Positions 1-64,000 of a stretch of 64,000 nucleotides of DNA are shown piece after piece; within the stretch, counting starts at the first letter, position 1, and each line of letters begins with the position of its first letter. Source of the DNA: Acidovorax carolinensis (GTDB lineage: Bacteria; Pseudomonadota; Gammaproteobacteria; Burkholderiales; Burkholderiaceae_C); contig NZ_CP021361.1 in assembly GCF_002157145.1 (NCBI RefSeq), positions 2,597,001 through 2,661,000 on the forward strand. The letters are read 5' to 3'. The translations under genes and the position numbers were made by a program. Below the pieces are notes generated by a model, which was not told the DNA's origin, searched no databases, and saw only the letters and a program-made list of their open reading frames with translations.

Positions 1-329
1 GCGATCTCGCTGATGGGTGCGGGCAGCGTGAAGACCACATGGAAGTAGTCCAGGGGCAGCAGGTCGGCCTGGCGCGCATCCAGCCAGCGCTGCGCAGCCC
101 TGGCCTGGCACTTGGGGCAGTGGCGGTTGCGGCAGGAGTTGTAGGCGACCTGCAGGCGCTGGCAGTCTTCACAGCGCAGCACATGTCCCCCCAGTGCCGC
201 GCTGCGGCACTGCTCGATGGCTGTCATGACCTTGAGCTGACCCAGGCTCAGGTGGGAGCGCTGGGCTTGCCGCCAGGCCGGCCCGTGGGTGCGGAAGATG
301 TCCGCCACCTCCAGGGCAGCGGTGCCCAT
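1..329 (-). CDS. IS91-family transposase, N-terminal part (runs off the left edge)
   Basis: The first 109 codons of a Y2-type (rolling-circle) transposase are present; the rest lies outside the window. An N-terminal zinc-binding region is visible, with cysteines at about residues 53, 56, 66, 71 and 74 in the arrangement CEDC...C...HCPKC. It is followed by a segment reading LDYFHVVFTLP, typical of IS91/IS801-like transposases. The ATG at 329 lies 7 bases after the recombinase stop, so the two genes are co-transcribed. Family assignment rests on this N-terminal region; the catalytic tyrosines cannot be seen. Confidence 0.85.
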   Translation of the reverse strand, partial: MGTAALEVADIFRTHGPAWRQAQRSHLSLGQLKVMTAIEQCRSAALGGHVLRCEDCQRLQVAYNSCRNRHCPKCQARAAQRWLDARQADLLPLDYFHVVFTLPAPISEI

Positions 330-336
330 GGTGGGC

Positions 337-1212
337 CTACGCGGTGCTGAGCTGCTCCAGCGGGCTGACCACCTCGCGCAGGACGTCGGTGGCCACCTGC
401 GCGTACATGGCTGTCGTCTCCAGCTTCTTGTGCCCCAGCAGAACCTGGATCACTCGGATGTCCACCTTCTGCTCCAGCAGGTGGGTCGCAAAGCTGTGGC
501 GCAGCGTGTGCATGGACACGCGCTTGTCGATGTGCGCCGACTCGGCCGCCATGTGAATGGCGCGGTTGAGCTGGCGGGTTGTGAGCGGGTCGACTGGATT
601 CATGCCTGGGAACAACCAGCCGCCCTCGAGCATCTTGCCTTGGGCGCGCGCCACGCGCCACCAGACCCGCAGTCGCTCCAGCAACACGGGCGAGAGCATG
701 GCGTAGCGGTCCTTGCTGCCCTTGCCTTGCTCCACGCGCAGCGTCATGCGCTGGCTGTCGATGTCGCCGACCTTCAAGGAGACCACCTCGCTGGCGCGCA
801 AGCCCGTGCCGTAGGCCAGCGACAGCGCGGTCTGGTGCTTGAGGTTGGGTGCTGCTGCGATCAGGCGCGCCACTTCCTCCCGGCTGAGCACCACCGGCAA
901 GGTGCGAGGCACATGAACGGGCTGCATCCTGGCCGTCAGGTCTGCGCGGTCCAGCGTGATCTCGCAGAAGAACTTCAGCCCGGTGATGGTGGCGTTGAGG
1001 GTGGTGGGTGAGGTGCCTTCGTCAACCAGGCGTAGCTGGAAGTTGCGCAGGTCTTCGACGGTGGCGGTGTCCGGAGGCCGGCCCAGGTAGGCGGCGAAAC
1101 GGCGCACGGCCCGGATGTAGGCGGTCTGCGTCTTGGGTGCCAGCTTGCGCATTCGCATGTCTTCGAGCATGCGCTGGCGCAACGGTGAGACCGTCGGATG
1201 GGGTGCATTCAT
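337..1212 (-). CDS. Tyrosine recombinase accompanying the IS91-type transposase
   Basis: A 291-aa XerC-like phage integrase-family protein. The N-terminal SAM-like core-binding domain spans about residues 10-95. The catalytic domain holds R139 (in GTGLRASE), H235-x-x-R238 (HTLRHSFATH), H261 (LLGHKKLETT) and the nucleophile Y270 (MYAQV). All expected catalytic residues are present, so it should be active. It precedes the IS91-type transposase by 7 bases. A two-gene layout with an integrase ahead of a Y2 transposase is known for a subset of IS91-like elements. It is more likely part of that element than an island integrase. Confidence 0.85.
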   Translation of the reverse strand: MNAPHPTVSPLRQRMLEDMRMRKLAPKTQTAYIRAVRRFAAYLGRPPDTATVEDLRNFQLRLVDEGTSPTTLNATITGLKFFCEITLDRADLTARMQPVHVPRTLPVVLSREEVARLIAAAPNLKHQTALSLAYGTGLRASEVVSLKVGDIDSQRMTLRVEQGKGSKDRYAMLSPVLLERLRVWWRVARAQGKMLEGGWLFPGMNPVDPLTTRQLNRAIHMAAESAHIDKRVSMHTLRHSFATHLLEQKVDIRVIQVLLGHKKLETTAMYAQVATDVLREVVSPLEQLSTA

Positions 1213-1227
1213 GATGGTGCTCCTGTC

Positions 1228-1255
1228 GTAAGCGAGGCCAATTGCCTCGGCTTAC
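1228..1255. repeat. Inverted repeat upstream of the IS91-type recombinase gene
   Basis: GTAAGCGAGGC and GCCTCGGCTTAC flank a short CAATT loop and form an imperfect hairpin with one bulged base. It lies 15 bases upstream of the recombinase start on the minus strand. IS91-like elements carry hairpins near their ends, so this may belong to the element terminus, or it may be an operator. The precise IS end cannot be fixed from sequence alone. Confidence 0.5.
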
Positions 1256-1728
1256 AACATCGGCGCGTGCACCATCGCCGTCAACCAACCATCCTGGCTC
1301 GGAGACTACCGCGAGAGCGGTTTAGTCCAAAGGCTGATCTCCGACACTCGAACCTAACGCCTGAAAGTTCGCGTGTTGCGCAACTGGTCATTGGCCGAGC
1401 AGGGTCTCAAGCGACCGCTTTGTTGCTCAGACCGGTCACTCTATTGATGCGAGCCGGGCAAGGTAGCAGGAGCAACTGATCACACCAAGGATGAATTGGT
1501 TCTCCCGACCCGCTGCGGTCGGTGTTGATGTAGGCAACGATCCCAGAAAACCGTCCGAGAAACCGGGGGAATCCCACCCCGGATACTTGGCGGCACGGCT
1601 TATCGGAACCATTGCGAAGAGCATCCGCAGTTGGCCCGCGGGTCCGAAACACGTAGCCAAGGTCTTCTCAAAGAATTAGATCGGCCAGAACCATAGAACG
1701 TCCAAAAGCATTCTCTGGTGTGGTGACC
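1256..1728. other. Intergenic stretch without a recognisable gene
   Basis: About 470 bases lie between the IS91-type element and the stop of ptxD. Short open frames occur on both strands but none resembles a known protein or has a convincing ribosome-binding site. The outer end of the IS91-type element probably lies in here. I see no clear terminator for the ptx operon. Confidence 0.5.
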
Positions 1729-2742
1729 TCATGGCTGCACCGAGCAGTGCGAAGCTGCCACATGAGCCGCTCGGTGCGATGCCTCGTAGTGTGCAAGCGG
1801 CTCATTACCATTTAACGCAACGAGCAAATTTTCAGCAGCCTGCAACTCGATGGCTCGGCGAACCTTCTTCACCGCCGAACCAATGTGGGGTGTGAAAACC
1901 GTGGAGGGGTGTTGCAAGAGTTCCGGATGAATCTGGCGTGGACGGTCTGCCAGCAGCCAGTCTTCCATCTCGTACACATCGGCGGCGTAGGCACCCAGGC
2001 GCTCGTCCTTGAGCGCCCGTGCCACGGCAGCCTCGTCCACAACCGAGCCTCGCCCAATGTTGACCAGGATCTGCCCCCGCCGAACACCTTCAAGCATGGT
2101 GTCATTGACGAGGTGACGCGTTACGTCCAGCAGCGGAACGGCCAGAATGACATAGTCGGATTGCGACAGGGCCTCACCCAGGCTCACCATGGTCAGGCGT
2201 TCGTCATCACCATGCGGGTCCACGCCCAGCAGTTGAGCGCAACCAAATCCGCAGAGGCGGTCAACGATGGCCCGTCCCACGGCGCCCAGGCCAACGACCG
2301 ACACGACCGAGCCGTGCAGACCTATTCCATACAGCTGAGGACGCCAGCCGGCGTAGCCCCTGCGAATACGGGTGTCACCAGCGAGCACGTGACGCGCAGC
2401 GGCAATGGCCAGACCGATGGCCAGCTCTGCCGTGGGCTCTGTCAGAAGGTCTGGCACAAAGCTCACGCTGACCCCCGCTTGTGCACAGGCCATCAGGTCA
2501 AAATTGTCATACCCTTTCAATGCGCAAGCGATGGTCTTGAGCCGTGGAGCGTTCAACAAAGTTCGCCTGTTTACCCGGTCAGGCATGAACGCCATCATGG
2601 CGTCGGCGTCCTTCAGGTGGAGGTAAAGCTCTTCCTCGCTCCAGGGCTCAGGCCCTTGATTCATCACTACATCACCGGCGGATCGAAGACGCGCCAGAAC
2701 TGCTTCATGGATGGGCTGCGTCACCACAATTTTCGGCATCAT
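1729..2742 (-). CDS. ptxD: Phosphite (phosphonate) dehydrogenase PtxD
   Basis: NAD-dependent oxidation of phosphite to phosphate in the cytoplasm; a D-2-hydroxyacid dehydrogenase-family enzyme of 337 aa, matching the ~336 aa of known PtxD. The Rossmann motif GLGAVG is at residues 151-156. The PtxD catalytic set is visible: K76 (CALKGYDNFD), R231 (NIGRGSVVDE), E260 (YEMEDW) and H286 (FTPHIGSA). The frame is open much further upstream, but I start at the ATG at 2742 (a second ATG follows at 2739). AGGAAGG lies just upstream and the protein then aligns end to end with the family. It is the last gene of ptxABCD, 17 bases after ptxC. D175 after the second beta strand of the Rossmann fold is consistent with NAD preference. 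Confidence 0.95.
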   Translation of the reverse strand: MMPKIVVTQPIHEAVLARLRSAGDVVMNQGPEPWSEEELYLHLKDADAMMAFMPDRVNRRTLLNAPRLKTIACALKGYDNFDLMACAQAGVSVSFVPDLLTEPTAELAIGLAIAAARHVLAGDTRIRRGYAGWRPQLYGIGLHGSVVSVVGLGAVGRAIVDRLCGFGCAQLLGVDPHGDDERLTMVSLGEALSQSDYVILAVPLLDVTRHLVNDTMLEGVRRGQILVNIGRGSVVDEAAVARALKDERLGAYAADVYEMEDWLLADRPRQIHPELLQHPSTVFTPHIGSAVKKVRRAIELQAAENLLVALNGNEPLAHYEASHRAAHVAASHCSVQP

Positions 2743-2759
2743 TACCTTCCTCTCTCTTT

Positions 2760-3560
2760 CTATTTCAGATGTTTGCGAAGCGCCGACCCAATGCCGTCGA
2801 CCACGAGCACGCATATGAGGATGGACAGCAAAATGGCGGAGACCTCGTCGTACTTGATCAGGCGCAGAGCTGCCATGAGTTCGAAGCCAATGCCGCCCGC
2901 ACCCACGATGCCCATCACTGCCGATGCGCGAAAGTGATATTCCCATCGGTAGATGGTGATGTCCGCCAACTGGGGCAAAACCTGCGGTAACACAGCATGG
3001 GTGATGACCTGAAACCGGCTTGCGCCCGCGGCCTTAGCGGCCTCCAGAGGTTTCGGGTCCACGTGCTCTATGGCTTCGGCGTAGAACTTGGCCACCATGC
3101 CCGTGGAATGCAGGGCCAACGCCAGCACACCAGGCAATGCCCCAAAGCCCACGGCCGCGACGAACAGAATGCCCAGGATGATTTCAGGCACAGACCGAAA
3201 TGCAGCCAAGATGGTTCTGACGATTCGCCCAACCACCGCATTCGGCGCGGTGTTGGGCGCCGCCACCAGGGCCAGCGGCAACGACGCCAGAACGGTCAGC
3301 GCCGTGCCTGCGATCGACATGGCTAAGGTGTCACGCAATGGAATGACCCAGTGCTCCCAGCGCTCGAAATTCGGCGGCACCATCTCTGAGGCCAACTGCT
3401 GAATCGCTGGGCCGCCTTCGATGAAACGCTGCGCGTCAAAGAAGCCGGTGACATACAAAGCCACCACACAGACGAACAGAACGACACAGGCGGCGCCCAG
3501 CCGTTTGAGTCGCTGCTGTCCGTCGATGGCAACTATGGATTCCAGAGCAACAGACGTCAC
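2760..3560 (-). CDS. ptxC: Phosphite ABC transporter permease PtxC
   Basis: A 266-aa inner-membrane permease of the PhnE type. Hydrophobic segments occur near the N-terminus (residues ~23-40), ~82-100, ~115-140 and at the C-terminus. The ABC-coupling EAA loop is present as EAAKAAGASRFQVITH. Its start codon overlaps the ptxB stop by four bases (ATGA), showing translational coupling. With PtxA and PtxB it should import phosphite. A phosphonate permease would look similar; the adjacent ptxD decides the assignment. Confidence 0.92.
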   Translation of the reverse strand: MTSVALESIVAIDGQQRLKRLGAACVVLFVCVVALYVTGFFDAQRFIEGGPAIQQLASEMVPPNFERWEHWVIPLRDTLAMSIAGTALTVLASLPLALVAAPNTAPNAVVGRIVRTILAAFRSVPEIILGILFVAAVGFGALPGVLALALHSTGMVAKFYAEAIEHVDPKPLEAAKAAGASRFQVITHAVLPQVLPQLADITIYRWEYHFRASAVMGIVGAGGIGFELMAALRLIKYDEVSAILLSILICVLVVDGIGSALRKHLK

Positions 3561-4432
3561 TGCATGCGCCCCAGATCAAGCTTCAGAATTTGTGCGGTGT
3601 CACGCAGAACGTCGTAGGCCTTGTCATCGGTCGCGGCAAAGGCCTGCACACGGAATGACTTGAGAATCTCGGCGTCCTTCATCTCAAGAAAGGCTGCACG
3701 GATGGCTGCTTTCAACTCGGGCGTGAGGTTGCCCTGCATCGCGATGGGGTAGTTTGGAATGGGAGCTGACAGTTCGAGTTGCACGATCTTGTTGGCATCC
3801 ACCGTGCCCTTGGCGATGAGGTTGTCCAGAATGGGTTTTGACAACGCGCCAGCCGGAATTTGCCCTGCCTGAACGGCTCGGGCCACGGCGTCATGCGTGC
3901 CCAGGTAAACGGGGCGGTAGTCGGTCTCACCGTCAAGCTTGTAGTTCTTGAGCAGGTGCGCGCGCGGTGCGAGGTGGCTGGACGTTGAAGCCTGGTCGCC
4001 AAAGCCAAACGGCTTTCCTCGAACGTCAGCCAGTGTCTTCACCGGGCCGCCCGCCGTGGCAATGAGAACCGACTGGTAGGTCGGAGAGCCGCGCTCCACG
4101 CCAACGGCAAAAGGCTCAATGTTGGGCGCCTTGGACTTGGCCAGTACGTAAGAGAACGGTCCAAAGTAGGCCACCTCGATGCGGCCAAAGCGCATGGCTT
4201 CAATCATCGACGAGTAGTCCGTAGTCACCGTAATCTCTATTTCCTTCTTCAGGGTCTGTTCCAGGTACCGCTTCAGAGGCTGTGCGTTCTGAATGATGGT
4301 GGCGGCGTTTTCGTCCGGCAACAGTGCAACGCGAAGCTTGGAAGGATTTTTGCCCTCGGCATGGGCGCCAAGTGGCAACAGGGCGGCCAAAGTGACGGCA
4401 GCGATAAATTGGAAACGGCGACGATTCAGCAC
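3557..4432 (-). CDS. ptxB: Phosphite-binding periplasmic protein PtxB
   Basis: A 291-aa solute-binding protein of the PhnD/PtxB family. A signal peptide is visible: RRR at residues 4-6, then a hydrophobic stretch ending in AHA about residue 25. Family segments include RVALLPDENA, the ligand-site region DYSSMIEAMRFGRIEVAYFG and FGFGDQASTSSHL with its serine/threonine cluster. It delivers phosphite to PtxC/PtxA. The start overlaps the end of ptxA by 7 bases and the stop overlaps ptxC. Confidence 0.92.
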   Translation of the reverse strand: MLNRRRFQFIAAVTLAALLPLGAHAEGKNPSKLRVALLPDENAATIIQNAQPLKRYLEQTLKKEIEITVTTDYSSMIEAMRFGRIEVAYFGPFSYVLAKSKAPNIEPFAVGVERGSPTYQSVLIATAGGPVKTLADVRGKPFGFGDQASTSSHLAPRAHLLKNYKLDGETDYRPVYLGTHDAVARAVQAGQIPAGALSKPILDNLIAKGTVDANKIVQLELSAPIPNYPIAMQGNLTPELKAAIRAAFLEMKDAEILKSFRVQAFAATDDKAYDVLRDTAQILKLDLGRMQ

Positions 4433-5274
4433 GGTAAAAACTCCTTGGATTGAGAGGGGGAATCAAATTGACTGCCCATGTTGGCAGGTGAGGAAGAACG
4501 GGACGGTTCGACAGGTGACGACTTCGCGTACAGGGCAGACTGGGCTTCTTCCGTCAACTGCGCTGCTGTCCCGTCGAACACCACCTGGCCCTGGCGAAGG
4601 CCCACAATGCGGTCGGCGAACATGCGCGCGAGGTTGACTTGATGCAGACTCACGATGGCCGTGAGTCGGTCTTTCTTGCAGATGTCGTGAAGCAGGGTCA
4701 ACACACTCTGCGCGGTCGCCGGGTCGAGGCTGGCCACCGGCTCATCGGCCAGCAGCAGGCGGGGCTTTTGCACCAAGGCACGCGCAATGCCAATGCGTTG
4801 TTGTTGCCCACCAGACAAGGTGTCTGCCCGTGCTAGGGCTTTCTCAAGCAGGCCTACGCGGTCAATGGCCGCCAGCGCCTCCAGCTTGTCAGCCTTGCTC
4901 CAAGGCCACAACGACGCCAGAGATCCGCGGGTGGCGAGCTTGCCCATCAACACATTGGCCAGCACGCTTTGCCGCCCGATCAGGTGGTGCTGCTGGAACA
5001 CCATGCCGCAGTGGCGCCGATGCTCAAGAAGGTTGCGTTTTGAGACGGTGCCGCCCGGCAGATCGGCCACCGACACCTCTCCGTCTGTGGGGCTAACCAA
5101 GCCATTGATGCTGCGCAGCAGCGTTGACTTTCCCGCGCCCGACGCGCCCAGCAGCACAAGGAACCCGCCATGCTGTACCTCCAGCGAGGTGGGCGCAAGC
5201 GCTGTGTGACCATCGGCATAGGTCACCGTGATACCCCGCAAGCTCAGATGGCTCTCGCGAATTGCAGTTTTCAT
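4426..5274 (-). CDS. ptxA: Phosphite ABC transporter ATPase PtxA
   Basis: A 282-aa ATP-binding subunit of the PhnC type. Walker A GASGAGKST is at residues 43-51, the ABC signature LSGGQQQR at 153-160 and Walker B LLLADEP at 173-179. It is the first gene of the minus-strand ptxABCD operon and powers phosphite import through PtxC. The C-terminal ~30 residues are Ser-rich and overlap the start of ptxB. It is divergent from the regulator gene, with a 189-base control region between them. Confidence 0.93.
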   Translation of the reverse strand: MKTAIRESHLSLRGITVTYADGHTALAPTSLEVQHGGFLVLLGASGAGKSTLLRSINGLVSPTDGEVSVADLPGGTVSKRNLLEHRRHCGMVFQQHHLIGRQSVLANVLMGKLATRGSLASLWPWSKADKLEALAAIDRVGLLEKALARADTLSGGQQQRIGIARALVQKPRLLLADEPVASLDPATAQSVLTLLHDICKKDRLTAIVSLHQVNLARMFADRIVGLRQGQVVFDGTAAQLTEEAQSALYAKSSPVEPSRSSSPANMGSQFDSPSQSKEFLPC

Positions 5275-5463
5275 AGCTCGGTTTCATTTGTTGTGGTGCG
5301 CTAGACGCACACCAGGACTCAAGTGGTCAGAGGTATCTCTCGGGAAAGAGGAGGTTCTGGAAGAAACAGCTTCAGTGGAAGCACAGCTCAAGTCTGGGTG
5401 ACCAAGGTGTCATGAATATGAAACTTTCATCCCTAAAAATGAGGGCACCCATAGATCACATCA
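5275..5463. promoter_or_regulatory. Divergent ptxA / ptxE control region with palindromes
   Basis: This 189-base region must contain the promoters of ptxABCD (minus) and the LysR gene (plus). A perfect 13-base palindrome ATGAAACTTTCAT lies at 5418-5430, 33 bases before the LysR start, where a LysR-type autoregulatory site is expected; the classical T-N11-A spacing is not exact. A second repeat, GTGCG-ctaga-CGCAC, is at 5296-5310 in the ptxA leader. No convincing Pho box was found: TGTCAT and TTTCAT half-sites occur but 17 bases apart. Confidence 0.5.
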
Positions 5464-6351
5464 ATGTCTGGACTCAGCCTCCTCGCAGCCTTGAAGGCCT
5501 TTGACGCAACGGCCCGAGCCGGCAGCATGACCGCTGCCGCGAGAGTGCTCGCTATTCAACAACCGACTGTTTCTTCACACATACAGCGCCTGGAGGTCGA
5601 CTTCGGCGTGGAGCTTTTTCATCGGCGCGGGCGGCGGCTTGAACTCACGTCCTTTGGACGCACTCTGTTGAACTACACCCGGCGTACCTTCAGTGGCGAG
5701 GAAGATGCGCACGCACTGCTCGCTGCTGCGAAAAATCAATACGTAGGGCGACTGGTCATCCATGCCATCGGGCCGCACAACGTGCTGCCCGTGTTGAAGC
5801 TGTTCATGAAACAGTTCCCCCAGGTCAACGTGGCTGTTGGCGTAGGCGACTCGCGAACCATCACCGAAAAGATTCTTGACTACCAGGGAGACGTGGGCAT
5901 GGTGCTCAATCACGTCGCTCACCCAGATCTATTTGGCGCGGCTTACCGTACCCAGCGATTGGTGATATTCGGCAACACCCAACACTCACTCGCGCAACGG
6001 GCCACTCTCAAACTGCGTGATCTGCAGGGTCAGAGGTTCGTCATCCGAGAGGAAGGATCGACGACCAGACGCGTGTTTGAACAAGAACTAAAGGAGCGAG
6101 GCGTCGAGGTGCAGGTGGCTCTGGAGATGGGCAGCCGCGAGTCCGTTCGAGAGGCGGTGGCGGAGGGGCTGGGCCTAGGCGTCGTGGCGGAAACAGCCTA
6201 CAGGCCAGATCCTCGCCTTGTTAAGTTAACTATTTCAGACACCAGCATGGCGACACAGGTGCACTTCATCTGTAGAAAGGAGCGGCATCAAGCTCCTCTG
6301 ATCTCGACCTTCCTGGGTTTGGCGCATAGCGTAAGTCAGAAAATTGCCTAG
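5464..6351 (+). CDS. ptxE: LysR-type regulator of the phosphite operon (PtxE-like)
   Basis: A 295-aa LysR-family transcription factor. The winged HTH occupies residues ~1-65 (FDATARAGSMTAAARVL, QPTVSSHIQRLE), and the substrate-binding domain follows from ~90. The substrate domain resembles those of regulators in phosphonate/phosphite clusters, consistent with sensing phosphite or a related anion. In the Pseudomonas stutzeri locus, as I recall, ptxE is the last gene of the same transcript; here it is divergent, the standard LysR layout. The name is inferred from neighbours and family. Confidence 0.85.
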   Translation: MSGLSLLAALKAFDATARAGSMTAAARVLAIQQPTVSSHIQRLEVDFGVELFHRRGRRLELTSFGRTLLNYTRRTFSGEEDAHALLAAAKNQYVGRLVIHAIGPHNVLPVLKLFMKQFPQVNVAVGVGDSRTITEKILDYQGDVGMVLNHVAHPDLFGAAYRTQRLVIFGNTQHSLAQRATLKLRDLQGQRFVIREEGSTTRRVFEQELKERGVEVQVALEMGSRESVREAVAEGLGLGVVAETAYRPDPRLVKLTISDTSMATQVHFICRKERHQAPLISTFLGLAHSVSQKIA

Positions 6352-6507
6352 GTATGGAACTTGGATTCCATGCAGCCGTGGGGCATGGGACCGAGGGGCA
6401 ACTGTTCGCCTGTAGGCCGACTTAAGTTAAGGGTTGTAGGACGCCCGTAATCGCGCGGCGATCCCATCTTGACTGCGGGGCGCGGTCGTGTATCTGAATA
6501 TGCGCTG
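6352..6507. other. Spacer between ptxE and the IS66 remnant
   Basis: No gene is recognised. A short minus-strand frame that begins inside the IS66 remnant and runs through this spacer looks non-coding. Confidence 0.4.
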
Positions 6508-6617
6508 TCAGGCTGACTGCCAGCGGTATGGCAGCAGCTCGCCGATCTGGGTGGCGGGCTGCATGGGCAGGCGTACCATGACATCGCGCAGGTAGGCGTA
6601 GGGTCGTGCCCGTTCAT
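6508..6617 (-). pseudogene. IS66-family transposase C-terminal remnant
   Basis: The minus strand encodes YAYLRDVMVRLPMQP and ends ELLPYRWQSA-stop at 6508, the characteristic C-terminus of IS66 TnpC. Upstream, NGHDP is in another frame, so one base has been lost between NGHDP and YAYLRDV. No more of the transposase is detectable to the right. It marks an old insertion at the right edge of the ptx segment. Confidence 0.75.
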
Positions 6618-6778
6618 GGGGAGACGTGTGCTAGACCATGACTGCAGCTCCCTCGATACCGGTCATCGATGCTGCCGCGCTGCTGGGTGAGCCAATGACA
6701 GCTTTGTGCCAGGCACCGTGAACTCAGGTCACGGCCGCGACCGACAGCAACCGCTGCAAACCTGTCTCCCACCCTCCT
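6618..6778. other. Spacer between the IS66 remnant and the SRAP gene
   Basis: No gene or clear terminator is seen. The segment may hold unrecognised IS debris. Confidence 0.35.
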
Positions 6779-7432
6779 TCAATCTCGTTCACTTCCCACC
6801 CTCAACCCCTCAGCCGCAAATGGCGCCAGGAACTGCTCACTGCGCTCAGACGTCGCTACCAGCCACTCGTCATAGACCGACTCCGGCAACACCACAACCA
6901 TGCGTTTCTCGTCGGTCGGCTTGTGAAACTGGTTCATCAGCGGGTGGGTATCGGCGATGGTCGTCAGCATGGTGTAGCTGTGTACCCAATCCCCCTGGGG
7001 AGACTTCCAGACAGACCACAAACCTGCAATACCCATGGGCCGACCGTCTGACCGTTCGATACGAGTGGGAATGGCCTTGCCGCTGCGCCAGTCCGGTTCG
7101 TAGATGGCCTGGGCCGGGATGATGCAGTGCTGCGCCCTCTTCCAAGCTTCCCGAAAACTCGGTTTGGTGGCCACCGTCTCGCTGCGTGCGTTGTAGGTAC
7201 TGCGGCAGATCTTCAGGTCGGTCGCCCAGTGGGGTACCAGGCCAAACAGGCCGGGTAACGCTTCCCGATCTGGTACTGCGTCATCCCCTGAGTCCTTCTC
7301 CCTGGGGCGGCGGATCAGCAGGCCGGGGCATCCCGGCCAGAGATCGGATTTGCCCAAGTCGGCCGGTGGTTCCACCTGGAACACCTTTCGCAAGACCTGG
7401 GCGTCCCGCACGCCTTCGTAGTGACTGCACAT
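6779..7432 (-). CDS. SRAP-domain protein (YedK/HMCES type)
   Basis: A 217-aa SOS response-associated peptidase family member. Known SRAP proteins crosslink to abasic sites in single-stranded DNA through Cys2 and protect the lesion. Here Cys2 is present (MCSHYEG). Also visible are the conserved asparagine in STYNARSETV, the glutamate in AQAIYEPDWR and the histidine in ADTHPLMNQF (TxxAxxxxxxIHxRMP-like position). It is divergent from umuD with 80 bases between start codons and a LexA box in that space, so it is probably SOS-induced. Confidence 0.9.
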   Translation of the reverse strand: MCSHYEGVRDAQVLRKVFQVEPPADLGKSDLWPGCPGLLIRRPREKDSGDDAVPDREALPGLFGLVPHWATDLKICRSTYNARSETVATKPSFREAWKRAQHCIIPAQAIYEPDWRSGKAIPTRIERSDGRPMGIAGLWSVWKSPQGDWVHSYTMLTTIADTHPLMNQFHKPTDEKRMVVVLPESVYDEWLVATSERSEQFLAPFAAEGLRVGSERD

Positions 7433-7504
7433 GGTTCCATCCTATGCGCGGATGCGCGCCGGTTTTCTGTGAAGCATTCCCAAGGGGCGGGCTTGGCTTC
7501 TATA

Positions 7505-7520
7505 CTGTTGTTATGTCCAG
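7505..7520. promoter_or_regulatory. LexA box at the umuD start
   Basis: CTGTTGTTATGTCCAG fits the CTG-N10-CAG LexA operator. It overlaps a TATACT hexamer (7501-7506, possible -10) and the umuD ATG at 7513. LexA bound here would block transcription of umuDC and possibly of the divergent SRAP gene. Confidence 0.75.
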
Positions 7521-7998
7521 CATTGTAAAAGATCACCTGTTGTCACCCCTGTTCCATGGCGCCGAGTCGGGGCGCTGCAGCACACCAAAGCCCTTGGCCG
7601 ATTGCGCCCTCCCCGCCTTCCAACTTGAATCCCGGATTCGGGCGGGTTTTCCGTCGCCGGCGGAGGATTTCCAGGCCAAACGCATCGACGTGCTCGAACA
7701 CCTGATCAAGCACCCCCAGGCCACCTACAGCATGACGGTGCGGGGTGAGTCCATGCGTGAGGCGGGCATCTTTGATGGGGATGTGCTGCTGGTGGACCGG
7801 GCGATCAAGCCCAGCCACGGCCAGATCGTGGTGGCGGTGGTCGATGGGGACTTCACCTGCAAGCAGCTCTGGCAACGCGGGGGGCGGCTGAAGCTCAAGG
7901 CTGCCAACCCGACCTTCGCCGACATCGTGCCCACCGAAGGCCAGACGGTGGAGGTCTGGGGCGTGGTGATCGCGGCGATCAAGCAGTTCAAGCGCTGA
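7513..7998 (+). CDS. umuD: UmuD-like SOS mutagenesis protein (LexA/S24 peptidase family)
   Basis: A 161-aa UmuD homologue that should self-cleave on RecA filaments to form UmuD', the partner of UmuC in translesion polymerase V. The cleavage pair is Ala44-Gly45 (IRAGFPSP). The catalytic dyad is Ser80 (RGESMREAG) and Lys117 (FTCKQLW). The frame is open upstream, but the ATG at 7513 gives the family length plus ~20 extra N-terminal residues. This ATG is only 7 bases past a TATACT and inside the LexA box, so the message may be leaderless. It is followed 29 bases later by umuC. Confidence 0.92.
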   Translation: MSSIVKDHLLSPLFHGAESGRCSTPKPLADCALPAFQLESRIRAGFPSPAEDFQAKRIDVLEHLIKHPQATYSMTVRGESMREAGIFDGDVLLVDRAIKPSHGQIVVAVVDGDFTCKQLWQRGGRLKLKAANPTFADIVPTEGQTVEVWGVVIAAIKQFKR

Positions 7999-8027
7999 AG
8001 CTGGCGAACCTTGGTTGAACGTGCTGC

Positions 8028-9344
8028 ATGGCTTCTCCGTTGTATGCCCTGGTTGATGGCAACAATTTCTACGTCTCCTGCGAGCGGGTGTTCCGCCCCA
8101 GCCTGAACGGCAAACCGGTGGTGGTGCTCTCCAACAACGACGGTTGCGCGATTGCCCGCTCCAACGAGGCCAAGGCCCTGGGCATTGCCATGGGGGCGCC
8201 CTGGTTCAAGATCCGGCATCTGGCGGAATCCCAGGGGCTGGTTGCACTCTCGGCCAATTTCCCGCTATACGGAGACCTGAGCGACCGCATGATGAGCCTG
8301 GCGGCCGGACTCGGGCACCGACAGGAGATCTATTCCATCGACGAGTCCTTCGTGGATCTTTCCGGGGTTCGCGGCGATTTGCTCAAACGCAGCCAAACCA
8401 TCCGCGAGCGGGTGCTGCAGTGGGTGGGCATTCCTTGCTGCATCGGCATCGGGCAGACCAAGACCCTGGCCAAGCTGGCGAACCACATCGCCAAGTCGGC
8501 CGAGCGCAAACGGGACAGCTACCCCGCTGAACTGGCTCAGATCTGCAACCTGTCGGCTCTGAACCGCGCAACACTGGATGCGGTGCTGGCGGCCACACCG
8601 GTCGAGGAGGTCTGGGGTGTAGGCCGTCGCATCGCGGCGCAGCTCAAAGAGGGTGGCATCCACACGGTGCTTGATCTCACCCGCATGGACCTGGCCACGG
8701 TGCGCCAGCGCTGGTCGGTGGTGCTGGAACGCACGGTGCGGGAGTTACAGGGACAGTCCTGTGTGGATCTGCAAGACGTTGCACCGGACAAACAGGAAAT
8801 CGCCTGCACCCGGTCGTTTGGTCGCCCGGTTACCGCGCTGGAAGACCTCAGCGAAGCCGTCAGCGAGTTCGCCAGCCGGGCGGCCGAGAAGCTGCGGCGC
8901 CAAGAAGGTCTCGCCAACCAGGTCTTGACCTTTGTGCGGACCAGCCCGTTCCGGCCCGATCCACAGTACAGCCGGTCTATCGTAGTGCCCTTACGAAGAC
9001 CCACCGCCGACAGTTCACAGATCGCCGATGCTGCCCTGACCGGCCTGCGCTGCATCTACAAGCCGGACTTCCTGTACGCCAAGGCCGGGGTGATGCTGAT
9101 GGAGCTTCAACCGGTTTCGGTGCACCAGAGTGAATTGGCCCTGGACGAGGAGCCTGGCGAGGGATGGGACAAAGGCCGTTTAATGAGCGCACTGGATGGG
9201 CTCAACCGACGCTACGGCCGGGGTACGGTGTTGCTGGGCAGTATCGGTTTAGAGGGGGATCGCAGGCGTTGGGCAATGAAGCAGGAGCGGCGCACGCCGC
9301 AGTACACAACGCGATGGGAAGACATGCCTGTGGTGCGGACGTGA
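8028..9344 (+). CDS. umuC: UmuC-like catalytic subunit of DNA polymerase V
   Basis: A 438-aa Y-family polymerase. The palm motifs are [15 protein letters not shown] near residue 7 (metal-binding Asp) and [11 protein letters not shown] near 103 (Asp-Glu). A helix-hairpin-helix region ([14 protein letters not shown]) and the C-terminal little-finger and UmuC-specific regions follow. Length equals the usual 420-440 aa. It forms an SOS operon with umuD. Mobile elements frequently carry umuDC homologues, so this copy may be additional to a chromosomal one. Confidence 0.94.
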
Positions 9345-9489
9345 CGTACTTCAAGTGAGGGGCACCGCTGTACGTCAGGCCCAATTATTCGTAGACGTTT
9401 CGAGCCACCTGAATCGATAATGCAGCCGGGTCGGCCTGAACAGTCGGCCCTCCTCCCTGAAAAGTCGTGTGACAGCGACTTTGCATTTG
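9345..9489. other. Spacer after umuC
   Basis: No gene. An inverted repeat AAGTCG...CGACTT occurs at about 9463-9482, just before the terminator. Confidence 0.4.
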
Positions 9490-9517
9490 CCCGGCCTTCG
9501 TGCCGGGTTTCTTTTTT
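9490..9517 (+). terminator. Rho-independent terminator separating umuDC from the transfer operon
   Basis: CCCGGC-cttcgt-GCCGGG at 9490-9507 is followed by TTTCTTTTTT. This is a strong stem with a U tract on the plus strand. It should end the umuDC transcript. Confidence 0.85.
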
Positions 9518-9682
9518 CAGCGCGTCCAGCAGACACCGACTGCGCACGGTGCACATATGCTGGAAAACAGCCCAAATCCAGCAGCAGCACAAGAGGTTTC
9601 AAGTCCTACATTGACCTCACGGTGTTCAGAGAAACGGCAAGCACTGCCACCTCACGAACAACGTCGAACCGAGGACTTGACC

Positions 9683-10240
9683 ATGAACCATCCACCTCTC
9701 GCCGACACCCTGTGCTGGCATTCCAGGAAAGCGGCAAACTTGCCGAGAAGCTTGGCGGCAACACTGGCGAGCGCCGCCGCCAGCTTGTTACTCACTTTGG
9801 GGCTCCTCGCACCATCGGCGGCACGCGCCGTCGATGGCTGCCTGGTTCTGCTGTGCTTTGCGGCACCGAGCTGGAAGTCAGTCCCTCAGTGTGTGCCACC
9901 GATCCGAAAGGTGCTTCGGGATCTGGCTCGGGGCAAGGCCTTTCCTACGTGCGGGATGTCTGGCGCGGGCAACTCGGCTCGGCATGTGTGGGCTCGGGCG
10001 CCGGGCAACTGCCCACCCCAGTACACCCGGGTGCATGAGTCCGAGAGCGGTCCGATCTACACCTGCGACTACACCGGGGCGATCACGGTCACGATCGACG
10101 GCAAGCCGTTCACACGTACCTGGTGGGACATGGGTGGCGACACTGTGACGGACTTCAGCCCGGTCGCGAAGTCCCAGCTGGGCACTTGGGACGCCCAGTA
10201 CGACAACGATCACGCCACCTGGCTTCGCTCCCGTCCGTGA
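9683..10240 (+). CDS. TrbM/KikA-like secreted protein at the head of the transfer operon
   Basis: A 185-aa protein with a hydrophobic segment at residues ~34-55 ending in ARA, probably a signal sequence. It has a cysteine-rich mature region (DGCLVLLCFAAP, QCVPPI, FPTC, NCPPQY, YTCDY). The CxxxLC start and the arrangement resemble the TrbM/KikA family found beside VirB1-like genes; this is a tentative family call. The ATG at 9683 follows gaggacttgacc; the frame is open further upstream. It precedes virB1 by 10 bases. Confidence 0.55.
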   Translation: MNHPPLADTLCWHSRKAANLPRSLAATLASAAASLLLTLGLLAPSAARAVDGCLVLLCFAAPSWKSVPQCVPPIRKVLRDLARGKAFPTCGMSGAGNSARHVWARAPGNCPPQYTRVHESESGPIYTCDYTGAITVTIDGKPFTRTWWDMGGDTVTDFSPVAKSQLGTWDAQYDNDHATWLRSRP

Positions 10241-10250
10241 GGGCTGCGCA

Positions 10251-10760
10251 ATGGAAACCTCCACCTTCGCGGCACTCGCTTTGGCCTGCGCGCCACAGGT
10301 CCACCTGACCACCGCACACGCGCTCGTCGCCGTCGAAAGCGCCTTCAACCCCTGGGCCATCGGCGTCGTAGGCGGTTCGCTGCAACGCCAACCGCGCCAC
10401 CGCACCGAGGCACTGTCCACTGCGCAGGCTTTGCAGGCTGCTGGCCGCAACTTCAGCGTGGGCCTCGGGCAGATCAACCTGGGCAACTTCCGGCGCCTGG
10501 GCCTGTCGCTGGAATCGGCCTTCGAACCTTGCTCCAACCTGGCCGCCATGCAGACGGTGTTGAGCGAGTGTTTCGAGCGGGCGCAACGCAAGTCGTCTCG
10601 GGCATCAGCAGAGCAGGATGCGCTGCGCGCCGCCCTCTCCTGCTACTACAGCGGCAACTTCACCACCGGCTTTCGCCATGGCTACGTGCGCAAGGTGGTC
10701 GCCGCAGCCCGCAACCCTCTCCCCATCAGCCAACCCAACCCCGTGAAGGAGCCGTCATGA
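10251..10760 (+). CDS. virB1: VirB1-like lytic transglycosylase
   Basis: A 169-aa SLT-domain protein that locally opens peptidoglycan for assembly of the secretion channel. The catalytic glutamate lies in VAVESAFNPWAIGVVGG (ESxxNP). The later SVGLGQINLGNF matches the GLMQIN motif of the fold. No clear signal peptide is seen; export may rely on the N-terminal hydrophobic helix. The stop overlaps the virB2 start (ATGA). Confidence 0.9.
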   Translation: METSTFAALALACAPQVHLTTAHALVAVESAFNPWAIGVVGGSLQRQPRHRTEALSTAQALQAAGRNFSVGLGQINLGNFRRLGLSLESAFEPCSNLAAMQTVLSECFERAQRKSSRASAEQDALRAALSCYYSGNFTTGFRHGYVRKVVAAARNPLPISQPNPVKEPS

Positions 10761-11047
10761 ACCGCTTTCATCTCTTCGTTCCCCTGCGCCACACCGCAAC
10801 CGCCATGCTGCTGTTCGCTGCAGCATCCAAGGGCTGGGCACAGGGCTTCGACAAGATCAACACCACGGTCACCAATGTCAACACCATCCTGGTGACGATC
10901 TCGATTGCGGTGGTGACCATCGCGATCATCTGGGCCGGCTTCAAGATGATCTTCCAGGGCGCTCGCCTGGCCGACGTGGCCAATGTGCTGATCGGCGGCA
11001 CGCTGGTGGGTGGGGCGGCTGCCTTCGCCAGCTACATCGTCAGCTGA
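10757..11047 (+). CDS. virB2: VirB2-like pilin
   Basis: A 96-aa major pilin precursor. A signal peptide of ~29 residues ends in GWAQG. Two hydrophobic helices follow (about residues 45-65 and 74-95) separated by a short basic loop, the TrbC/VirB2 layout. It overlaps virB1 by four bases. Confidence 0.88.
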   Translation: MNRFHLFVPLRHTATAMLLFAAASKGWAQGFDKINTTVTNVNTILVTISIAVVTIAIIWAGFKMIFQGARLADVANVLIGGTLVGGAAAFASYIVS

Positions 11048-11065
11048 AGGCTGAAGGTGCAGACC

Positions 11066-11398
11066 ATGCAAGCCGAAGCCATCTACAAGGGCGCCACGCG
11101 CCCGGCCATGAAGCTGGGCATCCCGCTGGTGCCGCTGGTGATCCTGTTTGGTACCGGCATGTTGCTGATCATGTGGGGCGGCATCCTGGTGAGCTGGTGG
11201 CTTGCGCTGGGTGTGGTCCTCTCCATTGCACCGGTGTTGCTCTGGATGCGGTGGTTGACAGCCCGCGATGACCAGCGGTTCCGGCAGATCTTTGTGGCCC
11301 TCAAGCTGAAGCTGCACGACCACAACCGCCGGTTCTGGCGCGCGCGCAGCTACTCGCCCACGCTCTACCGGGGAGGCTGCGATGTTTGGCATGTTTGA
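11066..11398 (+). CDS. virB3: VirB3-like inner-membrane protein
   Basis: About 110 aa with an N-terminal YKGATRPAM motif typical of VirB3 and two adjacent hydrophobic segments at ~20-60. I place the start at ATG 11066, behind GAAGG at 11053-11057; a GTG at 11057 is possible. Its 3' end overlaps virB4 by 17 bases. Confidence 0.88.
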   Translation: MQAEAIYKGATRPAMKLGIPLVPLVILFGTGMLLIMWGGILVSWWLALGVVLSIAPVLLWMRWLTARDDQRFRQIFVALKLKLHDHNRRFWRARSYSPTLYRGGCDVWHV

Positions 11399-13892
11399 CC
11401 GATCCGGCAACGCGGCCCGTCGTCGCTCTGGGCGACCTGGTGCAGGGCAGCCACAACCGCGCCATTGGGCACAGGCGCTGAAGGAGAACCCGCTCACGCG
11501 GTTTGTGCCTTTCTCCTCACTGGTCAGTGAGCACGACGTGATCACACGTGGGGGCGATTTCATGCGAGTCTGGCGTCTCGACGGCGTGGCCTTTGAATGC
11601 GCTGATGAACACCTCATCGCAGAACGGCATGAAGCACTGTGCAGCCTGCTGCGGAATCTGGCGGGCGGCCAATGGGCCGTGTGGACCCACCGGCTGCACC
11701 GGAAGATTCAGGATCAACTTGAAGACCCGCTGCAAGCTGGCTTTGCGCGCGACCTGTCACAGGCCTACCAAGCCAGGCTGGGCAAACACACCATGATGAG
11801 CAACGAGCTGTACCTCACGCTCGTATACCGGCCCAATACCTCTCGCCTCAGCCGGGCACTGCAATCGACCCAGCGTTCAAAGACCGCCATTGCTGCAGCG
11901 CATGCTGAAGCCCTGCGCGTGATGGAAGAACGGACCGCTTTCGTGCACCGGGTGCTGCGCGGCTTTGGCCCTCAACTGCTGGGGGCGCGCATGCAGGGTT
12001 CAAGGCGGTATTCCGAACTGGCCGAGTTTCTGGGCTACCTGGTCAACGGCAACTGGAGGCCGGTGCCCCTTGCGGCAGGGCCACTGTACCGAACGCTGCC
12101 CACCACCCGCCTGTCATTCGGTGGCGACAAGCTGGAACTTCGCCATGGCGAACAGCGCCGTTGCGCGGCCCTGGTGGACATCAAGGAATACGCCGATGCG
12201 GTGGAGCCTGGCATCCTGAACTCGCTACTGTATGAAGACAGCGAGTTCATCGAAACCCAGAGCTTCTCGATACTGCCCCGGCGCGAAGCCATGCGTGCGC
12301 TGGAGCTGCAGCGCGACCAGCTGATTGCCAGCGACGACGTGGTGGCCAGCCAGATCGCCGACATGGACGAAGCGCTCAACGAGCTGGGCGATGGGCAGTT
12401 CTGCATGGGCGAGTACCACTACAGCCTGGTGGTGTTCGGTCAGCCCGGCGAAGACAGCCTGGCCGATGCCGGGCGACGGGCTTCACAAGCGATTGGAGCA
12501 GTGGGTGAGGCGTCCAGCCTCCAGATGTCGCCGGTTGATCTGGTGGCCGATGCTGCCTGGTTTGCCCAGATGCCGGGCAACTGGCAGTGGCGCCCGCGCG
12601 ATGCCAAGTTGTCGTCCCGCGCTTTCGCGGCCCTGGCCAGCGGTCACAACTTTGCCCGGGGAAAGCGCGACGGCAATCCCTGGGGAGAAGCGCTGGCCTT
12701 GCTGCGCACCCCATCGGGCCAGCCCTTCTACCTGAACCTGCACAGCAGCCCCGAAGGCGAAGACTCTGCCGACAAGAAGCTTCCGGGCAACACCCTCATC
12801 ATCGGCTCCACCGGCGTCGGCAAGACCACGCTCGAGATGTTCCTGCTCACGCTCACCCGGAAGTGGAACCCGGCGCCTCGCCTGGTGCTGTTCGATCTGG
12901 ACCGAGGTTGCGAGATTGCGATACGGGCCTTGAACGGCCGCTACTTCACCCTTGAAGCGGGCAAGCCCACCCACCTGAACCCGCTGCAGCGAGACCCCAC
13001 GCCAGCTCGCATCCAGTTCTGGGAACAGCTGATCCGCATCTGCATCGCCACGCCTGCTCTGCCTTTGCTGCCGGCCGATGAACGCGCGATTGCCGACGCC
13101 GTCAAGACGGTGGCCACCATGCCTACCGCTCTGCGCCGCTTCTCGACGGTTCGCCAGAATCTGCCGAAGTCGGGCGAAAACAGCCTGTACGAGCGGCTCG
13201 GGCGCTGGTGTGAAGGCGGTGCCCTGGGCTGGGTGTTCGACCAAGCCAACGACCAGTTGGCGGACCTGGACGCGGCGTCGGTGATCGCCTTTGACACCAC
13301 GGAGTTTCTGGACCTGCCCGAGGTGCGAACGCCGGTCATGCTCTACCTGCTGCAGGTGATGGAAGAGCTGGTCAACGGAGAACGCCTGATCTATGTGATC
13401 TCTGAGTTCTGGAAAGCGCTGGATCACGAAATCTTCAGCGACTTCGCCAAACAGAAGCAGAAGACCATCCGCAAGCAAAACGGCCTGGGCATTTTCGACA
13501 CCCAGAGCCCATCCGATGTGCTGCGCCACCCCATCGGGCGGACCATGGTCGAACAGAGCGTGACCAAGATCTTCCTGGCCAACCCGGAAGCGGTGCGCGA
13601 GGAGTATGTCGAAGGCTTTGGGCTCAGCGAGGCCGAATTCGGCATCGTGCGCAGTCTGGGCGCGCAGGGTGGGCGCCGCTTCCTCGTCAAGCAAGGCCAC
13701 AGCAGCGCCATCTGCGAGCTGGACCTCAGCGGGATGGACGATTTCATCACCGTGCTCTCGGCCACCACCGACAACGTGGCCCTGCTCGACACCGTTCGCG
13801 AACGGCACGGTAACGATCCGTTTCTGTGGCTTCCCGAGTTGTTGCGCGAGGTTCAGGATCGTAAATCCCGTACTTCTAGGAGAACCCCATGA
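11382..13892 (+). CDS. virB4: VirB4-like conjugation ATPase
   Basis: An 836-aa cytoplasmic ATPase that powers pilus biogenesis and substrate transfer. An N-terminal CagE/TrbE/VirB domain occupies the first ~430 residues. Walker A GSTGVGKTTL is at ~residue 473, and downstream motifs include YVISEFWKAL and FDTQSPSD. Length is normal for the family. It overlaps virB3 upstream and the next gene downstream (ATGA). Confidence 0.95.
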   Translation: MFGMFDRSGNAARRRSGRPGAGQPQPRHWAQALKENPLTRFVPFSSLVSEHDVITRGGDFMRVWRLDGVAFECADEHLIAERHEALCSLLRNLAGGQWAVWTHRLHRKIQDQLEDPLQAGFARDLSQAYQARLGKHTMMSNELYLTLVYRPNTSRLSRALQSTQRSKTAIAAAHAEALRVMEERTAFVHRVLRGFGPQLLGARMQGSRRYSELAEFLGYLVNGNWRPVPLAAGPLYRTLPTTRLSFGGDKLELRHGEQRRCAALVDIKEYADAVEPGILNSLLYEDSEFIETQSFSILPRREAMRALELQRDQLIASDDVVASQIADMDEALNELGDGQFCMGEYHYSLVVFGQPGEDSLADAGRRASQAIGAVGEASSLQMSPVDLVADAAWFAQMPGNWQWRPRDAKLSSRAFAALASGHNFARGKRDGNPWGEALALLRTPSGQPFYLNLHSSPEGEDSADKKLPGNTLIIGSTGVGKTTLEMFLLTLTRKWNPAPRLVLFDLDRGCEIAIRALNGRYFTLEAGKPTHLNPLQRDPTPARIQFWEQLIRICIATPALPLLPADERAIADAVKTVATMPTALRRFSTVRQNLPKSGENSLYERLGRWCEGGALGWVFDQANDQLADLDAASVIAFDTTEFLDLPEVRTPVMLYLLQVMEELVNGERLIYVISEFWKALDHEIFSDFAKQKQKTIRKQNGLGIFDTQSPSDVLRHPIGRTMVEQSVTKIFLANPEAVREEYVEGFGLSEAEFGIVRSLGAQGGRRFLVKQGHSSAICELDLSGMDDFITVLSATTDNVALLDTVRERHGNDPFLWLPELLREVQDRKSRTSRRTP

Positions 13893-14296
13893 AACCCCAC
13901 GTTCAATGGTTTTCGCTGATCGCTTTCGCGTTGGCCCTCAGCACGGCATCGGCCCAGTTCGTCAAAGGCAATGAGGCAGTCCGTGTCATGGTCGATGGCA
14001 CCCAAAAGGTGGAAGTGCCGCCGCTCCCGTCGGTGGCCTTGGGTTCGCCATGCCCAGCCATCAAGCCTGGCTGCGCGGGAGGTGGCTGGAAGATGCTGGA
14101 GAACAATTCGGGTCTGGTCGAGTGCACCGAAGTCTTTGCACGACCCACGACCTGCAGGCCCTCGACCTACGGCGTTGAAAAGCGATCCCGCGCGTGGATC
14201 GTGAAAGTCAAAGGCCAGTGGGTGCAGTGCGCGCAACCCGACATTTCGGGGAGGTGCGTCAGCCTAAGAAGCCTCCCTGTCAGCGCTGTTCAATAG
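13889..14296 (+). CDS. Small exported protein between virB4 and virB6 (unknown)
   Basis: A 135-aa protein with a clear signal peptide (hydrophobic residues 7-20, cleavage after TASAQ). The mature part has six cysteines, which suggests disulphides in the periplasm. The start overlaps the virB4 stop, so it belongs to the transfer operon. I do not recognise the family. The position suggests a periplasmic accessory of the channel or pilus. Confidence 0.7.
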   Translation: MKPHVQWFSLIAFALALSTASAQFVKGNEAVRVMVDGTQKVEVPPLPSVALGSPCPAIKPGCAGGGWKMLENNSGLVECTEVFARPTTCRPSTYGVEKRSRAWIVKVKGQWVQCAQPDISGRCVSLRSLPVSAVQ

Positions 14297-14311
14297 CCGA
14301 GGAGACATCCC

Positions 14312-15346
14312 ATGTTTGCCTGGGTCGGCTCACAGTTCGATGCGGTTTTGAGCACTTACGTGCTCGGCGTCGTGGGTTCGCTCATGGCCGGGATCGCACC
14401 GATCGCACTAACGGCGATGACGATATGGGTAGCGCTGTATGGGTGGGCTGTTCTGCGCAATGAGGTTCCAGAGACGGTGCCCACTTTTCTCTGGAAGGTG
14501 TTCAAGATTGGCCTGGTGCTGGCGTTTGCTCTGCAATCGGGGTTCTACATCACGAACGTGGCCGACACCGCCAATGCGCTGGCTACGGGGGTGGCCACCA
14601 CGTTTCTACCGGCAGCCGCAGACCCCACCACGATCTCCTCACCCTACGCACTGTTGGACCGGTTCAATGACGGTGCCAGCCAACTGGTGCTCGATCTGCT
14701 GAAGGACGCGGGAATCATGCGTCTGGACCTGCTCTTCGCTGCCGTGGTCTGCTCCATCGGCAACGTCGTCTTTCTTTGCATCGCCCTCTTCGTCGTCACG
14801 CTGGCCAAGCTCTTCCTCACGTTCGTGATCGCCGTAGGTCCACTGTTCGTCTTGTGCCTGGCCTGGCGCCCCACGGCACGCTTTTTCGACAGCTGGTTGT
14901 CGATGGTGTTGAACGCCGTCGTACTGACCTGGTTCGCATTTTTTGCCCTGGGGATCAGCGCGTTCATGGGCGATGCGATTGTGCAGACCGTCCAGGTCAA
15001 CGGTGGATTTCAGGGCTCGACGTTCAACGTCGTCGGGGAAAGCCTGAAGTACTGCGTCGTCATGGTGCTCATGGCCATCATCTGCTTTCAGGCGCCCAGT
15101 CTGGCCTCGGCGCTCACCGGCGGTGCCGCCATTCAGCAGGGCATCCAGATGATCCAGAACGCGATGATGGTTTCGGGCCTGCGTTCTGCGTCATCCGCCC
15201 GTAGCGCCAGCGCTGCCACAAGCGCTGGCGGCGTCATCCGGGCAGGCGCCGGTCTTCCACACACCGCCGCGTCCATGGCCCGCCGAGGTATCGGCGCTGC
15301 ACGTTCTGCCGCTTACAAACTCGCCGCCCAACGCGGCCGGTCCTGA
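14312..15346 (+). CDS. virB6: VirB6-like polytopic channel protein
   Basis: A 344-aa TrbL/VirB6-family inner-membrane protein. Five or more hydrophobic segments are visible: ~25-50, 60-80, 140-165, 175-195 and 240-262. A hydrophilic Ala/Ser/Arg-rich C-terminal tail follows from ~285. It should form part of the inner-membrane translocation pore. A good spacer and RBS (GAGGAGAC) precede the start. Confidence 0.9.
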   Translation: MFAWVGSQFDAVLSTYVLGVVGSLMAGIAPIALTAMTIWVALYGWAVLRNEVPETVPTFLWKVFKIGLVLAFALQSGFYITNVADTANALATGVATTFLPAAADPTTISSPYALLDRFNDGASQLVLDLLKDAGIMRLDLLFAAVVCSIGNVVFLCIALFVVTLAKLFLTFVIAVGPLFVLCLAWRPTARFFDSWLSMVLNAVVLTWFAFFALGISAFMGDAIVQTVQVNGGFQGSTFNVVGESLKYCVVMVLMAIICFQAPSLASALTGGAAIQQGIQMIQNAMMVSGLRSASSARSASAATSAGGVIRAGAGLPHTAASMARRGIGAARSAAYKLAAQRGRS

Positions 15347-15373
15347 CCACCCCACCCAACCCAGGAGTTCACC

Positions 15374-16069
15374 ATGCACACCCGTTTGAAAGTTGCCGCT
15401 GCCGTTCTCTTCACCTTGGGCGCCACCCACGCGCGAGCGACCGGCATCCCAGTGATCGATGTCGCCAACCTGGTCCAGACCGTGCAGCAGGTCATCAACG
15501 ACATCACCAAGATCAACAACCAGATTCAGCAGATTCGACAGCTGCAAACCCAGATCGAGAGCATCAACGGCATCCGGAACCTGGGCGACGTGTTCAACAA
15601 CCCGCTGTTGAAGAACTACATCCCGGCCGAAGCCTTCACTTACCTCAACGCGGTCAACACGTCGGGCTACAGCGGGCTCAATGCCACGGCCAAGGTGCTG
15701 CGCGACGTGAGCATGATCTACAACTGCATGGACCTCACCGGCGACGCACGCACCCAGTGCCAGGCCGCTCTGGCTCAGCCCTACCAACAAAAAGGGCTGC
15801 TGCAAGACGCCATGCAGACCGCGGCTGGGCGACTTGCGCAGATCCAGTCGCTGATGACCCAGATCAACGCCACCACCGATCAGAAGTCGGTGCAGGAAAT
15901 TCAGGCCCGCATCGGCGCTGAAAACGCCCTGCTCGCCCACGAAATGTCGCAGGTGCAGATGCTGCAAGGCATGGCCGACAGCGAAGAACGCATCGCCCGA
16001 TCTCGCGAGCGCGAACGGCAATACGAAATGCTGGGCCGCACCGGCAAGGTTTCGGACTTTCTGCCGTAA
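15374..16069 (+). CDS. virB5: VirB5/TrbJ-like minor pilin
   Basis: A 231-aa exported protein with a signal peptide ending near residue 22 (THARA). Long helical segments rich in Gln follow (NQIQQIRQLQTQIESI and the C-terminal coiled coil), plus the conserved GIPVIDVANL start of the mature protein. VirB5 proteins cap the pilus. It sits after virB6 rather than directly after virB4, a local order difference from the classical virB operon. Confidence 0.85.
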   Translation: MHTRLKVAAAVLFTLGATHARATGIPVIDVANLVQTVQQVINDITKINNQIQQIRQLQTQIESINGIRNLGDVFNNPLLKNYIPAEAFTYLNAVNTSGYSGLNATAKVLRDVSMIYNCMDLTGDARTQCQAALAQPYQQKGLLQDAMQTAAGRLAQIQSLMTQINATTDQKSVQEIQARIGAENALLAHEMSQVQMLQGMADSEERIARSRERERQYEMLGRTGKVSDFLP

Positions 16070-16113
16070 ACCCGCCTGAGTCCCGCCGCCACCCAGTCCC
16101 ACCGGAGAACCCC

Positions 16114-16884
16114 ATGAGTGCCATCCTGTTGTCAGGTAAAGCCGCCGCATGGCCGAAACGGCCGCCGGAGCCCTCAAATGAGGCCGAATCGGCGCCATTC
16201 AACGCGAACCGCGACTGGGAAATCGACCGCGCCCTGATGCTCGAACGCTCGGAACGCCGGGCCTGGCGCGTGGCGGTGGCCGGACTGGTGCTTGGGCTGA
16301 TCGGGATCGCTGCCGTGTTCGTGCAGGGTCCGCTGCGCCGCGTGGTGGAGATTCCCATCGTGGTGGACCGAGTGACCGGCGAAACCACCATCCAGCAGCG
16401 CCTGAGCGAGGAAACCATTCCCGCGATGGAGGCGCTGGACAAGCACAACCTGGCGGCCTTCGTGCGAGCGCGAGAAAGCTACAGCTGGATGTTCCTGCAG
16501 CGCGACTTTGACCAGGTGGCGCGCATGGCGGTACCGGGCGTGTTCGCCGAATACAACCGGCAGTTCGAAGGCGACGGTGCGCTGCAAAAGAAGATCGGCG
16601 CCGCTGAGGAATGGCGCATCAACATCGTGGGGGTACGCCTGCGGGCTTCCGGGCGCAGCGGCAACCTGAGCGACGCCACGGTCACCTACGACAAAGTGGT
16701 TCGGCTGACCGACCGCAACCTGCCAGACGTCACGACCCGCCACGTGGCCAGCATCGTCTACCAGTACCAGCCCCAGGTGCTCGCCAAGGAAGCCGACCGG
16801 CTGGAGAACCCGTTCGGCTTTGTGGTCACCGCCTACCGGTCAGACCCGGAGATCAACACCCAGGCAGCGGGAGCACGGCCATGA
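16114..16884 (+). CDS. virB8: VirB8-like inner-membrane assembly factor
   Basis: A 256-aa protein with a cytoplasmic N-terminus of ~45 residues, one membrane helix (about 49-70) and a periplasmic NTF2-like domain. Family-typical segments are YSWMFLQRDFDQVARM and FVVTAYRSDPE. It nucleates the VirB8-9-10 complex. The stop overlaps the virB9 start. Confidence 0.92.
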   Translation: MSAILLSGKAAAWPKRPPEPSNEAESAPFNANRDWEIDRALMLERSERRAWRVAVAGLVLGLIGIAAVFVQGPLRRVVEIPIVVDRVTGETTIQQRLSEETIPAMEALDKHNLAAFVRARESYSWMFLQRDFDQVARMAVPGVFAEYNRQFEGDGALQKKIGAAEEWRINIVGVRLRASGRSGNLSDATVTYDKVVRLTDRNLPDVTTRHVASIVYQYQPQVLAKEADRLENPFGFVVTAYRSDPEINTQAAGARP

Positions 16885-17795
16885 AGCGCACTGCCTTGAC
16901 GCTACTGGCTGCCTGCGCCGCGTCTTTGAGCCTGTTCGCTCAAACGAATCCGAAGTCAGCCGACCCTCGCCTGCGCGACGTGGTCTACGACCCAGCAGCG
17001 GTGGTGACCGTCCCCGTCAAACGGGGCATGGTGACCCTGGTGGTGCTCGCCCAAGACGAAGTGATCACCGAGGTGGCCGCAGGCCAAGGCGGCGATTGCA
17101 GCAAGGTCGATGCCGTCTGGTGCGTGGCGGCGCAACCGGGGGGCCGCAACCTGTTCGTCAAGGCCAAGTCTGGCGCGGATGCACCCAATAACCTGGCTGT
17201 GGTAACGGACCGGCGCACGCATGCGCTGCGTTTCGTGGTCCTGCCCGACGGCGATCGACAACAGCCGGTCTACCGCTTGACCGTCAAAGCACCCACGCAA
17301 CCCAAGCCCGCCTCGGGTCTGTCAGCGAAAGACCTCGCGGCACTCGCGGCCCTGCCTCCTCTGCCGTCCCAGCCGACGCCCCAACAGGTGGTGGCTGAAC
17401 GACTACAGGCCAGCCCCACGGTGATGAACTCCCAATACTCGCTGGCAGAAGGATCAGGCTCGCAAGACATCGTGCCGACCCTGGTGTACGACGACGGTCG
17501 ATTCACCTACCTGCGCTTTCCGGGCAACCGCGAAGTGCCCGCGGTCTTTCATGTGCTCGGCGATGGCAGTGAAACCCTGGTCAACGCACGCATGGAAGAC
17601 GACCTGCTGGTGGTGGACCGCGTCAGCCGACAACTGATGCTGCGGGCGGGCAACGCGGTCGTGGGCATCTGGAACGAGGCCTTTGATCTGGATGGCGCCC
17701 CGGCAGAAGGTGCGACCACCGTTCCGGGTGTGCAGCGGGTTCTCAAGGCAGCCAACGCCTCTCTCGACAACCGCCCCACCGGAGTCAGGCCATGA
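16881..17795 (+). CDS. virB9: VirB9-like outer-membrane core component
   Basis: A 304-aa exported protein; the signal peptide covers residues ~1-20 (SLSLFAQ). The start at 16881 overlaps the virB8 stop (ATGA); the frame is open further upstream, but that part overlaps virB8. Typical VirB9 elements are RVRYDPxxVVTVPVKRG-like residues early and the C-terminal DDGRFTYLRFPGNREVPAVF module. Confidence 0.92.
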   Translation: MKRTALTLLAACAASLSLFAQTNPKSADPRLRDVVYDPAAVVTVPVKRGMVTLVVLAQDEVITEVAAGQGGDCSKVDAVWCVAAQPGGRNLFVKAKSGADAPNNLAVVTDRRTHALRFVVLPDGDRQQPVYRLTVKAPTQPKPASGLSAKDLAALAALPPLPSQPTPQQVVAERLQASPTVMNSQYSLAEGSGSQDIVPTLVYDDGRFTYLRFPGNREVPAVFHVLGDGSETLVNARMEDDLLVVDRVSRQLMLRAGNAVVGIWNEAFDLDGAPAEGATTVPGVQRVLKAANASLDNRPTGVRP

Positions 17796-19129
17796 ACGAC
17801 CAAACCAACGCCCACAACCCGTCGACCGTAGACCCTGCGGACGGCAACACCATCACACCTCTGCCGGGAGAGCCCGGCATCCCCCAGGTGACGGCGACAC
17901 GCAGTGCCAACTGGTCGCGCAAGGGCGCGTTGGGGCTCGGCATGATGGTGCTGACCCTGGTACTTTTTGCGGGCTTTGCCATCAACCGCTACCTGACAAG
18001 CGGACCGGCAACGGACGAAGACGCCAAGCTGGTGCGGGACAAACCCTCGGCCGCCAGCGCCGGGACGCGCGCACTGGACATGACGGCGCCACCTGCGCCG
18101 CGAGTGCCCGCTTTGCTACCGACCAATGAGGCGGCGGAGCCCATTGGCGTACGCAGCGGCGGGGCTGCTGCGCCCAAAGGCCACTCTGCAGACGATGCAC
18201 CGGTGCTGATCGTGTCTTCTCGTCCTGGCGGGTACTCCAGCTCGGCGGGCATGCCCAACGCAACGGGGCCTGGCGAAGCCTCGGCCAATCCGGACGATCC
18301 GGTAGCCAACACCGGCCGCAACCTGCAGGCTTACCAGAGACAACTGCAGAGCCTGCTCGACAACCTGACCCAGAGCGCGGCGATGGCCGGTGGTCAAGGT
18401 GGCGATACGGCCAACCTCGGCGCCCTGGGCTCGATGAAAGGTGTCTCACCGGGCGCGGGTCTGCCTGCGCCTTCTGCAGGCCTGTTCGGCGGTCAACTGC
18501 AAGGCTCGGCTACCCCCAAGGTCGCCGCCAGCACGCTGGGCGACCGCAGCCTCACGCTGCCCAAGGGCACGGCCTTCACCTGCGCCCTCAAAACCAGGGT
18601 GATCAGCGCCACGTCAGGCCTGGTGGGCTGCCAGATCCAGCGCAACGTGTACGGTGACAACGGGCGCGTGCTGCTGATCGAACGCGGCTCGCACCTGGAC
18701 GGTGAATACCGAATATCGTCGGTCCGACCCGGCATGGTCCGCATCCCAGTGTTGTGGACCCGGGTTCGAACGCCGCACGGCGTGACGGTGGACATCGAGT
18801 CGCCAGGCACCAGCCAGCTCGGCGAGTCCGGGATTGATGGGTACGTGGACAACCGCTGGGGTGAACGCATCGGCGCCGCCATGCTGCTCTCGCTGATCGA
18901 CGACTCGGTCAAGCTGGTGATCCAGAACCAGACGCAAGACCAGCAGGCCGACACCATCGTCCTGCCATCCACCACCGACAACACCAGCAAGCTGGCCGAG
19001 AAGGTGCTGGACAGCACCATCAACATCCCGCCCCTGCTGTACCAGAACCAGGGCGGCATCGTCGGCATCTACGTCGCCCGCGACGTGGACTTTTCCTCGG
19101 TCTACGAACTCCAGCCGCGGGAAAGGTGA
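17792..19129 (+). CDS. virB10: VirB10-like channel scaffold
   Basis: A 445-aa protein that spans both membranes. A membrane helix is at ~50-68, followed by a long Pro/Ala/Gly-rich periplasmic linker. The C-terminal TrbI beta-barrel domain contains LPKGTAFTCALKT, GLVGCQIQRNVYGDNG and GVTVDIESPGTSQLG. Both ends overlap neighbouring genes. Confidence 0.94.
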   Translation: MNDQTNAHNPSTVDPADGNTITPLPGEPGIPQVTATRSANWSRKGALGLGMMVLTLVLFAGFAINRYLTSGPATDEDAKLVRDKPSAASAGTRALDMTAPPAPRVPALLPTNEAAEPIGVRSGGAAAPKGHSADDAPVLIVSSRPGGYSSSAGMPNATGPGEASANPDDPVANTGRNLQAYQRQLQSLLDNLTQSAAMAGGQGGDTANLGALGSMKGVSPGAGLPAPSAGLFGGQLQGSATPKVAASTLGDRSLTLPKGTAFTCALKTRVISATSGLVGCQIQRNVYGDNGRVLLIERGSHLDGEYRISSVRPGMVRIPVLWTRVRTPHGVTVDIESPGTSQLGESGIDGYVDNRWGERIGAAMLLSLIDDSVKLVIQNQTQDQQADTIVLPSTTDNTSKLAEKVLDSTINIPPLLYQNQGGIVGIYVARDVDFSSVYELQPRER

Positions 19130-20277
19130 AGGCAATGAACACCCTGCCCGGCATTGAAGAAGACCCGCTCGACGGCTGGTGCGGCGACGCCACCTCGGTG
19201 GTGGAGTTCCTGCGCCCGCTGCGCGAACAGCTGGACGCCCCTGGCGTGCTGGAGGTCTGCGTTAACCGGCCCGGCGAGCTGCAGGTGGAATCCGTGAACG
19301 GTTGGCAAGCGGTCAACGCACCGGCCATGACGCAGGAGCGTTGCCTGTCTCTGGCCACGGCTTTGGCCACCTACTGCGACCAGCAGATCAACCAGGAACG
19401 CCCGCTGCTGTCGGCCACGCTGCCCACCGGCGAGCGCATCCAGTTCGCCATACCGCCCGCTGTGCCACGCGGCACCGTGTCCATCACCATTCGCAAGCCC
19501 TCGAATGTGGTGCTCAGGTTGAGTGACTTCGAGCAAGACGGCTTGTTCGGCCGCGTAGGCGAAAAGGCCGCCGCACAGAGCCCGGAACACAACGACGGCT
19601 TGCAGCCCTTTGAGCGCGAGCTGTTGGCCTTGAAAGCCGCTGGCCGATACGCCGACTTCATGCGCCTGGCCGTGCGCCACCACCGCACCATCGTGGTCAG
19701 TGGTAAGACTGGATCGGGCAAGACCACCTTCATGAAAGGGCTGGTCGAAGAAGTGCCGAAGCACGAGCGCCTGATCACCATCCAGGACACCGCCGAACTG
19801 ACCTTGCCCAACCATCCCAATGTGGTTCACCTGTTCTACAGCAAGGACGCTCAAGGCACGGCAAGGGTCACCGCCAAGTCTTTGCTCGAAGCCTGCCTGC
19901 GCATGAAGCCCGACCGCATCTTCCTGGCCGAGCTGCGCGGTGAAGAGTGTTTCTCTTTCATCCGACTGGCCGCCTCGGGCCACCCGGGCAGCATCACCAG
20001 CGTGCACGCCGGCAGCTGCGATCTGGCGCTGGAACAGATGTCGCTGATGATCCGCGAAAGTGGCGCGGGCGGCGGTCTGCGCATGGACGAGATCAAAGGC
20101 CTGCTGCGCATCGTGATCGATGTCATCGTGCAGTTCGACCGGGACGAACGGGGCCGCTTCATCGCCGATGTGGCCTACGAACCCCGCCGCAGGCACCACG
20201 CCGCCAGCCACAACCCGCTGCGCGCCAGCACCCTCCAAGAACCTGGCGCTGTAGCGAGCGAGGGGTTGCCATCATGA
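19126..20277 (+). CDS. virB11: VirB11-like secretion ATPase
   Basis: A hexameric traffic ATPase of ~380 aa. Walker A GKTGSGKTT is at about residue 195, the Asp box ITIQDTAELTL follows, Walker B is FLAELRGEE and the His box is GHPGSITSVHAGS. The start is either GTG 19126, overlapping the virB10 stop, or ATG 19135. The stop overlaps virD4. Confidence 0.94.
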   Translation: MKAMNTLPGIEEDPLDGWCGDATSVVEFLRPLREQLDAPGVLEVCVNRPGELQVESVNGWQAVNAPAMTQERCLSLATALATYCDQQINQERPLLSATLPTGERIQFAIPPAVPRGTVSITIRKPSNVVLRLSDFEQDGLFGRVGEKAAAQSPEHNDGLQPFERELLALKAAGRYADFMRLAVRHHRTIVVSGKTGSGKTTFMKGLVEEVPKHERLITIQDTAELTLPNHPNVVHLFYSKDAQGTARVTAKSLLEACLRMKPDRIFLAELRGEECFSFIRLAASGHPGSITSVHAGSCDLALEQMSLMIRESGAGGGLRMDEIKGLLRIVIDVIVQFDRDERGRFIADVAYEPRRRHHAASHNPLRASTLQEPGAVASEGLPS

Positions 20278-22313
20278 GCCAGGCGTTGGCCTTGCCCTTC
20301 ACCGCCTGGTCCGTGGGCCGACGGGTTGCCGCGGGCGCCTTTGCAGCGGTCGTGGCCACTGCCCTGCTCTGTGCGGCGGTCTACGTCTCGGGGGTGCTTT
20401 TTCTCCTTCTCAGCAAAGCCGACCCCAGGCAGGCCCGGTGGAGCAGCATCACCACCTACTGGCAGCTCTATTCCGGCGAAGCGGTTTTGCGCCAGCGCCT
20501 GTTCACCGCCATGACCCTGTCTGGCGCTGGCTTGCTGGTCATCCTGCCCGGCGCGCTCATCGCAGCGGCCCGGCCACGCCGGGCACTGCATGGCGACGCG
20601 CGTTTCGCCTCGGCTGGCGAAGTGGCCCGAGCTGGGCTCTTGGATTCGGCCAACAAACCTGACACCCCAAGCATCCTCATCGGGCGATTCAAAGGCCGGT
20701 ACCTCGCCCTGCCCGGCCAGCTGTCGGTGATGTTGTCCGCCCCAACCCGTAGCGGCAAGGGTGTGGGCGTGGTGATCCCCAACCTGCTCAACTGGCCCGA
20801 CTCCGTGGTCGTGCTCGACATCAAAGGCGAAAACCACGCCATCACGGCGGGCTACCGCGCCGCCCACGGCCAGCCGGTCTACGCCTTCTCCCCGTTCGAC
20901 GAACAGGCCCGCAGTCACCGCTGGAACCCGCTGACGGCAGTTCGCACCAGCCCGCTGCACCGGGTCGGCGATCTGCTGGGTATCGGCCAGGTGTTCTTTC
21001 CTAACGACGGCAGCGGCACCTCGTCCGAAGCCTTCTTCAACGACCAGGCGCGCAATCTGTTTCTGGGCCTGGGCCTGTTGCTGCTGGAAACGCCCGAACT
21101 GCCCCGCACCGTGGGTGAGCTGTTGCGTCAGTCTTCGGGCAAAGGCCAGCCGCTGAAAGACCACCTGGGCAGTCAGATCACCCAGCGCCGCGAACAAGGC
21201 AACCCACTCACCGACGAGTGCGTCGATGCGCTGCAACGCTTGCTGAGCAATTCCGAGAACACCCTGTCCAGCGTGGTCGCCACCTTTCACGCGCCGCTCA
21301 CCATCTTTGCCGATGCGGTGGTCGATGCCGCCACCAGCGCGGACGACTTTCGGCTCGAAGACCTGCGTCGCCAGCGCATGTCGGTCTATGTGCGCATTCC
21401 GCCGCACCGGCTGGCCAATGCCCGCCCCTTGCTCAACCTGTTCTTCTCGCAACTGGTCAGCCTCAACACCCAGCACCTGCCCGAACAAGACCCGAGCCTC
21501 CGGTTTCAATGCCTGCTGGTCAACGACGAGTTCACTGCCATGGGCCGCGTGGGCGTCATCACCCACTCTGCGGCCTTCCTGGCTGGCTACAACCTGCGCC
21601 TGCTCACGGTGGTGCAAGCCATGTCGCAGCTGGACGCGGTCTACGGCGACAAGGAAGCCCGCACCTTCGCCACCAACCACGGCCTGCAAATTCTGTATGC
21701 GCCGCGCGAACAGCGCGACGCCGACGAATACAGCGCCATGCTTGGCCACTTCACCGAGCGCGCCACCTCACGCGGGCGCAGTCGTTCTTTCAGCGGACAC
21801 GGCCACAGCACCGTCAGCCGCAACGAAAGCGAGCAACGCCGCGCCCTGCTGCTGCCGCAGGAGTTCAAGGAGTTGGGACGCGAACGGCTGGTGGTGATCT
21901 TCGAGAACTGCAAACCGATCCTCGGCGAAAAGATCCGCTACCACCGGGACAAGGTGTTTCAAGCCCGTCTGCGCCCTGCCCCAGCGGTGCCGCGGATGAA
22001 CATGGACCTGCACCAGGCCAAGGTCCAGCAACGCTGGTGTTACGCCGACGACGAACTACCGCCCGAGATGCACACCCTGGACCGCGAAGCGCTGGCCCAC
22101 GACATCCAGTTGGCGACCGAGGTTCTGAACGGTCCAGCCGACATAGCGGCCGACGCCCTGATCGACCCCTTTGACCAGAGCAAGGCCGTTCAAGACGGAG
22201 GTGGCTCGATCGAGCCCGCCGACGAAGACGCAGCCGATGAAAGCACCACAGCCCCACCCCTGCCTGCTGAGGAAGGTGGACCTCAGGTGGAAATCACAGG
22301 AGAACGCCCATGA
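20274..22313 (+). CDS. virD4: VirD4-like coupling protein
   Basis: A 679-aa coupling ATPase that hands the relaxase-DNA substrate to the channel. Two N-terminal membrane helices are present (about 16-45 and 80-100). Walker A APTRSGKGVGVVIP is at ~157 and Walker B LLVNDEFTAMGR near 415. The ATG at 20274 overlaps the virB11 stop; the frame is open further upstream, but that part overlaps virB11. The C-terminal ~70 residues are acidic and low-complexity. Confidence 0.94.
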   Translation: MSQALALPFTAWSVGRRVAAGAFAAVVATALLCAAVYVSGVLFLLLSKADPRQARWSSITTYWQLYSGEAVLRQRLFTAMTLSGAGLLVILPGALIAAARPRRALHGDARFASAGEVARAGLLDSANKPDTPSILIGRFKGRYLALPGQLSVMLSAPTRSGKGVGVVIPNLLNWPDSVVVLDIKGENHAITAGYRAAHGQPVYAFSPFDEQARSHRWNPLTAVRTSPLHRVGDLLGIGQVFFPNDGSGTSSEAFFNDQARNLFLGLGLLLLETPELPRTVGELLRQSSGKGQPLKDHLGSQITQRREQGNPLTDECVDALQRLLSNSENTLSSVVATFHAPLTIFADAVVDAATSADDFRLEDLRRQRMSVYVRIPPHRLANARPLLNLFFSQLVSLNTQHLPEQDPSLRFQCLLVNDEFTAMGRVGVITHSAAFLAGYNLRLLTVVQAMSQLDAVYGDKEARTFATNHGLQILYAPREQRDADEYSAMLGHFTERATSRGRSRSFSGHGHSTVSRNESEQRRALLLPQEFKELGRERLVVIFENCKPILGEKIRYHRDKVFQARLRPAPAVPRMNMDLHQAKVQQRWCYADDELPPEMHTLDREALAHDIQLATEVLNGPADIAADALIDPFDQSKAVQDGGGSIEPADEDAADESTTAPPLPAEEGGPQVEITGERP

Positions 22314-22942
22314 CTGCCCCTTTCAATCGTTTCGTATGGACCGGCCTTCTGAGCTTGACGCTGGTTGCCTGCAGCTCGCCGCCCAAGCCACCCACAGTGG
22401 ACGAATCCCAGAAGCGACCCGTCAACGCCCAAATGGCCGTCGAGTTGCAGGTCTGCAAGAACGATCTGCAAAACACACGCATCCTGGCTACCGAATCCAG
22501 CCGCCTGGCCGAGACCACGGCCGCCACGTTGGCCCACATGGCGGCTCGTCAACAACTGCTGTCGTCTCTACAGGAGAAAGCCGCGGCCAACAGCCTGCGC
22601 ATCGTCCACTTCGCTTTCAACAGCACGCAAGTGTCCATCCCTACGGCTGAAGCCTCGGCGCTGGTGGAAGAAGCCAAAGTCGCGCCGCTGGTGCTGTTGC
22701 GAGGGCGCACCGATGGCACGGCGGACTCATCTGCCGAAAGCCGCATTGCTCAGGCCCGAGCCAACGCGGTTCGCGACTACCTGGTTGCCTCCGGCGTAGA
22801 CCCCACCCGAATCCGCACCACCCATCAACCCAGCGGCGACCACCTGGCCGACAACCGCAACCCCCAGGGCCGCAGCCTCAACCGCCGGGTCGAGATTGAG
22901 GTGTACCGCACCCTGCCCGTAACTCAACAAGCATCTCAGTAG
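22310..22942 (+). CDS. OmpA-domain lipoprotein of the transfer operon
   Basis: A 210-aa protein with a lipoprotein signal (LTLVACSS; lipid-modified Cys at ~21), a helical linker, then an OmpA-like peptidoglycan-binding domain (IVHFAFNST, RGRTDGTADSSAESRIAQARANAVRDYL broken here only for description, and GRSLNRRVEIEV). It may take the outer-membrane anchoring role that the small VirB7 lipoprotein has elsewhere; no separate VirB7 was found. The start overlaps the virD4 stop. Confidence 0.85.
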   Translation: MTAPFNRFVWTGLLSLTLVACSSPPKPPTVDESQKRPVNAQMAVELQVCKNDLQNTRILATESSRLAETTAATLAHMAARQQLLSSLQEKAAANSLRIVHFAFNSTQVSIPTAEASALVEEAKVAPLVLLRGRTDGTADSSAESRIAQARANAVRDYLVASGVDPTRIRTTHQPSGDHLADNRNPQGRSLNRRVEIEVYRTLPVTQQASQ

Positions 22943-22988
22943 CAACCCTGCCACATCCGCCAGCAAGCTCCAACCACAGGAGGTTTCC

Positions 22989-24158
22989 ATGGACGACAGC
23001 AATGCCCCCACCCGAAATGTGAACCGGTCCAGTCCAGACGCCCCAACATCCCAGGGCGGCACGGTAGAACCCGCCAACCGCGCCCCGGTTGCCATCCGGA
23101 CGTTCCAGGCGCCTGAACCAGAGCCCGGCGAGCGCTACGAACTGCGCGACCCCTTCGCCGACCTCACCTACCGCAGTGACCGTTTTCAGGACATGGTGGC
23201 CAAAGCCGATCAGCTCGGGGCCAACCGTTTCGTGGTGCTGGATGCAAGAGACCAAAGGTCGTTCATACACAAGGTGGATGGCCAATGGCAGCGCGAAGAA
23301 CCACGAACCCCTCAGCGCGACGGGCAAGCCATCCCAAGGGCGACCGCCAGCCCAGAGCCCAATTCACAGCAGGCGCCCACCAACGTCATCCCCCTGCCTT
23401 CGGCGCAAAAGGAGCCAATGGCGCAAGAGACCACCGATCCGCAGGCCACGGCACGCATAGATGCCCAGGCCGAGCGTGCAGCCTTGGTGGCCAAGCTCGA
23501 AGCCTCCTTGCTGGACCGCTACCTCATCAAACGGGCACCGGTCACCTTGGGTGACGTCAAGATCGGCCTGACCGAGTACCGGTTCAAAGGCGACACCTCG
23601 CGTGTCGCTTTCACCGAATCCACCTTCCGACTGGCCACGGAAACCAACAGCCCGTCTGTGGCCCGGTCCATGGTGGACGTCGCCGAGGCCCGCAACTGGC
23701 ATTCCCTTCGGGTGTCGGGCAATGAAGACTTCAAACGGCTGGTGTGGCTGGAGGCCGCCGCTCGTGGCGTGAAAACGCTGGGCTACGAACCCAACCCGGC
23801 CGATCTCGAACGCCTCAAGGTTGAACGCGACTTGCGCCAAGTCAACCGCATCGAACCAGGCCGGGAAACCAACGCCAGCCAGGGCAGCTCACCCGGCAAC
23901 AAACCTGCTGGCCGTGGAAGCGGTGGACGCAAAGCGGTACTGGCCGCCGTTGAGGCCATTCTGGTGGCCAATCGCGTGCCCGACCAGCAGCGCATGGCCA
24001 TCATGGCTGCCGCCACCGAAAAGCTGGCCCAACGCATCCGCGACGGCCACACGCTCAAGGTCAAGGTCTACGACAAAAACGCACCGTCCCAGCGACCAGC
24101 CGTGGTGCCCAAGCAAGAGCAACAGCGCACCCGCGAGCGGGCAGCGCCCGTGCGCTGA
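22989..24158 (+). CDS. LPD7-like conjugation-associated protein
   Basis: A 389-aa hydrophilic protein. Residues ~170-290 (LEASLLDRYLIKRAP ... YRFKGDTSRVAFTES ... FKRLVWLEAAARGVKTLGYEP) match my recollection of the large polyvalent protein-associated domain 7, found in relaxases and primases of mobile elements. The N-terminal ~65 residues are disordered, with RYELRDPFADLTY next. No nuclease motif is evident. It follows the lipoprotein gene and precedes the DUF1173 gene by 10 bases. Confidence 0.65.
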   Translation: MDDSNAPTRNVNRSSPDAPTSQGGTVEPANRAPVAIRTFQAPEPEPGERYELRDPFADLTYRSDRFQDMVAKADQLGANRFVVLDARDQRSFIHKVDGQWQREEPRTPQRDGQAIPRATASPEPNSQQAPTNVIPLPSAQKEPMAQETTDPQATARIDAQAERAALVAKLEASLLDRYLIKRAPVTLGDVKIGLTEYRFKGDTSRVAFTESTFRLATETNSPSVARSMVDVAEARNWHSLRVSGNEDFKRLVWLEAAARGVKTLGYEPNPADLERLKVERDLRQVNRIEPGRETNASQGSSPGNKPAGRGSGGRKAVLAAVEAILVANRVPDQQRMAIMAAATEKLAQRIRDGHTLKVKVYDKNAPSQRPAVVPKQEQQRTRERAAPVR

Positions 24159-24168
24159 GGGGCGAAGC

Positions 24169-25407
24169 ATGAACAGCGGCAGCGGGGCGACAGTGATCTA
24201 CGACATCTGTGGGCGGCGCTGGGTGAAAGAGGCGCCGGGTTTCGCCGATGCCATCGCCGAAGCCTACGCGAACCACCAACGCCCGCGCTGCCTGTGTCGT
24301 CCAGCCGGCGATGGCATCGAGATGTACGTGGCCCGCCTGATGAACGGCTACATCGTCAAGCGCATGCCCAATACAGGGAGTCAGCATGCAACCTCATGCC
24401 CCTCCTATGAACTGCCTGCCGATCTGTCTGGTCTGGGCCAACTGGTCGGCACCGCCATCGTGGAAAACCCCGCCACGGGTGAAACGGCACTGAAGCTCGA
24501 TTTCCCCCTGTCCAAACTGCCCGGCAGATCGTCCCAACCTCCCGCCGCCAGCACCTCGCCCAACATCTCATCCCAAGGTCAGAAGCTCAGTCTGCGAGCC
24601 ATGCTCCACTACCTGTGGGACCAGGCCGAACTGACCCACTGGCACCCGGGTTTCACGGGCAAGCGAAACTGGGCCATCGTCCGTCGGCACCTGTTTTCAG
24701 CCGCAAAGCACAAGTTCGCGCGTGGCAGCGCACTGCAGAACCGCCTGTATGTGCCCGAAGTGTTTTCAGTGGAGCAGCGCGACCCCATCAATGCCCGCCG
24801 CCTCGCCGAATGGACCAGCGCCTTGGCGCATCCCGGAAAGCCCAGCCAGCTCATGCTCCTGATCGGCGAAGTCAAGGAGATCGTGCCGTCAAGGTACGGT
24901 TTCAAAGCGGTCATCAAACATCTCCCCGATCAAGCCTTCGCCATCGACGAGCGCTTATTCCGTCAGCTGGAGCGCCGATTTGCAGGCGAGCTGGCACTTT
25001 GGGGCGCCTTCGACTCCATCCATCTGGTCATGATTGGAACCTTCTGCGTCAGCTATTCGGGCCTTCCCACCATCGATTCCCTTTCGCTGGTCACTTTCAC
25101 ACCGGAGTGGATTCCGGTGGACAGCCCCCATGAGGCCCACCTCGTCCGGGCATTGGTCAGCTGTCGGCGAAGCTTTGTGAAGACCCTTAGCTACAACCTG
25201 TGTGCGGGCACCAGCATGGCCAGCGCCGTGCTCACCGATTTGGGGGACCCGTTCGAGCTGTTCATCGCAACGGAAAGCGACACCCTCGAAGAGCGCCCGG
25301 TGGAACCATCCTCAGCGCCAGACCTGCCTGCCCGCCACTGGGTATGGCACCCATCCCAGCAGCCTCTACCCCCGTTCCCAGCCGTCAGAACAGAAGTCCT
25401 CGCCTGA
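24169..25407 (+). CDS. DUF1173-family protein
   Basis: A 412-aa protein with a cysteine-containing N-terminus (RCLCRPAGDGIEMYVAR, SQHATSCPSYE) and a large C-terminal domain (LRAMLHYLWDQAELTHWHP). This matches the DUF1173 proteins often found next to VirB/D4 clusters of plasmids and ICEs. Function is unknown. The ATG at 24169 follows GGGGCGAAGC; the frame is open further upstream over the preceding gene. It is the last gene of the transfer operon. Confidence 0.7.
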   Translation: MNSGSGATVIYDICGRRWVKEAPGFADAIAEAYANHQRPRCLCRPAGDGIEMYVARLMNGYIVKRMPNTGSQHATSCPSYELPADLSGLGQLVGTAIVENPATGETALKLDFPLSKLPGRSSQPPAASTSPNISSQGQKLSLRAMLHYLWDQAELTHWHPGFTGKRNWAIVRRHLFSAAKHKFARGSALQNRLYVPEVFSVEQRDPINARRLAEWTSALAHPGKPSQLMLLIGEVKEIVPSRYGFKAVIKHLPDQAFAIDERLFRQLERRFAGELALWGAFDSIHLVMIGTFCVSYSGLPTIDSLSLVTFTPEWIPVDSPHEAHLVRALVSCRRSFVKTLSYNLCAGTSMASAVLTDLGDPFELFIATESDTLEERPVEPSSAPDLPARHWVWHPSQQPLPPFPAVRTEVLA

Positions 25408-25586
25408 TTGGACGCTGCCCGATCGAATTGAGCAGCTTCGCTCCGGAGCATCCCAGAAGGTGCCTGAAATCCGGGCGAATTCACCCCACGCCCGCCAGCC
25501 AATTGCGCCCATGCCGAGTCCACTAAACTCAGACGCAATCTGTTTTGCAACGTCTGCAGAATTCACCAACAAAACGACGGCTGAAC
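25408..25586. promoter_or_regulatory. Probable promoter region of the restriction operon
   Basis: This 179-base gap separates the transfer operon from hsdR. TTGCGC at 25503 and TAAACT at 25524 are spaced by 15 bases, a weak sigma-70 candidate. The palindrome GCTCCGGAGC lies near 25440. No strong terminator is present. Confidence 0.3.
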
Positions 25587-28500
25587 ATGCAAGGGAGTAA
25601 GCGTTCCAATTTCGATCTGCTCAAACCCTATGAGCAGCAGCTTTGGCGTCTCGGTGCCTTGGCGGAGCGCTATTTTTCAGACGACCCCAACACCAGTCTG
25701 CTCAAGCTTCGCCAGCTCGCCGAACTGCTGACCCAGACGGTCGCCGCCCGGATCGGCCTGTACACCTCGGCTGAAGAGTCCCAATACGACCTGATCCGGC
25801 GCCTCCAGGCCGATGGTTTCCTGCCTCGGGAAATCAAACAGCTGCTGGACCAGATTCGTGTGGCGGGCAATGCCGCCAACCACGCGCTTGAAGGCAACCA
25901 CGCCAAAGCCCTGACCTCCCTTCGGTTCGCCTGGCAATTGGTTCTCTGGTTCCACCGCACGTTCAAAGATCCCGAGTACCGCTCCGGCCCGTTCCTGCCG
26001 CCGGCGCCGCCTGCTGACGAGGGCGCCGAACTCAAAAGCCAGCTGGATGAGCTGCGCCAGGCGGTGGTCGAATACCAATCCAAGCACGAGCAGGTTCAAA
26101 ACCAGCTGACCCAGGCCCAGTCGCAACTCTCCACTCTGGCCGAAGAGCGCACGGTGTGGGAACAGGTCGCCACCGAAGCCGAAGAAGCCAAGGCACAACT
26201 CGGCCAGCGCCTTGAAGCCCTGCAGACCGAAGTCAAGGCGGCGCCTCAGTTCAACAAGACCCAGCTGCTGTCGTTTGCCACCGCCGCCGCCTCGCAGGTG
26301 GTGCTGGACGAATCCCAGACCCGGCGACTGGTCGATGAACAGCTGCGCCAGGCTGGCTGGGAAGCCGACACCGAAGTCTTGCGCTACAGCAAAGGCACCC
26401 GCCCGGAGCGAGGCCGCAACATCGCCATCGCTGAATGGCCCTGCGAGGGCTATTCAGCCGACTACGTGCTGTTCCAAGGTCTCACCCCTCTAGCGGTGGT
26501 CGAAGCCAAACGCGAGGCCAAAGACGTATCGGCCGCTTTGCAGCAGAGCAAACGCTACAGCCGCACCTTCGGCGCCAGCTCAGAGACCTTTCTCCACGAA
26601 GAAAACTGGGGCGAACGCGGCGAGTTCCGCATCCCGTTTGTGTTCGCCACCAACGGGCGCCCCTACCTGCGCCAGCTGGCCACCAAAAGCGGCATCTGGT
26701 TCTGCGACCTGCGCCGCCCGGAGAACCTCGCCCATGCGCTGGACGGCTGGTACTCGCCGCAGGGTCTGCAGGTCCTGCTCGCCCGTGACGAAGCCCGCGC
26801 AGACCAGGAACTGAGCAACACCGCCTTCAACTACGGTTTCCCGCTGCGCCACTACCAGCAAACCGCCATCCAGGAAACCGAGCGCCGCATCAGCCAGGGC
26901 CAGCGCGAAATTTTGTTGGCCATGGCCACCGGTACCGGCAAAACCAAAACCTGCGTCGCCCTCATCTACCGCCTGCTCAAGGCCAAGCGCTTCCGCCGCA
27001 TCCTTTTCTTGGTCGATCGTTCAGCGCTGGGCATCCAGGCCGCCAACGCCTTCAAAGACACCCGCATGGAACGCCTGCAGACCTTTGCGGACGTGTTCGG
27101 CATCAAGGAACTGGACGAACAGATGCCCGACGAGGACACGGGCGTCCAGGTGGCCACCGTGCAAGGCATGATGAAACGGGTGCTGTTTCCAGCCGATGGC
27201 GTAGCGCCCCCAACCGTGGACCAGTTCGACTGCATCGTCATCGACGAATGCCACCGCGGCTACACGCTGGACCGCGAAATGTCCGACACCGAAATGGCCT
27301 TTCGCGGGTTTGACGACTACATCTCCAAATACCGCCGAGTGTTGGACTACTTCGACGCCACCAAGATCGGCCTCACCGCCACCCCGGCACTGCACACCAC
27401 CGAAATCTTTGGCGCACCGGTCTACTCGTACACCTACCGCGAGGCCGTGGTCGACGGCTTCCTGGTGGACTACGAGCCGCCCATTCAACTCTACACAGAG
27501 CTGTCCACCCACGGCATGACCTGGCACGTGGGCGAAGACGTCAAGGTCTACGACGTCACCAAAAACCAGATCGATCTGTTCAAGGCACCCGACGAAATCA
27601 AGCTCCAGGTCGAGGACTTCAACCGCAAGGTCATCACCCGCCCGTTCAACGAAGCGGTGTGCCAGTACCTGGCGCAGGAGCTGGACCCCAGCGGGCGCCG
27701 CAAGACGCTGATCTTTTGCGTCAGCAGCAGCCACGCCGATCTGGTGGTTGAAGTCCTCAAGAAGGCCTTCGAAACCCAATACGGTTCGGTGGAAGACGAC
27801 GCGGTCATCAAGATCACGGGCGACGCCGATAAGCCCCTGGAACTCATCCGCCGCTACAAAAACGAGCGCCTGCCCAACGTGGCGGTCACGGTGGACCTGC
27901 TCACCACCGGCATCGACGTTCCGGAAATATGCAACCTGGTCTTCCTGCGCCAGGTCAACAGCCGCATCCTGTTTGACCAGATGCTCGGCCGCGCCACCCG
28001 CCTGTGCGACTTTGACGGCGAAGCCAAGGACAACTTCCGCGTCATCGACGCCGTCCGCGTGTTCGAGAACATTGGAAACATGACCGCCATGAAACCCGTG
28101 GTGGTCAACCCCAAGCTCAGCTTCTCGCAGCTTGAAGGCGAACTGCTCACCGTCGCCGACGATGCGGCCCGCGAACTGGTGCGCGACCAGTTCCTGGCCA
28201 AGTTCCAGGTCAAAAAGCGCCACCTCAAAGGCAAAGACGCCCAGGACTTCGAGACCAAGGCCGGCATGTCGCCTGATGACTTTGTCAAAAAGCTCCGTGC
28301 CCTCCCCTTGAACGAACTGGCCAAGTGGTTTGCCCAGCACCCCGATCTGGGCGAAATCCTCGACCGCAAGCACGAAGGTAGCGGCCAAGGCATGTACGTC
28401 TCGGACCACCCGGATCAGCTGAAAAACGTTGAACGCGGCTACGGCAAGGCCACCCGCCCCGAGGACTACCTCAAGGAATTCAAAGCCTTCATCGAAAGCC

Positions 28501-28997
28501 ACGGCAACGAACTGCCCGCGCTGCTCACCGTGCTCACCCGCCCGCGGGACCTCACCCGCCAGCAGCTCAAGGAACTGGTGCTGGCGCTGGACAAGGCCGG
28601 CTACACCGAGGCCCGCCTCGCCACGGCCTGGCGCGAACTCAGCAACAAGGACATTGCCGCCCGCATCATTGGCTATATTCGCCAGGCCGCCGTGGGGGAT
28701 GCCCTGCTCCCCTACGCCGAGCGCGTGGACCACGCCCTGCAAAACCTGCTGGCGAAACCACCCGGCGGCATTGCCTGGACCAACCCGCAGCGCGACTGGC
28801 TCAAACGCATCGCCGCCCAGACCAAAGCCAACCTGCTGGTGGACCGCGCTGCGCTCGACGACCCAGACCTCATCTTCAAACGCGAAGGCGGCGGCTTCAA
28901 TCGCCTCGACAAAATCTTCAATGGCCAACTCCAGCCCGTGCTGGAAGCCTTTAACGATGCGCTGTGGGCGCAGCCGCCCCAGTCTGCACAAAGCTGA
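25587..28997 (+). CDS. hsdR: Type I restriction enzyme, endonuclease/translocase subunit HsdR
   Basis: A 1136-aa protein. An N-terminal DUF4145-like helical domain occupies ~1-120, followed by a coiled region. The HsdR nuclease domain has Asp in ADYVLFQG and ExK in VVEAKREAKD (~residues 295-315). The SF2 motor has Walker A MATGTGKTKT at ~449 and a DECH box (VIDECHRG) at ~551. An EcoEI-type C-terminal domain completes it. The start at ATG 25587 gives MQGSKRSNFDLL; an in-frame ATG at 25545 is less likely. First gene of hsdR-hsdM-DUF1016-hsdS. Confidence 0.94.
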   Translation: MQGSKRSNFDLLKPYEQQLWRLGALAERYFSDDPNTSLLKLRQLAELLTQTVAARIGLYTSAEESQYDLIRRLQADGFLPREIKQLLDQIRVAGNAANHALEGNHAKALTSLRFAWQLVLWFHRTFKDPEYRSGPFLPPAPPADEGAELKSQLDELRQAVVEYQSKHEQVQNQLTQAQSQLSTLAEERTVWEQVATEAEEAKAQLGQRLEALQTEVKAAPQFNKTQLLSFATAAASQVVLDESQTRRLVDEQLRQAGWEADTEVLRYSKGTRPERGRNIAIAEWPCEGYSADYVLFQGLTPLAVVEAKREAKDVSAALQQSKRYSRTFGASSETFLHEENWGERGEFRIPFVFATNGRPYLRQLATKSGIWFCDLRRPENLAHALDGWYSPQGLQVLLARDEARADQELSNTAFNYGFPLRHYQQTAIQETERRISQGQREILLAMATGTGKTKTCVALIYRLLKAKRFRRILFLVDRSALGIQAANAFKDTRMERLQTFADVFGIKELDEQMPDEDTGVQVATVQGMMKRVLFPADGVAPPTVDQFDCIVIDECHRGYTLDREMSDTEMAFRGFDDYISKYRRVLDYFDATKIGLTATPALHTTEIFGAPVYSYTYREAVVDGFLVDYEPPIQLYTELSTHGMTWHVGEDVKVYDVTKNQIDLFKAPDEIKLQVEDFNRKVITRPFNEAVCQYLAQELDPSGRRKTLIFCVSSSHADLVVEVLKKAFETQYGSVEDDAVIKITGDADKPLELIRRYKNERLPNVAVTVDLLTTGIDVPEICNLVFLRQVNSRILFDQMLGRATRLCDFDGEAKDNFRVIDAVRVFENIGNMTAMKPVVVNPKLSFSQLEGELLTVADDAARELVRDQFLAKFQVKKRHLKGKDAQDFETKAGMSPDDFVKKLRALPLNELAKWFAQHPDLGEILDRKHEGSGQGMYVSDHPDQLKNVERGYGKATRPEDYLKEFKAFIESHGNELPALLTVLTRPRDLTRQQLKELVLALDKAGYTEARLATAWRELSNKDIAARIIGYIRQAAVGDALLPYAERVDHALQNLLAKPPGGIAWTNPQRDWLKRIAAQTKANLLVDRAALDDPDLIFKREGGGFNRLDKIFNGQLQPVLEAFNDALWAQPPQSAQS

Positions 28998-29008
28998 ACC
29001 CGAACCCC

Positions 29009-30586
29009 ATGTCCAACCCCAATGCTGCGCTCGATATCGGCGCCAAGCTCTGGTCGCTCTGCAACGTGCTGCGCGACGACGGCGTCACCTACCACCAGTA
29101 CCTGAGCGAACTGACCTACCTGCTGTTCCTGAAAATGATGCAGGAGACCGGGCAGGAAGAGCGCCTGACCGTGTTCAAGTCGCCCAAGAAAGGCGAGCCC
29201 AAGCTGCTGCAACCTGGCGTGCGCTGGGCCGACCTGATCAGCGCCTCCGCGCCCGACCGGCTCGACACCTACAAGGAAATGCTGCTGGACTACGGTTTGC
29301 ACGGCCAGGGCGCTGTGCAAGCCATCTACGCCAACGCCAACACCTTCATCACCAAACCTGCCACGCTGAGCAAGCTGGTCACTGAAATTGACGCGCTCGA
29401 CTGGTACAGCGTGCAGCGCGACGACCTGGGCGACCTTTACGAAAACCTGCTGGAACGCAACGCCACCGAAAAGAAGAGCGGCGCCGGCCAGTACTTCACG
29501 CCCCGCCACCTGATCGACAGCATCGTCACCGTGCTCAACCCCAAGCTGGGCGACGTGATCCAGGATCCTGCGGCCGGCACATGCGGATTCTTGATCGCCG
29601 CCAACAACCACCTGCGCAAACACAACGACTTCGACAGCCTCAAGGAAGAAGCCCAGCGCCGCTACCGCCACGACACCTTCTACGGCATGGAGCTGGTGCA
29701 AGACACCCACCGTCTTGCGCTGATGAACATGCTGCTGCACGGCATTGAAGGCGGCGTGGACTACGGCGACACCCTGAGCGAGGACTACCGCAAGCTCCCG
29801 CCTGCCACGCTGATCCTCTCGAACCCGCCCTTTGGCACCAAAAAAGGCGGCGGCCTGCCCACCCGCACAGACCTCACCTACCTCACCAGCAACAAGCAGT
29901 TCGCCTTCCTGCAGCACATCTACCGCAGCCTCAAGCCGGGTGGCCGTGCCGCCGTGGTGCTGCCCGACAACGTGCTCTTTGAAAGCAACGTGGGCACCGA
30001 CATTCGTCGCGATTTGATGGAGAAGTGCAACCTCCACACCATCCTGCGCCTGCCCACTGGCATTTTTTATGCGCAGGGCGTCAAGACCAACGTGCTTTTC
30101 TTCACCAAGGGCGAGAAGGACAAGGGCAACACCAAAGAGGTCTGGGTCTATGACATGCGCGCCAACATGCCCCAGTTTGGCAAGCGCACCCCGTTCACGC
30201 GCGACTACTTCCGCACCCCAAAGGGCGCGCCAGACAGCCAGCCGCGCGACAAGTTTGAAGACGTGTTCGGCGACGACCCAAAAGGTGGCCCCGCAGCGCT
30301 GGCCCAACGAGTGGACACGGGCGAAACCGGCCGCTGGCGCAAGTTCACCCGCGAACAGATAGCCGCCCGAGGCGACAACCTCGACATGGCCTGGCTCAAG
30401 GACGACAGCGCCGAAACCGCCGAAGCCCAGCGCGACGACCCCGCCCTGGTGGCCCGGCTGCTGCAGCGCGAGCTGGGCGGCGCCATGGCCGAACTGCGCT
30501 CCCTGCTTGAAGAACTGGGCGAAGACCCCGACGCCGCGCTGGACGACCTGTTGATCGATGAAACCGGGCAAGAGGCACAGGCATGA
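29009..30586 (+). CDS. hsdM: Type I restriction-modification methyltransferase HsdM
   Basis: A 525-aa N6-adenine methyltransferase. An N-terminal helical domain (HsdM_N) spans ~1-150. The AdoMet-binding motif DPAAGTCGFL lies at ~185-195, and the catalytic NPPFGTKK (NPPF) at ~272. Length is normal. The stop overlaps the next gene (ATGA), showing coupling. Confidence 0.95.
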   Translation: MSNPNAALDIGAKLWSLCNVLRDDGVTYHQYLSELTYLLFLKMMQETGQEERLTVFKSPKKGEPKLLQPGVRWADLISASAPDRLDTYKEMLLDYGLHGQGAVQAIYANANTFITKPATLSKLVTEIDALDWYSVQRDDLGDLYENLLERNATEKKSGAGQYFTPRHLIDSIVTVLNPKLGDVIQDPAAGTCGFLIAANNHLRKHNDFDSLKEEAQRRYRHDTFYGMELVQDTHRLALMNMLLHGIEGGVDYGDTLSEDYRKLPPATLILSNPPFGTKKGGGLPTRTDLTYLTSNKQFAFLQHIYRSLKPGGRAAVVLPDNVLFESNVGTDIRRDLMEKCNLHTILRLPTGIFYAQGVKTNVLFFTKGEKDKGNTKEVWVYDMRANMPQFGKRTPFTRDYFRTPKGAPDSQPRDKFEDVFGDDPKGGPAALAQRVDTGETGRWRKFTREQIAARGDNLDMAWLKDDSAETAEAQRDDPALVARLLQRELGGAMAELRSLLEELGEDPDAALDDLLIDETGQEAQA

Positions 30587-31614
30587 GCGAGTTGACGTCC
30601 ACGCCCGCCGACAGCCTGCACGCAGAGTTACGCGCTCTCATCGCCAGCAGCCGCCAGAGGCTGGCGACCGCCGTCAACGCCGAGTTGACCCGCCTGTACT
30701 GGAGCGTAGGCCACCGCCTGAACGCCGAAGTGTTGGGCGGCGAACGTGCCAGCTACGGCGCCCAGCTGCTCGACCAGCTAGGCAAGCAACTGTCCAGTGA
30801 ATTCGGTCGCGGCTTCGAATCCCGCAACCTGCGCCGCATGGTGAAGTTTGCCGAGGCGTTCCCCAACGCCGAGATTGTGTCGACACTGTCGGCAAAATTG
30901 AGCTGGAGCCACCTGGTGGCAATAGTGGCCCTCAAAACCCCGGAAGCCCGCCAGTTCTACGCCCACCATGCCGCGCAAGACGGCTGGAGCGTGCGGGAGC
31001 TGGGCCACCAGATCGAGCGCAAAGCCTTCGAACGCACGGAGATCGCCAGCGCCCAGGCCCCCGCGCTGCCGACCACGCCACCCCAGATCTTCAAAGACCC
31101 CTACTTCCTGGACTTCCTGGGTCTGCGCCAAGGCCACGACGAGGCCGACCTCGAAGCCGCCATCCTGCGCCAGCTCGAGGCATTCATCCTGGAACTGGGC
31201 CGCGGCTTTGCCTTTGTCGAACGGCAAAAGCGCATGGTCATCGACGGCGAAGACTTCTACCTGGACCTGCTGTTCTTCCACCGCCGCCTGCGCCGCCTGG
31301 TCGCCATCGAGCTCAAGCTCGGCCGCTTCAAGGCCGCGCACAAAGGCCAGATGGAGCTGTACCTGAAGTGGCTGGACAAACACGAACGCCAGACCGGAGA
31401 AGAAGCACCTATCGGCCTCATCCTCTGCGCAGAATCCAGCCGCGAACAGGTGGAGCTGCTGCAGATGCACAAAGACGGCATCACCGTGGCCGAGTACTGG
31501 ACGGAGCTGCCGCCCAAGGCCGAACTGGAACAGCGATTGCACGAGGCGCTGGTGGAAGCACGGGAGAGGTTGGCGCGGCGTGGGCTGCTGCTGGAAGGAG
31601 GCGACGATGAGTGA
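30583..31614 (+). CDS. DUF1016 (YhcG-like) PD-(D/E)xK nuclease-family protein
   Basis: A 343-aa protein. The N-terminal helical domain (LIASSRQRLATAVNAEL, LYWSVGHRLN, GRGFESRNLRRMVKF) is characteristic of DUF1016. The C-terminal PD-(D/E)xK-like fold contains DGEDFYLDLLFFHRRL (catalytic Asp) followed by AIELKLGRFK (E-x-K). Such genes often sit between hsdM and hsdS, but their role in type I systems is unresolved. It overlaps hsdM by 4 bases and hsdS by 8. Confidence 0.88.
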   Translation: MSELTSTPADSLHAELRALIASSRQRLATAVNAELTRLYWSVGHRLNAEVLGGERASYGAQLLDQLGKQLSSEFGRGFESRNLRRMVKFAEAFPNAEIVSTLSAKLSWSHLVAIVALKTPEARQFYAHHAAQDGWSVRELGHQIERKAFERTEIASAQAPALPTTPPQIFKDPYFLDFLGLRQGHDEADLEAAILRQLEAFILELGRGFAFVERQKRMVIDGEDFYLDLLFFHRRLRRLVAIELKLGRFKAAHKGQMELYLKWLDKHERQTGEEAPIGLILCAESSREQVELLQMHKDGITVAEYWTELPPKAELEQRLHEALVEARERLARRGLLLEGGDDE

Positions 31615-32630
31615 ACTTCCGAGTGGCTGGGTGAACGTGCCAATTGGCAGCTTCGCGCGAGTTGTTGGCGGTGGCACTCCGCCGTCAAAGGACCCGGCAA
31701 ACTTCGCGAAGCCCGGGGAAGGTATTCCCTGGATCACGCCGGCAGACCTGAGCGGGTACCGAAGCCAAACCATCAAATGCGGCTCTCGCGATTTGACACC
31801 GGAAGGACTGGCCGCATGCGGTGCGACCTTGATGCCCGCAGGTACGGTACTTTTTTCAAGTCGGGCACCCATCGGCTACGTTGCCATTGCGGCGAACGAG
31901 ATTGCCACCAACCAAGGTTTCAAGAGCTTTGTTCTCCCGGGTGGCTTCGACCCTCGCTTCACCTACTACCAACTCAAGCACCTGAAACCAGAGGCGGAGG
32001 CAATCGCGACGGGAACAACGTTCAAGGAACTTTCCGGTGCTGCGGCAGCAACGCTTCCATTCAGTGTCGCACCGCTGCAGGAGCAAACTCGCATCGCCGA
32101 CCAACTCGACGCATTGCTGACTCGCATCAATGCCTGTAACGACCGCCTCGACAACATCCCTGCGCTGCTCAAGCGCTTTCGGCAAGCGGTATTGGCTGCA
32201 GCGACCAGTGGACTTCTAACCGAGAACTACAGAAAGTCTCAGCCGACCATTGCAGCTGATGGAGTACCCATTGGATGGATCAAGTCCACCATTCGTGCCA
32301 TCACGACTGATTTACGCTACGGCACCTCAAAGAAGTGTGGCTACTCAACGGACGGTGTAGGGGTGCTGCGTATTCCCAACATTGCAGACCATGGTCGAAT
32401 CGATATTCGCGATTTGAAGTCCGCGCAGTTCGATGACAAGGAAATCGAAAAGTTGTCTTTGGCAGCTGGCGATCTGTTGGTCATACGTTCAAACGGTAGT
32501 GTCGATTTGGTTGGCAAGACCAGCATCGTGACAACCAAAGAAGCTGGCCTCCTGTTTGCCGGGTATCTGATGCGGTTGCGTGTAAACACAGATCTGGCCA
32601 TGCCTGAGTTTGTCCGTCTGTGCTTGGCAG
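31607..32630 (+). pseudogene. hsdS: Type I specificity subunit HsdS, 3' end lost to IS21
   Basis: The first 341 codons of HsdS are present. Target-recognition domain 1 covers ~1-145. The central conserved helix (LQEQTRIADQLDALLTRI ... RFRQAVLAAATSG) is at ~155-205. TRD2 begins at GWIKSTIRAITTDL and stops at the IS21 border (32630). The frame then runs 7 codons into the IS before a stop. Without the second conserved helix the protein may fail to assemble, or it may act as a half-subunit that dimerises; the missing 3' part is not elsewhere in the window. Confidence 0.88.
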
Positions 32631-32826
32631 TGTCGGCGCCGATCCAAATCTGAGCCACCGTGCCGACTGAATATTGAGCCAGGGGTGGAAGCCGACGTTT
32701 CAAGGGTCGGCTGTGGATAAGTGTAGGTGCTATCCTGGTTTGCTGATCTCCTTGCTGATGTGTTGAAGGCGCTGGGCAAGCCGCGAAGGGCGTAGCCCGT
32801 AGCGGCTTGCCCTGCGCGGTGCCTGC

Positions 32827-33648
32827 TCAGAATGGGTCGGGCTCAGCCTGCGTTGAGGCACTCTTTCGGTCCTGTTCCCGGGCCTTGATCCGCTTCTTCG
32901 CAGCGGCCGTGCTGCGGCTGAACCGGATCGACTCGTTGCCCGTCTCCACGATGTGGCAGTGGTGCGTGAGACGGTCCAGCAGCGCGGTGGTCATCTTCGC
33001 GTCGCCGAACACGCTGGACCATTCGGCGAAGTCCAGGTTGGTCGTGATCATCACGCTGGTGTGTTCGTACAGCTTGCTCAGCAGGTGGAACAGCAGCGCC
33101 CCGCCGGCCTGGCTGAACGGCAGATAACCCAGCTCGTCCAGGATGATCAGGTCCATGCGCAGCAAGCTGGTGGCGATGCGACCGGCCTTGCCCTGCGCCT
33201 TCTCCTGCTCCAGTGCGTTAACCAGATCGACCGTGGAGTAGAACCGCACCCGCTTGCCATGGCGGGTGATGCCCGAGACGCCGATGGCAGTGGCCAGATG
33301 GGTCTTGCCCGTGCCCGGGCCGCCCACCAGCACCACGTTGTGCGCCTCGTCGGTAAAGGCAGTGCCGGCCAGCGTGGTGACGAGCTTTCGGTCCACCGGC
33401 GAGACCGAGAAGTCAAAGCCCGCCATGTCCCGGTGCACCGGGAACTTCGCCGCGTGCATCTGGTGGCTGATCGAGCGCATCGCCCGGTCCGTGCCCTCGG
33501 CCTGCAGCAGGTGCTCGATCAGCCAGCGCGAGGTCTCGATGCCCAGGCCGCCGCCATCGCCACCGCCTTGCTCGACCAGATCAGCCCAGGCACCGGCCAT
33601 GCCGTGCAGGCGCAGCGCCTTGAGTTCGACCAGCACATCAGTCTTCAT
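32827..33648 (-). CDS. istB: IS21 helper ATPase IstB, copy 1
   Basis: A 273-aa AAA+ ATPase that delivers the IstA transposase to target DNA. Walker [12 protein letters not shown] and Walker [15 protein letters not shown] are visible. The start ATG 33648 is behind AAGGAG and overlaps the istA stop by 11 bases; the frame is open a little further upstream. It appears identical to the copy-2 protein. Confidence 0.95.
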
Positions 33649-35182
33649 GGCGGGCTCCTTCGGTGGTGGCGCCCACGGCACTGTCCGCGGTGTCGGCCCG
33701 AAGGCTGTCGTAGCGGGCCGTGTTTGCCAGCGGTGGCGTTGTCACCTTCAGCCGTGTGGCCGCCGTGGGAGGTGCCGGCTGCGCGTTGAGCCGGCTCAGC
33801 ACGTTGACCACATGCTCCACGCTCACCTTGCCTGGCGCACCGCTCTCCAGCGCCAGCTCGATGGCCACCAGCACCGCGTCCAGACCGGCGCCAAGCACAA
33901 TCGCCAGCACTTGCGCCATCACCCGGTCGCCTCCCGGGTTACGCAATAGCCCGCGGCGCAGCCGCTGCAGTGGCTCGGGCATGTCCGCAAAGGGCGCTCC
34001 GTTTCTCAGCGCCCCGGGCTTTCTCTGCAGCAGCGGGATGTAGTGCTGCCAGTCGTACCGGGTCTCGCCCGCGTTGCTCAGACGTTCGTGGCGGGCGATG
34101 ACCTCATCATCGGCCACGATGACCACGCGGCCCGGGTACAGCCGCGTGCTCACCATCTGGCCCACGCGTTCGCACGGCACCGAATACCGGTTGCGCGCCA
34201 CAGACACCAGGCAGGTGCTGGAAACCCGCGCGGGTTTCTCGACGTAGCCGTCGAAGGGCAGCGGCATGGGCATGAGGTGCGCCCGCTCGTGTTCGAGCAT
34301 CTCCGACACGCTGAACTGCTTGTGCTCGGGGTGGCGTACCTCGTCCCACAACGCGCGGCAGCGCTGGCCCAGCCAGGCGTTGAGTTCGGTGAAGCTGCCG
34401 AACTTGATCTGCGCCGCGTCGATCCAGATGCGTCGGCGGCTGTCCTGCACGTTCTTCTCCACCACCCCTTTCTCCCAGCCGCTGGCCACGTTGCAGAAGT
34501 CCGGGTCATAGAGGTAGTGCGCGCACATGGTGGCAAAGCGCTCGTTGACGATGCGTCCCTTGCCCTTCTTGACCTTGTCTACAGCGGTCTTCATGTTGTC
34601 GTAGATGCCCCGGCGTGCCACGCCGCCCAGCGCGGCGAACGATCGGGTGTGGGCATCGAACAGCATCTCGTGACCCTGGCTGGGGTACGCCACCAGCCAG
34701 AAGGCCCGCGAAGCACACAGCTTCATATGCGAGACCTGCACCCGGTAGTAGATGCCGCCGATCACCATGCCTTCCTCGCTCCAGTCGAACTGGAAAGCCT
34801 CTCCCAGCTCGAAGGCCAGCGGCACGAAGGCATTGACGGCCGCCCCCTGACCCTCGCTCTGGCGCCACGCCCGGATGAAGTCGGTCACCCGCGTGTAACC
34901 CCCTTCGTAGCCCGCTTGCCTGATCTCGGCGTACAGCGCCTTGGCCGTGCGCCGCTCGTGTTTGGGCCGCCGTGCATCGGCCTTCAAGGCCAGCATGAGC
35001 GCGTCATGAAACGCCGTCAGTTTGTTGGGCTGTTCGCTGCGGCGGTACCTCGGTGGGCCGTCCACCTCGCCGTGCAGCCACTTCGCCACCGTGTTGCGCG
35101 ATAGCCCTGTCATGCGCGATATCTCGCGCTCCGATTTGTTCTTGCGGGCATACAAATGCCGGATCCTGCCAATCATGTCCAT
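33638..35182 (-). CDS. istA: IS21 transposase IstA, copy 1
   Basis: A 514-aa DDE transposase. An N-terminal HTH ([20 protein letters not shown]) is followed by the integrase core with the first Asp in FQFDWSEEG, the second in [12 protein letters not shown] and Glu in [11 protein letters not shown]. The ATG at 35182 lies 8 bases after AAGGAG; the frame is open 10 codons further upstream. A CTGCTG/CAGCAG hairpin lies just upstream. Confidence 0.95.
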
Positions 35183-35299
35183 GGTGATCACTCCTTGTCC
35201 TCTGCTGCACAAAAAAGCAGCAGATTAAGTTGTTCACCTGGCTCAGTTTTGGGTCGGCACTACCCTCAAAAGTGGCTCAGTTTTCGGTCGGCGCCAACA

Positions 35300-35971
35300 C
35301 AGGTCGCTTTTGCGCGGGTTGAGGCGCTTGCCCAGCATCGACTCGGTACGCACGCTGATGTGCACATGCGGGTTGGCCTGGTGGTCGTGCAGCACCATCA
35401 CGTACCGGTGATCGGCCAGCTCGGTCTGCGCGAACTCCCGCGCCGCTTTCTGCACGATCAGCGGGTCGGTGCCGCGCGGCATCGACAGCATGATGTTGAA
35501 GGCCTCCCGCCGCTGGCCAGGCCCGGCATCTTCAGGAATGCGCGAACCGCCGACGCGCCACTCGTCGGCCAGGCCGTACAGGCCATCTTTGCCGCGCAGC
35601 GTCTCGCCGCGCTGGTCTTCAATCTCCAGCCGCCCGTTTTTGCTGATGTAACGAAAGTGCGCCGCAATGGCCGCCATGCTCCGCCCTCCCCCAGTGACCT
35701 TGACCATCACCTGCGGCGCGCGCCGCACCACGGTGGCTTCGATGCGCTGGCGGATGGCTGCGGCCCTGTGTTGTGAACCCTGCGAGCCCTGCGCATCCAG
35801 CCGGGGCTGGGGCCGGACCTGGACGATGCAGTTCCCCGGGTAGAAAAGGCGGTCGCCCCAGGTGATGAGGACGCCGTCGAGCTCTGGGCCGTGTGGGGTA
35901 TTGGCGCCGTACGCGTGACCTTGCACGTTCGCTCGTGAGGGTGTGCGCCGATTGCCGGATGGTGCTTTCAT
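35300..35971 (-). pseudogene. Relaxase (mobilization nuclease), C-terminal part lost to IS21
   Basis: The N-terminal ~224 codons of a relaxase remain. The metal-binding histidine motif HDHQANPHVHISV is present, preceded by RYVMVLHDH. Upstream SRIPEDAGPGQRREAF and FRYISKNGRLEI are typical of MobA/VirD2-like relaxases. The catalytic tyrosine cannot be assigned with certainty. The frame enters IS21 copy 1 at 35299 and ends in unrelated residues. Start ATG 35971 overlaps the mobC-like gene by 4 bases. A truncated relaxase would probably not support transfer. Confidence 0.8.
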
Positions 35972-36564
35972 GGGTGGCTCCTTCGGGTGTTGGGCTGGTT
36001 GCGGCCTGCGGGCTTTCCGTTGGAGGGTCGGCTTGGCTGCAGATCTGCCAGGGCGATGGAAGCGAGGTCGAGGTGTTGGCGCACATCGCGCGCCAGGGCA
36101 TCGAGCATCGAGCGGTACGGCAGGGGAAGCTCGGCTTCGCCTCGGCGCAGCATTGAGTTCACCTGGTAAAGGTTGCGGCTTAGGGTGGCCAGTTCGGCAG
36201 TGGCTGTTGTGAGCAATGCAACAGTCTCTGCGTGCCCTCCCCCCTCCAGGAGCGCTGGCACACCCGCCACCAAACCTGCCAGGTAGTCCCCGGTGGTCAT
36301 CCCGGCCCTATGAGCTGCTTGCAGCGTCGCTGCGGCGTCCTCAGGCCGCATGCGAAGGCACAAGCGCACGCGGGCTACGGAACTTGTGGCGCGAACTTTC
36401 GCGAGTTCCCCGGCGGCCACGTCCGCTGGTTGGCACAACGCATCGGTCAGCGCCTTGCGCACAAGTTGCGAAGGCGAGCAGCCGTAGGCCTGGGCGCGCT
36501 CCGTGAGCACGGCCTTCAGGCCATGCACATCCACGCTGATGCGGTCCCTTGACGAGGTTTCCAT
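35968..36564 (-). CDS. MobC-like relaxosome accessory protein
   Basis: A 198-aa protein with an N-terminal ribbon-helix-helix-like segment (DRISVDVHGLKAVLTERAQ ... SPSQLVRKALTDAL). The MobC-like helical region follows (LATLSRNLYQVNSMLRRGE). Such proteins bind oriT and help the relaxase nick. It is translationally coupled to the relaxase and lies beside the oriT-like region. Confidence 0.72.
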   Translation of the reverse strand: METSSRDRISVDVHGLKAVLTERAQAYGCSPSQLVRKALTDALCQPADVAAGELAKVRATSSVARVRLCLRMRPEDAAATLQAAHRAGMTTGDYLAGLVAGVPALLEGGGHAETVALLTTATAELATLSRNLYQVNSMLRRGEAELPLPYRSMLDALARDVRQHLDLASIALADLQPSRPSNGKPAGRNQPNTRRSHP

Positions 36565-36868
36565 ACCGAGTCTCCTGACATCGATTCACCCTGGGTGAGC
36601 GTGTCAGACAACCGGCGCCACCGCGCCTATCTCTGCACTCACCCATGAACCCAGTATTGACCTGAACCGAGGCTCTGAAGCCGCTGGATTTGGGTCCGAA
36701 TCCAGCAGGCGAACAGGCGCCAGGCGGGTTGAATATGAGCACGTACCGAGCAGCACCGTTCAGGACGTGAACAGACAGCACGAGCAGTGATCAGCAGGCA
36801 AACAGCCACTGCACAAACTGAACAGCAATTGAAGAACAGCCGAGCAACGCCTGACCAGAAACCGAACG
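36565..36868. other. Repeat-rich divergent region, candidate oriT
   Basis: This 304-base gap lies between divergent mobC-like and stbA-like genes, the usual place for oriT. It holds a perfect 13-base palindrome TCACCCTGGGTGA at 36586-36598 next to the mobC start. It also holds a hairpin with 7-base arms CTGGATT...AATCCAG at 36684-36705, immediately followed by three close CAGGCG copies. TGAACAG occurs at 36768 and 36819, with further GAACAG and GAGCAG copies. These could be relaxase, MobC and StbA sites. The nic site is not identifiable by eye. Confidence 0.55.
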
Positions 36869-37288
36869 ATGAAACTGGTTCCAACCGATCCACCGGGCAG
36901 AAGCTCGCGCAAGGCCAAGCGCTTTGCGCAGGACATGCGGGAGCTGCGCGCCCTGGGCTACACCTTCGAGGCTATCCGCATGGCCTTGGCTGCGGTCGGC
37001 GTGCACGTGAGCAATGCGACCGTGCAACGCGAAGTGGCCAGGGCCACCAAAGCAGCTTCAAGCGCACAGGGCGCGGGATCCGGTGTTCGTCCAGATGAAT
37101 TGCCGCCTGTTCTCACTGAGTCGCAGGTGTACGCATCCCCACCTTCAACCACCGCGCCCCAGTCATCTCAAGTCGTTTCCGTGCAAACGGACATGCGCAG
37201 CGGCAAAGAGATCGCCGCAGCGTTCGCCAGCAGCCGAATCACCAACCCCCTGGCGCTCGCCAGGCTCAACGCAAAGGACCCGTCATGA
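36869..37288 (+). CDS. StbA-like DNA-binding protein
   Basis: A 139-aa protein. The N-terminal ~60 residues form an HTH-like segment (FAQDMRELRALGYTFEAIRMALAAVGV ... SNATVQREVARA). A disordered middle and a conserved C-terminal tail follow. By position and order (stbA-stbB-stbC beside the mobilization genes) it resembles StbA of IncW plasmids, which binds repeats near oriT and balances plasmid stability against conjugation. The stop overlaps the next gene. Function inferred mostly from context. Confidence 0.6.
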   Translation: MKLVPTDPPGRSSRKAKRFAQDMRELRALGYTFEAIRMALAAVGVHVSNATVQREVARATKAASSAQGAGSGVRPDELPPVLTESQVYASPPSTTAPQSSQVVSVQTDMRSGKEIAAAFASSRITNPLALARLNAKDPS

Positions 37289-38028
37289 AAATCGCAGTGA
37301 TCAACTTCTCGGGAAACGTGGGCAAAACCACCATCGCCAGGCATCTGCTGCTGCCGCGTATCGACGGCGCGGAGCTGTTTTCTGTGGAGAGCCTGAACGC
37401 GGCCGAGGGCGAGGGCCATGCGATGCGTGGCCGGCAGTTCGGCGAGCTGCAGGAGCTCCTGCAGACCATGGACAGCGCGGTGGTGGACATCGGGGCCAGC
37501 AACGTGGAGGAATTGCTCGGCCTGATGCAGAAATACCAAGGCAGTCACGAGGACTTCGATGCGTTTGTGGTTCCCACGGTGCCAGCCCTCAAGCAGCAGC
37601 AGGACACCATCGCCACCCTGGTCGAGCTGGCGCGGCTGGGCGTGTCCCGTTCAAGGGTGCGGCTGGTGTTCAACATGGTCAGCAGCGCCGCAGATGTCCC
37701 GGCGCACTTCAACCTGTTGCGGGCCTTCCTCAAAGCGCAGCCCATCGCCACAGAGAACGTGGCCTGCTATTTAGGCCCAAACGAGGTGTACGGGCGCATC
37801 CGGGGCAGCAATGCCGACCTCGCCTCCCTGGCCAGAGACGACACCGACTACAAGGCTTTGATCGTCAAGGCAAGCGACACCGCAGAAAAGCTCGCGCTGG
37901 CCCAGAAGCTGGCCACACGGCGGCTGGCGGTTGGTGTGTTGCCGCAGCTGGATGCCTGCTTTGCGGCGCTCGGTCTGGCGGAGAGCGCCGCCAGCAACGT
38001 GGTGCCGCTGGCACGGCAGGCACAGTGA
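37285..38028 (+). CDS. StbB-like P-loop ATPase
   Basis: A 247-aa ParA/MinD-type ATPase. The deviant Walker A NFSGNVGKTTIARHLL is at residues ~7-22. VVDIGASNVEELL at ~65 matches a Walker B-like element. In IncW plasmids StbB is needed for conjugation and acts with StbA and StbC. It is coupled to both neighbours (ATGA and GTGA overlaps). Confidence 0.7.
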   Translation: MKIAVINFSGNVGKTTIARHLLLPRIDGAELFSVESLNAAEGEGHAMRGRQFGELQELLQTMDSAVVDIGASNVEELLGLMQKYQGSHEDFDAFVVPTVPALKQQQDTIATLVELARLGVSRSRVRLVFNMVSSAADVPAHFNLLRAFLKAQPIATENVACYLGPNEVYGRIRGSNADLASLARDDTDYKALIVKASDTAEKLALAQKLATRRLAVGVLPQLDACFAALGLAESAASNVVPLARQAQ

Positions 38029-38495
38029 GCGACCTGATCACGGTCCGCGAGGAGCTGATGGCCGTGGCCATCGGCGATCTGGGCACGTTGCTGGATCGGG
38101 TCGAGAAATTGGCGCCCCAACTGGATGCGAGCCGCATGGAGTTGCTGAGGACCAGCACCGAACTGACGGAGAAGGTCGAGGCGTATTCAAAGCGCATGGA
38201 TGAAATCACCGAGAACGCGAAGCTGCAGACGGTGAAGCACATCGCTCGCCGCGCCGACGAAGTGGCCCGGGGAACTGTGGAGACACAGACCCGGGCCATG
38301 GAGGAAGCGGCGCGCGTGGCGTTCCACCATGAAGTCGGCCCGGCCCTGCAGCGGGTGACGCTGCCGCTGCAGGACGTTGCGGCTCTGGCACGCAAGGGTG
38401 CACGCCCCTGGGAAGGGTGGCTGCTGCACGCCGCGACGGCGGTGCTTGCTTCGGCCATCAGCTGGGCGATGGCTGCCTGGCTGTGGCTTCGGTGA
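38025..38495 (+). CDS. StbC-like protein with C-terminal membrane anchor
   Basis: A 156-aa protein starting at a GTG that overlaps the stbB-like stop (GTGA). Residues ~20-85 are helical and probably coiled coil. The last ~25 residues form a hydrophobic helix (LHAATAVLASAISWAMAAWL), suggesting tail anchoring in the inner membrane. Its place as third gene of the cassette suggests StbC. A later ATG at 38058 is less favoured. Confidence 0.6.
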   Translation: MSDLITVREELMAVAIGDLGTLLDRVEKLAPQLDASRMELLRTSTELTEKVEAYSKRMDEITENAKLQTVKHIARRADEVARGTVETQTRAMEEAARVAFHHEVGPALQRVTLPLQDVAALARKGARPWEGWLLHAATAVLASAISWAMAAWLWLR

Positions 38496-38561
38496 GAAGC
38501 CGCGGCCGGGATCGCGCGAGCCGGCAGCAGCCGGCGAGCGCGTTTCGGAATTTCAGATGAA

Positions 38562-38590
38562 CCACACCGCCCAGCGTTGGGGCGGTGTGG
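38562..38590. terminator. Hairpin between convergent stbC-like and DUF932 genes
   Basis: CCACACCGCCC and GGGCGGTGTGG form a perfect 11-base-arm stem with a 7-base loop. It lies between two convergent genes and could end both transcripts, though neither side has a long U tract. Confidence 0.55.
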
Positions 38591-38602
38591 TGTTGGACCC
38601 GT

Positions 38603-39463
38603 TCAGGCCTTGAGCTTGCGCATCTCTTCGGCCAGCACCCACAGCGCCCGGTTCAGGCTCACGCTGCGGTCGATGCTGGCCACCGGGCGGGTGTGCATGC
38701 GCCGGCCCTTGGCTCCGCGCCCGGGCTGGCCACCACGCAGGGCGTTCTCCTGCACCCGCTGGAAGGTGGTCCACAGGCTGTTGCCAAAGTCCTCCGGTCG
38801 GCGGGCTTCGATCAGCTGCTCGGCGGTCACCGGGGCCGGTGGTTCGCCCTCCCCGCGTTCGCCGTAGCGCAGCGCCAAAGCGGCGGTAGCAAAGGCTTGC
38901 TGTTCCTCGCGCTGCAGCGGCAGGGCTTTCATGCTGTCGGTGGACGCGTCCACCACCTCGAAGTCGTCCAGCACCCGGAACGCGCCTTCAATCACCTCGC
39001 CCTGGATGTTGCCTTTGTGCGGGATGCGGATGTCATTGGTGATGTCGCCCACCACCAGACCATTGCAACAGACGAATCTGAACTGACCCGCGAGCATCTG
39101 ATAGCTGCTGGCGCCGTCGTGGCTGTTGATCAGGATGATCTCGTTGGCCTCGGGCCGGGTGTTCACCTGGCCCGCATGGCGCATGCGGATCATGTGCTTG
39201 GTGAACTCGGTTTTGCCTTCAATGCGGCTCTTGCTCTGGGCCACCATGAAGGGTTCGAAGCCTTCATGCCGCAGACCGCGCAGCACGTCAATGGTCGGGA
39301 TGTAGGTGTAGCGCTCGGAACGGCTGCCGTGTTTGCCCTCGGCAAAGATGGACGGCGCGGCCCGGCGCATCTGGTCTTCGGCCAGCGGGGTTTCGCTGCG
39401 GATGACGAAGGTGTTCTGGCCAAAACGGGCGGCCAGGGGGCGGGAAGCTTGGACGGTGTTCAT
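38603..39463 (-). CDS. DUF932-family protein
   Basis: A 286-aa protein of the DUF932 type common on plasmids and ICEs. Recognisable segments are MLAGQFRFVCCNGLVVG and RYTYIPTIDVLRGL. The molecular role is unknown; it is often compared with phage LGT-type proteins. Start ATG 39463 overlaps the SSB stop (ATGA), so SSB and DUF932 are coupled. Confidence 0.85.
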   Translation of the reverse strand: MNTVQASRPLAARFGQNTFVIRSETPLAEDQMRRAAPSIFAEGKHGSRSERYTYIPTIDVLRGLRHEGFEPFMVAQSKSRIEGKTEFTKHMIRMRHAGQVNTRPEANEIILINSHDGASSYQMLAGQFRFVCCNGLVVGDITNDIRIPHKGNIQGEVIEGAFRVLDDFEVVDASTDSMKALPLQREEQQAFATAALALRYGERGEGEPPAPVTAEQLIEARRPEDFGNSLWTTFQRVQENALRGGQPGRGAKGRRMHTRPVASIDRSVSLNRALWVLAEEMRKLKA

Positions 39464-39993
39464 GGTGGTGCTCCGGTATTCAGGCATGCAAAGGGATGAA
39501 ATGGGATAGCCGGGCGGCTGGGTGCCGCCCGGTGTGCTGCGTCAGGCGTGCGCTGCTTGGCGCTCGTTGCGGGCCTTGCGGCTGGGGTGGGTGCGCTGGG
39601 GGCTGGTGCGGGTGGATCACCAGCACCTTCACGCGCGCGACGTGCTTCGCCCTCGGCCTTGCTGTCGAGGTAGTCGATTTCGTCCACGGTGAACGCCAGC
39701 CCGTAGACCTCGACGCCGTCGTTGTCCTGGTAGTTGTTGTTGCGCACCCGCCCGACGATGTTCACGTGCGAACCCTTGCCCAGGTACTCGGCGGCGTGTT
39801 CGGCCTGCTTGGCCCACAGCGTCCACTGGATCGCGGTGGCTTCTTCGGAACGCTCTTCACCGCTGCCCCGGCGGCTGTTGCTGATGGCGGTCAACACCGC
39901 CTTGGCGACTTTGCCTTCGCGCCCGTTGACGAATTCAAGCTTGACGGCGGATGCCAGGTGCGCGTGGCGCTGGATGACTTGAACATTGGCCAT
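39460..39993 (-). CDS. ssb: Single-stranded DNA-binding protein (element-encoded)
   Basis: A 177-aa OB-fold SSB. Core segments are KVAKAVLTAISNS, IQWTLWAKQAEHAAEYLGKGSHVNIVGRVRNN and DGVEVYGLAFTVDEI, read in order across residues ~20-115. A Pro/Ala-rich tail follows, but it does not end in the acidic DDDIPF-like tip of chromosomal SSB. It may coat incoming single strands after transfer. First gene of ssb-DUF932. Confidence 0.88.
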   Translation of the reverse strand: MANVQVIQRHAHLASAVKLEFVNGREGKVAKAVLTAISNSRRGSGEERSEEATAIQWTLWAKQAEHAAEYLGKGSHVNIVGRVRNNNYQDNDGVEVYGLAFTVDEIDYLDSKAEGEARRAREGAGDPPAPAPSAPTPAARPATSAKQRTPDAAHRAAPSRPAIPFHPFACLNTGAPP

Positions 39994-40664
39994 GGTGAAA
40001 CTCCTTGCAAGAGCGATCAGCCGGACCCCGATCCGGGCTCCTCAAAGCTGATCCTCTCGCTCGGACTCCCTCGCTCCCGCCCACGGGCGGGCGGGGGGTG
40101 GGCAAGGCCCCTTCCCTCGGGAAGGGGTGGGGGATGGGGAAACCTTGCAGCACGAAACAGTGAGCCAGTCACCTGGCCCACCGCTGAAAGATCCCCCCAC
40201 AAGTCCCCCTCACCTGTGGATGGGGGCGCCGTGGGGGGAGTGCGGTGGGTCCATTGGCGCACGCGCTGCCTGAACCTCTTCGGGCGACCAGCGAAGCGCA
40301 GGCGACCGATTGAACTGAGCGGCGGCGTCTCTGCGGACGGCGTGACACCAAGCGCAGCGACTGGCGCGGCGTTCGAGCCGGTGCGATCACTTCAGGGGTT
40401 CGCTGTCTCCGGTCATCCCAGCGGCCCGGCTTCGGGTTTGGCGGGTGACCGGGGGGACGATCTGGCGGGCGGGATGGGACCACAGCTCAGCGGCGGGAGC
40501 GGACCGAACGTCAGTTCGTCCAGCGGGCTCGTTCCCGCGCAGCGGGAAGGAAACCAGACCGCGATCCCCGGGCACGGGAAAGGACCGCTGGTCGCTGTGC
40601 TTCCGGTGAACACCGGCCATGCTCCGCCCTCCCCTGTGCCCGCGCACAGCGCGCTGATCAACAA
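39994..40664. other. GC-rich non-coding region between ssb and radC
   Basis: About 670 bases with no gene I can support. It is rich in short G and C runs and small palindromes (GCCCACGGGCGGGC, CCCTTCCCTCGGGAAGGGG, CGTTCCCGCGCAGCGGGAAG). A long plus-strand frame crosses it from the antisense of ssb, but its composition looks non-coding. It could hold a leading-region promoter or replication site. Confidence 0.45.
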
Positions 40665-40688
40665 CAAAAAATTGGGGCCGAAGGCCCC
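40665..40688 (-). terminator. Rho-independent terminator of radC
   Basis: On the minus strand GGGGCC-ttc-GGCCCC is followed by AATTTTTT. It lies 6 bases after the radC stop. Confidence 0.85.
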
Positions 40689-40693
40689 AGGGA

Positions 40694-41230
40694 TTACACG
40701 AGGCCAAGCTCGGCCATCGAATTCACCGCGTCGCCCGCCACGATGAAGTGGTCGAGCACCCGCACATCGACCAGCGCCGCCGCCTGCTTGAGCGTCTGGG
40801 TCAGAACTTCGTCGGCCCGTGATGGACGGGCAGCACCACTGGGATGGTTGTGCACCAGGACCAGGGCGCAGCTGTTCCTCAGGAGCGCATCGCGCACCAC
40901 TTCACGTGGGTACACCGATGTCTGGCTCACCGTGCCCCGGAACATCTCGACGTAGTCCAGCACGCGGTTCTGCACATCCAGATGCACTACGGCAAAGACC
41001 TCATGAGGCAGGCTGCCCAGCCGGGCGCGCAGGAAGTCCTTCACCACAGCGGGTGAGTCCATCAGGTCGCTGCCGCGCACCTGGGCGGCTAGCAACTGCT
41101 GCGCCGCCAGCAGCACCTCGTCGGCCTCGGCCGGACGGTACTGACCAGCCACGTCGCGAATGAGCAAACCGCCCGAACCAGCGGGCACCGACAGGAAGGA
41201 ATCGAGGGAAGAAAACAGATCGTGCTGCAT
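40694..41230 (-). CDS. RadC-family JAB-domain protein
   Basis: A 178-aa protein. The JAMM-like metal motif is VHNHPSGAARPSRADE (H-x-H...D), with an upstream glutamate in PHEVFAVVHLD. It lacks the N-terminal HhH of chromosomal RadC, as is usual for element copies. The ATG 41230 follows GGAG at a good distance; the frame is open 16 codons further. The biochemical role of RadC proteins on ICEs is unclear. Confidence 0.88.
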   Translation of the reverse strand: MQHDLFSSLDSFLSVPAGSGGLLIRDVAGQYRPAEADEVLLAAQQLLAAQVRGSDLMDSPAVVKDFLRARLGSLPHEVFAVVHLDVQNRVLDYVEMFRGTVSQTSVYPREVVRDALLRNSCALVLVHNHPSGAARPSRADEVLTQTLKQAAALVDVRVLDHFIVAGDAVNSMAELGLV

Positions 41231-41616
41231 GACCAACTCCAGTGATCGGGCGGGATTGCCCGAGACCGGAACCGGCACGCCGCAGCGCAGCGGTCACAGG
41301 TTCGAAGACGGCCGACCGGCCGCCAGCGCCCACAGGGCGCGCAGACCTTGACGGCGAGAACGGTGTGCAAGGATGAAGGGATCAGCAAGCCAGCCCCACC
41401 AAACCTGCAGGCGTGAGGATGGCAAGCGCAGCGCGCAGGCCGGGACGGCCGGAGGCGTCAGGGATCGGAGCCGAATGGCCGCGACCCACAGGGGCGCGGG
41501 GGTAGCCCGCAGAGCCCGACGGCGGCACGCCGGGACGCAATAACGAAATCGACGCACATCATCTTCGGCAACCAACACCACCGAAGACAATCCATCTAGA
41601 ACAATTCGGACCCACC
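41231..41616. other. Non-coding region between radC and the 412-aa gene
   Basis: GC-rich divergent spacer with no recognised gene. It should contain promoters for radC (minus) and the 412-aa gene (plus). Near the plus-strand start the composition turns AT-richer (41535-41610), and a promoter is likely there though not resolved. Confidence 0.4.
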
Positions 41617-42855
41617 ATGACCACAGCCGCCAAGACTGCAACCACTGCCTGGGCCTTCCGCACCCGGTTTCGCCGGGGCGCATTTGGTTGGAAAGGCACC
41701 CAGCTGGCCTTCGGCCGCATCAACGAAGCCCTGACCGAGATCCGTGCCGTGGCCCGTCACGACCCTCCCCGTGCCGCCGAAGGTGCCGTCTTGCTGCTGG
41801 AAAAGCTCTCCCCTGCCCTATGCCAGATCGACAGCTCATCGGGCGCCCTGGGCAACGCCACCTACGCCGCGGTCCAGGAACTGGCGCCCCTGATCAGCCA
41901 AGCGCCCGTGAGCGCCCCCGTTCGCCAGAAATGGCTCGACCGCCTGTTTGATGCCATCCAGGAAGACGATCCCCCCTACATCGAATCCCTCGGTGATCAC
42001 TGGGGCGACCTGTGCGCAACAAAGGAACTGGCCTCCGCCTGGGCCGACCAGCTCCTGCCGACGCTGAAAAATGCACTGCGAGAGCGCAAGCGCGGCACCT
42101 ACGCCTTCTTCTCCGGCACCACCCTCTGCTACAGCGCCCTGTTCAAGGCCCAGCGGCACGATCAGCTCCTGGAGTTACTGGACATGGACCCGCACCCGAT
42201 CTGGCCCTACCTGGTCTGGGGCGCCAAAGTGCTGGCGACACGAGGCCAGATCGATGAAGCCATCGCCTACCTGCGTGAACGCGCAGGCAGCACCACCAGC
42301 GAGACATCCATCGCCCGCTTTGCCGAAGAAGAACTGCTCAAGGCCGGTCGCCGCGCCGAGGCCTTCAACCAGTACGCGCTGCTCGCCAATCAGGCCAACA
42401 CCCAGATCGCCACCTACCGGGCCCTCGCCAAGAAGTACCCCGAACTGGCCAAAGACAAGCTGCTGGACCACCTGATCGCATCCACACCCGGCGAGCCCGG
42501 CAAGTGGTTCGCCACCGCCAAGACGCTGAAACTGTTCGAGCAGGCAACCCACCTGGCCTGGGCCTCACCGTGCGACCCCAAGACCCTGAACCGGGCCGCA
42601 CGCGACCATCTCAAGACCCAGCCGGACTTCGCCATGCAATGTGCGCTGGCCTCTTTGCACTGGATGTCGCTGGGCCACGGCTACGAACTTACGGGCATGG
42701 ACGTGCAGGATGCCTATCGAATTGCCATCGAGGCAGCCGCCGCCACCCAGCGAGCACAGCAAGTCCGAATGTCAATCGAACAAGTGCTCGCATCCGATAG
42801 ACCCATGGCAGCCTGGCTGCAGCGATCGCTGGGAATCGTGCTGCAGACCGCGTAG
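41617..42855 (+). CDS. Unknown 412-aa helical-repeat protein
   Basis: A soluble protein that looks all-alpha. It starts with a basic segment (FRTRFRRGAFGWKGTQLAF), then has TPR-like helical pairs through the middle (ARFAEEELLKAGRRAEAFNQY). No catalytic motif, signal peptide or membrane helix is seen. It is transcribed alone between radC and the defence locus, convergent with the latter. I do not recognise the family with confidence; similar proteins occur as accessory genes on mobile elements. Confidence 0.7.
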   Translation: MTTAAKTATTAWAFRTRFRRGAFGWKGTQLAFGRINEALTEIRAVARHDPPRAAEGAVLLLEKLSPALCQIDSSSGALGNATYAAVQELAPLISQAPVSAPVRQKWLDRLFDAIQEDDPPYIESLGDHWGDLCATKELASAWADQLLPTLKNALRERKRGTYAFFSGTTLCYSALFKAQRHDQLLELLDMDPHPIWPYLVWGAKVLATRGQIDEAIAYLRERAGSTTSETSIARFAEEELLKAGRRAEAFNQYALLANQANTQIATYRALAKKYPELAKDKLLDHLIASTPGEPGKWFATAKTLKLFEQATHLAWASPCDPKTLNRAARDHLKTQPDFAMQCALASLHWMSLGHGYELTGMDVQDAYRIAIEAAAATQRAQQVRMSIEQVLASDRPMAAWLQRSLGIVLQTA

Positions 42856-43131
42856 CAAGTGATGGTTGGCCACCTCATCTATCAACTGATCAAACAGGTA
42901 AACGTTCACGGCCAGGCGGAAAAGCCTCCAGTTCGCTGCCATTAACCCTTCAAGGCTGGATCCTGTCATAGCCTTTTTGTCTACCCGACGACAGCTCATC
43001 ACATGATCAATCAAAGACCTGAGTGCCTGCCATAGGCAGTCACAGCCTGGGTGGCGAATTCTTCCAACACCATTTTTGGGGCTGCCTCAAACGTGAGTTC
43101 GCGTCAATCTGTCGTCCGGATCTAAGCGCTA
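42856..43131. other. Spacer between convergent 412-aa gene and the defence operon
   Basis: No gene recognised. An 80-codon minus-strand frame starts here but its end overlaps the 412-aa gene. No strong terminator seen. Confidence 0.4.
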
Positions 43132-44958
43132 CTATTGATCTGCATTCAAGTCGAACTCCAGCCAATCCCTCCCTGACCAAAGAAAGCCGACTTCTTCTTG
43201 TATGGCAGATGCGCCCTTCGGCCGTATAGAAAAGCGTCGACTTTTCCCTGTTGTCTTGAGCGACCAGGTTGCTTGGCAAGTTCCGCATTGGCAGTAGAAG
43301 TCCTGCTGCTGCTGCGCCCGCACGAATCTTGCCTGATGGCCACAAAGCTCAGCAAGAGTTGCGATCTGTTCGATGGCATCCCCGACGGCGTCCTCAACTT
43401 GCGAATTAGCTGAACCTTTGAGTGAAGCCTTCAGTTCGGCTGCTTTCTGAGCATCGACTGGCGCGAGGATCCTGACGTGGGTAGACGAAATAGATTCAAA
43501 CTGTTCCGGCCAAGCCTCGGTTAGCGTTTTGGACGGCGTCGGCAACGGCCCCAGTTTTCGGCCATGACCTTGGAGCAATTGCCGCAACATCCACTCATCG
43601 ATCAACTTCCCCACCTTCTCCACGACATAAAGGTCCAGCGGAGAGACAGGAAGACTCTGCGGCGATGCGACACTGGTTGGCACGCCTGGCCAACACACGA
43701 TACGACCAGGCTCCAGACTCTCACTGATATTTATTGACGCGCCGAACCAGGCAATCGGTACGATCCTCAGGATAGATCCCTGAGACTGAGTTACGACCCA
43801 ATCATGTCCATCACGTCGGAGTACGAAACTCCGTCCCGCCCAACTGAAGATGAAATTTCCATCCACTCTTCGCAGACCATACCGCTCAAGCGCCCGCCTA
43901 ATCACAAGACCAACGTAACTGACGTAAGCCAGTTGCAATTGAAGTTGCCGCGCCAAGCGCTCTTCCGGGGGTAAGAGCCGGTCTTCACGATCATCTTTCA
44001 ACTTCTCCCAAAGCGGGGGCAGATGACGATAGTGCGGGTCGTGGTTGAGAATGTTTGTCCGGTGAACTTGGGCAGGAACCACAGATGCAGGAGGCACCAG
44101 CGAATAAAGCCCCCTTTGCTTCAACCCTCTGATTGCACGCAACTGAGACTCCAAATCGCTGAGGGCGCGCTTTCCTGCCTCCAACTGCATCCCAGTCTTG
44201 TCATCAAGATATGACTCGCCCCAAAGGCGACAAATATCCTGGCGAAGTCGAAAATGCGTCTGCTCAGAGTCCTGGAACTCCAAAGCTCGCTCCAGTCGTG
44301 AATTGACTCCCCGGATGCGAGCCAATCTCCTAGCAAGGTGTCGATCAAGGCGATCTAGTAGCCGCTTGTAGAGCCTGTTCTCATAGATGGCATAGTCGTC
44401 CTCGCTGAAACGTGCAAGAACCTTGCGCGGTTGAACACCACTGAGCGTACGCTGCTGCCAGCAATCAGAGTGTGATGCCAGGTGACTTAATGCCGAAGTC
44501 GCGAGGCGTCGAGCTCGCGCCACTGGCGCAACCAAGTCGTCATATCGAAGGTCTCTGCGGGGGCGGTCAGATATTGAATGCAGATGACCATCTCTGAGTA
44601 CCGCCGCCAAGTCGCGCTCGAGTTCTTCGAGCGCGCATTGGGCGGCCATCTCAGCAGGCAGCATGGGTGAGACATTTGCATCATGTGCGTGAGCGATTTT
44701 TCCGGCAATGGAAATAATCGCCTCTGCAGACAAATCGGAGTCCGCCTGATCGTCGTCAGACTGATAGATGGCGAGCACTTGCGATTCAGTGTCTTGAGTC
44801 CGGATTACGCCCGAGCCGTCATCTGATAGCAGATCACCGGGCTGCAAGCGACTGTGTCCATTGACCACGAGTGGCTCAAGCAAGCAATACCTCCCCGGCA
44901 GAAGCGCGTCGGGTAGGCGGCTGATTTTGCTACCCGTAAGACGGTCCAAAAATATCAT
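43132..44958 (-). CDS. DUF2357/McrC-position partner of the McrB-like ATPase (CnuC-like)
   Basis: A 608-aa protein and last gene of the defence operon. A central helical region (RFSEDDYAIYENRLYKRLL) recalls DUF2357 proteins that pair with McrB-like ATPases. The C-terminus has a zinc-ribbon-like cysteine cluster near 555 (FYCQCGTCQATW). I could not find a clear PD-(D/E)xK nuclease motif. The ATG overlaps the end of the AAA gene (ATGA). In McrBC-type systems the gene after mcrB is the nuclease or effector partner, so McrC-like is inferred from position and the DUF2357-like part. Confidence 0.6.
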   Translation of the reverse strand: MIFLDRLTGSKISRLPDALLPGRYCLLEPLVVNGHSRLQPGDLLSDDGSGVIRTQDTESQVLAIYQSDDDQADSDLSAEAIISIAGKIAHAHDANVSPMLPAEMAAQCALEELERDLAAVLRDGHLHSISDRPRRDLRYDDLVAPVARARRLATSALSHLASHSDCWQQRTLSGVQPRKVLARFSEDDYAIYENRLYKRLLDRLDRHLARRLARIRGVNSRLERALEFQDSEQTHFRLRQDICRLWGESYLDDKTGMQLEAGKRALSDLESQLRAIRGLKQRGLYSLVPPASVVPAQVHRTNILNHDPHYRHLPPLWEKLKDDREDRLLPPEERLARQLQLQLAYVSYVGLVIRRALERYGLRRVDGNFIFSWAGRSFVLRRDGHDWVVTQSQGSILRIVPIAWFGASINISESLEPGRIVCWPGVPTSVASPQSLPVSPLDLYVVEKVGKLIDEWMLRQLLQGHGRKLGPLPTPSKTLTEAWPEQFESISSTHVRILAPVDAQKAAELKASLKGSANSQVEDAVGDAIEQIATLAELCGHQARFVRAQQQQDFYCQCGTCQATWSLKTTGKSRRFSIRPKGASAIQEEVGFLWSGRDWLEFDLNADQ

Positions 44959-47326
44959 GCCTCACGCTCCTTGCGGCGACGGTCTTCAGCCAACAAGGCA
45001 ATGGAACGGCGAGGCTCCGATTTCCACCCCTTCCACACTGTGGTCAGCGCTTGTTCGATGGCGCCAAGATCATCAATGGTCGCATCGTATCTACCAGTGA
45101 CCTTCCCGCGCCTGAATACTCTGCTGGCAAGCAAATGGTCCAGAGCATCCTCTTTGCGACCGCCGGCAGCCATGTAAACAGGGACAAATCGCATGGCCTG
45201 ACGTTCGAGTCGATTGCCCCAACCCAAGTCAAAGCGATCCTGCAAGATGCTCGTGAGCGGGCCCGTGGTCAACTCCGCCAACAACTCTGAAACCTCATCA
45301 GCGTTTTGTGTCACGGCATCATCGAATCGCTCCATCAAAGATCCATAGCTAAAGCTGGCCTTCGGCTTTGGCTCCACCTTGAATCCCGCTTCGTGGCGGG
45401 GAAGCGTCATGACATGAGCACGGTCGTAGGTTTTGTCTGCGAACTCGTTCGTTGTTTCATCGTGGTTAGCAGTGCCTACAAACCAGACGTTGTGGGGAAC
45501 CCGAATCCTTCGCCCCTCGACCAGCAGCGCTGGGGCGTTCGGCAACTGGCTCTCCGACAAACTGATGAGTCGATCTCTTGGGTCATTCTTTTCGAGCGCC
45601 GAGAGGAATTCAGCAAAATACTGCTCCGGGCGCGATAGGTTCATCTCGTCCAGCAAGATGATGTTGCACCGGTCCTTGTAAGCGGCAGTTTGCGCACGGT
45701 AGAGACCTTGCAGGCAGTCGCGCTCGTAGAAGCGCTTTTCGAAAGCGTTGTAGTGCCCCAGTAGATCATCACGGTCTCGCCAGCCAGCCTGGACGGCGAT
45801 GTCGGTGCAATGCCCCCGACAGCCTTTGCAAAGGCCTTCGCCAAGCTTGTTTTGCCTGTGCCGCTGATTCCCTGAAAGATGTGAAGCTGGCTCATGGCCA
45901 ACCCGGCAATAAGCAGCTGAATATCTTCGAGACGGAAATGAAGTGTTGCACCTTCCTCCGCTTGAGCGATCCTGTGCTGCAATTCAACCGAGAATTTTTT
46001 CAGATCAGGAACATCCTGCTCCGGCAGGCTCAGCTCCTTGGCTTTGCGATCCTTGATCCAATCTGCATTGGATGCCGAATCCATCCATGCCATCTGGGGG
46101 AACGGCTTTTCGGACTGCTGAGACTGGGTGAGGTCATCCACAGTTTTACCCAGGTCATTCAGCCTTGCACTCAAAATCTGATTGTTCTTTTCGAGGGCAC
46201 GCTTCTCTTTTTCAAGGTTCTCTTTGTCGCTGACACCGAGACGCAGGCGATGAAGCTGAGCTTTTGCATCAGCTAAGTCCACATGAACCTCATCGAGTTG
46301 AGTCTTTTGCTCATCACGAAGTTTTCGCAGTGCCTCATTCTCAGATTGCAGCTGATCATCTTGACTATTTGCAATGTGATTTTCCAACTGAGTGACTCGA
46401 CGCTTGTGAGCAGCCAAATCGTCAAGAATCTCGCGTGCAGAACGTCCCGCCAATGCTTCTGAGAACTCTCGGTATTGTTCTAGTTTTTGTTCAGTCAAGG
46501 TCCAATCACGGTACACTTTTTCGAGGCGAGACTCAGCTCGTTTTCGGGCCTCCGTCAATCTCGCAATTTCCTGGCTGGCCTCGCGAAGTGCATCTTCACG
46601 GATCTGTGTCCGTTCGCGCTCTAGCTCTTTCCACTCCGCATCTTGCCGTCGTTGTTGCTGCTGAAGACTTCTCTCCTTGTTTGCAATATCCGCTTCCCGA
46701 CCCATCAGTTCGGAGGCGCGCGCAGACTCATCGTCACGTGCTTTTTGCTCTGCTTGAAGGATGCCAAGTTGAATTTCTGTCTTCTTAGACTCCAGCTCCA
46801 CGATCTCTTTTTTTAGGTCACTGAGTGCTGCGACGTTTTGGGCGGCAAAACCGGATCGCGCATCCAGTTCCCGCTTTTCAAGTTCCCGCTCCTTGTCAGC
46901 CAGATTTGATTCAGACTTTTTTATCTCGGCTTGTCTTTGCCTCAACTCATCATCGAGTTTGTGGATTTCTTCGGTTCTCTTTTTGTTCTCATCACTTCGG
47001 CGAGAGAATGCTTCCTCCTTGCGAACCAGGTCTTCCGTGCGCTTCTGTGCATCCTCATGCAACTCACGAACTCTCTTTGCGACATCAGCGACAGCCGCCA
47101 ACAGCTTCTCGAGCTCAACCTTTTTCTCAGGTTCGGCTTTCTCCAATTCGCTGACCTGATCTTTGTCCAGGTCGGGGAGCGCCACGACGGAAGCATCGCT
47201 TTGCACCAGTGATGCAAGGGAGCCAATGCCAGCAGTTGCTTTCTGCCATGCCGATGCGACTGCACTTTGTGTAGCATTCGTGTTTTGCGCCACTGGGGCT
47301 TTGTTCCCCTTATTGTGTTTTGCCAT
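44955..47326 (-). pseudogene. Coiled-coil McrB-like AAA+ protein split by a frameshift (CnuB-like)
   Basis: Two frames together encode one ~790-aa protein. Residues ~60-420 are a long coiled coil rich in Glu, Lys, Arg and Gln. Walker A GISGTGKTS is at 486-494. The frame breaks at ~505 in a run of five Gs (45813-45817), where one missing G would restore AVGG-HCTDIAVQAGWRD and lead to Walker B IILLDEMNLSRPEQYF. VGTANHDETTNEF then matches McrB-like sensor/GTPase signatures. The reading frame after the break ends at 44955. It may be a sequencing error, an inactivating indel, or a slippery run that still yields some full product. Confidence 0.85.
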
Positions 47327-47327
47327 A

Positions 47328-48791
47328 TCAATACCAGCCCTTAAAAATTTGAACCCATTCGATAACGAAATCAGCGTATTCCATTGCTTCGTCTTTGCTT
47401 ATCTTGTCGCCGCCCGCGTGACCGGCCTTCCGATTTCTCGCGTCAGCCATGTCCAATATTCGATCCAAGGCAAGAACTTGGGGGGAAAGATCCTTGAGAG
47501 GATGTGTGGCGTGCTCAATCGTGGAAAGCAGCGCGGCAAACATCAACGCCTTTAATGAACTATTACCTCGAACAAGCGCATTCCGAATCTCTCTCAAATT
47601 CTGCGAAGCCAGTCGCCTAACTGTGTCATCGGTGAGTTGGGCCGCTGGGAGTGTTCGTAGAATTTCCGAAGCTAGATCCTTCGTCCAATTCTTGTCCTGG
47701 CTCCGATCGGGCAATCTACGGACGTCCACTGGAAATCTCTTCAACAACCATTGAAAAACACTCTCGGCGAGGTTGTGAGTCTCAATCAGCAAACTGGTCA
47801 AATCTTCCTGCCAAGTTTTATCTTGGGAGGCCAACAGTGCGTTCCTGCGCAGCACACTGGTCAAGTACCCTGAAATAGCAGGCACTTTGCCAGACCAGCT
47901 GTAATCTGCCAGCACAGTTAAATCGATCTGGTTCTCAAGAGACCGCAGCCACTCCTCTGCCGACAATTCATTCGATCGCGTCTCACCCACTGCGTCAGCG
48001 ATGTAGCGTGCCAGACCCTCGTTACGAGGCAGGACTTCCTGCAATGGCTTGCGCAACCATGATGCCGCCTGCTGAAGACCGAAAGGGTCGGCAACCAGCC
48101 AGGGTTGTGGCCCGGCCTCGTCTGGAAAGATCCACGTCCACAACCACATCGGCTGCCCCGAATCCTCGACAAAGCTCAGGCTCTCAATGCGGACACGTGT
48201 CGGAAGTTCATCATCACGCTGCTTGGCGTGGTCGTGATCCGTCCGATAGCGCTCGAACGCATCAAATAGCGCCCCCATGTCCAATGCACCTTCCCGGAAA
48301 TGATTTAGGCGGAACGGTCGATCTTCCTTTCCGGAATCCAGATCACGCAGGAATATCGGATAACCACGTTCATCGATTCGCCTCGCTTCAATTTCAGGAA
48401 GTTCTTCAGTGAATCTCGGCAACCAGTTGCCTGAGATCGCGTCCTGATACGCGTATCCCATTCGGACTTCCTCGCTGGCGTCCTGAGTCTCTTCGAGAAC
48501 ACGCTCACCTTGAGTAGTAACGGCACCTAAGGTAGTCATCCAGCCGTTGGGGATCAGCTGTGTGGCAATGATGAACACCACGAGCTCCCGGTCCAGCCCC
48601 AGCAGTGCCGCCATTTCCGAGCTGTCCTGGCATCGAGCCCGTGCAAGTCCAAGGATCGCCTGCTGGAACAGATTCAGCTTCAGTACACGCTTTGTTGGAT
48701 AGAGAACCTTCCAAACTCGAACAGGCCACAGAAACGAACGCCCACCAGGGGGACGACGCGCATCAAAGCGGAGATAGCGATCAGCGACCAT
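47328..48791 (-). CDS. Protein with C-terminal HEPN-like RNase motif (CnuE-like)
   Basis: A 487-aa protein. The N-terminal ~110 residues suggest a winged-helix (VLKLNLFQQAILGLARA ... GWMTTLGAVTTQGERVL). The C-terminal helical domain ends with ARNRKAGHAGGDKIS, where R452-x5-H458 fits the HEPN R-x4-6-H catalytic motif. A helix then follows (DEAMEYADFVIEWVQIF), as in HEPN folds. It could be an RNase effector. It overlaps the helicase gene by 11 bases and precedes the McrB-like gene by 1 base. The HEPN call is by motif and context only. Confidence 0.62.
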   Translation of the reverse strand: MVADRYLRFDARRPPGGRSFLWPVRVWKVLYPTKRVLKLNLFQQAILGLARARCQDSSEMAALLGLDRELVVFIIATQLIPNGWMTTLGAVTTQGERVLEETQDASEEVRMGYAYQDAISGNWLPRFTEELPEIEARRIDERGYPIFLRDLDSGKEDRPFRLNHFREGALDMGALFDAFERYRTDHDHAKQRDDELPTRVRIESLSFVEDSGQPMWLWTWIFPDEAGPQPWLVADPFGLQQAASWLRKPLQEVLPRNEGLARYIADAVGETRSNELSAEEWLRSLENQIDLTVLADYSWSGKVPAISGYLTSVLRRNALLASQDKTWQEDLTSLLIETHNLAESVFQWLLKRFPVDVRRLPDRSQDKNWTKDLASEILRTLPAAQLTDDTVRRLASQNLREIRNALVRGNSSLKALMFAALLSTIEHATHPLKDLSPQVLALDRILDMADARNRKAGHAGGDKISKDEAMEYADFVIEWVQIFKGWY

Positions 48792-51700
48792 TTGCCATAT
48801 CCTCCCTGCAAAGCTTTAGGAAAGCATTCAGAGCTGGGACGGCTTCCTCGGACTCAGGACATTCAGCCATGCCTTTGTCACCAACGGCAACAAGGAGCTT
48901 TCTCTGGCGGCTCATCGCCACATTTAAGCGGTTTGCCAGGCGCAAGTGGCCGTACTTACCATTTAGCAATCGTTCACGCTCACTCCCGTCCTTTTGATCG
49001 GAAACGGTTGAGTCGTTAGCTCGCACGATCGACAGGAAGACGAGATCAAACTCTTTGCCTTGGAAAGCGTCGACCGTGCCAACGCGCAGGCGCTCATCAC
49101 CTGACTCAGTTTGCCGGTAGGATCTTGCGATCCGGATTTCACCGTCCTCCTCCTCGGCAAGGCCTTGGTCGGCGAAAGCGTCAAGAATTAGGTCACATTG
49201 AGCGCGGTAAAAACTAATGACGCCAATACTCAATGTCGGTCCACAAGAATCTGTTATCCGCTTGACTTCTTTTGCAATAGCAATTGCCTCAGATCGTCTT
49301 TCATAGCCGGGTTTTAGAAATTTTTCTTTCCCGTCCTGCAGAGGCACATCCAACCAAGCAGCACATTTGCCTTGGTAGCCAGGAATCGTGTGGGCGAAAT
49401 CCTGTGCGGGTCGCCCTGAGTGCAAAACGTCCAGTCCCACAGATTCATAAAACTGCTTGCTGATGAAGTCACCCAGAGTCGGATGCATTCTGTACTGCGT
49501 ATCGAGCATCACGACGCGCTTGATGTTGTCAACTTTCTCCTGCTCCCTAAGCTGTTTCACCAACCGCTCAAAAAGACTCTGCTCATACGCCTTTGCTTGA
49601 GCCTCAGTCAGGCTTTGCCTGGAAATGAGTTCATCTTCCAACTCTCGCTGAACAAGGTGAGGTAGCTGTCGATGGTCGCCAACTAGGATGATGCGACGCC
49701 GCGCCATCGCCATGGGAACGAAGAGATCGAGAGGGTTTGCTCTCGCCGCTTCGTCAATGACAACCGTGTCGAACTCAATTCCTTCTGATGCATCTAGATC
49801 GCTCAACTCCTTCAAACTGCTCATCGCCTTACCAGCTGACTGTTGGCATGTCGCACCGACAATGCTGGCGTACTCGCGGACCGCTCTCGCTGCCTCATTG
49901 GGGGACTGGGCAAGCGCCGCGTGGTACGAGGCCACTACCGCAGAGATGCCACGGCGTGATTGGCGCAAAGGCGCGGCGATTGCGCACTCGATATCGGCCA
50001 AGAGACCAAGTGCTTCTCCACTCAACGCCTGCTTCAGCTGCGGGGGCCTGTAGTCGGGGCTCAGTCGATCCAGCATGGCCCGCTTAAAGGCAGCCAATTC
50101 AGATAGGTCTGCCTCCGTAGCGTCGGCAACCGTTGAAAGTCGCTGGAGCAACATCCACTCGGACTCTTCGAGTTTGACTCCGCCACGTAGCAGAGTGCGC
50201 TCAAGCTGATGAGCTCTGTCCGGGCCGTCATCGGAGAAGCCGATGTGGCTGGTGCGCAGAGCCCGGAGCAATCGCACAAGCCCAGCGGGCTCGTTGGCCT
50301 GACGCTGGGTTTCAACTCGTTTCTGCTGAGCCAGGAACTCATCCCACCGATCTTTAATATTGGCCGGGAGACGAACATCCAGAGCGAACAACTGGTGCAA
50401 CAAAAGATCAATTTGCTCGAACTGTGTTTGGCGTTCCTGTGCCGACAAACTTGCGAGTCTCAATGCTGTGACCCGCCGATCAAGCTCTTTCAAGGGCTGA
50501 GTCAGGGGCTCGTTCAGCTGAATCGCATCGAGTCGAACGGCGATTTCCTTTCGTTTGCGTTCACACCAAACACCAACGGGGTCGACGCCGCCTTCGTCAC
50601 GACGCCCTCGGCCGCCAATGCGAACAGCAGGCAAGCCAAAGACTTCAGCACGATTAAGGGCGTTATCGACGGCGTCGTGCTGGTAACTACTGATCAGCAC
50701 TTGGTGCTGCAGCGAGTTTTCACCTAGTGTTTCGGCAAGGCGACGCTGCAAAGCAGCAATGACCTGGGTCTTTCCCGTTCCTGGTGGACCAACGATAAGC
50801 GCGATATCAGGTGTGTTTATCGCCTTCTCCAATGCCTCAATCTGGCGCTTTGTTGGAGCACCCTTAAAGCAAGCTTTGGCGTAGGCGGATAAGCCATCGA
50901 GTTGACGCCGTCGGGCGCTTGGCGGTGCAACCCCTTCCAGCAGGTAGCTCAATTGCGGCAATCGGCGTCCATCATTGATGGATTGCCTTGCACGCGCACG
51001 ACGGGTCTGTACAGCTTCGTCACCTGATAGAGAGTAGTAGATGAAGCCCTTGGCTGGTGGCCGTTCCGAGCGCCGGTCCTGGCTTGGAATCAAGACAACG
51101 CCGTCTTTCTCAAACCGCAATACCCCTCGAACTGGGCGACGCCGTGCCCGGTCGCCTTTCTCCGGTGTGTCTTCAACTTCGGAATCAAGATCGAGTTCTT
51201 TCTCACCAAGTTCTACTTGTGTTGTGGCTGATAAACCCAGGGTTTTCCATCGTTTTCGGAAATCCTTCAGGTGGTCAACATCAACTTTTAGAAACCATGC
51301 CCAGAGCTCACCCTCGATGAGATCCGCGTTCTTGAACCGAAGAGAGCCAAGCTCTCGCGCGCAATCTCTTGCCTGTTCCCATTCAAGCGCGCCGTATTCC
51401 TGCCATAGGCGCAGGTAGCTTCCGTTGTCGCGAAGTGCAGCATCCAGGAGTGCGCGCTGCTCTGTACTCTGGAGCCGAACGGCGACACTGGCATCTTGGA
51501 AAGAGATCTTGCCTACGGCCATCGCCACACGTGCATTAGTACCCTTGAGACGTGTGACGCTCATCAGTCTCAGCACGCCCGCATCTCGTTTGACGGTGCC
51601 TCGCCACCCCGCTCCAAACAGAACGAAACCTTCATCGGAAACGTTGTCGAAGCGACCAAGAAAGACACGATCCATTTCGGCGGTCGCCGCGTCATCAGCA

Positions 51701-52095
51701 GCGATGAATTGATCTGTCAACCAATCCACGGCCGCCTGTACGTCCGGTGCGGAAATCACACCCCTACTGGCCAATTGCTCCGCAATGGCCTCATCAACAG
51801 AAATCGCCATATCCAACTGGATCTGCTCGACCAAATCCAACGATTGAAGGTGGAGAACCTTTTCGTGTCGATTTCTTAAGACCCACAGTGTCAAGCCACG
51901 CTGCACCCGAATCGCAGTTCGATCTTGGCTTCCGACTACTTTGCCGACGCAGACGAAATCCCCCTGACGGAGAAGATAGTCATTGCCGTGTGCCTGCACT
52001 GATACTGCCTCGCCGATCTGCCAATCAGCATCCAAGTCGTCACAAGAGAATTGGACAAGTTCACTCGATAGGAGAGAAAAATCGCAGAGTTTCAT
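48781..52095 (-). CDS. UPF1/DNA2-like SF1 helicase (CnuH-like)
   Basis: An 1104-aa protein. The N-terminal ~350 residues include several small beta-rich segments, possibly OB folds. Walker A IVGPPGTGKTQV is at ~435. Motif II is VVIDEAARANP near 778, with GDHRQLPHL following. Motif V/VI region is VGTVDAFQGKEFDLVFLS and NVAMSRQRKLLVAVGD near the C-terminus. These define an SF1B UPF1-like helicase acting on RNA or DNA. It begins 7 bases after the kinase gene. Confidence 0.9.
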   Translation of the reverse strand: MKLCDFSLLSSELVQFSCDDLDADWQIGEAVSVQAHGNDYLLRQGDFVCVGKVVGSQDRTAIRVQRGLTLWVLRNRHEKVLHLQSLDLVEQIQLDMAISVDEAIAEQLASRGVISAPDVQAAVDWLTDQFIAADDAATAEMDRVFLGRFDNVSDEGFVLFGAGWRGTVKRDAGVLRLMSVTRLKGTNARVAMAVGKISFQDASVAVRLQSTEQRALLDAALRDNGSYLRLWQEYGALEWEQARDCARELGSLRFKNADLIEGELWAWFLKVDVDHLKDFRKRWKTLGLSATTQVELGEKELDLDSEVEDTPEKGDRARRRPVRGVLRFEKDGVVLIPSQDRRSERPPAKGFIYYSLSGDEAVQTRRARARQSINDGRRLPQLSYLLEGVAPPSARRRQLDGLSAYAKACFKGAPTKRQIEALEKAINTPDIALIVGPPGTGKTQVIAALQRRLAETLGENSLQHQVLISSYQHDAVDNALNRAEVFGLPAVRIGGRGRRDEGGVDPVGVWCERKRKEIAVRLDAIQLNEPLTQPLKELDRRVTALRLASLSAQERQTQFEQIDLLLHQLFALDVRLPANIKDRWDEFLAQQKRVETQRQANEPAGLVRLLRALRTSHIGFSDDGPDRAHQLERTLLRGGVKLEESEWMLLQRLSTVADATEADLSELAAFKRAMLDRLSPDYRPPQLKQALSGEALGLLADIECAIAAPLRQSRRGISAVVASYHAALAQSPNEAARAVREYASIVGATCQQSAGKAMSSLKELSDLDASEGIEFDTVVIDEAARANPLDLFVPMAMARRRIILVGDHRQLPHLVQRELEDELISRQSLTEAQAKAYEQSLFERLVKQLREQEKVDNIKRVVMLDTQYRMHPTLGDFISKQFYESVGLDVLHSGRPAQDFAHTIPGYQGKCAAWLDVPLQDGKEKFLKPGYERRSEAIAIAKEVKRITDSCGPTLSIGVISFYRAQCDLILDAFADQGLAEEEDGEIRIARSYRQTESGDERLRVGTVDAFQGKEFDLVFLSIVRANDSTVSDQKDGSERERLLNGKYGHLRLANRLNVAMSRQRKLLVAVGDKGMAECPESEEAVPALNAFLKLCREDMANGR

Positions 52096-52102
52096 CGTTG
52101 GC

Positions 52103-53530
52103 TCACCAGTTGAAACGCCATACGACGTGCTCTTCTTCTACTGCCCCTAGATGGAGCCAGAAAGACACACCTGAACGACTTTCTGATTTAAGCCGCTGTC
52201 GACGCGCAACGGCTACGACTTTGTCGTCAGATGCTCTCTGCAAGGAAACTCGCGCACCGGCGGAGGGCTCTATCCACAACCCATCCTTGGCAAGTTGAAC
52301 CGTACATAGCGGACTCGCATCCGCGTACAAGGACGTTCCCAAGGGCAAGGTTTTCAATTCGGCTGGGCTCACGCTTAACACCAGGGCCTTACCTGTGCGA
52401 GTCCAGCACTCCTTGCGAATCAACGACTCAGGAACATCCTCCGTCAAGCCCTCCCGGAGCAGCTCGGGCGGCATATAGCGATATTCCTGCAGCAGGATCG
52501 TCCGATTCTTGTCCTGAGCGTGATCACAAAATGGACAAGTCTGTTTTGGGGTGTAGAAGAACGTACTGCCACAGGACTCGCATTGATCGCAATGACCTGT
52601 GGCAGCCTCGAAGGCATCAGCCCATTCACTCAGACTAGGTCGCTCACCTGGACTATTCAGCCCCGCATTGAAGCATCGTTCAAACAACGCACGCAGTGGC
52701 GCGTTGAGCGTGATCTCGCGTGGCAGACCAATCGACAAGGCATTGCTGCGATCAACTGGGTGATCTACCCAAGGGAGTTCGCCACGGAGAGCCGCCTCTT
52801 CACGCTCCGGCTCACCTTCAAGGACAACGTCTCCCTTGAGTGGGTGAACCAGCGTGAGGATGCGATATGCCATGACCGCAAAACTCCAACTGTCTGTCAG
52901 CGTATTGATGCCAGTCTCCCCCCGGAGAATCTCGGGTGCACCGTAATCAGGAGTGAAGACGCCTTGCTGACCATCACGCGACTGACTCGCAACGTTGTCG
53001 GCATCGATTAACCAGACTTCGGCGTACTCTAGTGATTGCGATGCGAAGACATTTGCAGGGGAGAGATCGCCATAGGCCAATCCACGCCCATGCAACTGAG
53101 CCAACACCCGCGCCAGTCGCGCTAGCATCTTCAACCTACGCAGCAGGCCACCTGTCTTCACATAGCCTGAGAGGCCGTCATCAGACATCAAGGAGTCAGT
53201 CGCCACCTGCATCAGCTCAGTCATTGGGGCCAACCCATCCATCAACTCCATCACGTAACCGGGCTGCGGCTGCGTGATGAGGGCCAACGGATGTGCTATC
53301 GGAAGACCTTCAAGTGGCTGGCGCATAAGTGCGCGGATCTTGTTCGTCCAACTGGCTCGTTTTTCTTCTGTGGTTGCTCGCGCAACTTTGACGAGAACGT
53401 TGGGGTAGTTGGTCGTGCAGACGATTCCCTGCCCACCTTCGCCGATGCGACCTGTCAACTCATAGGACTGACCATGTTGGTCTAGCACCGTCCTGTTTTT
53501 CTTCGGTGCTTCTGCTGTTGTTGTGCTCAT
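52103..53530 (-). CDS. Ser/Thr kinase with zinc ribbon, TerY-P triad
   Basis: A 475-aa protein. The kinase domain covers ~20-300. The glycine loop is GRIGEGGQG, the lysine in VLVKVA, the catalytic loop LAYGDLSPANVF (D and N present; the HRD position reads YGD) and the metal motif LIDADN in place of DFG. A zinc ribbon follows (CDQCESCG ... CPFC, ~318-340). The C-terminal region is beta-rich, perhaps an OB fold. Kinase + PP2C + VWA defines the TerY-phosphorylation triad. It overlaps the phosphatase gene (ATGA). Confidence 0.88.
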   Translation of the reverse strand: MSTTTAEAPKKNRTVLDQHGQSYELTGRIGEGGQGIVCTTNYPNVLVKVARATTEEKRASWTNKIRALMRQPLEGLPIAHPLALITQPQPGYVMELMDGLAPMTELMQVATDSLMSDDGLSGYVKTGGLLRRLKMLARLARVLAQLHGRGLAYGDLSPANVFASQSLEYAEVWLIDADNVASQSRDGQQGVFTPDYGAPEILRGETGINTLTDSWSFAVMAYRILTLVHPLKGDVVLEGEPEREEAALRGELPWVDHPVDRSNALSIGLPREITLNAPLRALFERCFNAGLNSPGERPSLSEWADAFEAATGHCDQCESCGSTFFYTPKQTCPFCDHAQDKNRTILLQEYRYMPPELLREGLTEDVPESLIRKECWTRTGKALVLSVSPAELKTLPLGTSLYADASPLCTVQLAKDGLWIEPSAGARVSLQRASDDKVVAVARRQRLKSESRSGVSFWLHLGAVEEEHVVWRFNW

Positions 53531-54231
53531 TCGGACGTCCTAAATATGGTCACCAGTGTCTTGTCGTCGCTGTGCAAGGGGGTCGCCCAGTCGCTCAATT
53601 CAGACTGCAGCCAGCGTCTGCCTCGGCGACGATTCCGAGTGCTTAGGTCTTGATAAAGCGCATCAAAGAACTCTGCGAGTTGGGCTGGCTCGAGATCATC
53701 GGCCACGCCATCTGTCATCAGGACAACACCATCACCTGGCTCGGTGAGTCGACCGAATGTGGTGCTCCATTTGTCCTGCACGTGATTGGACTCAAGTGCC
53801 CACGTCTGATTGCTATAGGCTGTTCGGTCTGGTGTGACGCGACGAAACTGGCCAGCGCATCTCACAAGCAGCAAACCGTCACCCAGTTGAGCTGCATGGA
53901 AATCGCCCTCAGCTGTCACGCGACCGAACAACAGCGTTGTTGCAGCGTCTCTTGGGGTTGTCGGCTCAATGGCTTCGAGCCATTGCTGATGAATCAATGG
54001 CAGCGTTGTAGGCAGATTGAAGCTGCTCGATGCGGCGCGCAAAATCTGTCGGGAAATCTGGCAGGCATTACGTGCCCCCAGATCACTACGTGCTCGAGAT
54101 CCCAGTCCGTCAGCCACGGCCGCAATCCAGCCGCCCCGCCAGCCAGATAAAGCCATCGCGTCCTGGTTAGGCTCGCCCAGTTCTAGGTGTCGGGGGCCGA
54201 TGACGCTCGCGCCGCAGGCAATAAACCTCAT
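53527..54231 (-). CDS. PP2C-type protein phosphatase, TerY-P triad
   Basis: A 234-aa PPM-family phosphatase. Metal-binding motifs are visible: NQDAMAL at ~28, VADGLGS at ~41, LMTDGVADD at ~175 and SDDKTLV at the C-terminus. It should reverse phosphorylation by the neighbouring kinase. It is coupled to both neighbours by four-base overlaps. Confidence 0.9.
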   Translation of the reverse strand: MRFIACGASVIGPRHLELGEPNQDAMALSGWRGGWIAAVADGLGSRARSDLGARNACQISRQILRAASSSFNLPTTLPLIHQQWLEAIEPTTPRDAATTLLFGRVTAEGDFHAAQLGDGLLLVRCAGQFRRVTPDRTAYSNQTWALESNHVQDKWSTTFGRLTEPGDGVVLMTDGVADDLEPAQLAEFFDALYQDLSTRNRRRGRRWLQSELSDWATPLHSDDKTLVTIFRTSE

Positions 54232-55046
54232 TGGAAGTCGAGGTCCAATGCGTCGTCATCCGGCGGCGGGACAACGAAGGTGGTTGAGAGGTCTGGATTT
54301 TGGCTTGCAGTGCGAGTGGTGACGCTCATGGTCACCGCTCGGAAGAAACGATGGATGTCCCGGGCGTTGTGTGCCTTGAAAATGGGCGCTTCTGCGTCGT
54401 TTGCAAAATCCCTCAGCATGGCTTCGTCGGCATCTGGGCCAATTGCCATTGCAAGCCGGGTTGCTTTTTGCGCCCGCTCGGAATCGCAGAGAGCCTTGAA
54501 GGGAACCTCCCAGTCGTCGGTCGGCTGCCCATCAGACAAAAGGATCAAGACGGGGCGGTAGGCTCGAGAGGGGATGCGATCCTTGTCCTCCAGCAGTTGA
54601 CGGGCGAGGTCAAATGCAGCACCCATCGGTGTCACCCCTTCGGCCTTCAATTCCGCAAACCCCGCGACGCTGTGTGCCGCAGCCAGCGGTAGGTGCATCT
54701 GAGCCTTGCCGCCGAAGGTGATCAAGCCCACTTGGATCTCGGCGCGCAAACGACTTTCCTTGGCGAAAGTCGAGACCATGTCCTTCATCGCAGCATTTAG
54801 CGCTTCGATCTTGCCGTTCTCCCCCATGCTCCCACTTGTGTCAGCCAAGACGATCACGGGGAGAGGCCGGGGCGTGGCGACAGCGAATTTTTTGAGACTG
54901 CTCATCTTCTTTGTCCTTTGATCAGGTTGATTTTTCGTATTCGGGCTTGGAGTCTTGGGTGATGAAACCGGCGCCTTGATGGAACGCATCGCGAGATCGC
55001 CGACGTTTCGGCTCACAATGTCTTCTTGGTATTTGGCAAACCCCAT
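54228..55046 (-). CDS. TerY-like VWA protein, first gene of the defence operon
   Basis: A VWA-domain protein with an intact MIDAS: DTSGSM, the threonine of VTPMGAAF and LLSDGQPTDD. I start at ATG 55046 because GGAG lies 9 bases upstream and the sigma-54 promoter would begin transcription just before it. That gives a 48-residue N-terminal extension, probably disordered after MGFAKYQEDIV. An internal ATG at 54905 with AAGGA upstream would give the usual TerY-type start (MSSLKKFAVATPRP). TerY-P VWA proteins are thought to scaffold phosphorylation signalling. Confidence 0.85.
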   Translation of the reverse strand: MGFAKYQEDIVSRNVGDLAMRSIKAPVSSPKTPSPNTKNQPDQRTKKMSSLKKFAVATPRPLPVIVLADTSGSMGENGKIEALNAAMKDMVSTFAKESRLRAEIQVGLITFGGKAQMHLPLAAAHSVAGFAELKAEGVTPMGAAFDLARQLLEDKDRIPSRAYRPVLILLSDGQPTDDWEVPFKALCDSERAQKATRLAMAIGPDADEAMLRDFANDAEAPIFKAHNARDIHRFFRAVTMSVTTRTASQNPDLSTTFVVPPPDDDALDLDFQ

Positions 55047-55062
55047 GACCCAGTCTCCAGTT

Positions 55063-55084
55063 CATAAAAGTTCTTATGCTTATG
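55063..55084. repeat. TTATG half-site cluster at the operon promoter
   Basis: CATAA at 55063, TTATG at 55074 and TTATG at 55080 lie within 22 bases, at the predicted start point of the sigma-54 transcript. The same half-site recurs three times upstream of the activator gene (56602-56626). Confidence 0.5.
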
Positions 55085-56597
55085 CACCATCCGTGCCAGC
55101 TTTTTTGGGCTGGTACTTGAGCAACCAATTCGTCAGGGTTTGGTAACTGCCAAGATCCAACAGCTTCGCTGCCTCAGTCTTGTTGCCACGACTCTGCTCC
55201 ATAGCTCTATCCAGGTAGTGTCGAGCCACATCTGCCATCAGATCAGGCAGTGAGAACCCCTCGCCAAGTGACGCTCCAAGAATGGCATCGTCTGTGCCGG
55301 TGGATGTGAGCGAGAGAACCTCATCGATATCCTTGGCTGCTATTTCCTCTCCTGGCGCCCAGATGGATGCCCTCAAAAGCGCGTTGTGCAGCTCCCTCAC
55401 ATTGCCCGGCCAGGCGTGACGAAGAAGAAGATTTCTTGCACTAACAGACAAGGTCTTATGTTTGAAGCCCGGCTGTGAAGTTGCTTCGCGGTTGATCTGC
55501 GCCAGCAAAGCGTCGACCAATAGATTGAGGTCCCCTTCGCGAGCGCGCAGGGGAGGCAATGCCAAGATGCCAACAGCGATTCGATGAAACACATCCTCTC
55601 TGAATCGCCCCGCCCGAACTTCTTCCGGAAGAACCCGGTTGGTAGCGGCGACTATGCGCACATCGATTTTTCGGGACTTACTGGCCCCCAGGCGCGTCAC
55701 TTCATGCTCCTGGAGTACGCGCAGAAGTCGAACCTGTGACTGCAGGGGCAGTTCACCGATTTCGTCCAAAAAAAGCGTTCCGCCATCGGCCGACTCAAAG
55801 TAGCCAGCACGGGTTGTATGGGCACCGGTGAACGCGCCCTTCTCATGACCAAACAGTTCGGAATCGATCAACTCGAGAGGGATGGCCCCGCAGTTGACCG
55901 CGACAAAGGGCGCATCTTTTCGCTTGCTGGAAGCGTGGATCGCACGTGCGAAGAGTTCCTTGCCGGTCCCGGACTCCCCTTGGATCAATACGGGCAGATC
56001 CCGTTGGGCCAATCTCTGCGCCATCGCGACTACGCGCTTCATTGCACTGCAGCGATGGATGATGTTGCCGAACTCCGGCGCAGCAGGCGGCAACCCCTGC
56101 ACAAGGTGCGCCAGCGCCTCGTCAGCCGCCTTGCTTGCAACAGGAAGAAACTCAGCAGCCAGGTCGAATGGAACAACGACAGGACGCACGCCGTGTTCAC
56201 GAGAGGATTCGATGAGACTGGCCCCGTACTTGGCTTTCGCCAACAGCACCCAGACAGCAGCCATGGCAGGGGTGCCAGGGCTCACGTGAAAAGTGAACGG
56301 CAGTTCAGGAGAAGAAGTGAGCGTCGCGGACACCGCTCCGTTGGCTGCAACGTATATATCTTCGAAATCAGTGGGGCTTCGCAGTTTTGCGTACCGCACC
56401 TCTGTAGCCCCCGTGAATTTGCCGCTCAGCCACGCCACGAAGTTCTGCGTTTTCTGCAGCCCGTGATCTGACAGGAGCACTAGACGGTGATACACCCCGG
56501 TCTCCAGCGCCATCAAGATGGGACCGAAGTCTGTGCCCGACGCATCCTCCGAGGCGCGGAGGTCTGAATTACCAAGCCAGGCAAAAAGTGCGGACAT
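55080..56597 (-). CDS. RtcR-like sigma-54 activator with N-terminal CARF-like domain
   Basis: A 505-aa bacterial enhancer-binding protein. The N-terminal ~170 residues resemble RtcR: DFEDIYV parallels DFEEVYA, and FHVSPGTPAMAAVWVLLAKA parallels the TTGT...WFLLAEA segment; RtcR carries a CARF domain. The AAA+ core has Walker A QGESGTGKE, the sigma-54-contacting GAFTGA loop, Walker B LFLDEIGE and arginine-finger region. A Fis-type HTH ends the protein (NKTEAAKLLDLGSYQTLTNW). It probably activates the operon that follows when an RNA-end or cyclic-nucleotide ligand binds the CARF part. No strong RBS is visible at ATG 56597. Confidence 0.9.
   Translation of the reverse strand: MSALFAWLGNSDLRASEDASGTDFGPILMALETGVYHRLVLLSDHGLQKTQNFVAWLSGKFTGATEVRYAKLRSPTDFEDIYVAANGAVSATLTSSPELPFTFHVSPGTPAMAAVWVLLAKAKYGASLIESSREHGVRPVVVPFDLAAEFLPVASKAADEALAHLVQGLPPAAPEFGNIIHRCSAMKRVVAMAQRLAQRDLPVLIQGESGTGKELFARAIHASSKRKDAPFVAVNCGAIPLELIDSELFGHEKGAFTGAHTTRAGYFESADGGTLFLDEIGELPLQSQVRLLRVLQEHEVTRLGASKSRKIDVRIVAATNRVLPEEVRAGRFREDVFHRIAVGILALPPLRAREGDLNLLVDALLAQINREATSQPGFKHKTLSVSARNLLLRHAWPGNVRELHNALLRASIWAPGEEIAAKDIDEVLSLTSTGTDDAILGASLGEGFSLPDLMADVARHYLDRAMEQSRGNKTEAAKLLDLGSYQTLTNWLLKYQPKKAGTDGA
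55082..55098 (-). promoter_or_regulatory. Sigma-54 (-24/-12) promoter of the defence operon
   Basis: On the minus strand 55098 to 55082 reads TGGCACGGATGGTGCAT. GG and GC are separated by exactly 10 bases and the match to TGGCACG-N4-TTGCW fails at one position. Transcription would start near 55072, ~26 bases before the VWA ATG at 55046. The site lies inside the last codons of the activator gene. The presence of a sigma-54 activator next to it strongly supports the call. Confidence 0.85.
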
Positions 56598-56746
56598 CAG
56601 GCATAAGAAATTATGTTTTTACATAAGTTTCATTCTATCCTGCGCAGCACGCATTCGGATTGGCGCCAAGCACCCAAGGCGAATGAAAACATGTTGATCA
56701 ACAACGTACACTGGGCTGAGAAAGTCACCGGAAGCAATGGCTTCTG
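56598..56746. promoter_or_regulatory. Control region of the activator gene with TTATG repeats
   Basis: CATAA (56602), TTATG (56611) and CATAA (56622) lie within 25 bases directly upstream of the activator start. TTATGT-tttt-ACATAA is a perfect 6-base-arm inverted repeat. The arrangement suggests an operator for autoregulation. No -24/-12 element with the right spacing was found here. Confidence 0.55.
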
Positions 56747-56936
56747 TCAATCAGGCCTCGGCATCGCCTCTCCTGAGCGGGCATCTTCTGGCGTTGGCTG
56801 CAGAGCTGCAGCCTCTATAAAGTCAGCCACCGTCTGCCATCCAGAGCGCAGTTGCGCTTCGCTTTTGCCAACGTAGTGACCCAAGGTCACGTCCCCTGCG
56901 ACCGAGTGGTTCAGCATTCGTTTCAGCAAGCCACCT
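56747..56936 (-). pseudogene. Tyrosine integrase C-terminal fragment cut by IS21
   Basis: The minus strand from the IS border encodes LLKRMLNHSVAGDVTLGHYV, then EAQLRSGWQTVADFI and a stop at 56747. The HYV tyrosine is the expected nucleophile and this is the usual end of phage/ICE integrases. Everything upstream of ~60 C-terminal residues is missing. This is likely the remains of the integrase that placed the island or the defence segment. Confidence 0.75.
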
Positions 56937-57053
56937 TGTTGGCGCCGACCGAAAACTGAGCCACTTTTGAGGGTAGTGCCGACCCAAAACTGAGCCAGGT
57001 GAACAACTTAATCTGCTGCTTTTTTGTGCAGCAGAGGACAAGGAGTGATCACC

Positions 57054-58598
57054 ATGGACATGATTGGCAGGATCCGGCATTTGTATGCCCGCAAGAACAA
57101 ATCGGAGCGCGAGATATCGCGCATGACAGGGCTATCGCGCAACACGGTGGCGAAGTGGCTGCACGGCGAGGTGGACGGCCCACCGAGGTACCGCCGCAGC
57201 GAACAGCCCAACAAACTGACGGCGTTTCATGACGCGCTCATGCTGGCCTTGAAGGCCGATGCACGGCGGCCCAAACACGAGCGGCGCACGGCCAAGGCGC
57301 TGTACGCCGAGATCAGGCAAGCGGGCTACGAAGGGGGTTACACGCGGGTGACCGACTTCATCCGGGCGTGGCGCCAGAGCGAGGGTCAGGGGGCGGCCGT
57401 CAATGCCTTCGTGCCGCTGGCCTTCGAGCTGGGAGAGGCTTTCCAGTTCGACTGGAGCGAGGAAGGCATGGTGATCGGCGGCATCTACTACCGGGTGCAG
57501 GTCTCGCATATGAAGCTGTGTGCTTCGCGGGCCTTCTGGCTGGTGGCGTACCCCAGCCAGGGTCACGAGATGCTGTTCGATGCCCACACCCGATCGTTCG
57601 CCGCGCTGGGCGGCGTGGCACGCCGGGGCATCTACGACAACATGAAGACCGCTGTAGACAAGGTCAAGAAGGGCAAGGGACGCATCGTCAACGAGCGCTT
57701 TGCCACCATGTGCGCGCACTACCTCTATGACCCGGACTTCTGCAACGTGGCCAGCGGCTGGGAGAAAGGGGTGGTGGAGAAGAACGTGCAGGACAGCCGC
57801 CGACGCATCTGGATCGACGCGGCGCAGATCAAGTTCGGCAGCTTCACCGAACTCAACGCCTGGCTGGGCCAGCGCTGCCGCGCGTTGTGGGACGAGGTAC
57901 GCCACCCCGAGCACAAGCAGTTCAGCGTGTCGGAGATGCTCGAACACGAGCGGGCGCACCTCATGCCCATGCCGCTGCCCTTCGACGGCTACGTCGAGAA
58001 ACCCGCGCGGGTTTCCAGCACCTGCCTGGTGTCTGTGGCGCGCAACCGGTATTCGGTGCCGTGCGAACGCGTGGGCCAGATGGTGAGCACGCGGCTGTAC
58101 CCGGGCCGCGTGGTCATCGTGGCCGATGATGAGGTCATCGCCCGCCACGAACGTCTGAGCAACGCGGGCGAGACCCGGTACGACTGGCAGCACTACATCC
58201 CGCTGCTGCAGAGAAAGCCCGGGGCGCTGAGAAACGGAGCGCCCTTTGCGGACATGCCCGAGCCACTGCAGCGGCTGCGCCGCGGGCTATTGCGTAACCC
58301 GGGAGGCGACCGGGTGATGGCGCAAGTGCTGGCGATTGTGCTTGGCGCCGGTCTGGACGCGGTGCTGGTGGCCATCGAGCTGGCGCTGGAGAGCGGTGCG
58401 CCAGGCAAGGTGAGCGTGGAGCATGTGGTCAACGTGCTGAGCCGGCTCAACGCGCAGCCGGCACCTCCCACGGCGGCCACACGGCTGAAGGTGACAACGC
58501 CACCGCTGGCAAACACGGCCCGCTACGACAGCCTTCGGGCCGACACCGCGGACAGTGCCGTGGGCGCCACCACCGAAGGAGCCCGCCATGAAGACTGA
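57054..58598 (+). CDS. istA: IS21 transposase IstA, copy 2
   Basis: A 514-aa DDE transposase with the same HTH and catalytic motifs as copy 1 ([25 protein letters not shown]). Start ATG 57054 behind AAGGAG; a start 10 codons upstream is possible. Confidence 0.95.
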
Positions 58599-59409
58599 TG
58601 TGCTGGTCGAACTCAAGGCGCTGCGCCTGCACGGCATGGCCGGTGCCTGGGCTGATCTGGTCGAGCAAGGCGGTGGCGATGGCGGCGGCCTGGGCATCGA
58701 GACCTCGCGCTGGCTGATCGAGCACCTGCTGCAGGCCGAGGGCACGGACCGGGCGATGCGCTCGATCAGCCACCAGATGCACGCGGCGAAGTTCCCGGTG
58801 CACCGGGACATGGCGGGCTTTGACTTCTCGGTCTCGCCGGTGGACCGAAAGCTCGTCACCACGCTGGCCGGCACTGCCTTTACCGACGAGGCGCACAACG
58901 TGGTGCTGGTGGGCGGCCCGGGCACGGGCAAGACCCATCTGGCCACTGCCATCGGCGTCTCGGGCATCACCCGCCATGGCAAGCGGGTGCGGTTCTACTC
59001 CACGGTCGATCTGGTTAACGCACTGGAGCAGGAGAAGGCGCAGGGCAAGGCCGGTCGCATCGCCACCAGCTTGCTGCGCATGGACCTGATCATCCTGGAC
59101 GAGCTGGGTTATCTGCCGTTCAGCCAGGCCGGCGGGGCGCTGCTGTTCCACCTGCTGAGCAAGCTGTACGAACACACCAGCGTGATGATCACGACCAACC
59201 TGGACTTCGCCGAATGGTCCAGCGTGTTCGGCGACGCGAAGATGACCACCGCGCTGCTGGACCGTCTCACGCACCACTGCCACATCGTGGAGACGGGCAA
59301 CGAGTCGATCCGGTTCAGCCGCAGCACGGCCGCTGCGAAGAAGCGGATCAAGGCCCGGGAACAGGACCGAAAGAGTGCCTCAACGCAGGCTGAGCCCGAC
59401 CCATTCTGA
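58588..59409 (+). CDS. istB: IS21 helper ATPase IstB, copy 2
   Basis: A 273-aa AAA+ ATPase identical to copy 1, with Walker [11 protein letters not shown] and Walker [11 protein letters not shown]. The start overlaps the istA stop by 11 bases. An inverted repeat (GGGCAAGCCGC / GCGGCTTGCCC) follows the gene at 59424-59462. Confidence 0.95.
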
Positions 59410-59605
59410 GCAGGCACCGCGCAGGGCAAGCCGCTACGGGCTACGCCCTTCGCGGCTTGCCCAGCGCCTTCAACACATCAGCAAGGAGATCAGCAAACCA
59501 GGATAGCACCTACACTTATCCACAGCCGACCCTTGAAACGTCGGCTTCCACCCCTGGCTCAATATTCAGTCGGCACGGTGGCTCAGATTTGGATCGGCGC
59601 CGACA

Positions 59606-60106
59606 GGCCCACCCAGTCTGGAGTCCTGCACGCGGGACGTCTATGCGCCCGGGGCATCTTTTGATATTGCCACCGTCACCCGTATCGCATATGACGTTGC
59701 GTCTGCAGCATGCCATTTGCACCAGCAGGGAATCCTGCACGGAGACCTTTACGCCCATAACATCCTGCACGATGAGCGAGGCCACGCCTTGCTGGGCGAT
59801 TTTGGGGCCGCTTCGTTTTACCCCCCCACCTGGGAACAGCGGGCCACAGGGATACAACAAATTGAGGTGCGCGCTTTCGACTGCCTGCTGGAGGAGTTGA
59901 TTGAACGGTGCGACGAGTCAACAGGACCTCAGGGTGGTCTGACAACCCTCACCCAATTGAAAGCCCATTGCCTTTCCGACGGCCCAGAAAGCCGGCCTTT
60001 GTTTGAAGCGATGGTGCCAGTGCTCGGTGAACTTGCGGCTTCATGTGCCACCCAGGGCCACCCGTCTATTGAGACCGCACCCGCAGAGCTTGCGCAACGC
60101 GATTGA
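59606..60106 (+). pseudogene. Protein kinase-like gene, 5' part lost to IS21
   Basis: An open frame runs from the IS border (SLESCTRDVYAPGASF) through a kinase catalytic loop LHGDLYAHNILHD and a metal motif LGDFGAASF to a stop at 60104-60106. It resembles the C-terminal kinase part of leucine-rich-repeat kinases seen in Burkholderiales. The ATP-binding lobe and start are missing, so it is not expected to work. It marks the chromosomal side of the island junction. Confidence 0.75.
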
Positions 60107-60197
60107 GCGCATTGCCGGTGACGCGGATGGATTATTCCTCCTCGCCCGCGTGCAGTCATTTGCCCCACAATCCCTTGCTTTCCCGAAGCACAGCAAC

Positions 60198-60953
60198 ATG
60201 CCCCCTCAACTGCCCTGGCTGGAGCCAGAGGATTCTTTGCCAGATCCTTCCACCGCATGGGGGGCAGACAGCCCTGCTCCCGGCCTCTTGGCAGCGGGCG
60301 GGGCCCTTGACGCAGCGCATTTACGCGCTGCCTACACCCAGGGCACATTTCCATGGTTCAGCACCGGCCAGCCGATTCTCTGGTGGGCACCGGATCCTCG
60401 CATGGTGCTGGAGGTGGCAGCATTCCGACTGCATCGCTCCCTGCGAAAAACCCTGCAGAGATTTCGGGCCAACCCGGCCTGTGAAATCCGCATCGACTCC
60501 GCCTTTGGCAAGGTCATCCGGGCATGCTCCAGCACCCCTCGGGACGGACAGAACGGCACCTGGATCGTTCCCGACATGGTGGTCGCCTATGAGGCGCTGC
60601 ACGCGCAAGGAATGGCGCACAGCGTCGAAACGTGGGTGGACGGAAAGCTGGCAGGTGGACTGTATTGCGTGGCGATCGGCCACGCCGTGTTTGGCGAATC
60701 GATGTTTGCCCATGCTACGGACGCCTCCAAGATCGCGCTGGCCGCACTGGTGTGCATGTGCCGTCGCAACAGCGTCGAACTGATTGACTGCCAGCAAAAC
60801 ACATCGCACCTGGCATCGCTCGGCGCTCGCGAAATGCCCCGCGCGGAGTTCCTGCAACATGTCCAAGGCCAGAGCGCCCGGCCGCCCATTCCGTGGCATT
60901 TTGAGCCCGTATACTGGAATGAACTGCTGCTTCCCCCGGCGCTCACGGCATGA
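60198..60953 (+). CDS. aat: Leucyl/phenylalanyl-tRNA--protein transferase
   Basis: A 251-aa cytoplasmic enzyme that adds Leu or Phe to N-terminal Arg/Lys of proteins, creating N-degrons for ClpS-ClpAP. Family segments: [38 protein letters not shown] and GESMFAH. Length is normal. The ATG at 60198 gives the family N-terminus ([13 protein letters not shown]); the frame is open further upstream. The stop overlaps bpt (ATGA). Confidence 0.95.
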
Positions 60954-61711
60954 CGCAACTCAACGACCTCCCGCTGCAAACGCTTCAGTTCTATGCAACC
61001 GCCCCCTACCCGTGCAGTTATCTGCCCGACAGGCAGGCGCGGTCGCAGGTCGCCACACCCAGCCACCTGATTCAAACCGATGTCTATTCGGGCTTGGTGA
61101 CCCAGGGGTTCCGGCGCAGCGGCATGTTCACATACCGCCCCTACTGCGACGGTTGCCAGGCATGTGTGCCCTTGCGCATCAAGGTGAACGATTTCAAGCC
61201 CGATCGCAGTCAACGCAGAGCTGCTTCACGCCATGGGCACTTGCAGGCCAGGGTATTGAGGTTGTGTTTTATTCCCGAGCATTACCAACTGTACCGGCTG
61301 TACCAGAATGCCCGCCATCCGGGCGGCGGCATGGACCACGACAGCGTTGATCAATACACACAGTTCCTGCTGCAAAGCCGCGTAAACACGCGCCTCGTGG
61401 AATTCCGCGAACTTGATGCATCGGGCGGGGCGGGTCAGCTCAAGATGGTGTCCATCCTGGACATCCTGGAAGATGGTCTGTCAGCCGTCTACACGTTCTA
61501 CGCACCAGACGCACATTGCAGCTATGGCACGTACAACGTGATGTGGCAGATTGCCCAGGCCAAGTCCTTGGGCCTGCCCCATGTGTACCTGGGTTACTGG
61601 ATCCAGGAAAGCGCGAAGATGAACTACAAAGCCCGGTTCATTCCCCATGAAATTCGGGTGGCAAACAGATGGATCTGCCCACCAGCTCCGCACGCGTCCG
61701 GGGCGCATTAG
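60950..61711 (+). CDS. bpt: Aspartate/glutamate leucyltransferase
   Basis: A 253-aa ATE/Bpt-family transferase that adds Leu to proteins starting with Asp or Glu, a second branch of the N-degron pathway. Signatures: [23 protein letters not shown] with its cysteines, and [19 protein letters not shown]. It is coupled to aat, so both N-end rule transferases are co-expressed. Confidence 0.95.
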
Positions 61712-61765
61712 CGCCTGCCACATTTCACAAGATAAAATGCAGTGATTCCCGTCTCATAACATCCC

Positions 61766-62575
61766 ATGAAGAAAAAAGATCCAGGCGTCCCCGTGAAACC
61801 CAGCGTTCAGGTGCTCGAACGCATGTTCACGCTGATCGATGTCCTGGCATCCCGCGAAGAAGCCATATCGCTCAAGGAAATCAGCGAAAAAACCGGCCTG
61901 CACCCCTCCACCACCCATCGCATCCTGAACGACCTGACCATTGGCCGCTTCGTCGACCGACCTGAATCGGGCAGCTACCGTTTGGGCATGAGGCTGCTGG
62001 AACTCGGCAATCTCGTCAAGGCTCGCCTGAGTGTGCGCGATGCGGCACTTGCGCCCATGCGCAATCTGCACAAGCTGATTCAGCAGCCCGTGAACCTCAG
62101 CATGCGGCAGGGCGATGAAATTGTGTATGTCGAGCGCGCCTACAGCGAACGCTCTGGAATGCAAGTGGTGCGAGCGATCGGCGGGCGCGCTCCTTTGCAC
62201 CTCACATCCACCGGCAAGCTGTTTCTGGCGCTCGACGATCCACAACGCGTGCGCGCATATGCCACGCGCACCGGGCTGGCAGGACACACCCGCAACAGCA
62301 TCACCCAGCTGCCGATACTCGAGCGCGAATTGGCAAAGGCCCGCCAGTATGGCGTTGCCCGCGACAATGAAGAGCTGGAGCTTGGCGTGCGCTGCATGGC
62401 AGCAGGCGTCTTTGATGACCAGGGCAAGCTGGTGGCAGGCCTGTCCATATCCGCCCCCGCCGATCGCCTTGATGAGGGCTGGCTGCCCAAGCTGCAGGCC
62501 ACTGCCCACGAAATTTCCCTGGCGCTGGGCTACCTCTCCACCAAAGACACGACCGTCAGCTCCCCCGACGCGTGA
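61766..62575 (+). CDS. IclR-family transcriptional regulator
   Basis: A 269-aa regulator. The winged HTH is at ~14-70 (SLKEISEKTGLHPSTTHRILNDL). The effector-binding GAF-like domain follows, with RAIGGRAPLHLTSTGKLFLA and LELGVRCMAAGVFDDQG typical of IclR. No metabolic operon is adjacent, so the regulon cannot be inferred. A TAAAAT hexamer at about 61732 may be its -10. Confidence 0.92.
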   Translation: MKKKDPGVPVKPSVQVLERMFTLIDVLASREEAISLKEISEKTGLHPSTTHRILNDLTIGRFVDRPESGSYRLGMRLLELGNLVKARLSVRDAALAPMRNLHKLIQQPVNLSMRQGDEIVYVERAYSERSGMQVVRAIGGRAPLHLTSTGKLFLALDDPQRVRAYATRTGLAGHTRNSITQLPILERELAKARQYGVARDNEELELGVRCMAAGVFDDQGKLVAGLSISAPADRLDEGWLPKLQATAHEISLALGYLSTKDTTVSSPDA

Positions 62576-62609
62576 AGCAAGCCAGACAGCCGGGGAAATA
62601 CGTCGACAA

Positions 62610-63680
62610 TCAGCCTGCCCGGGCGGCCTGCAGTTTCGGGCCCAGCGCTGGTAAGGATTCCACCCACTGACGCACACGCTGCGCATCCCCCAGACGACTG
62701 AACTTGCCAGCCGAATCGAGAAAAACCATGATGAGCTTGCGCCCGGCAATGTGCGTCTGCATCACCAGGCACCTGCCCGCCTCGGAGATATAACCGGTCT
62801 TCTGCAACCCGATATTCCACTCCGGATTTTTCACCAGTCCATTGGTGTTGTTGTATTGCAGGGTCTTTTGCCCCACCGCGACCTCATAACCCGGAGAGGT
62901 GGAAAACTCACGCATCGTCGGATCCCCGTGGGCCACATTCACCAGTCGGGCCAGATCGCGCGCACTCGATTGGTTGCGGCTTGAAAGCCCCGTGGGCTCG
63001 ACATAGCTGGTGTCGGTCATTCCAATTGATCGTGCCTTGCTGTTCATCAAGGCGACAAAAGCATCCAGTCCGCCGGGATAGGTGCGACCCAGTGCGTGCG
63101 CTGCACGGTTTTCACTGGACATCAGCGCCAGATGCAGCAATTCACCACGGGTCAAAGTGGTACCCACACTCAGACGCGAACGACTCCCCTTTTCGGTATC
63201 CACATCATCCTGGGTGATGGTCAGGGGCTCGTCCATCGGCAGACGTGCCTGGGTGATGATGAGACCCGTCATCAGCTTGGTCAGCGATGCAATGGGCAAC
63301 ACCGCATGGTCGTTCTTGCTGACCAGAACTTCATTCGTGTCCTGATCAATCACGAATGCAACACTCGATTTCAGATCAAGGGGGTCGCTGACCTGATGCA
63401 GTCCGGCCATCTGGCCAAACGTCGGCTTGGCAGGCTCATACGCAATCCGTGTGGGGGCCTTGGCGGTGCGCGCCGTGGCACGTACCGCCTTGCTCGCACC
63501 TGCTGATTTACGCGGTACTGCGGCACGCTTGACGGTGGCGGACTGAACTTGCTGCTTTTTGACAGTCGCCTTCTTGCGTTCGCTCGCCTGAGCGGCTGGA
63601 GACAGCAGCGCGACGCTCACCACGAATAAACCAAAAGTCTGAAAAAAACGATTCAGTGCTGTGGGGCGGCGATGGTGCAT
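62610..63680 (-). CDS. pbpG: D-alanyl-D-alanine endopeptidase (PBP7-like)
   Basis: A 356-aa serine peptidase (S11) that trims peptidoglycan crosslinks in the periplasm. A signal peptide is present (residues ~10-30, ending AQA). A basic linker follows, then the catalytic motifs SLTK (LPIASLTKLMTGL), SEN (SSENRAAHALG) and KTG (LQKTGYISEAG). The start at ATG 63680 gives a signal peptide close to the N-terminus and is preceded by GGAG; the frame is open 22 codons further. It is convergent with the iclR gene, 34 bases apart. Confidence 0.92.
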   Translation of the reverse strand: MHHRRPTALNRFFQTFGLFVVSVALLSPAAQASERKKATVKKQQVQSATVKRAAVPRKSAGASKAVRATARTAKAPTRIAYEPAKPTFGQMAGLHQVSDPLDLKSSVAFVIDQDTNEVLVSKNDHAVLPIASLTKLMTGLIITQARLPMDEPLTITQDDVDTEKGSRSRLSVGTTLTRGELLHLALMSSENRAAHALGRTYPGGLDAFVALMNSKARSIGMTDTSYVEPTGLSSRNQSSARDLARLVNVAHGDPTMREFSTSPGYEVAVGQKTLQYNNTNGLVKNPEWNIGLQKTGYISEAGRCLVMQTHIAGRKLIMVFLDSAGKFSRLGDAQRVRQWVESLPALGPKLQAARAG

Positions 63681-63727
63681 CAAAGTGCTCCAAACGGTAA
63701 TAGATAAGGGCAGTGTACAGAATTGAA

Positions 63728-63763
63728 AAAAGTCGCGCAAGATCAATACCTTGCACGACTTTT
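63728..63763 (-). terminator. Rho-independent terminator of leuA
   Basis: AAAAGTCG-c-GCAAG and CTTGC-a-CGACTTTT form a 14-base stem with one mismatch (a G-U pair in RNA). On the minus strand it is followed by TTTTTT-like sequence. It lies 32 bases after the leuA stop. Confidence 0.8.
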
Positions 63764-63794
63764 CAATAAAGTGCGTGAATTATAGGTTCACACC

Positions 63795-64000
63795 TCAACC
63801 TTGGGCAGCCACACGATCAGCTTTACTTTGTAATTTATTCAGCGCGCTCAGGTAGGCTTTGGCGGACGCCACAACGATGTCCGGATCGGACCCAACCCCG
63901 TTCACCACCCGACCGCTGTTTTGCAGTCGCACAGTGACTTCCCCCTGGCTCTCGGTCGAACCGCTGATGGCGTTCACCGAGTACAAAACCATCTCGGCAC
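63795..64000 (-). CDS. leuA: 2-isopropylmalate synthase, C-terminal end (runs off the right edge)
   Basis: The last ~68 codons of LeuA, the first enzyme of leucine synthesis. [14 protein letters not shown] and [20 protein letters not shown] match the C-terminal allosteric (LeuA dimer) domain. The catalytic part lies outside the window. Confidence 0.92.

Follow-up and report, generated by a model that had tools for sequence, protein, structure and literature searches.

A Type II CoCoNuT defence locus of Acidovorax carolinensis with a predicted sigma-54 promoter at the end of its RtcR-like activator gene

Analysis of a 64,000-nt stretch of Acidovorax carolinensis DNA (NZ_CP021361.1, positions 2,597,001-2,661,000; hereafter the window, to whose positions all coordinates refer) supports the assignment of a minus-strand locus at 43132-56597 to the Type II CoCoNuT systems with an RtcR-type regulator. 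It is probable that this defence operon stands under its own CARF-gated sigma-54 switch, a reading with supporting literature (PMC11090510, PMC7790460, PMC9650030). The new element is a conserved sigma-54 site at the end of rtcR; control by the CARF activator itself was proposed earlier.

Gene content and order of the locus

All the parts named in the preliminary description were found in this interval by means of ORF translations, Pfam, PADLOC and NCBIfam and, for the HEPN half of one protein, by structure comparison, so the compact minus-strand series is real. Neighbouring genes overlap or lie at most 7 bases apart, as had been stated for most of them, with the exception of 33 bases between the activator gene and the VWA gene. 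Nine genes had been counted, but there are eight, because two of the ORFs are halves of one McrB-like gene that is whole in 27/27 relatives. The activator, described as the head of the series, does lie upstream on the same strand, but the operon probably does not begin with it, since a predicted sigma-54 promoter sits between it and the VWA gene.

The genome scan kept 80 loci, the best 80 of at least 327 relatives. Matches to all seven downstream genes were present in 24 of these 80, always in the same order and on the same strand, and no locus among the 80 held the seven genes in another order. Gene order, on which the preliminary description had made its reading depend, is thus conserved beyond chance. 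Purifying selection was observed on all genes, including both pieces of cnuB (dN/dS about 0.05-0.23 against L004).

The RtcR-like activator

The rtcR-like gene (55080-56597, minus strand) encodes a 505-aa protein with a CARF-like N-terminal domain, a sigma-54 AAA+ domain and a Fis-type HTH. It matches the PADLOC profile RtcR_PspF2--CARF_AAA_HTH (E 5.6e-197) and, in Pfam, Sigma54_activat (1.4e-70) and HTH_8; the Pfam RtcR domain scored 15.1 bits, below its cut-off of 23.1. The GAFTGA loop was read from the alignment and RpoN is encoded in the genome, which together with the AAA+ domain and the Fis HTH marks the protein as a sigma-54 activator (bEBP). Neither RtcA nor RtcB had a match in the genome at E 0.001, and the protein therefore does not qualify as the RtcR of an RNA-repair operon, which is recognized by the presence of both. 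Since E. coli RtcR requires RtcA and RtcB (PMC9650030), the ligand step may differ here. The RtcR of the rtcBA operon shares the CARF-AAA+-HTH plan and the sigma-54 activation, but it controls RNA repair, whereas the target here is a defence operon, the genome has no rtcA or rtcB match, and the CARF part falls under the Pfam RtcR cut-off.

RtcR is placed otherwise than upstream of the operon in L024 and L033, and the L022 genome gave no full-length RtcR match. A TAGAAT box, -10-like as judged by eye, lies 5' of rtcR in the window, L002 and L004.

A predicted sigma-54 promoter at the end of rtcR

A predicted -24/-12 promoter, TGGCACG-N4-GTGCA, overlaps the last rtcR codons (55083-55098, minus strand). 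With 16.2 bits it is the top-scoring site of all window positions on both strands (next, 15.6 bits), and L002, L004 and L005 keep it in the corresponding position. A site of at least 12 bits was present within 400 bases 3' of 33/36 RtcR-like genes, compared with 1/36 in the antisense and 1/36 in the upstream controls. The first set gave 23/26 downstream, 1/26 antisense and 0/26 upstream; in the second set, fetched afterwards, the site was found downstream of all ten genes, with none antisense and one upstream. The three genes lacking such a downstream site were those of L003 (8.3 bits), L024 (5.6 bits) and L113 (4.7 bits). The matrix frequencies were approximate, and a mismatch count made without the matrix agreed with it: sites with two mismatches or fewer occurred downstream in 22/26, antisense in one and upstream in none, against a background of 69/2526 windows of the same loci, target stretches included.

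These counts leave out RtcR matches that scored below 300 bits or lacked the CARF part (including L006, L020, L039, L108 and L114), as well as duplicates (L106 and, in the second set, L132, L139 and L141). Of those left out, L020 has a site of 14.8 bits, L108 one of 16.3 bits at +116 and L114 one of 14.0 bits at +113; nothing above 6.6 was found in L006 and L039. The site recurs near the rtcR stop across distant lineages, ahead of both CoCoNuT and Type I restriction operons. A downstream sigma-54 site is not special to RtcR, because one was also present, at +154 to +220, in 5/6 loci with a generic activator.

The palindrome CATAA-N6-TTATG (55063-55078, minus strand) is a weak candidate for a regulator-binding site acting as enhancer. 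It was enriched, occurring with zero mismatches in 4/26 loci (0.2% of shuffles) and with at most one in 7/26 (2.5% of shuffles), the pattern having been chosen by eye on two of the loci tested. Along rtcR, conservation at four-fold sites did not peak clearly towards the 3' end; two bins lying 315-405 bp away from it were raised, in pairs that are not independent. An enhancer hidden inside rtcR is not claimed, and neither the palindrome test nor the four-fold-site scan yielded a clear enhancer site.

Proteins encoded by the operon

The operon genes, all on the minus strand, begin with a TerY-P triad, usual in Type II CoCoNuTs but not part of their core. It consists of a VWA (TerY-like) gene (54228-55046, 272 aa; Pfam VWA 5.3e-14), in whose translation the MIDAS residues DTSGS...T...D were read, a PP2C phosphatase gene (53527-54231, 234 aa; PP2C_2 6.6e-42) and a Ser/Thr kinase gene (52103-53530, 475 aa; Pkinase 6.8e-12). 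The C-terminal zinc ribbon of the kinase (CxxCxxC...CPFC) was recognized by eye, the Pfam zinc-ribbon matches being sub-threshold only. The next gene, cnuH (48781-52095, 1104 aa), encodes the UPF1-like SF1 helicase expected of a Type II system, with matches to Pfam AAA_11/AAA_12, to PADLOC MkoA (2.2e-93) and, under its cut-off, to the NCBIfam IGHMBP2 family; SmpB-like and RNase-toxin-like domains at the N-terminus further characterize CnuH in the Type II definition.

CnuE (47328-48791, 487 aa) combines a winged helix with one HEPN-like half, detected by structure comparison (VIA) and by the motif RNRKAGH at residues 452-458, so that the HEPN-like protein proposed from the sequence stands; Foldseek alone gave no match at E <= 0.001. 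The motif His is invariant in 24 aligned sequences, and the spacing is R-x5-H here and R-x4-H in most of the others. The protein thus has the winged helix and exactly one HEPN of Type II, its motif being one residue longer than RxxxxH.

The McrB-like gene cnuB is split over two frames. Its first piece (45641-47326) encodes a coiled coil, indicated by NCBIfam SMC matches, and the Walker A motif of the GTPase, followed by an out-of-frame tail; the second (44955-45656) encodes Walker B, the NxD motif (NHDE) and the lid. The frame shifts immediately 3' of the codons for Walker A, so the break lies between Walker A and Walker B. In the 27 relatives examined cnuB is always a single whole ORF, and the NxD motif is present in all of them as well as in the second piece, which is 96% identical to the corresponding part of L004. 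When a full-length CnuB profile was searched against the PDB, the matches were to proteins of coiled-coil type, with McrB absent, and hence the AAA+ part was searched alone; McrB structures then came first (6hz4, E 4e-5; 6ut6; 7vsr), the next match having E 0.02. This places the AAA+ protein in the McrB family, the other point on which the CoCoNuT reading had been staked. Apart from its broken frame, the gene therefore encodes the NxD GTPase with long coiled coil of Type II. Because both pieces are under purifying selection (dN/dS 0.10 and 0.05 against L004) and the remaining seven genes are open, the break would be either very recent or a sequencing error.

The last gene, cnuC (43132-44958, 608 aa), is DUF2357/McrC-like (Pfam DUF2357, 25.6 bits, cut-off 23.3), and thus has the McrC N-terminal domain of Type II CnuC. 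Its AlphaFold model has a pLDDT of 88.8, and McrC chains rank near the head of the VIA comparison; Foldseek alone gave no match at E <= 0.001. The Type II definition also gives CnuC an inactivated PD-(D/E)xK domain and a zinc ribbon; in a residue-level comparison of 38 CnuC sequences no Lys was invariant or nearly so, Cys539 and Cys561 were invariant and Cys558 nearly so.

Surroundings and distribution

An IS21-family element (istA, istB) lies upstream of rtcR (56937-59605, plus strand) and is an exact inverted copy of a second one at 32631-35299 (minus strand). These two identical copies bracket the region, which points to recent disturbance, and pieces of mobility genes adjoin it. The IS21 pair, which may form a composite transposon or mark an inversion, showed no clear duplications by eye in its 25-base flanks. 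CnuC was found in one of 60 near-kin genomes, that of the window itself. Megablast found no DNA-level relatives on plasmids. A viral origin was considered and dropped: viral contigs were scanned once with CnuC as the sole query, a search that detects close relatives only, and gave no match.

The plasmid unnamed2 of Rhodoferax antarcticus (NZ_CP019242.1) carries the same eight genes with the same order and promoter position, the best segments being 63-89% identical to the window; unlike in the window, cnuB there is uninterrupted, a single ORF 788 codons long.

Discussion

The CoCoNuT reading is borne out, as Type II, by the McrB profile match and the conserved gene order, and the features tested in each protein agree with its Type II counterpart. 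Bell et al. (2024, eLife; PMC11090510) have described a Type II CoCoNuT that includes an RtcR homologue. It shares with our locus the gene set, the NxD GTPase with coiled coil, the single HEPN, the TerY-P triad and the upstream RtcR-like activator; the locus differs in the broken cnuB frame, the regulator directly before the VWA gene and the longer HEPN motif. In the main text of PMC11090510 "promoter" appears once, for internal RtcR-independent promoters, and no sigma-54 site is described there. The preliminary description knew of no experimental work on such an arrangement; there is, however, a report of phage resistance conferred by a P. aeruginosa Type II CoCoNuT (PMC12735699). For the present locus anti-phage activity by RNA targeting is predicted from its genes.

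The most probable scenario is that signals of RNA damage lift the CARF brake, the operon then being turned on from the promoter at the end of rtcR. By analogy with E. coli and Salmonella RtcR, rtcR would be transcribed alone at a low level, with the CARF domain keeping the AAA+ motor off. Infection or another system would break RNA, leaving 2',3'-cyclic-phosphate ends that would bind CARF, as they have been shown to do in Salmonella RtcR. RtcR would then oligomerise and open RpoN polymerase at the site overlapping its own gene's end, a putative promoter that rests on sequence and conservation. The VWA, PP2C and kinase proteins would form a phosphorylation switch on the CnuH-CnuE (helicase-HEPN) and McrBC-like CnuBC pairs, which, to judge from their domains, would find and destroy RNA. 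This last step may be crippled in the window's genome, because cnuB is broken between Walker A and Walker B.

Indeed, with cnuB broken in the assembly, the window's copy of the operon may be dead. It is an appreciable possibility, though short of an even one, that the locus is a decayed relic whose cnuB broke recently and which no longer protects, the remaining regulator, TerY-P triad and helicase-HEPN pair working or not without CnuBC. The frame change occurs only in the window (27/27 relatives intact) and the identical IS21 copies and mobility-gene pieces fit such decay, while the strong purifying selection on both cnuB pieces and the seven other open genes argue against it. The overlap of the pieces and the conservation of the second would also suit programmed or slippage-based frameshifting yielding two CnuB forms; this is very improbable, as 0/27 relatives have the arrangement and there is no visible sign of selection for two forms.

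That rtcR is instead the first gene of a constitutive operon, its sigma-54 activity serving other targets, is unlikely: the shared strand, the 33-base gap and the TAGAAT box seen by eye would allow it, but the sigma-54 site outscores every other in the window and recurs near the rtcR stop in distant lineages. That the locus is Mokosh type I in a split form is very improbable. Mokosh type I likewise has a kinase and a UPF1-like helicase, together with an effector protein that bears a winged helix (MkoA, MkoB). The first part of one PADLOC MkoA profile matches our kinase and the rest our helicase, and MkoB matches the CnuE N-terminus (in 17/24 CnuE proteins); but kinase and helicase, fused in MkoA, are separate genes here, the MkoB match ends at profile position 190 of 610, CnuE ends in a HEPN, and the locus has McrBC-like genes as well as the phosphatase and VWA genes of TerY-P. 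The remainder of the MkoB profile finds other proteins, which we take to be PLD nucleases.

The same regulator family as in the window heads Type I restriction operons (L103-L105, L109-L112 and, by annotation, L115 and L117), with the sigma-54 site 0-7 bases past the regulator stop codon. Where the window has its VWA gene, these operons have hsdR or, in the case of L115 and L117, a DEAD/DEAH-box gene with a methyltransferase and an S subunit after it. Tentatively, and with a likelihood just under even, rtcR together with a sigma-54 promoter on or close to its stop codon may be a portable, self-contained sensor-and-switch cassette set before defence operons of several kinds (CoCoNuT, Type I restriction, Type I plus Druantia III), which it would keep silent until RNA damage, and able to act without RtcA/RtcB.

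That RtcR-linked CoCoNuTs are turned on by the CARF activator was proposed in their 2024 description, from gene order and known RtcR biology. The conserved -24/-12 site just past the activator gene gives this proposal a physical switch. Such a promoter layout makes RtcR-controlled defence operons searchable by sequence, and the inducing signal of an RNA-targeting defence system can now be tested directly by one reporter fusion.

The gene series and its conservation

On the minus strand, from 56597 down to 43132, genes for an activator, a VWA protein, a PP2C phosphatase, a kinase and a helicase are followed by those for a 487-aa protein (CnuE), a coiled-coil AAA+ protein (CnuB) and a DUF2357 protein (CnuC); the activator, VWA, PP2C, kinase, helicase and DUF2357 parts were named by Pfam, NCBIfam and PADLOC. 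The preliminary description had counted nine genes here. The series is present, with eight genes, since two of the ORFs are halves of one. Its reading as a CoCoNuT locus is supported. The kind of system is already known, and the arrangement is the published type. A genome scan matched at least 590 stretches, at least 327 of them helicase relatives, and the best 80 were kept. Conservation of gene order, proposed as a check, was borne out in that all seven downstream genes were matched in 24 of these best 80 loci (from at least 327), always in identical order and strand; one or more gene matches were missing in the other 56.

The HEPN motif of CnuE (47328-48791) is R-x5-H, with one extra residue, in the window and in the related loci L002, L004, L005, L014 and L033, whereas most remaining CnuE proteins carry R-x4-H. 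The MkoB profile of Mokosh systems matched 17 of 24 CnuE proteins, a link of which no mention was found in the consulted passages of the open-licence Mokosh and CoCoNuT literature.

The top PADLOC match of the activator (55080-56597, minus strand) was RtcR_PspF2--CARF_AAA_HTH (E 5.6e-197). The Pfam RtcR domain scored under its cut-off, and the protein therefore looks like a branch apart from the RNA-repair RtcR. Twelve loci, among them the window and two plasmids, had an RtcR-like gene of at least 300 bits on the same strand upstream, inside the flank that was fetched. In seven further Type II loci (L007, L009, L010, L011, L015, L017 and L048) such a gene lies in the same orientation some 10-21 kb upstream, as calculated from coordinates assuming that the numbered contigs are identical records. 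This placement is not universal: the gene is downstream on the same strand in L033 (36% identity) and on the opposite strand, instead of upstream, in L024, and no full-length match was found in the L022 genome, one of 13 searched.

A predicted sigma-54 site at the 3' end of rtcR

The motif TGGCACG-N4-GTGCA stands at the extreme end of rtcR, next to the 33-base gap before the VWA gene. This predicted sigma-54 site, at 55098, scored 16.2 bits with a matrix of approximate base frequencies and is the top 16-mer of the window on both strands, the runner-up scoring 15.6. In 26 non-duplicate RtcR-like loci, the stretch from -30 to +400 bases around the stop was scored, its antisense and the 430 bases that precede the gene serving as controls. 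A best site of at least 12 bits was present downstream in 23/26, in the antisense in 1/26 and upstream in 0/26 (median best scores 14.6, 5.7 and 5.3, respectively), the misses being L003 (8.3), L024 (5.6) and L113 (4.7). A matrix-free count, in which GG and GC had to match and no more than two positions could differ from TGGCACGN4TTGCW, gave 22/26 downstream, one antisense and none upstream, with a background of 69 among 2526 same-size windows from the same loci, target stretches included. The site started between -25 and +10 bases around the stop in 15 loci and between +26 and +272 in the remaining eight positives.

Ten RtcR-like genes fetched later (four of them from Pseudomonas or Stutzerimonas and mutually alike) all had a downstream site of at least 12 bits, beginning 2-9 bases past the stop, with none in the antisense and one upstream. 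Since five of six generic sigma-54 activators also showed a strong downstream site, at +154 to +220, it is usual for a predicted site to lie close to an activator gene; what is commoner in the RtcR-like group is the close position at the stop codon.

Operons following RtcR-like genes

Among 13 RtcR-like genes preceding a VWA gene, 12 had the site at 12 bits or more (the miss being L003); in L107 other genes lie between the two. In L103-L105 and L109-L112, RtcR-like loci from other genomes, hsdR of a Type I restriction system is the large gene that comes next, and L112 has a DruH-like gene in addition. In the Vitreoscilla and Pseudomonas luteola plasmids this position is occupied by a gene annotated as a DEAD/DEAH-box helicase, with methyltransferase and S subunit genes after it. 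CoCoNuT genes were not found in the fetched stretches of L103-L105, L109-L112, L115 and L117, where the RtcR-like gene and its predicted sigma-54 site stand ahead of Type I restriction genes. Thus, the same predicted switch heads different DNA- and RNA-restriction operons.

The broken cnuB gene

The two halves of cnuB are the ORFs 45641-47326 and 44955-45656. The Rhodoferax antarcticus plasmid copy is a single ORF of 788 codons. A length change of one base, immediately 3' of the Walker A codons, sets the window's gene apart from it; the two genes also differ in length closer to their start, but there each reading frame remains open. The gene is whole, with its NxD motif, in 27/27 relatives with a second-half match of at least 180 bits. 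Comparison with L004 (dN 0.047 and dS 0.456 for the first half, 0.028 and 0.597 for the second) indicates that both halves look to be under purifying selection. Together with the intact relatives, this means that the break is either a recent event or a sequencing error.

Surroundings of the locus

Two identical IS21-family copies of 2669 bp (32631-35299 and 56937-59605), inverted relative to each other, bracket the CoCoNuT genes and pieces of mobilisation genes; recombination between them would invert 21.6 kb. Clear target duplications were not found when the flanks were inspected by eye. The mobility-type genes at 35243-41278 (a relaxase-like piece, a NikA-like piece, DUF932 and RadC) suggest an integrated mobilisable element. 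A kinase fragment at 59717-60106 (Pkinase 28.2 bits, sub-cut-off) adjoins an IS21 copy and is perhaps the remainder of a gene that this copy interrupted; in L115 a leucine-rich-repeat kinase gene likewise adjoins rtcR.

A Type I restriction operon on the plus strand (25545-32653) comprises hsdR, hsdM, a YhcG-type PDDEXK gene and hsdS, whose final codons are inside the IS21 copy. Its HsdR combines DUF4145 with EcoEI_R_C, as do four of the six HsdR proteins scanned from RtcR-headed loci, which hints that the region may be an RtcR superoperon since broken up.

Signal sensing and proposed regulation

In Salmonella, the RtcR CARF domain binds 5' tRNA halves with a 2',3'-cyclic phosphate end, after which RtcR oligomerises (PMC7790460); in E. 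coli, this domain has a repressive role, and both RtcA and RtcB are required (PMC9650030). RpoN was found in the genome of the window and no RtcA or RtcB match was, so its RtcR-like protein, if functional, must sense without these two. Under a proposal by Bell et al. (PMC11090510), 2',3'-cyclic-phosphate RNA ends are the signal for the RtcR homologues linked to CoCoNuTs and, since HEPN cleavage produces such ends, a positive loop is possible. The word "promoter" occurs once in the main text of that article, for internal, RtcR-independent promoters, and no mention of a sigma-54 site at the rtcR end was found in the consulted passages of the open-licence literature on CoCoNuT, RtcR, sigma-54 and defence. 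Among systems cloned into PAO1, CoCoNut Type II included, each conferred clear resistance against one or more phages, JukAB excepted, according to section 3.4 of PMC12735699. The new piece is the conserved predicted promoter, which makes the regulation proposed earlier testable.
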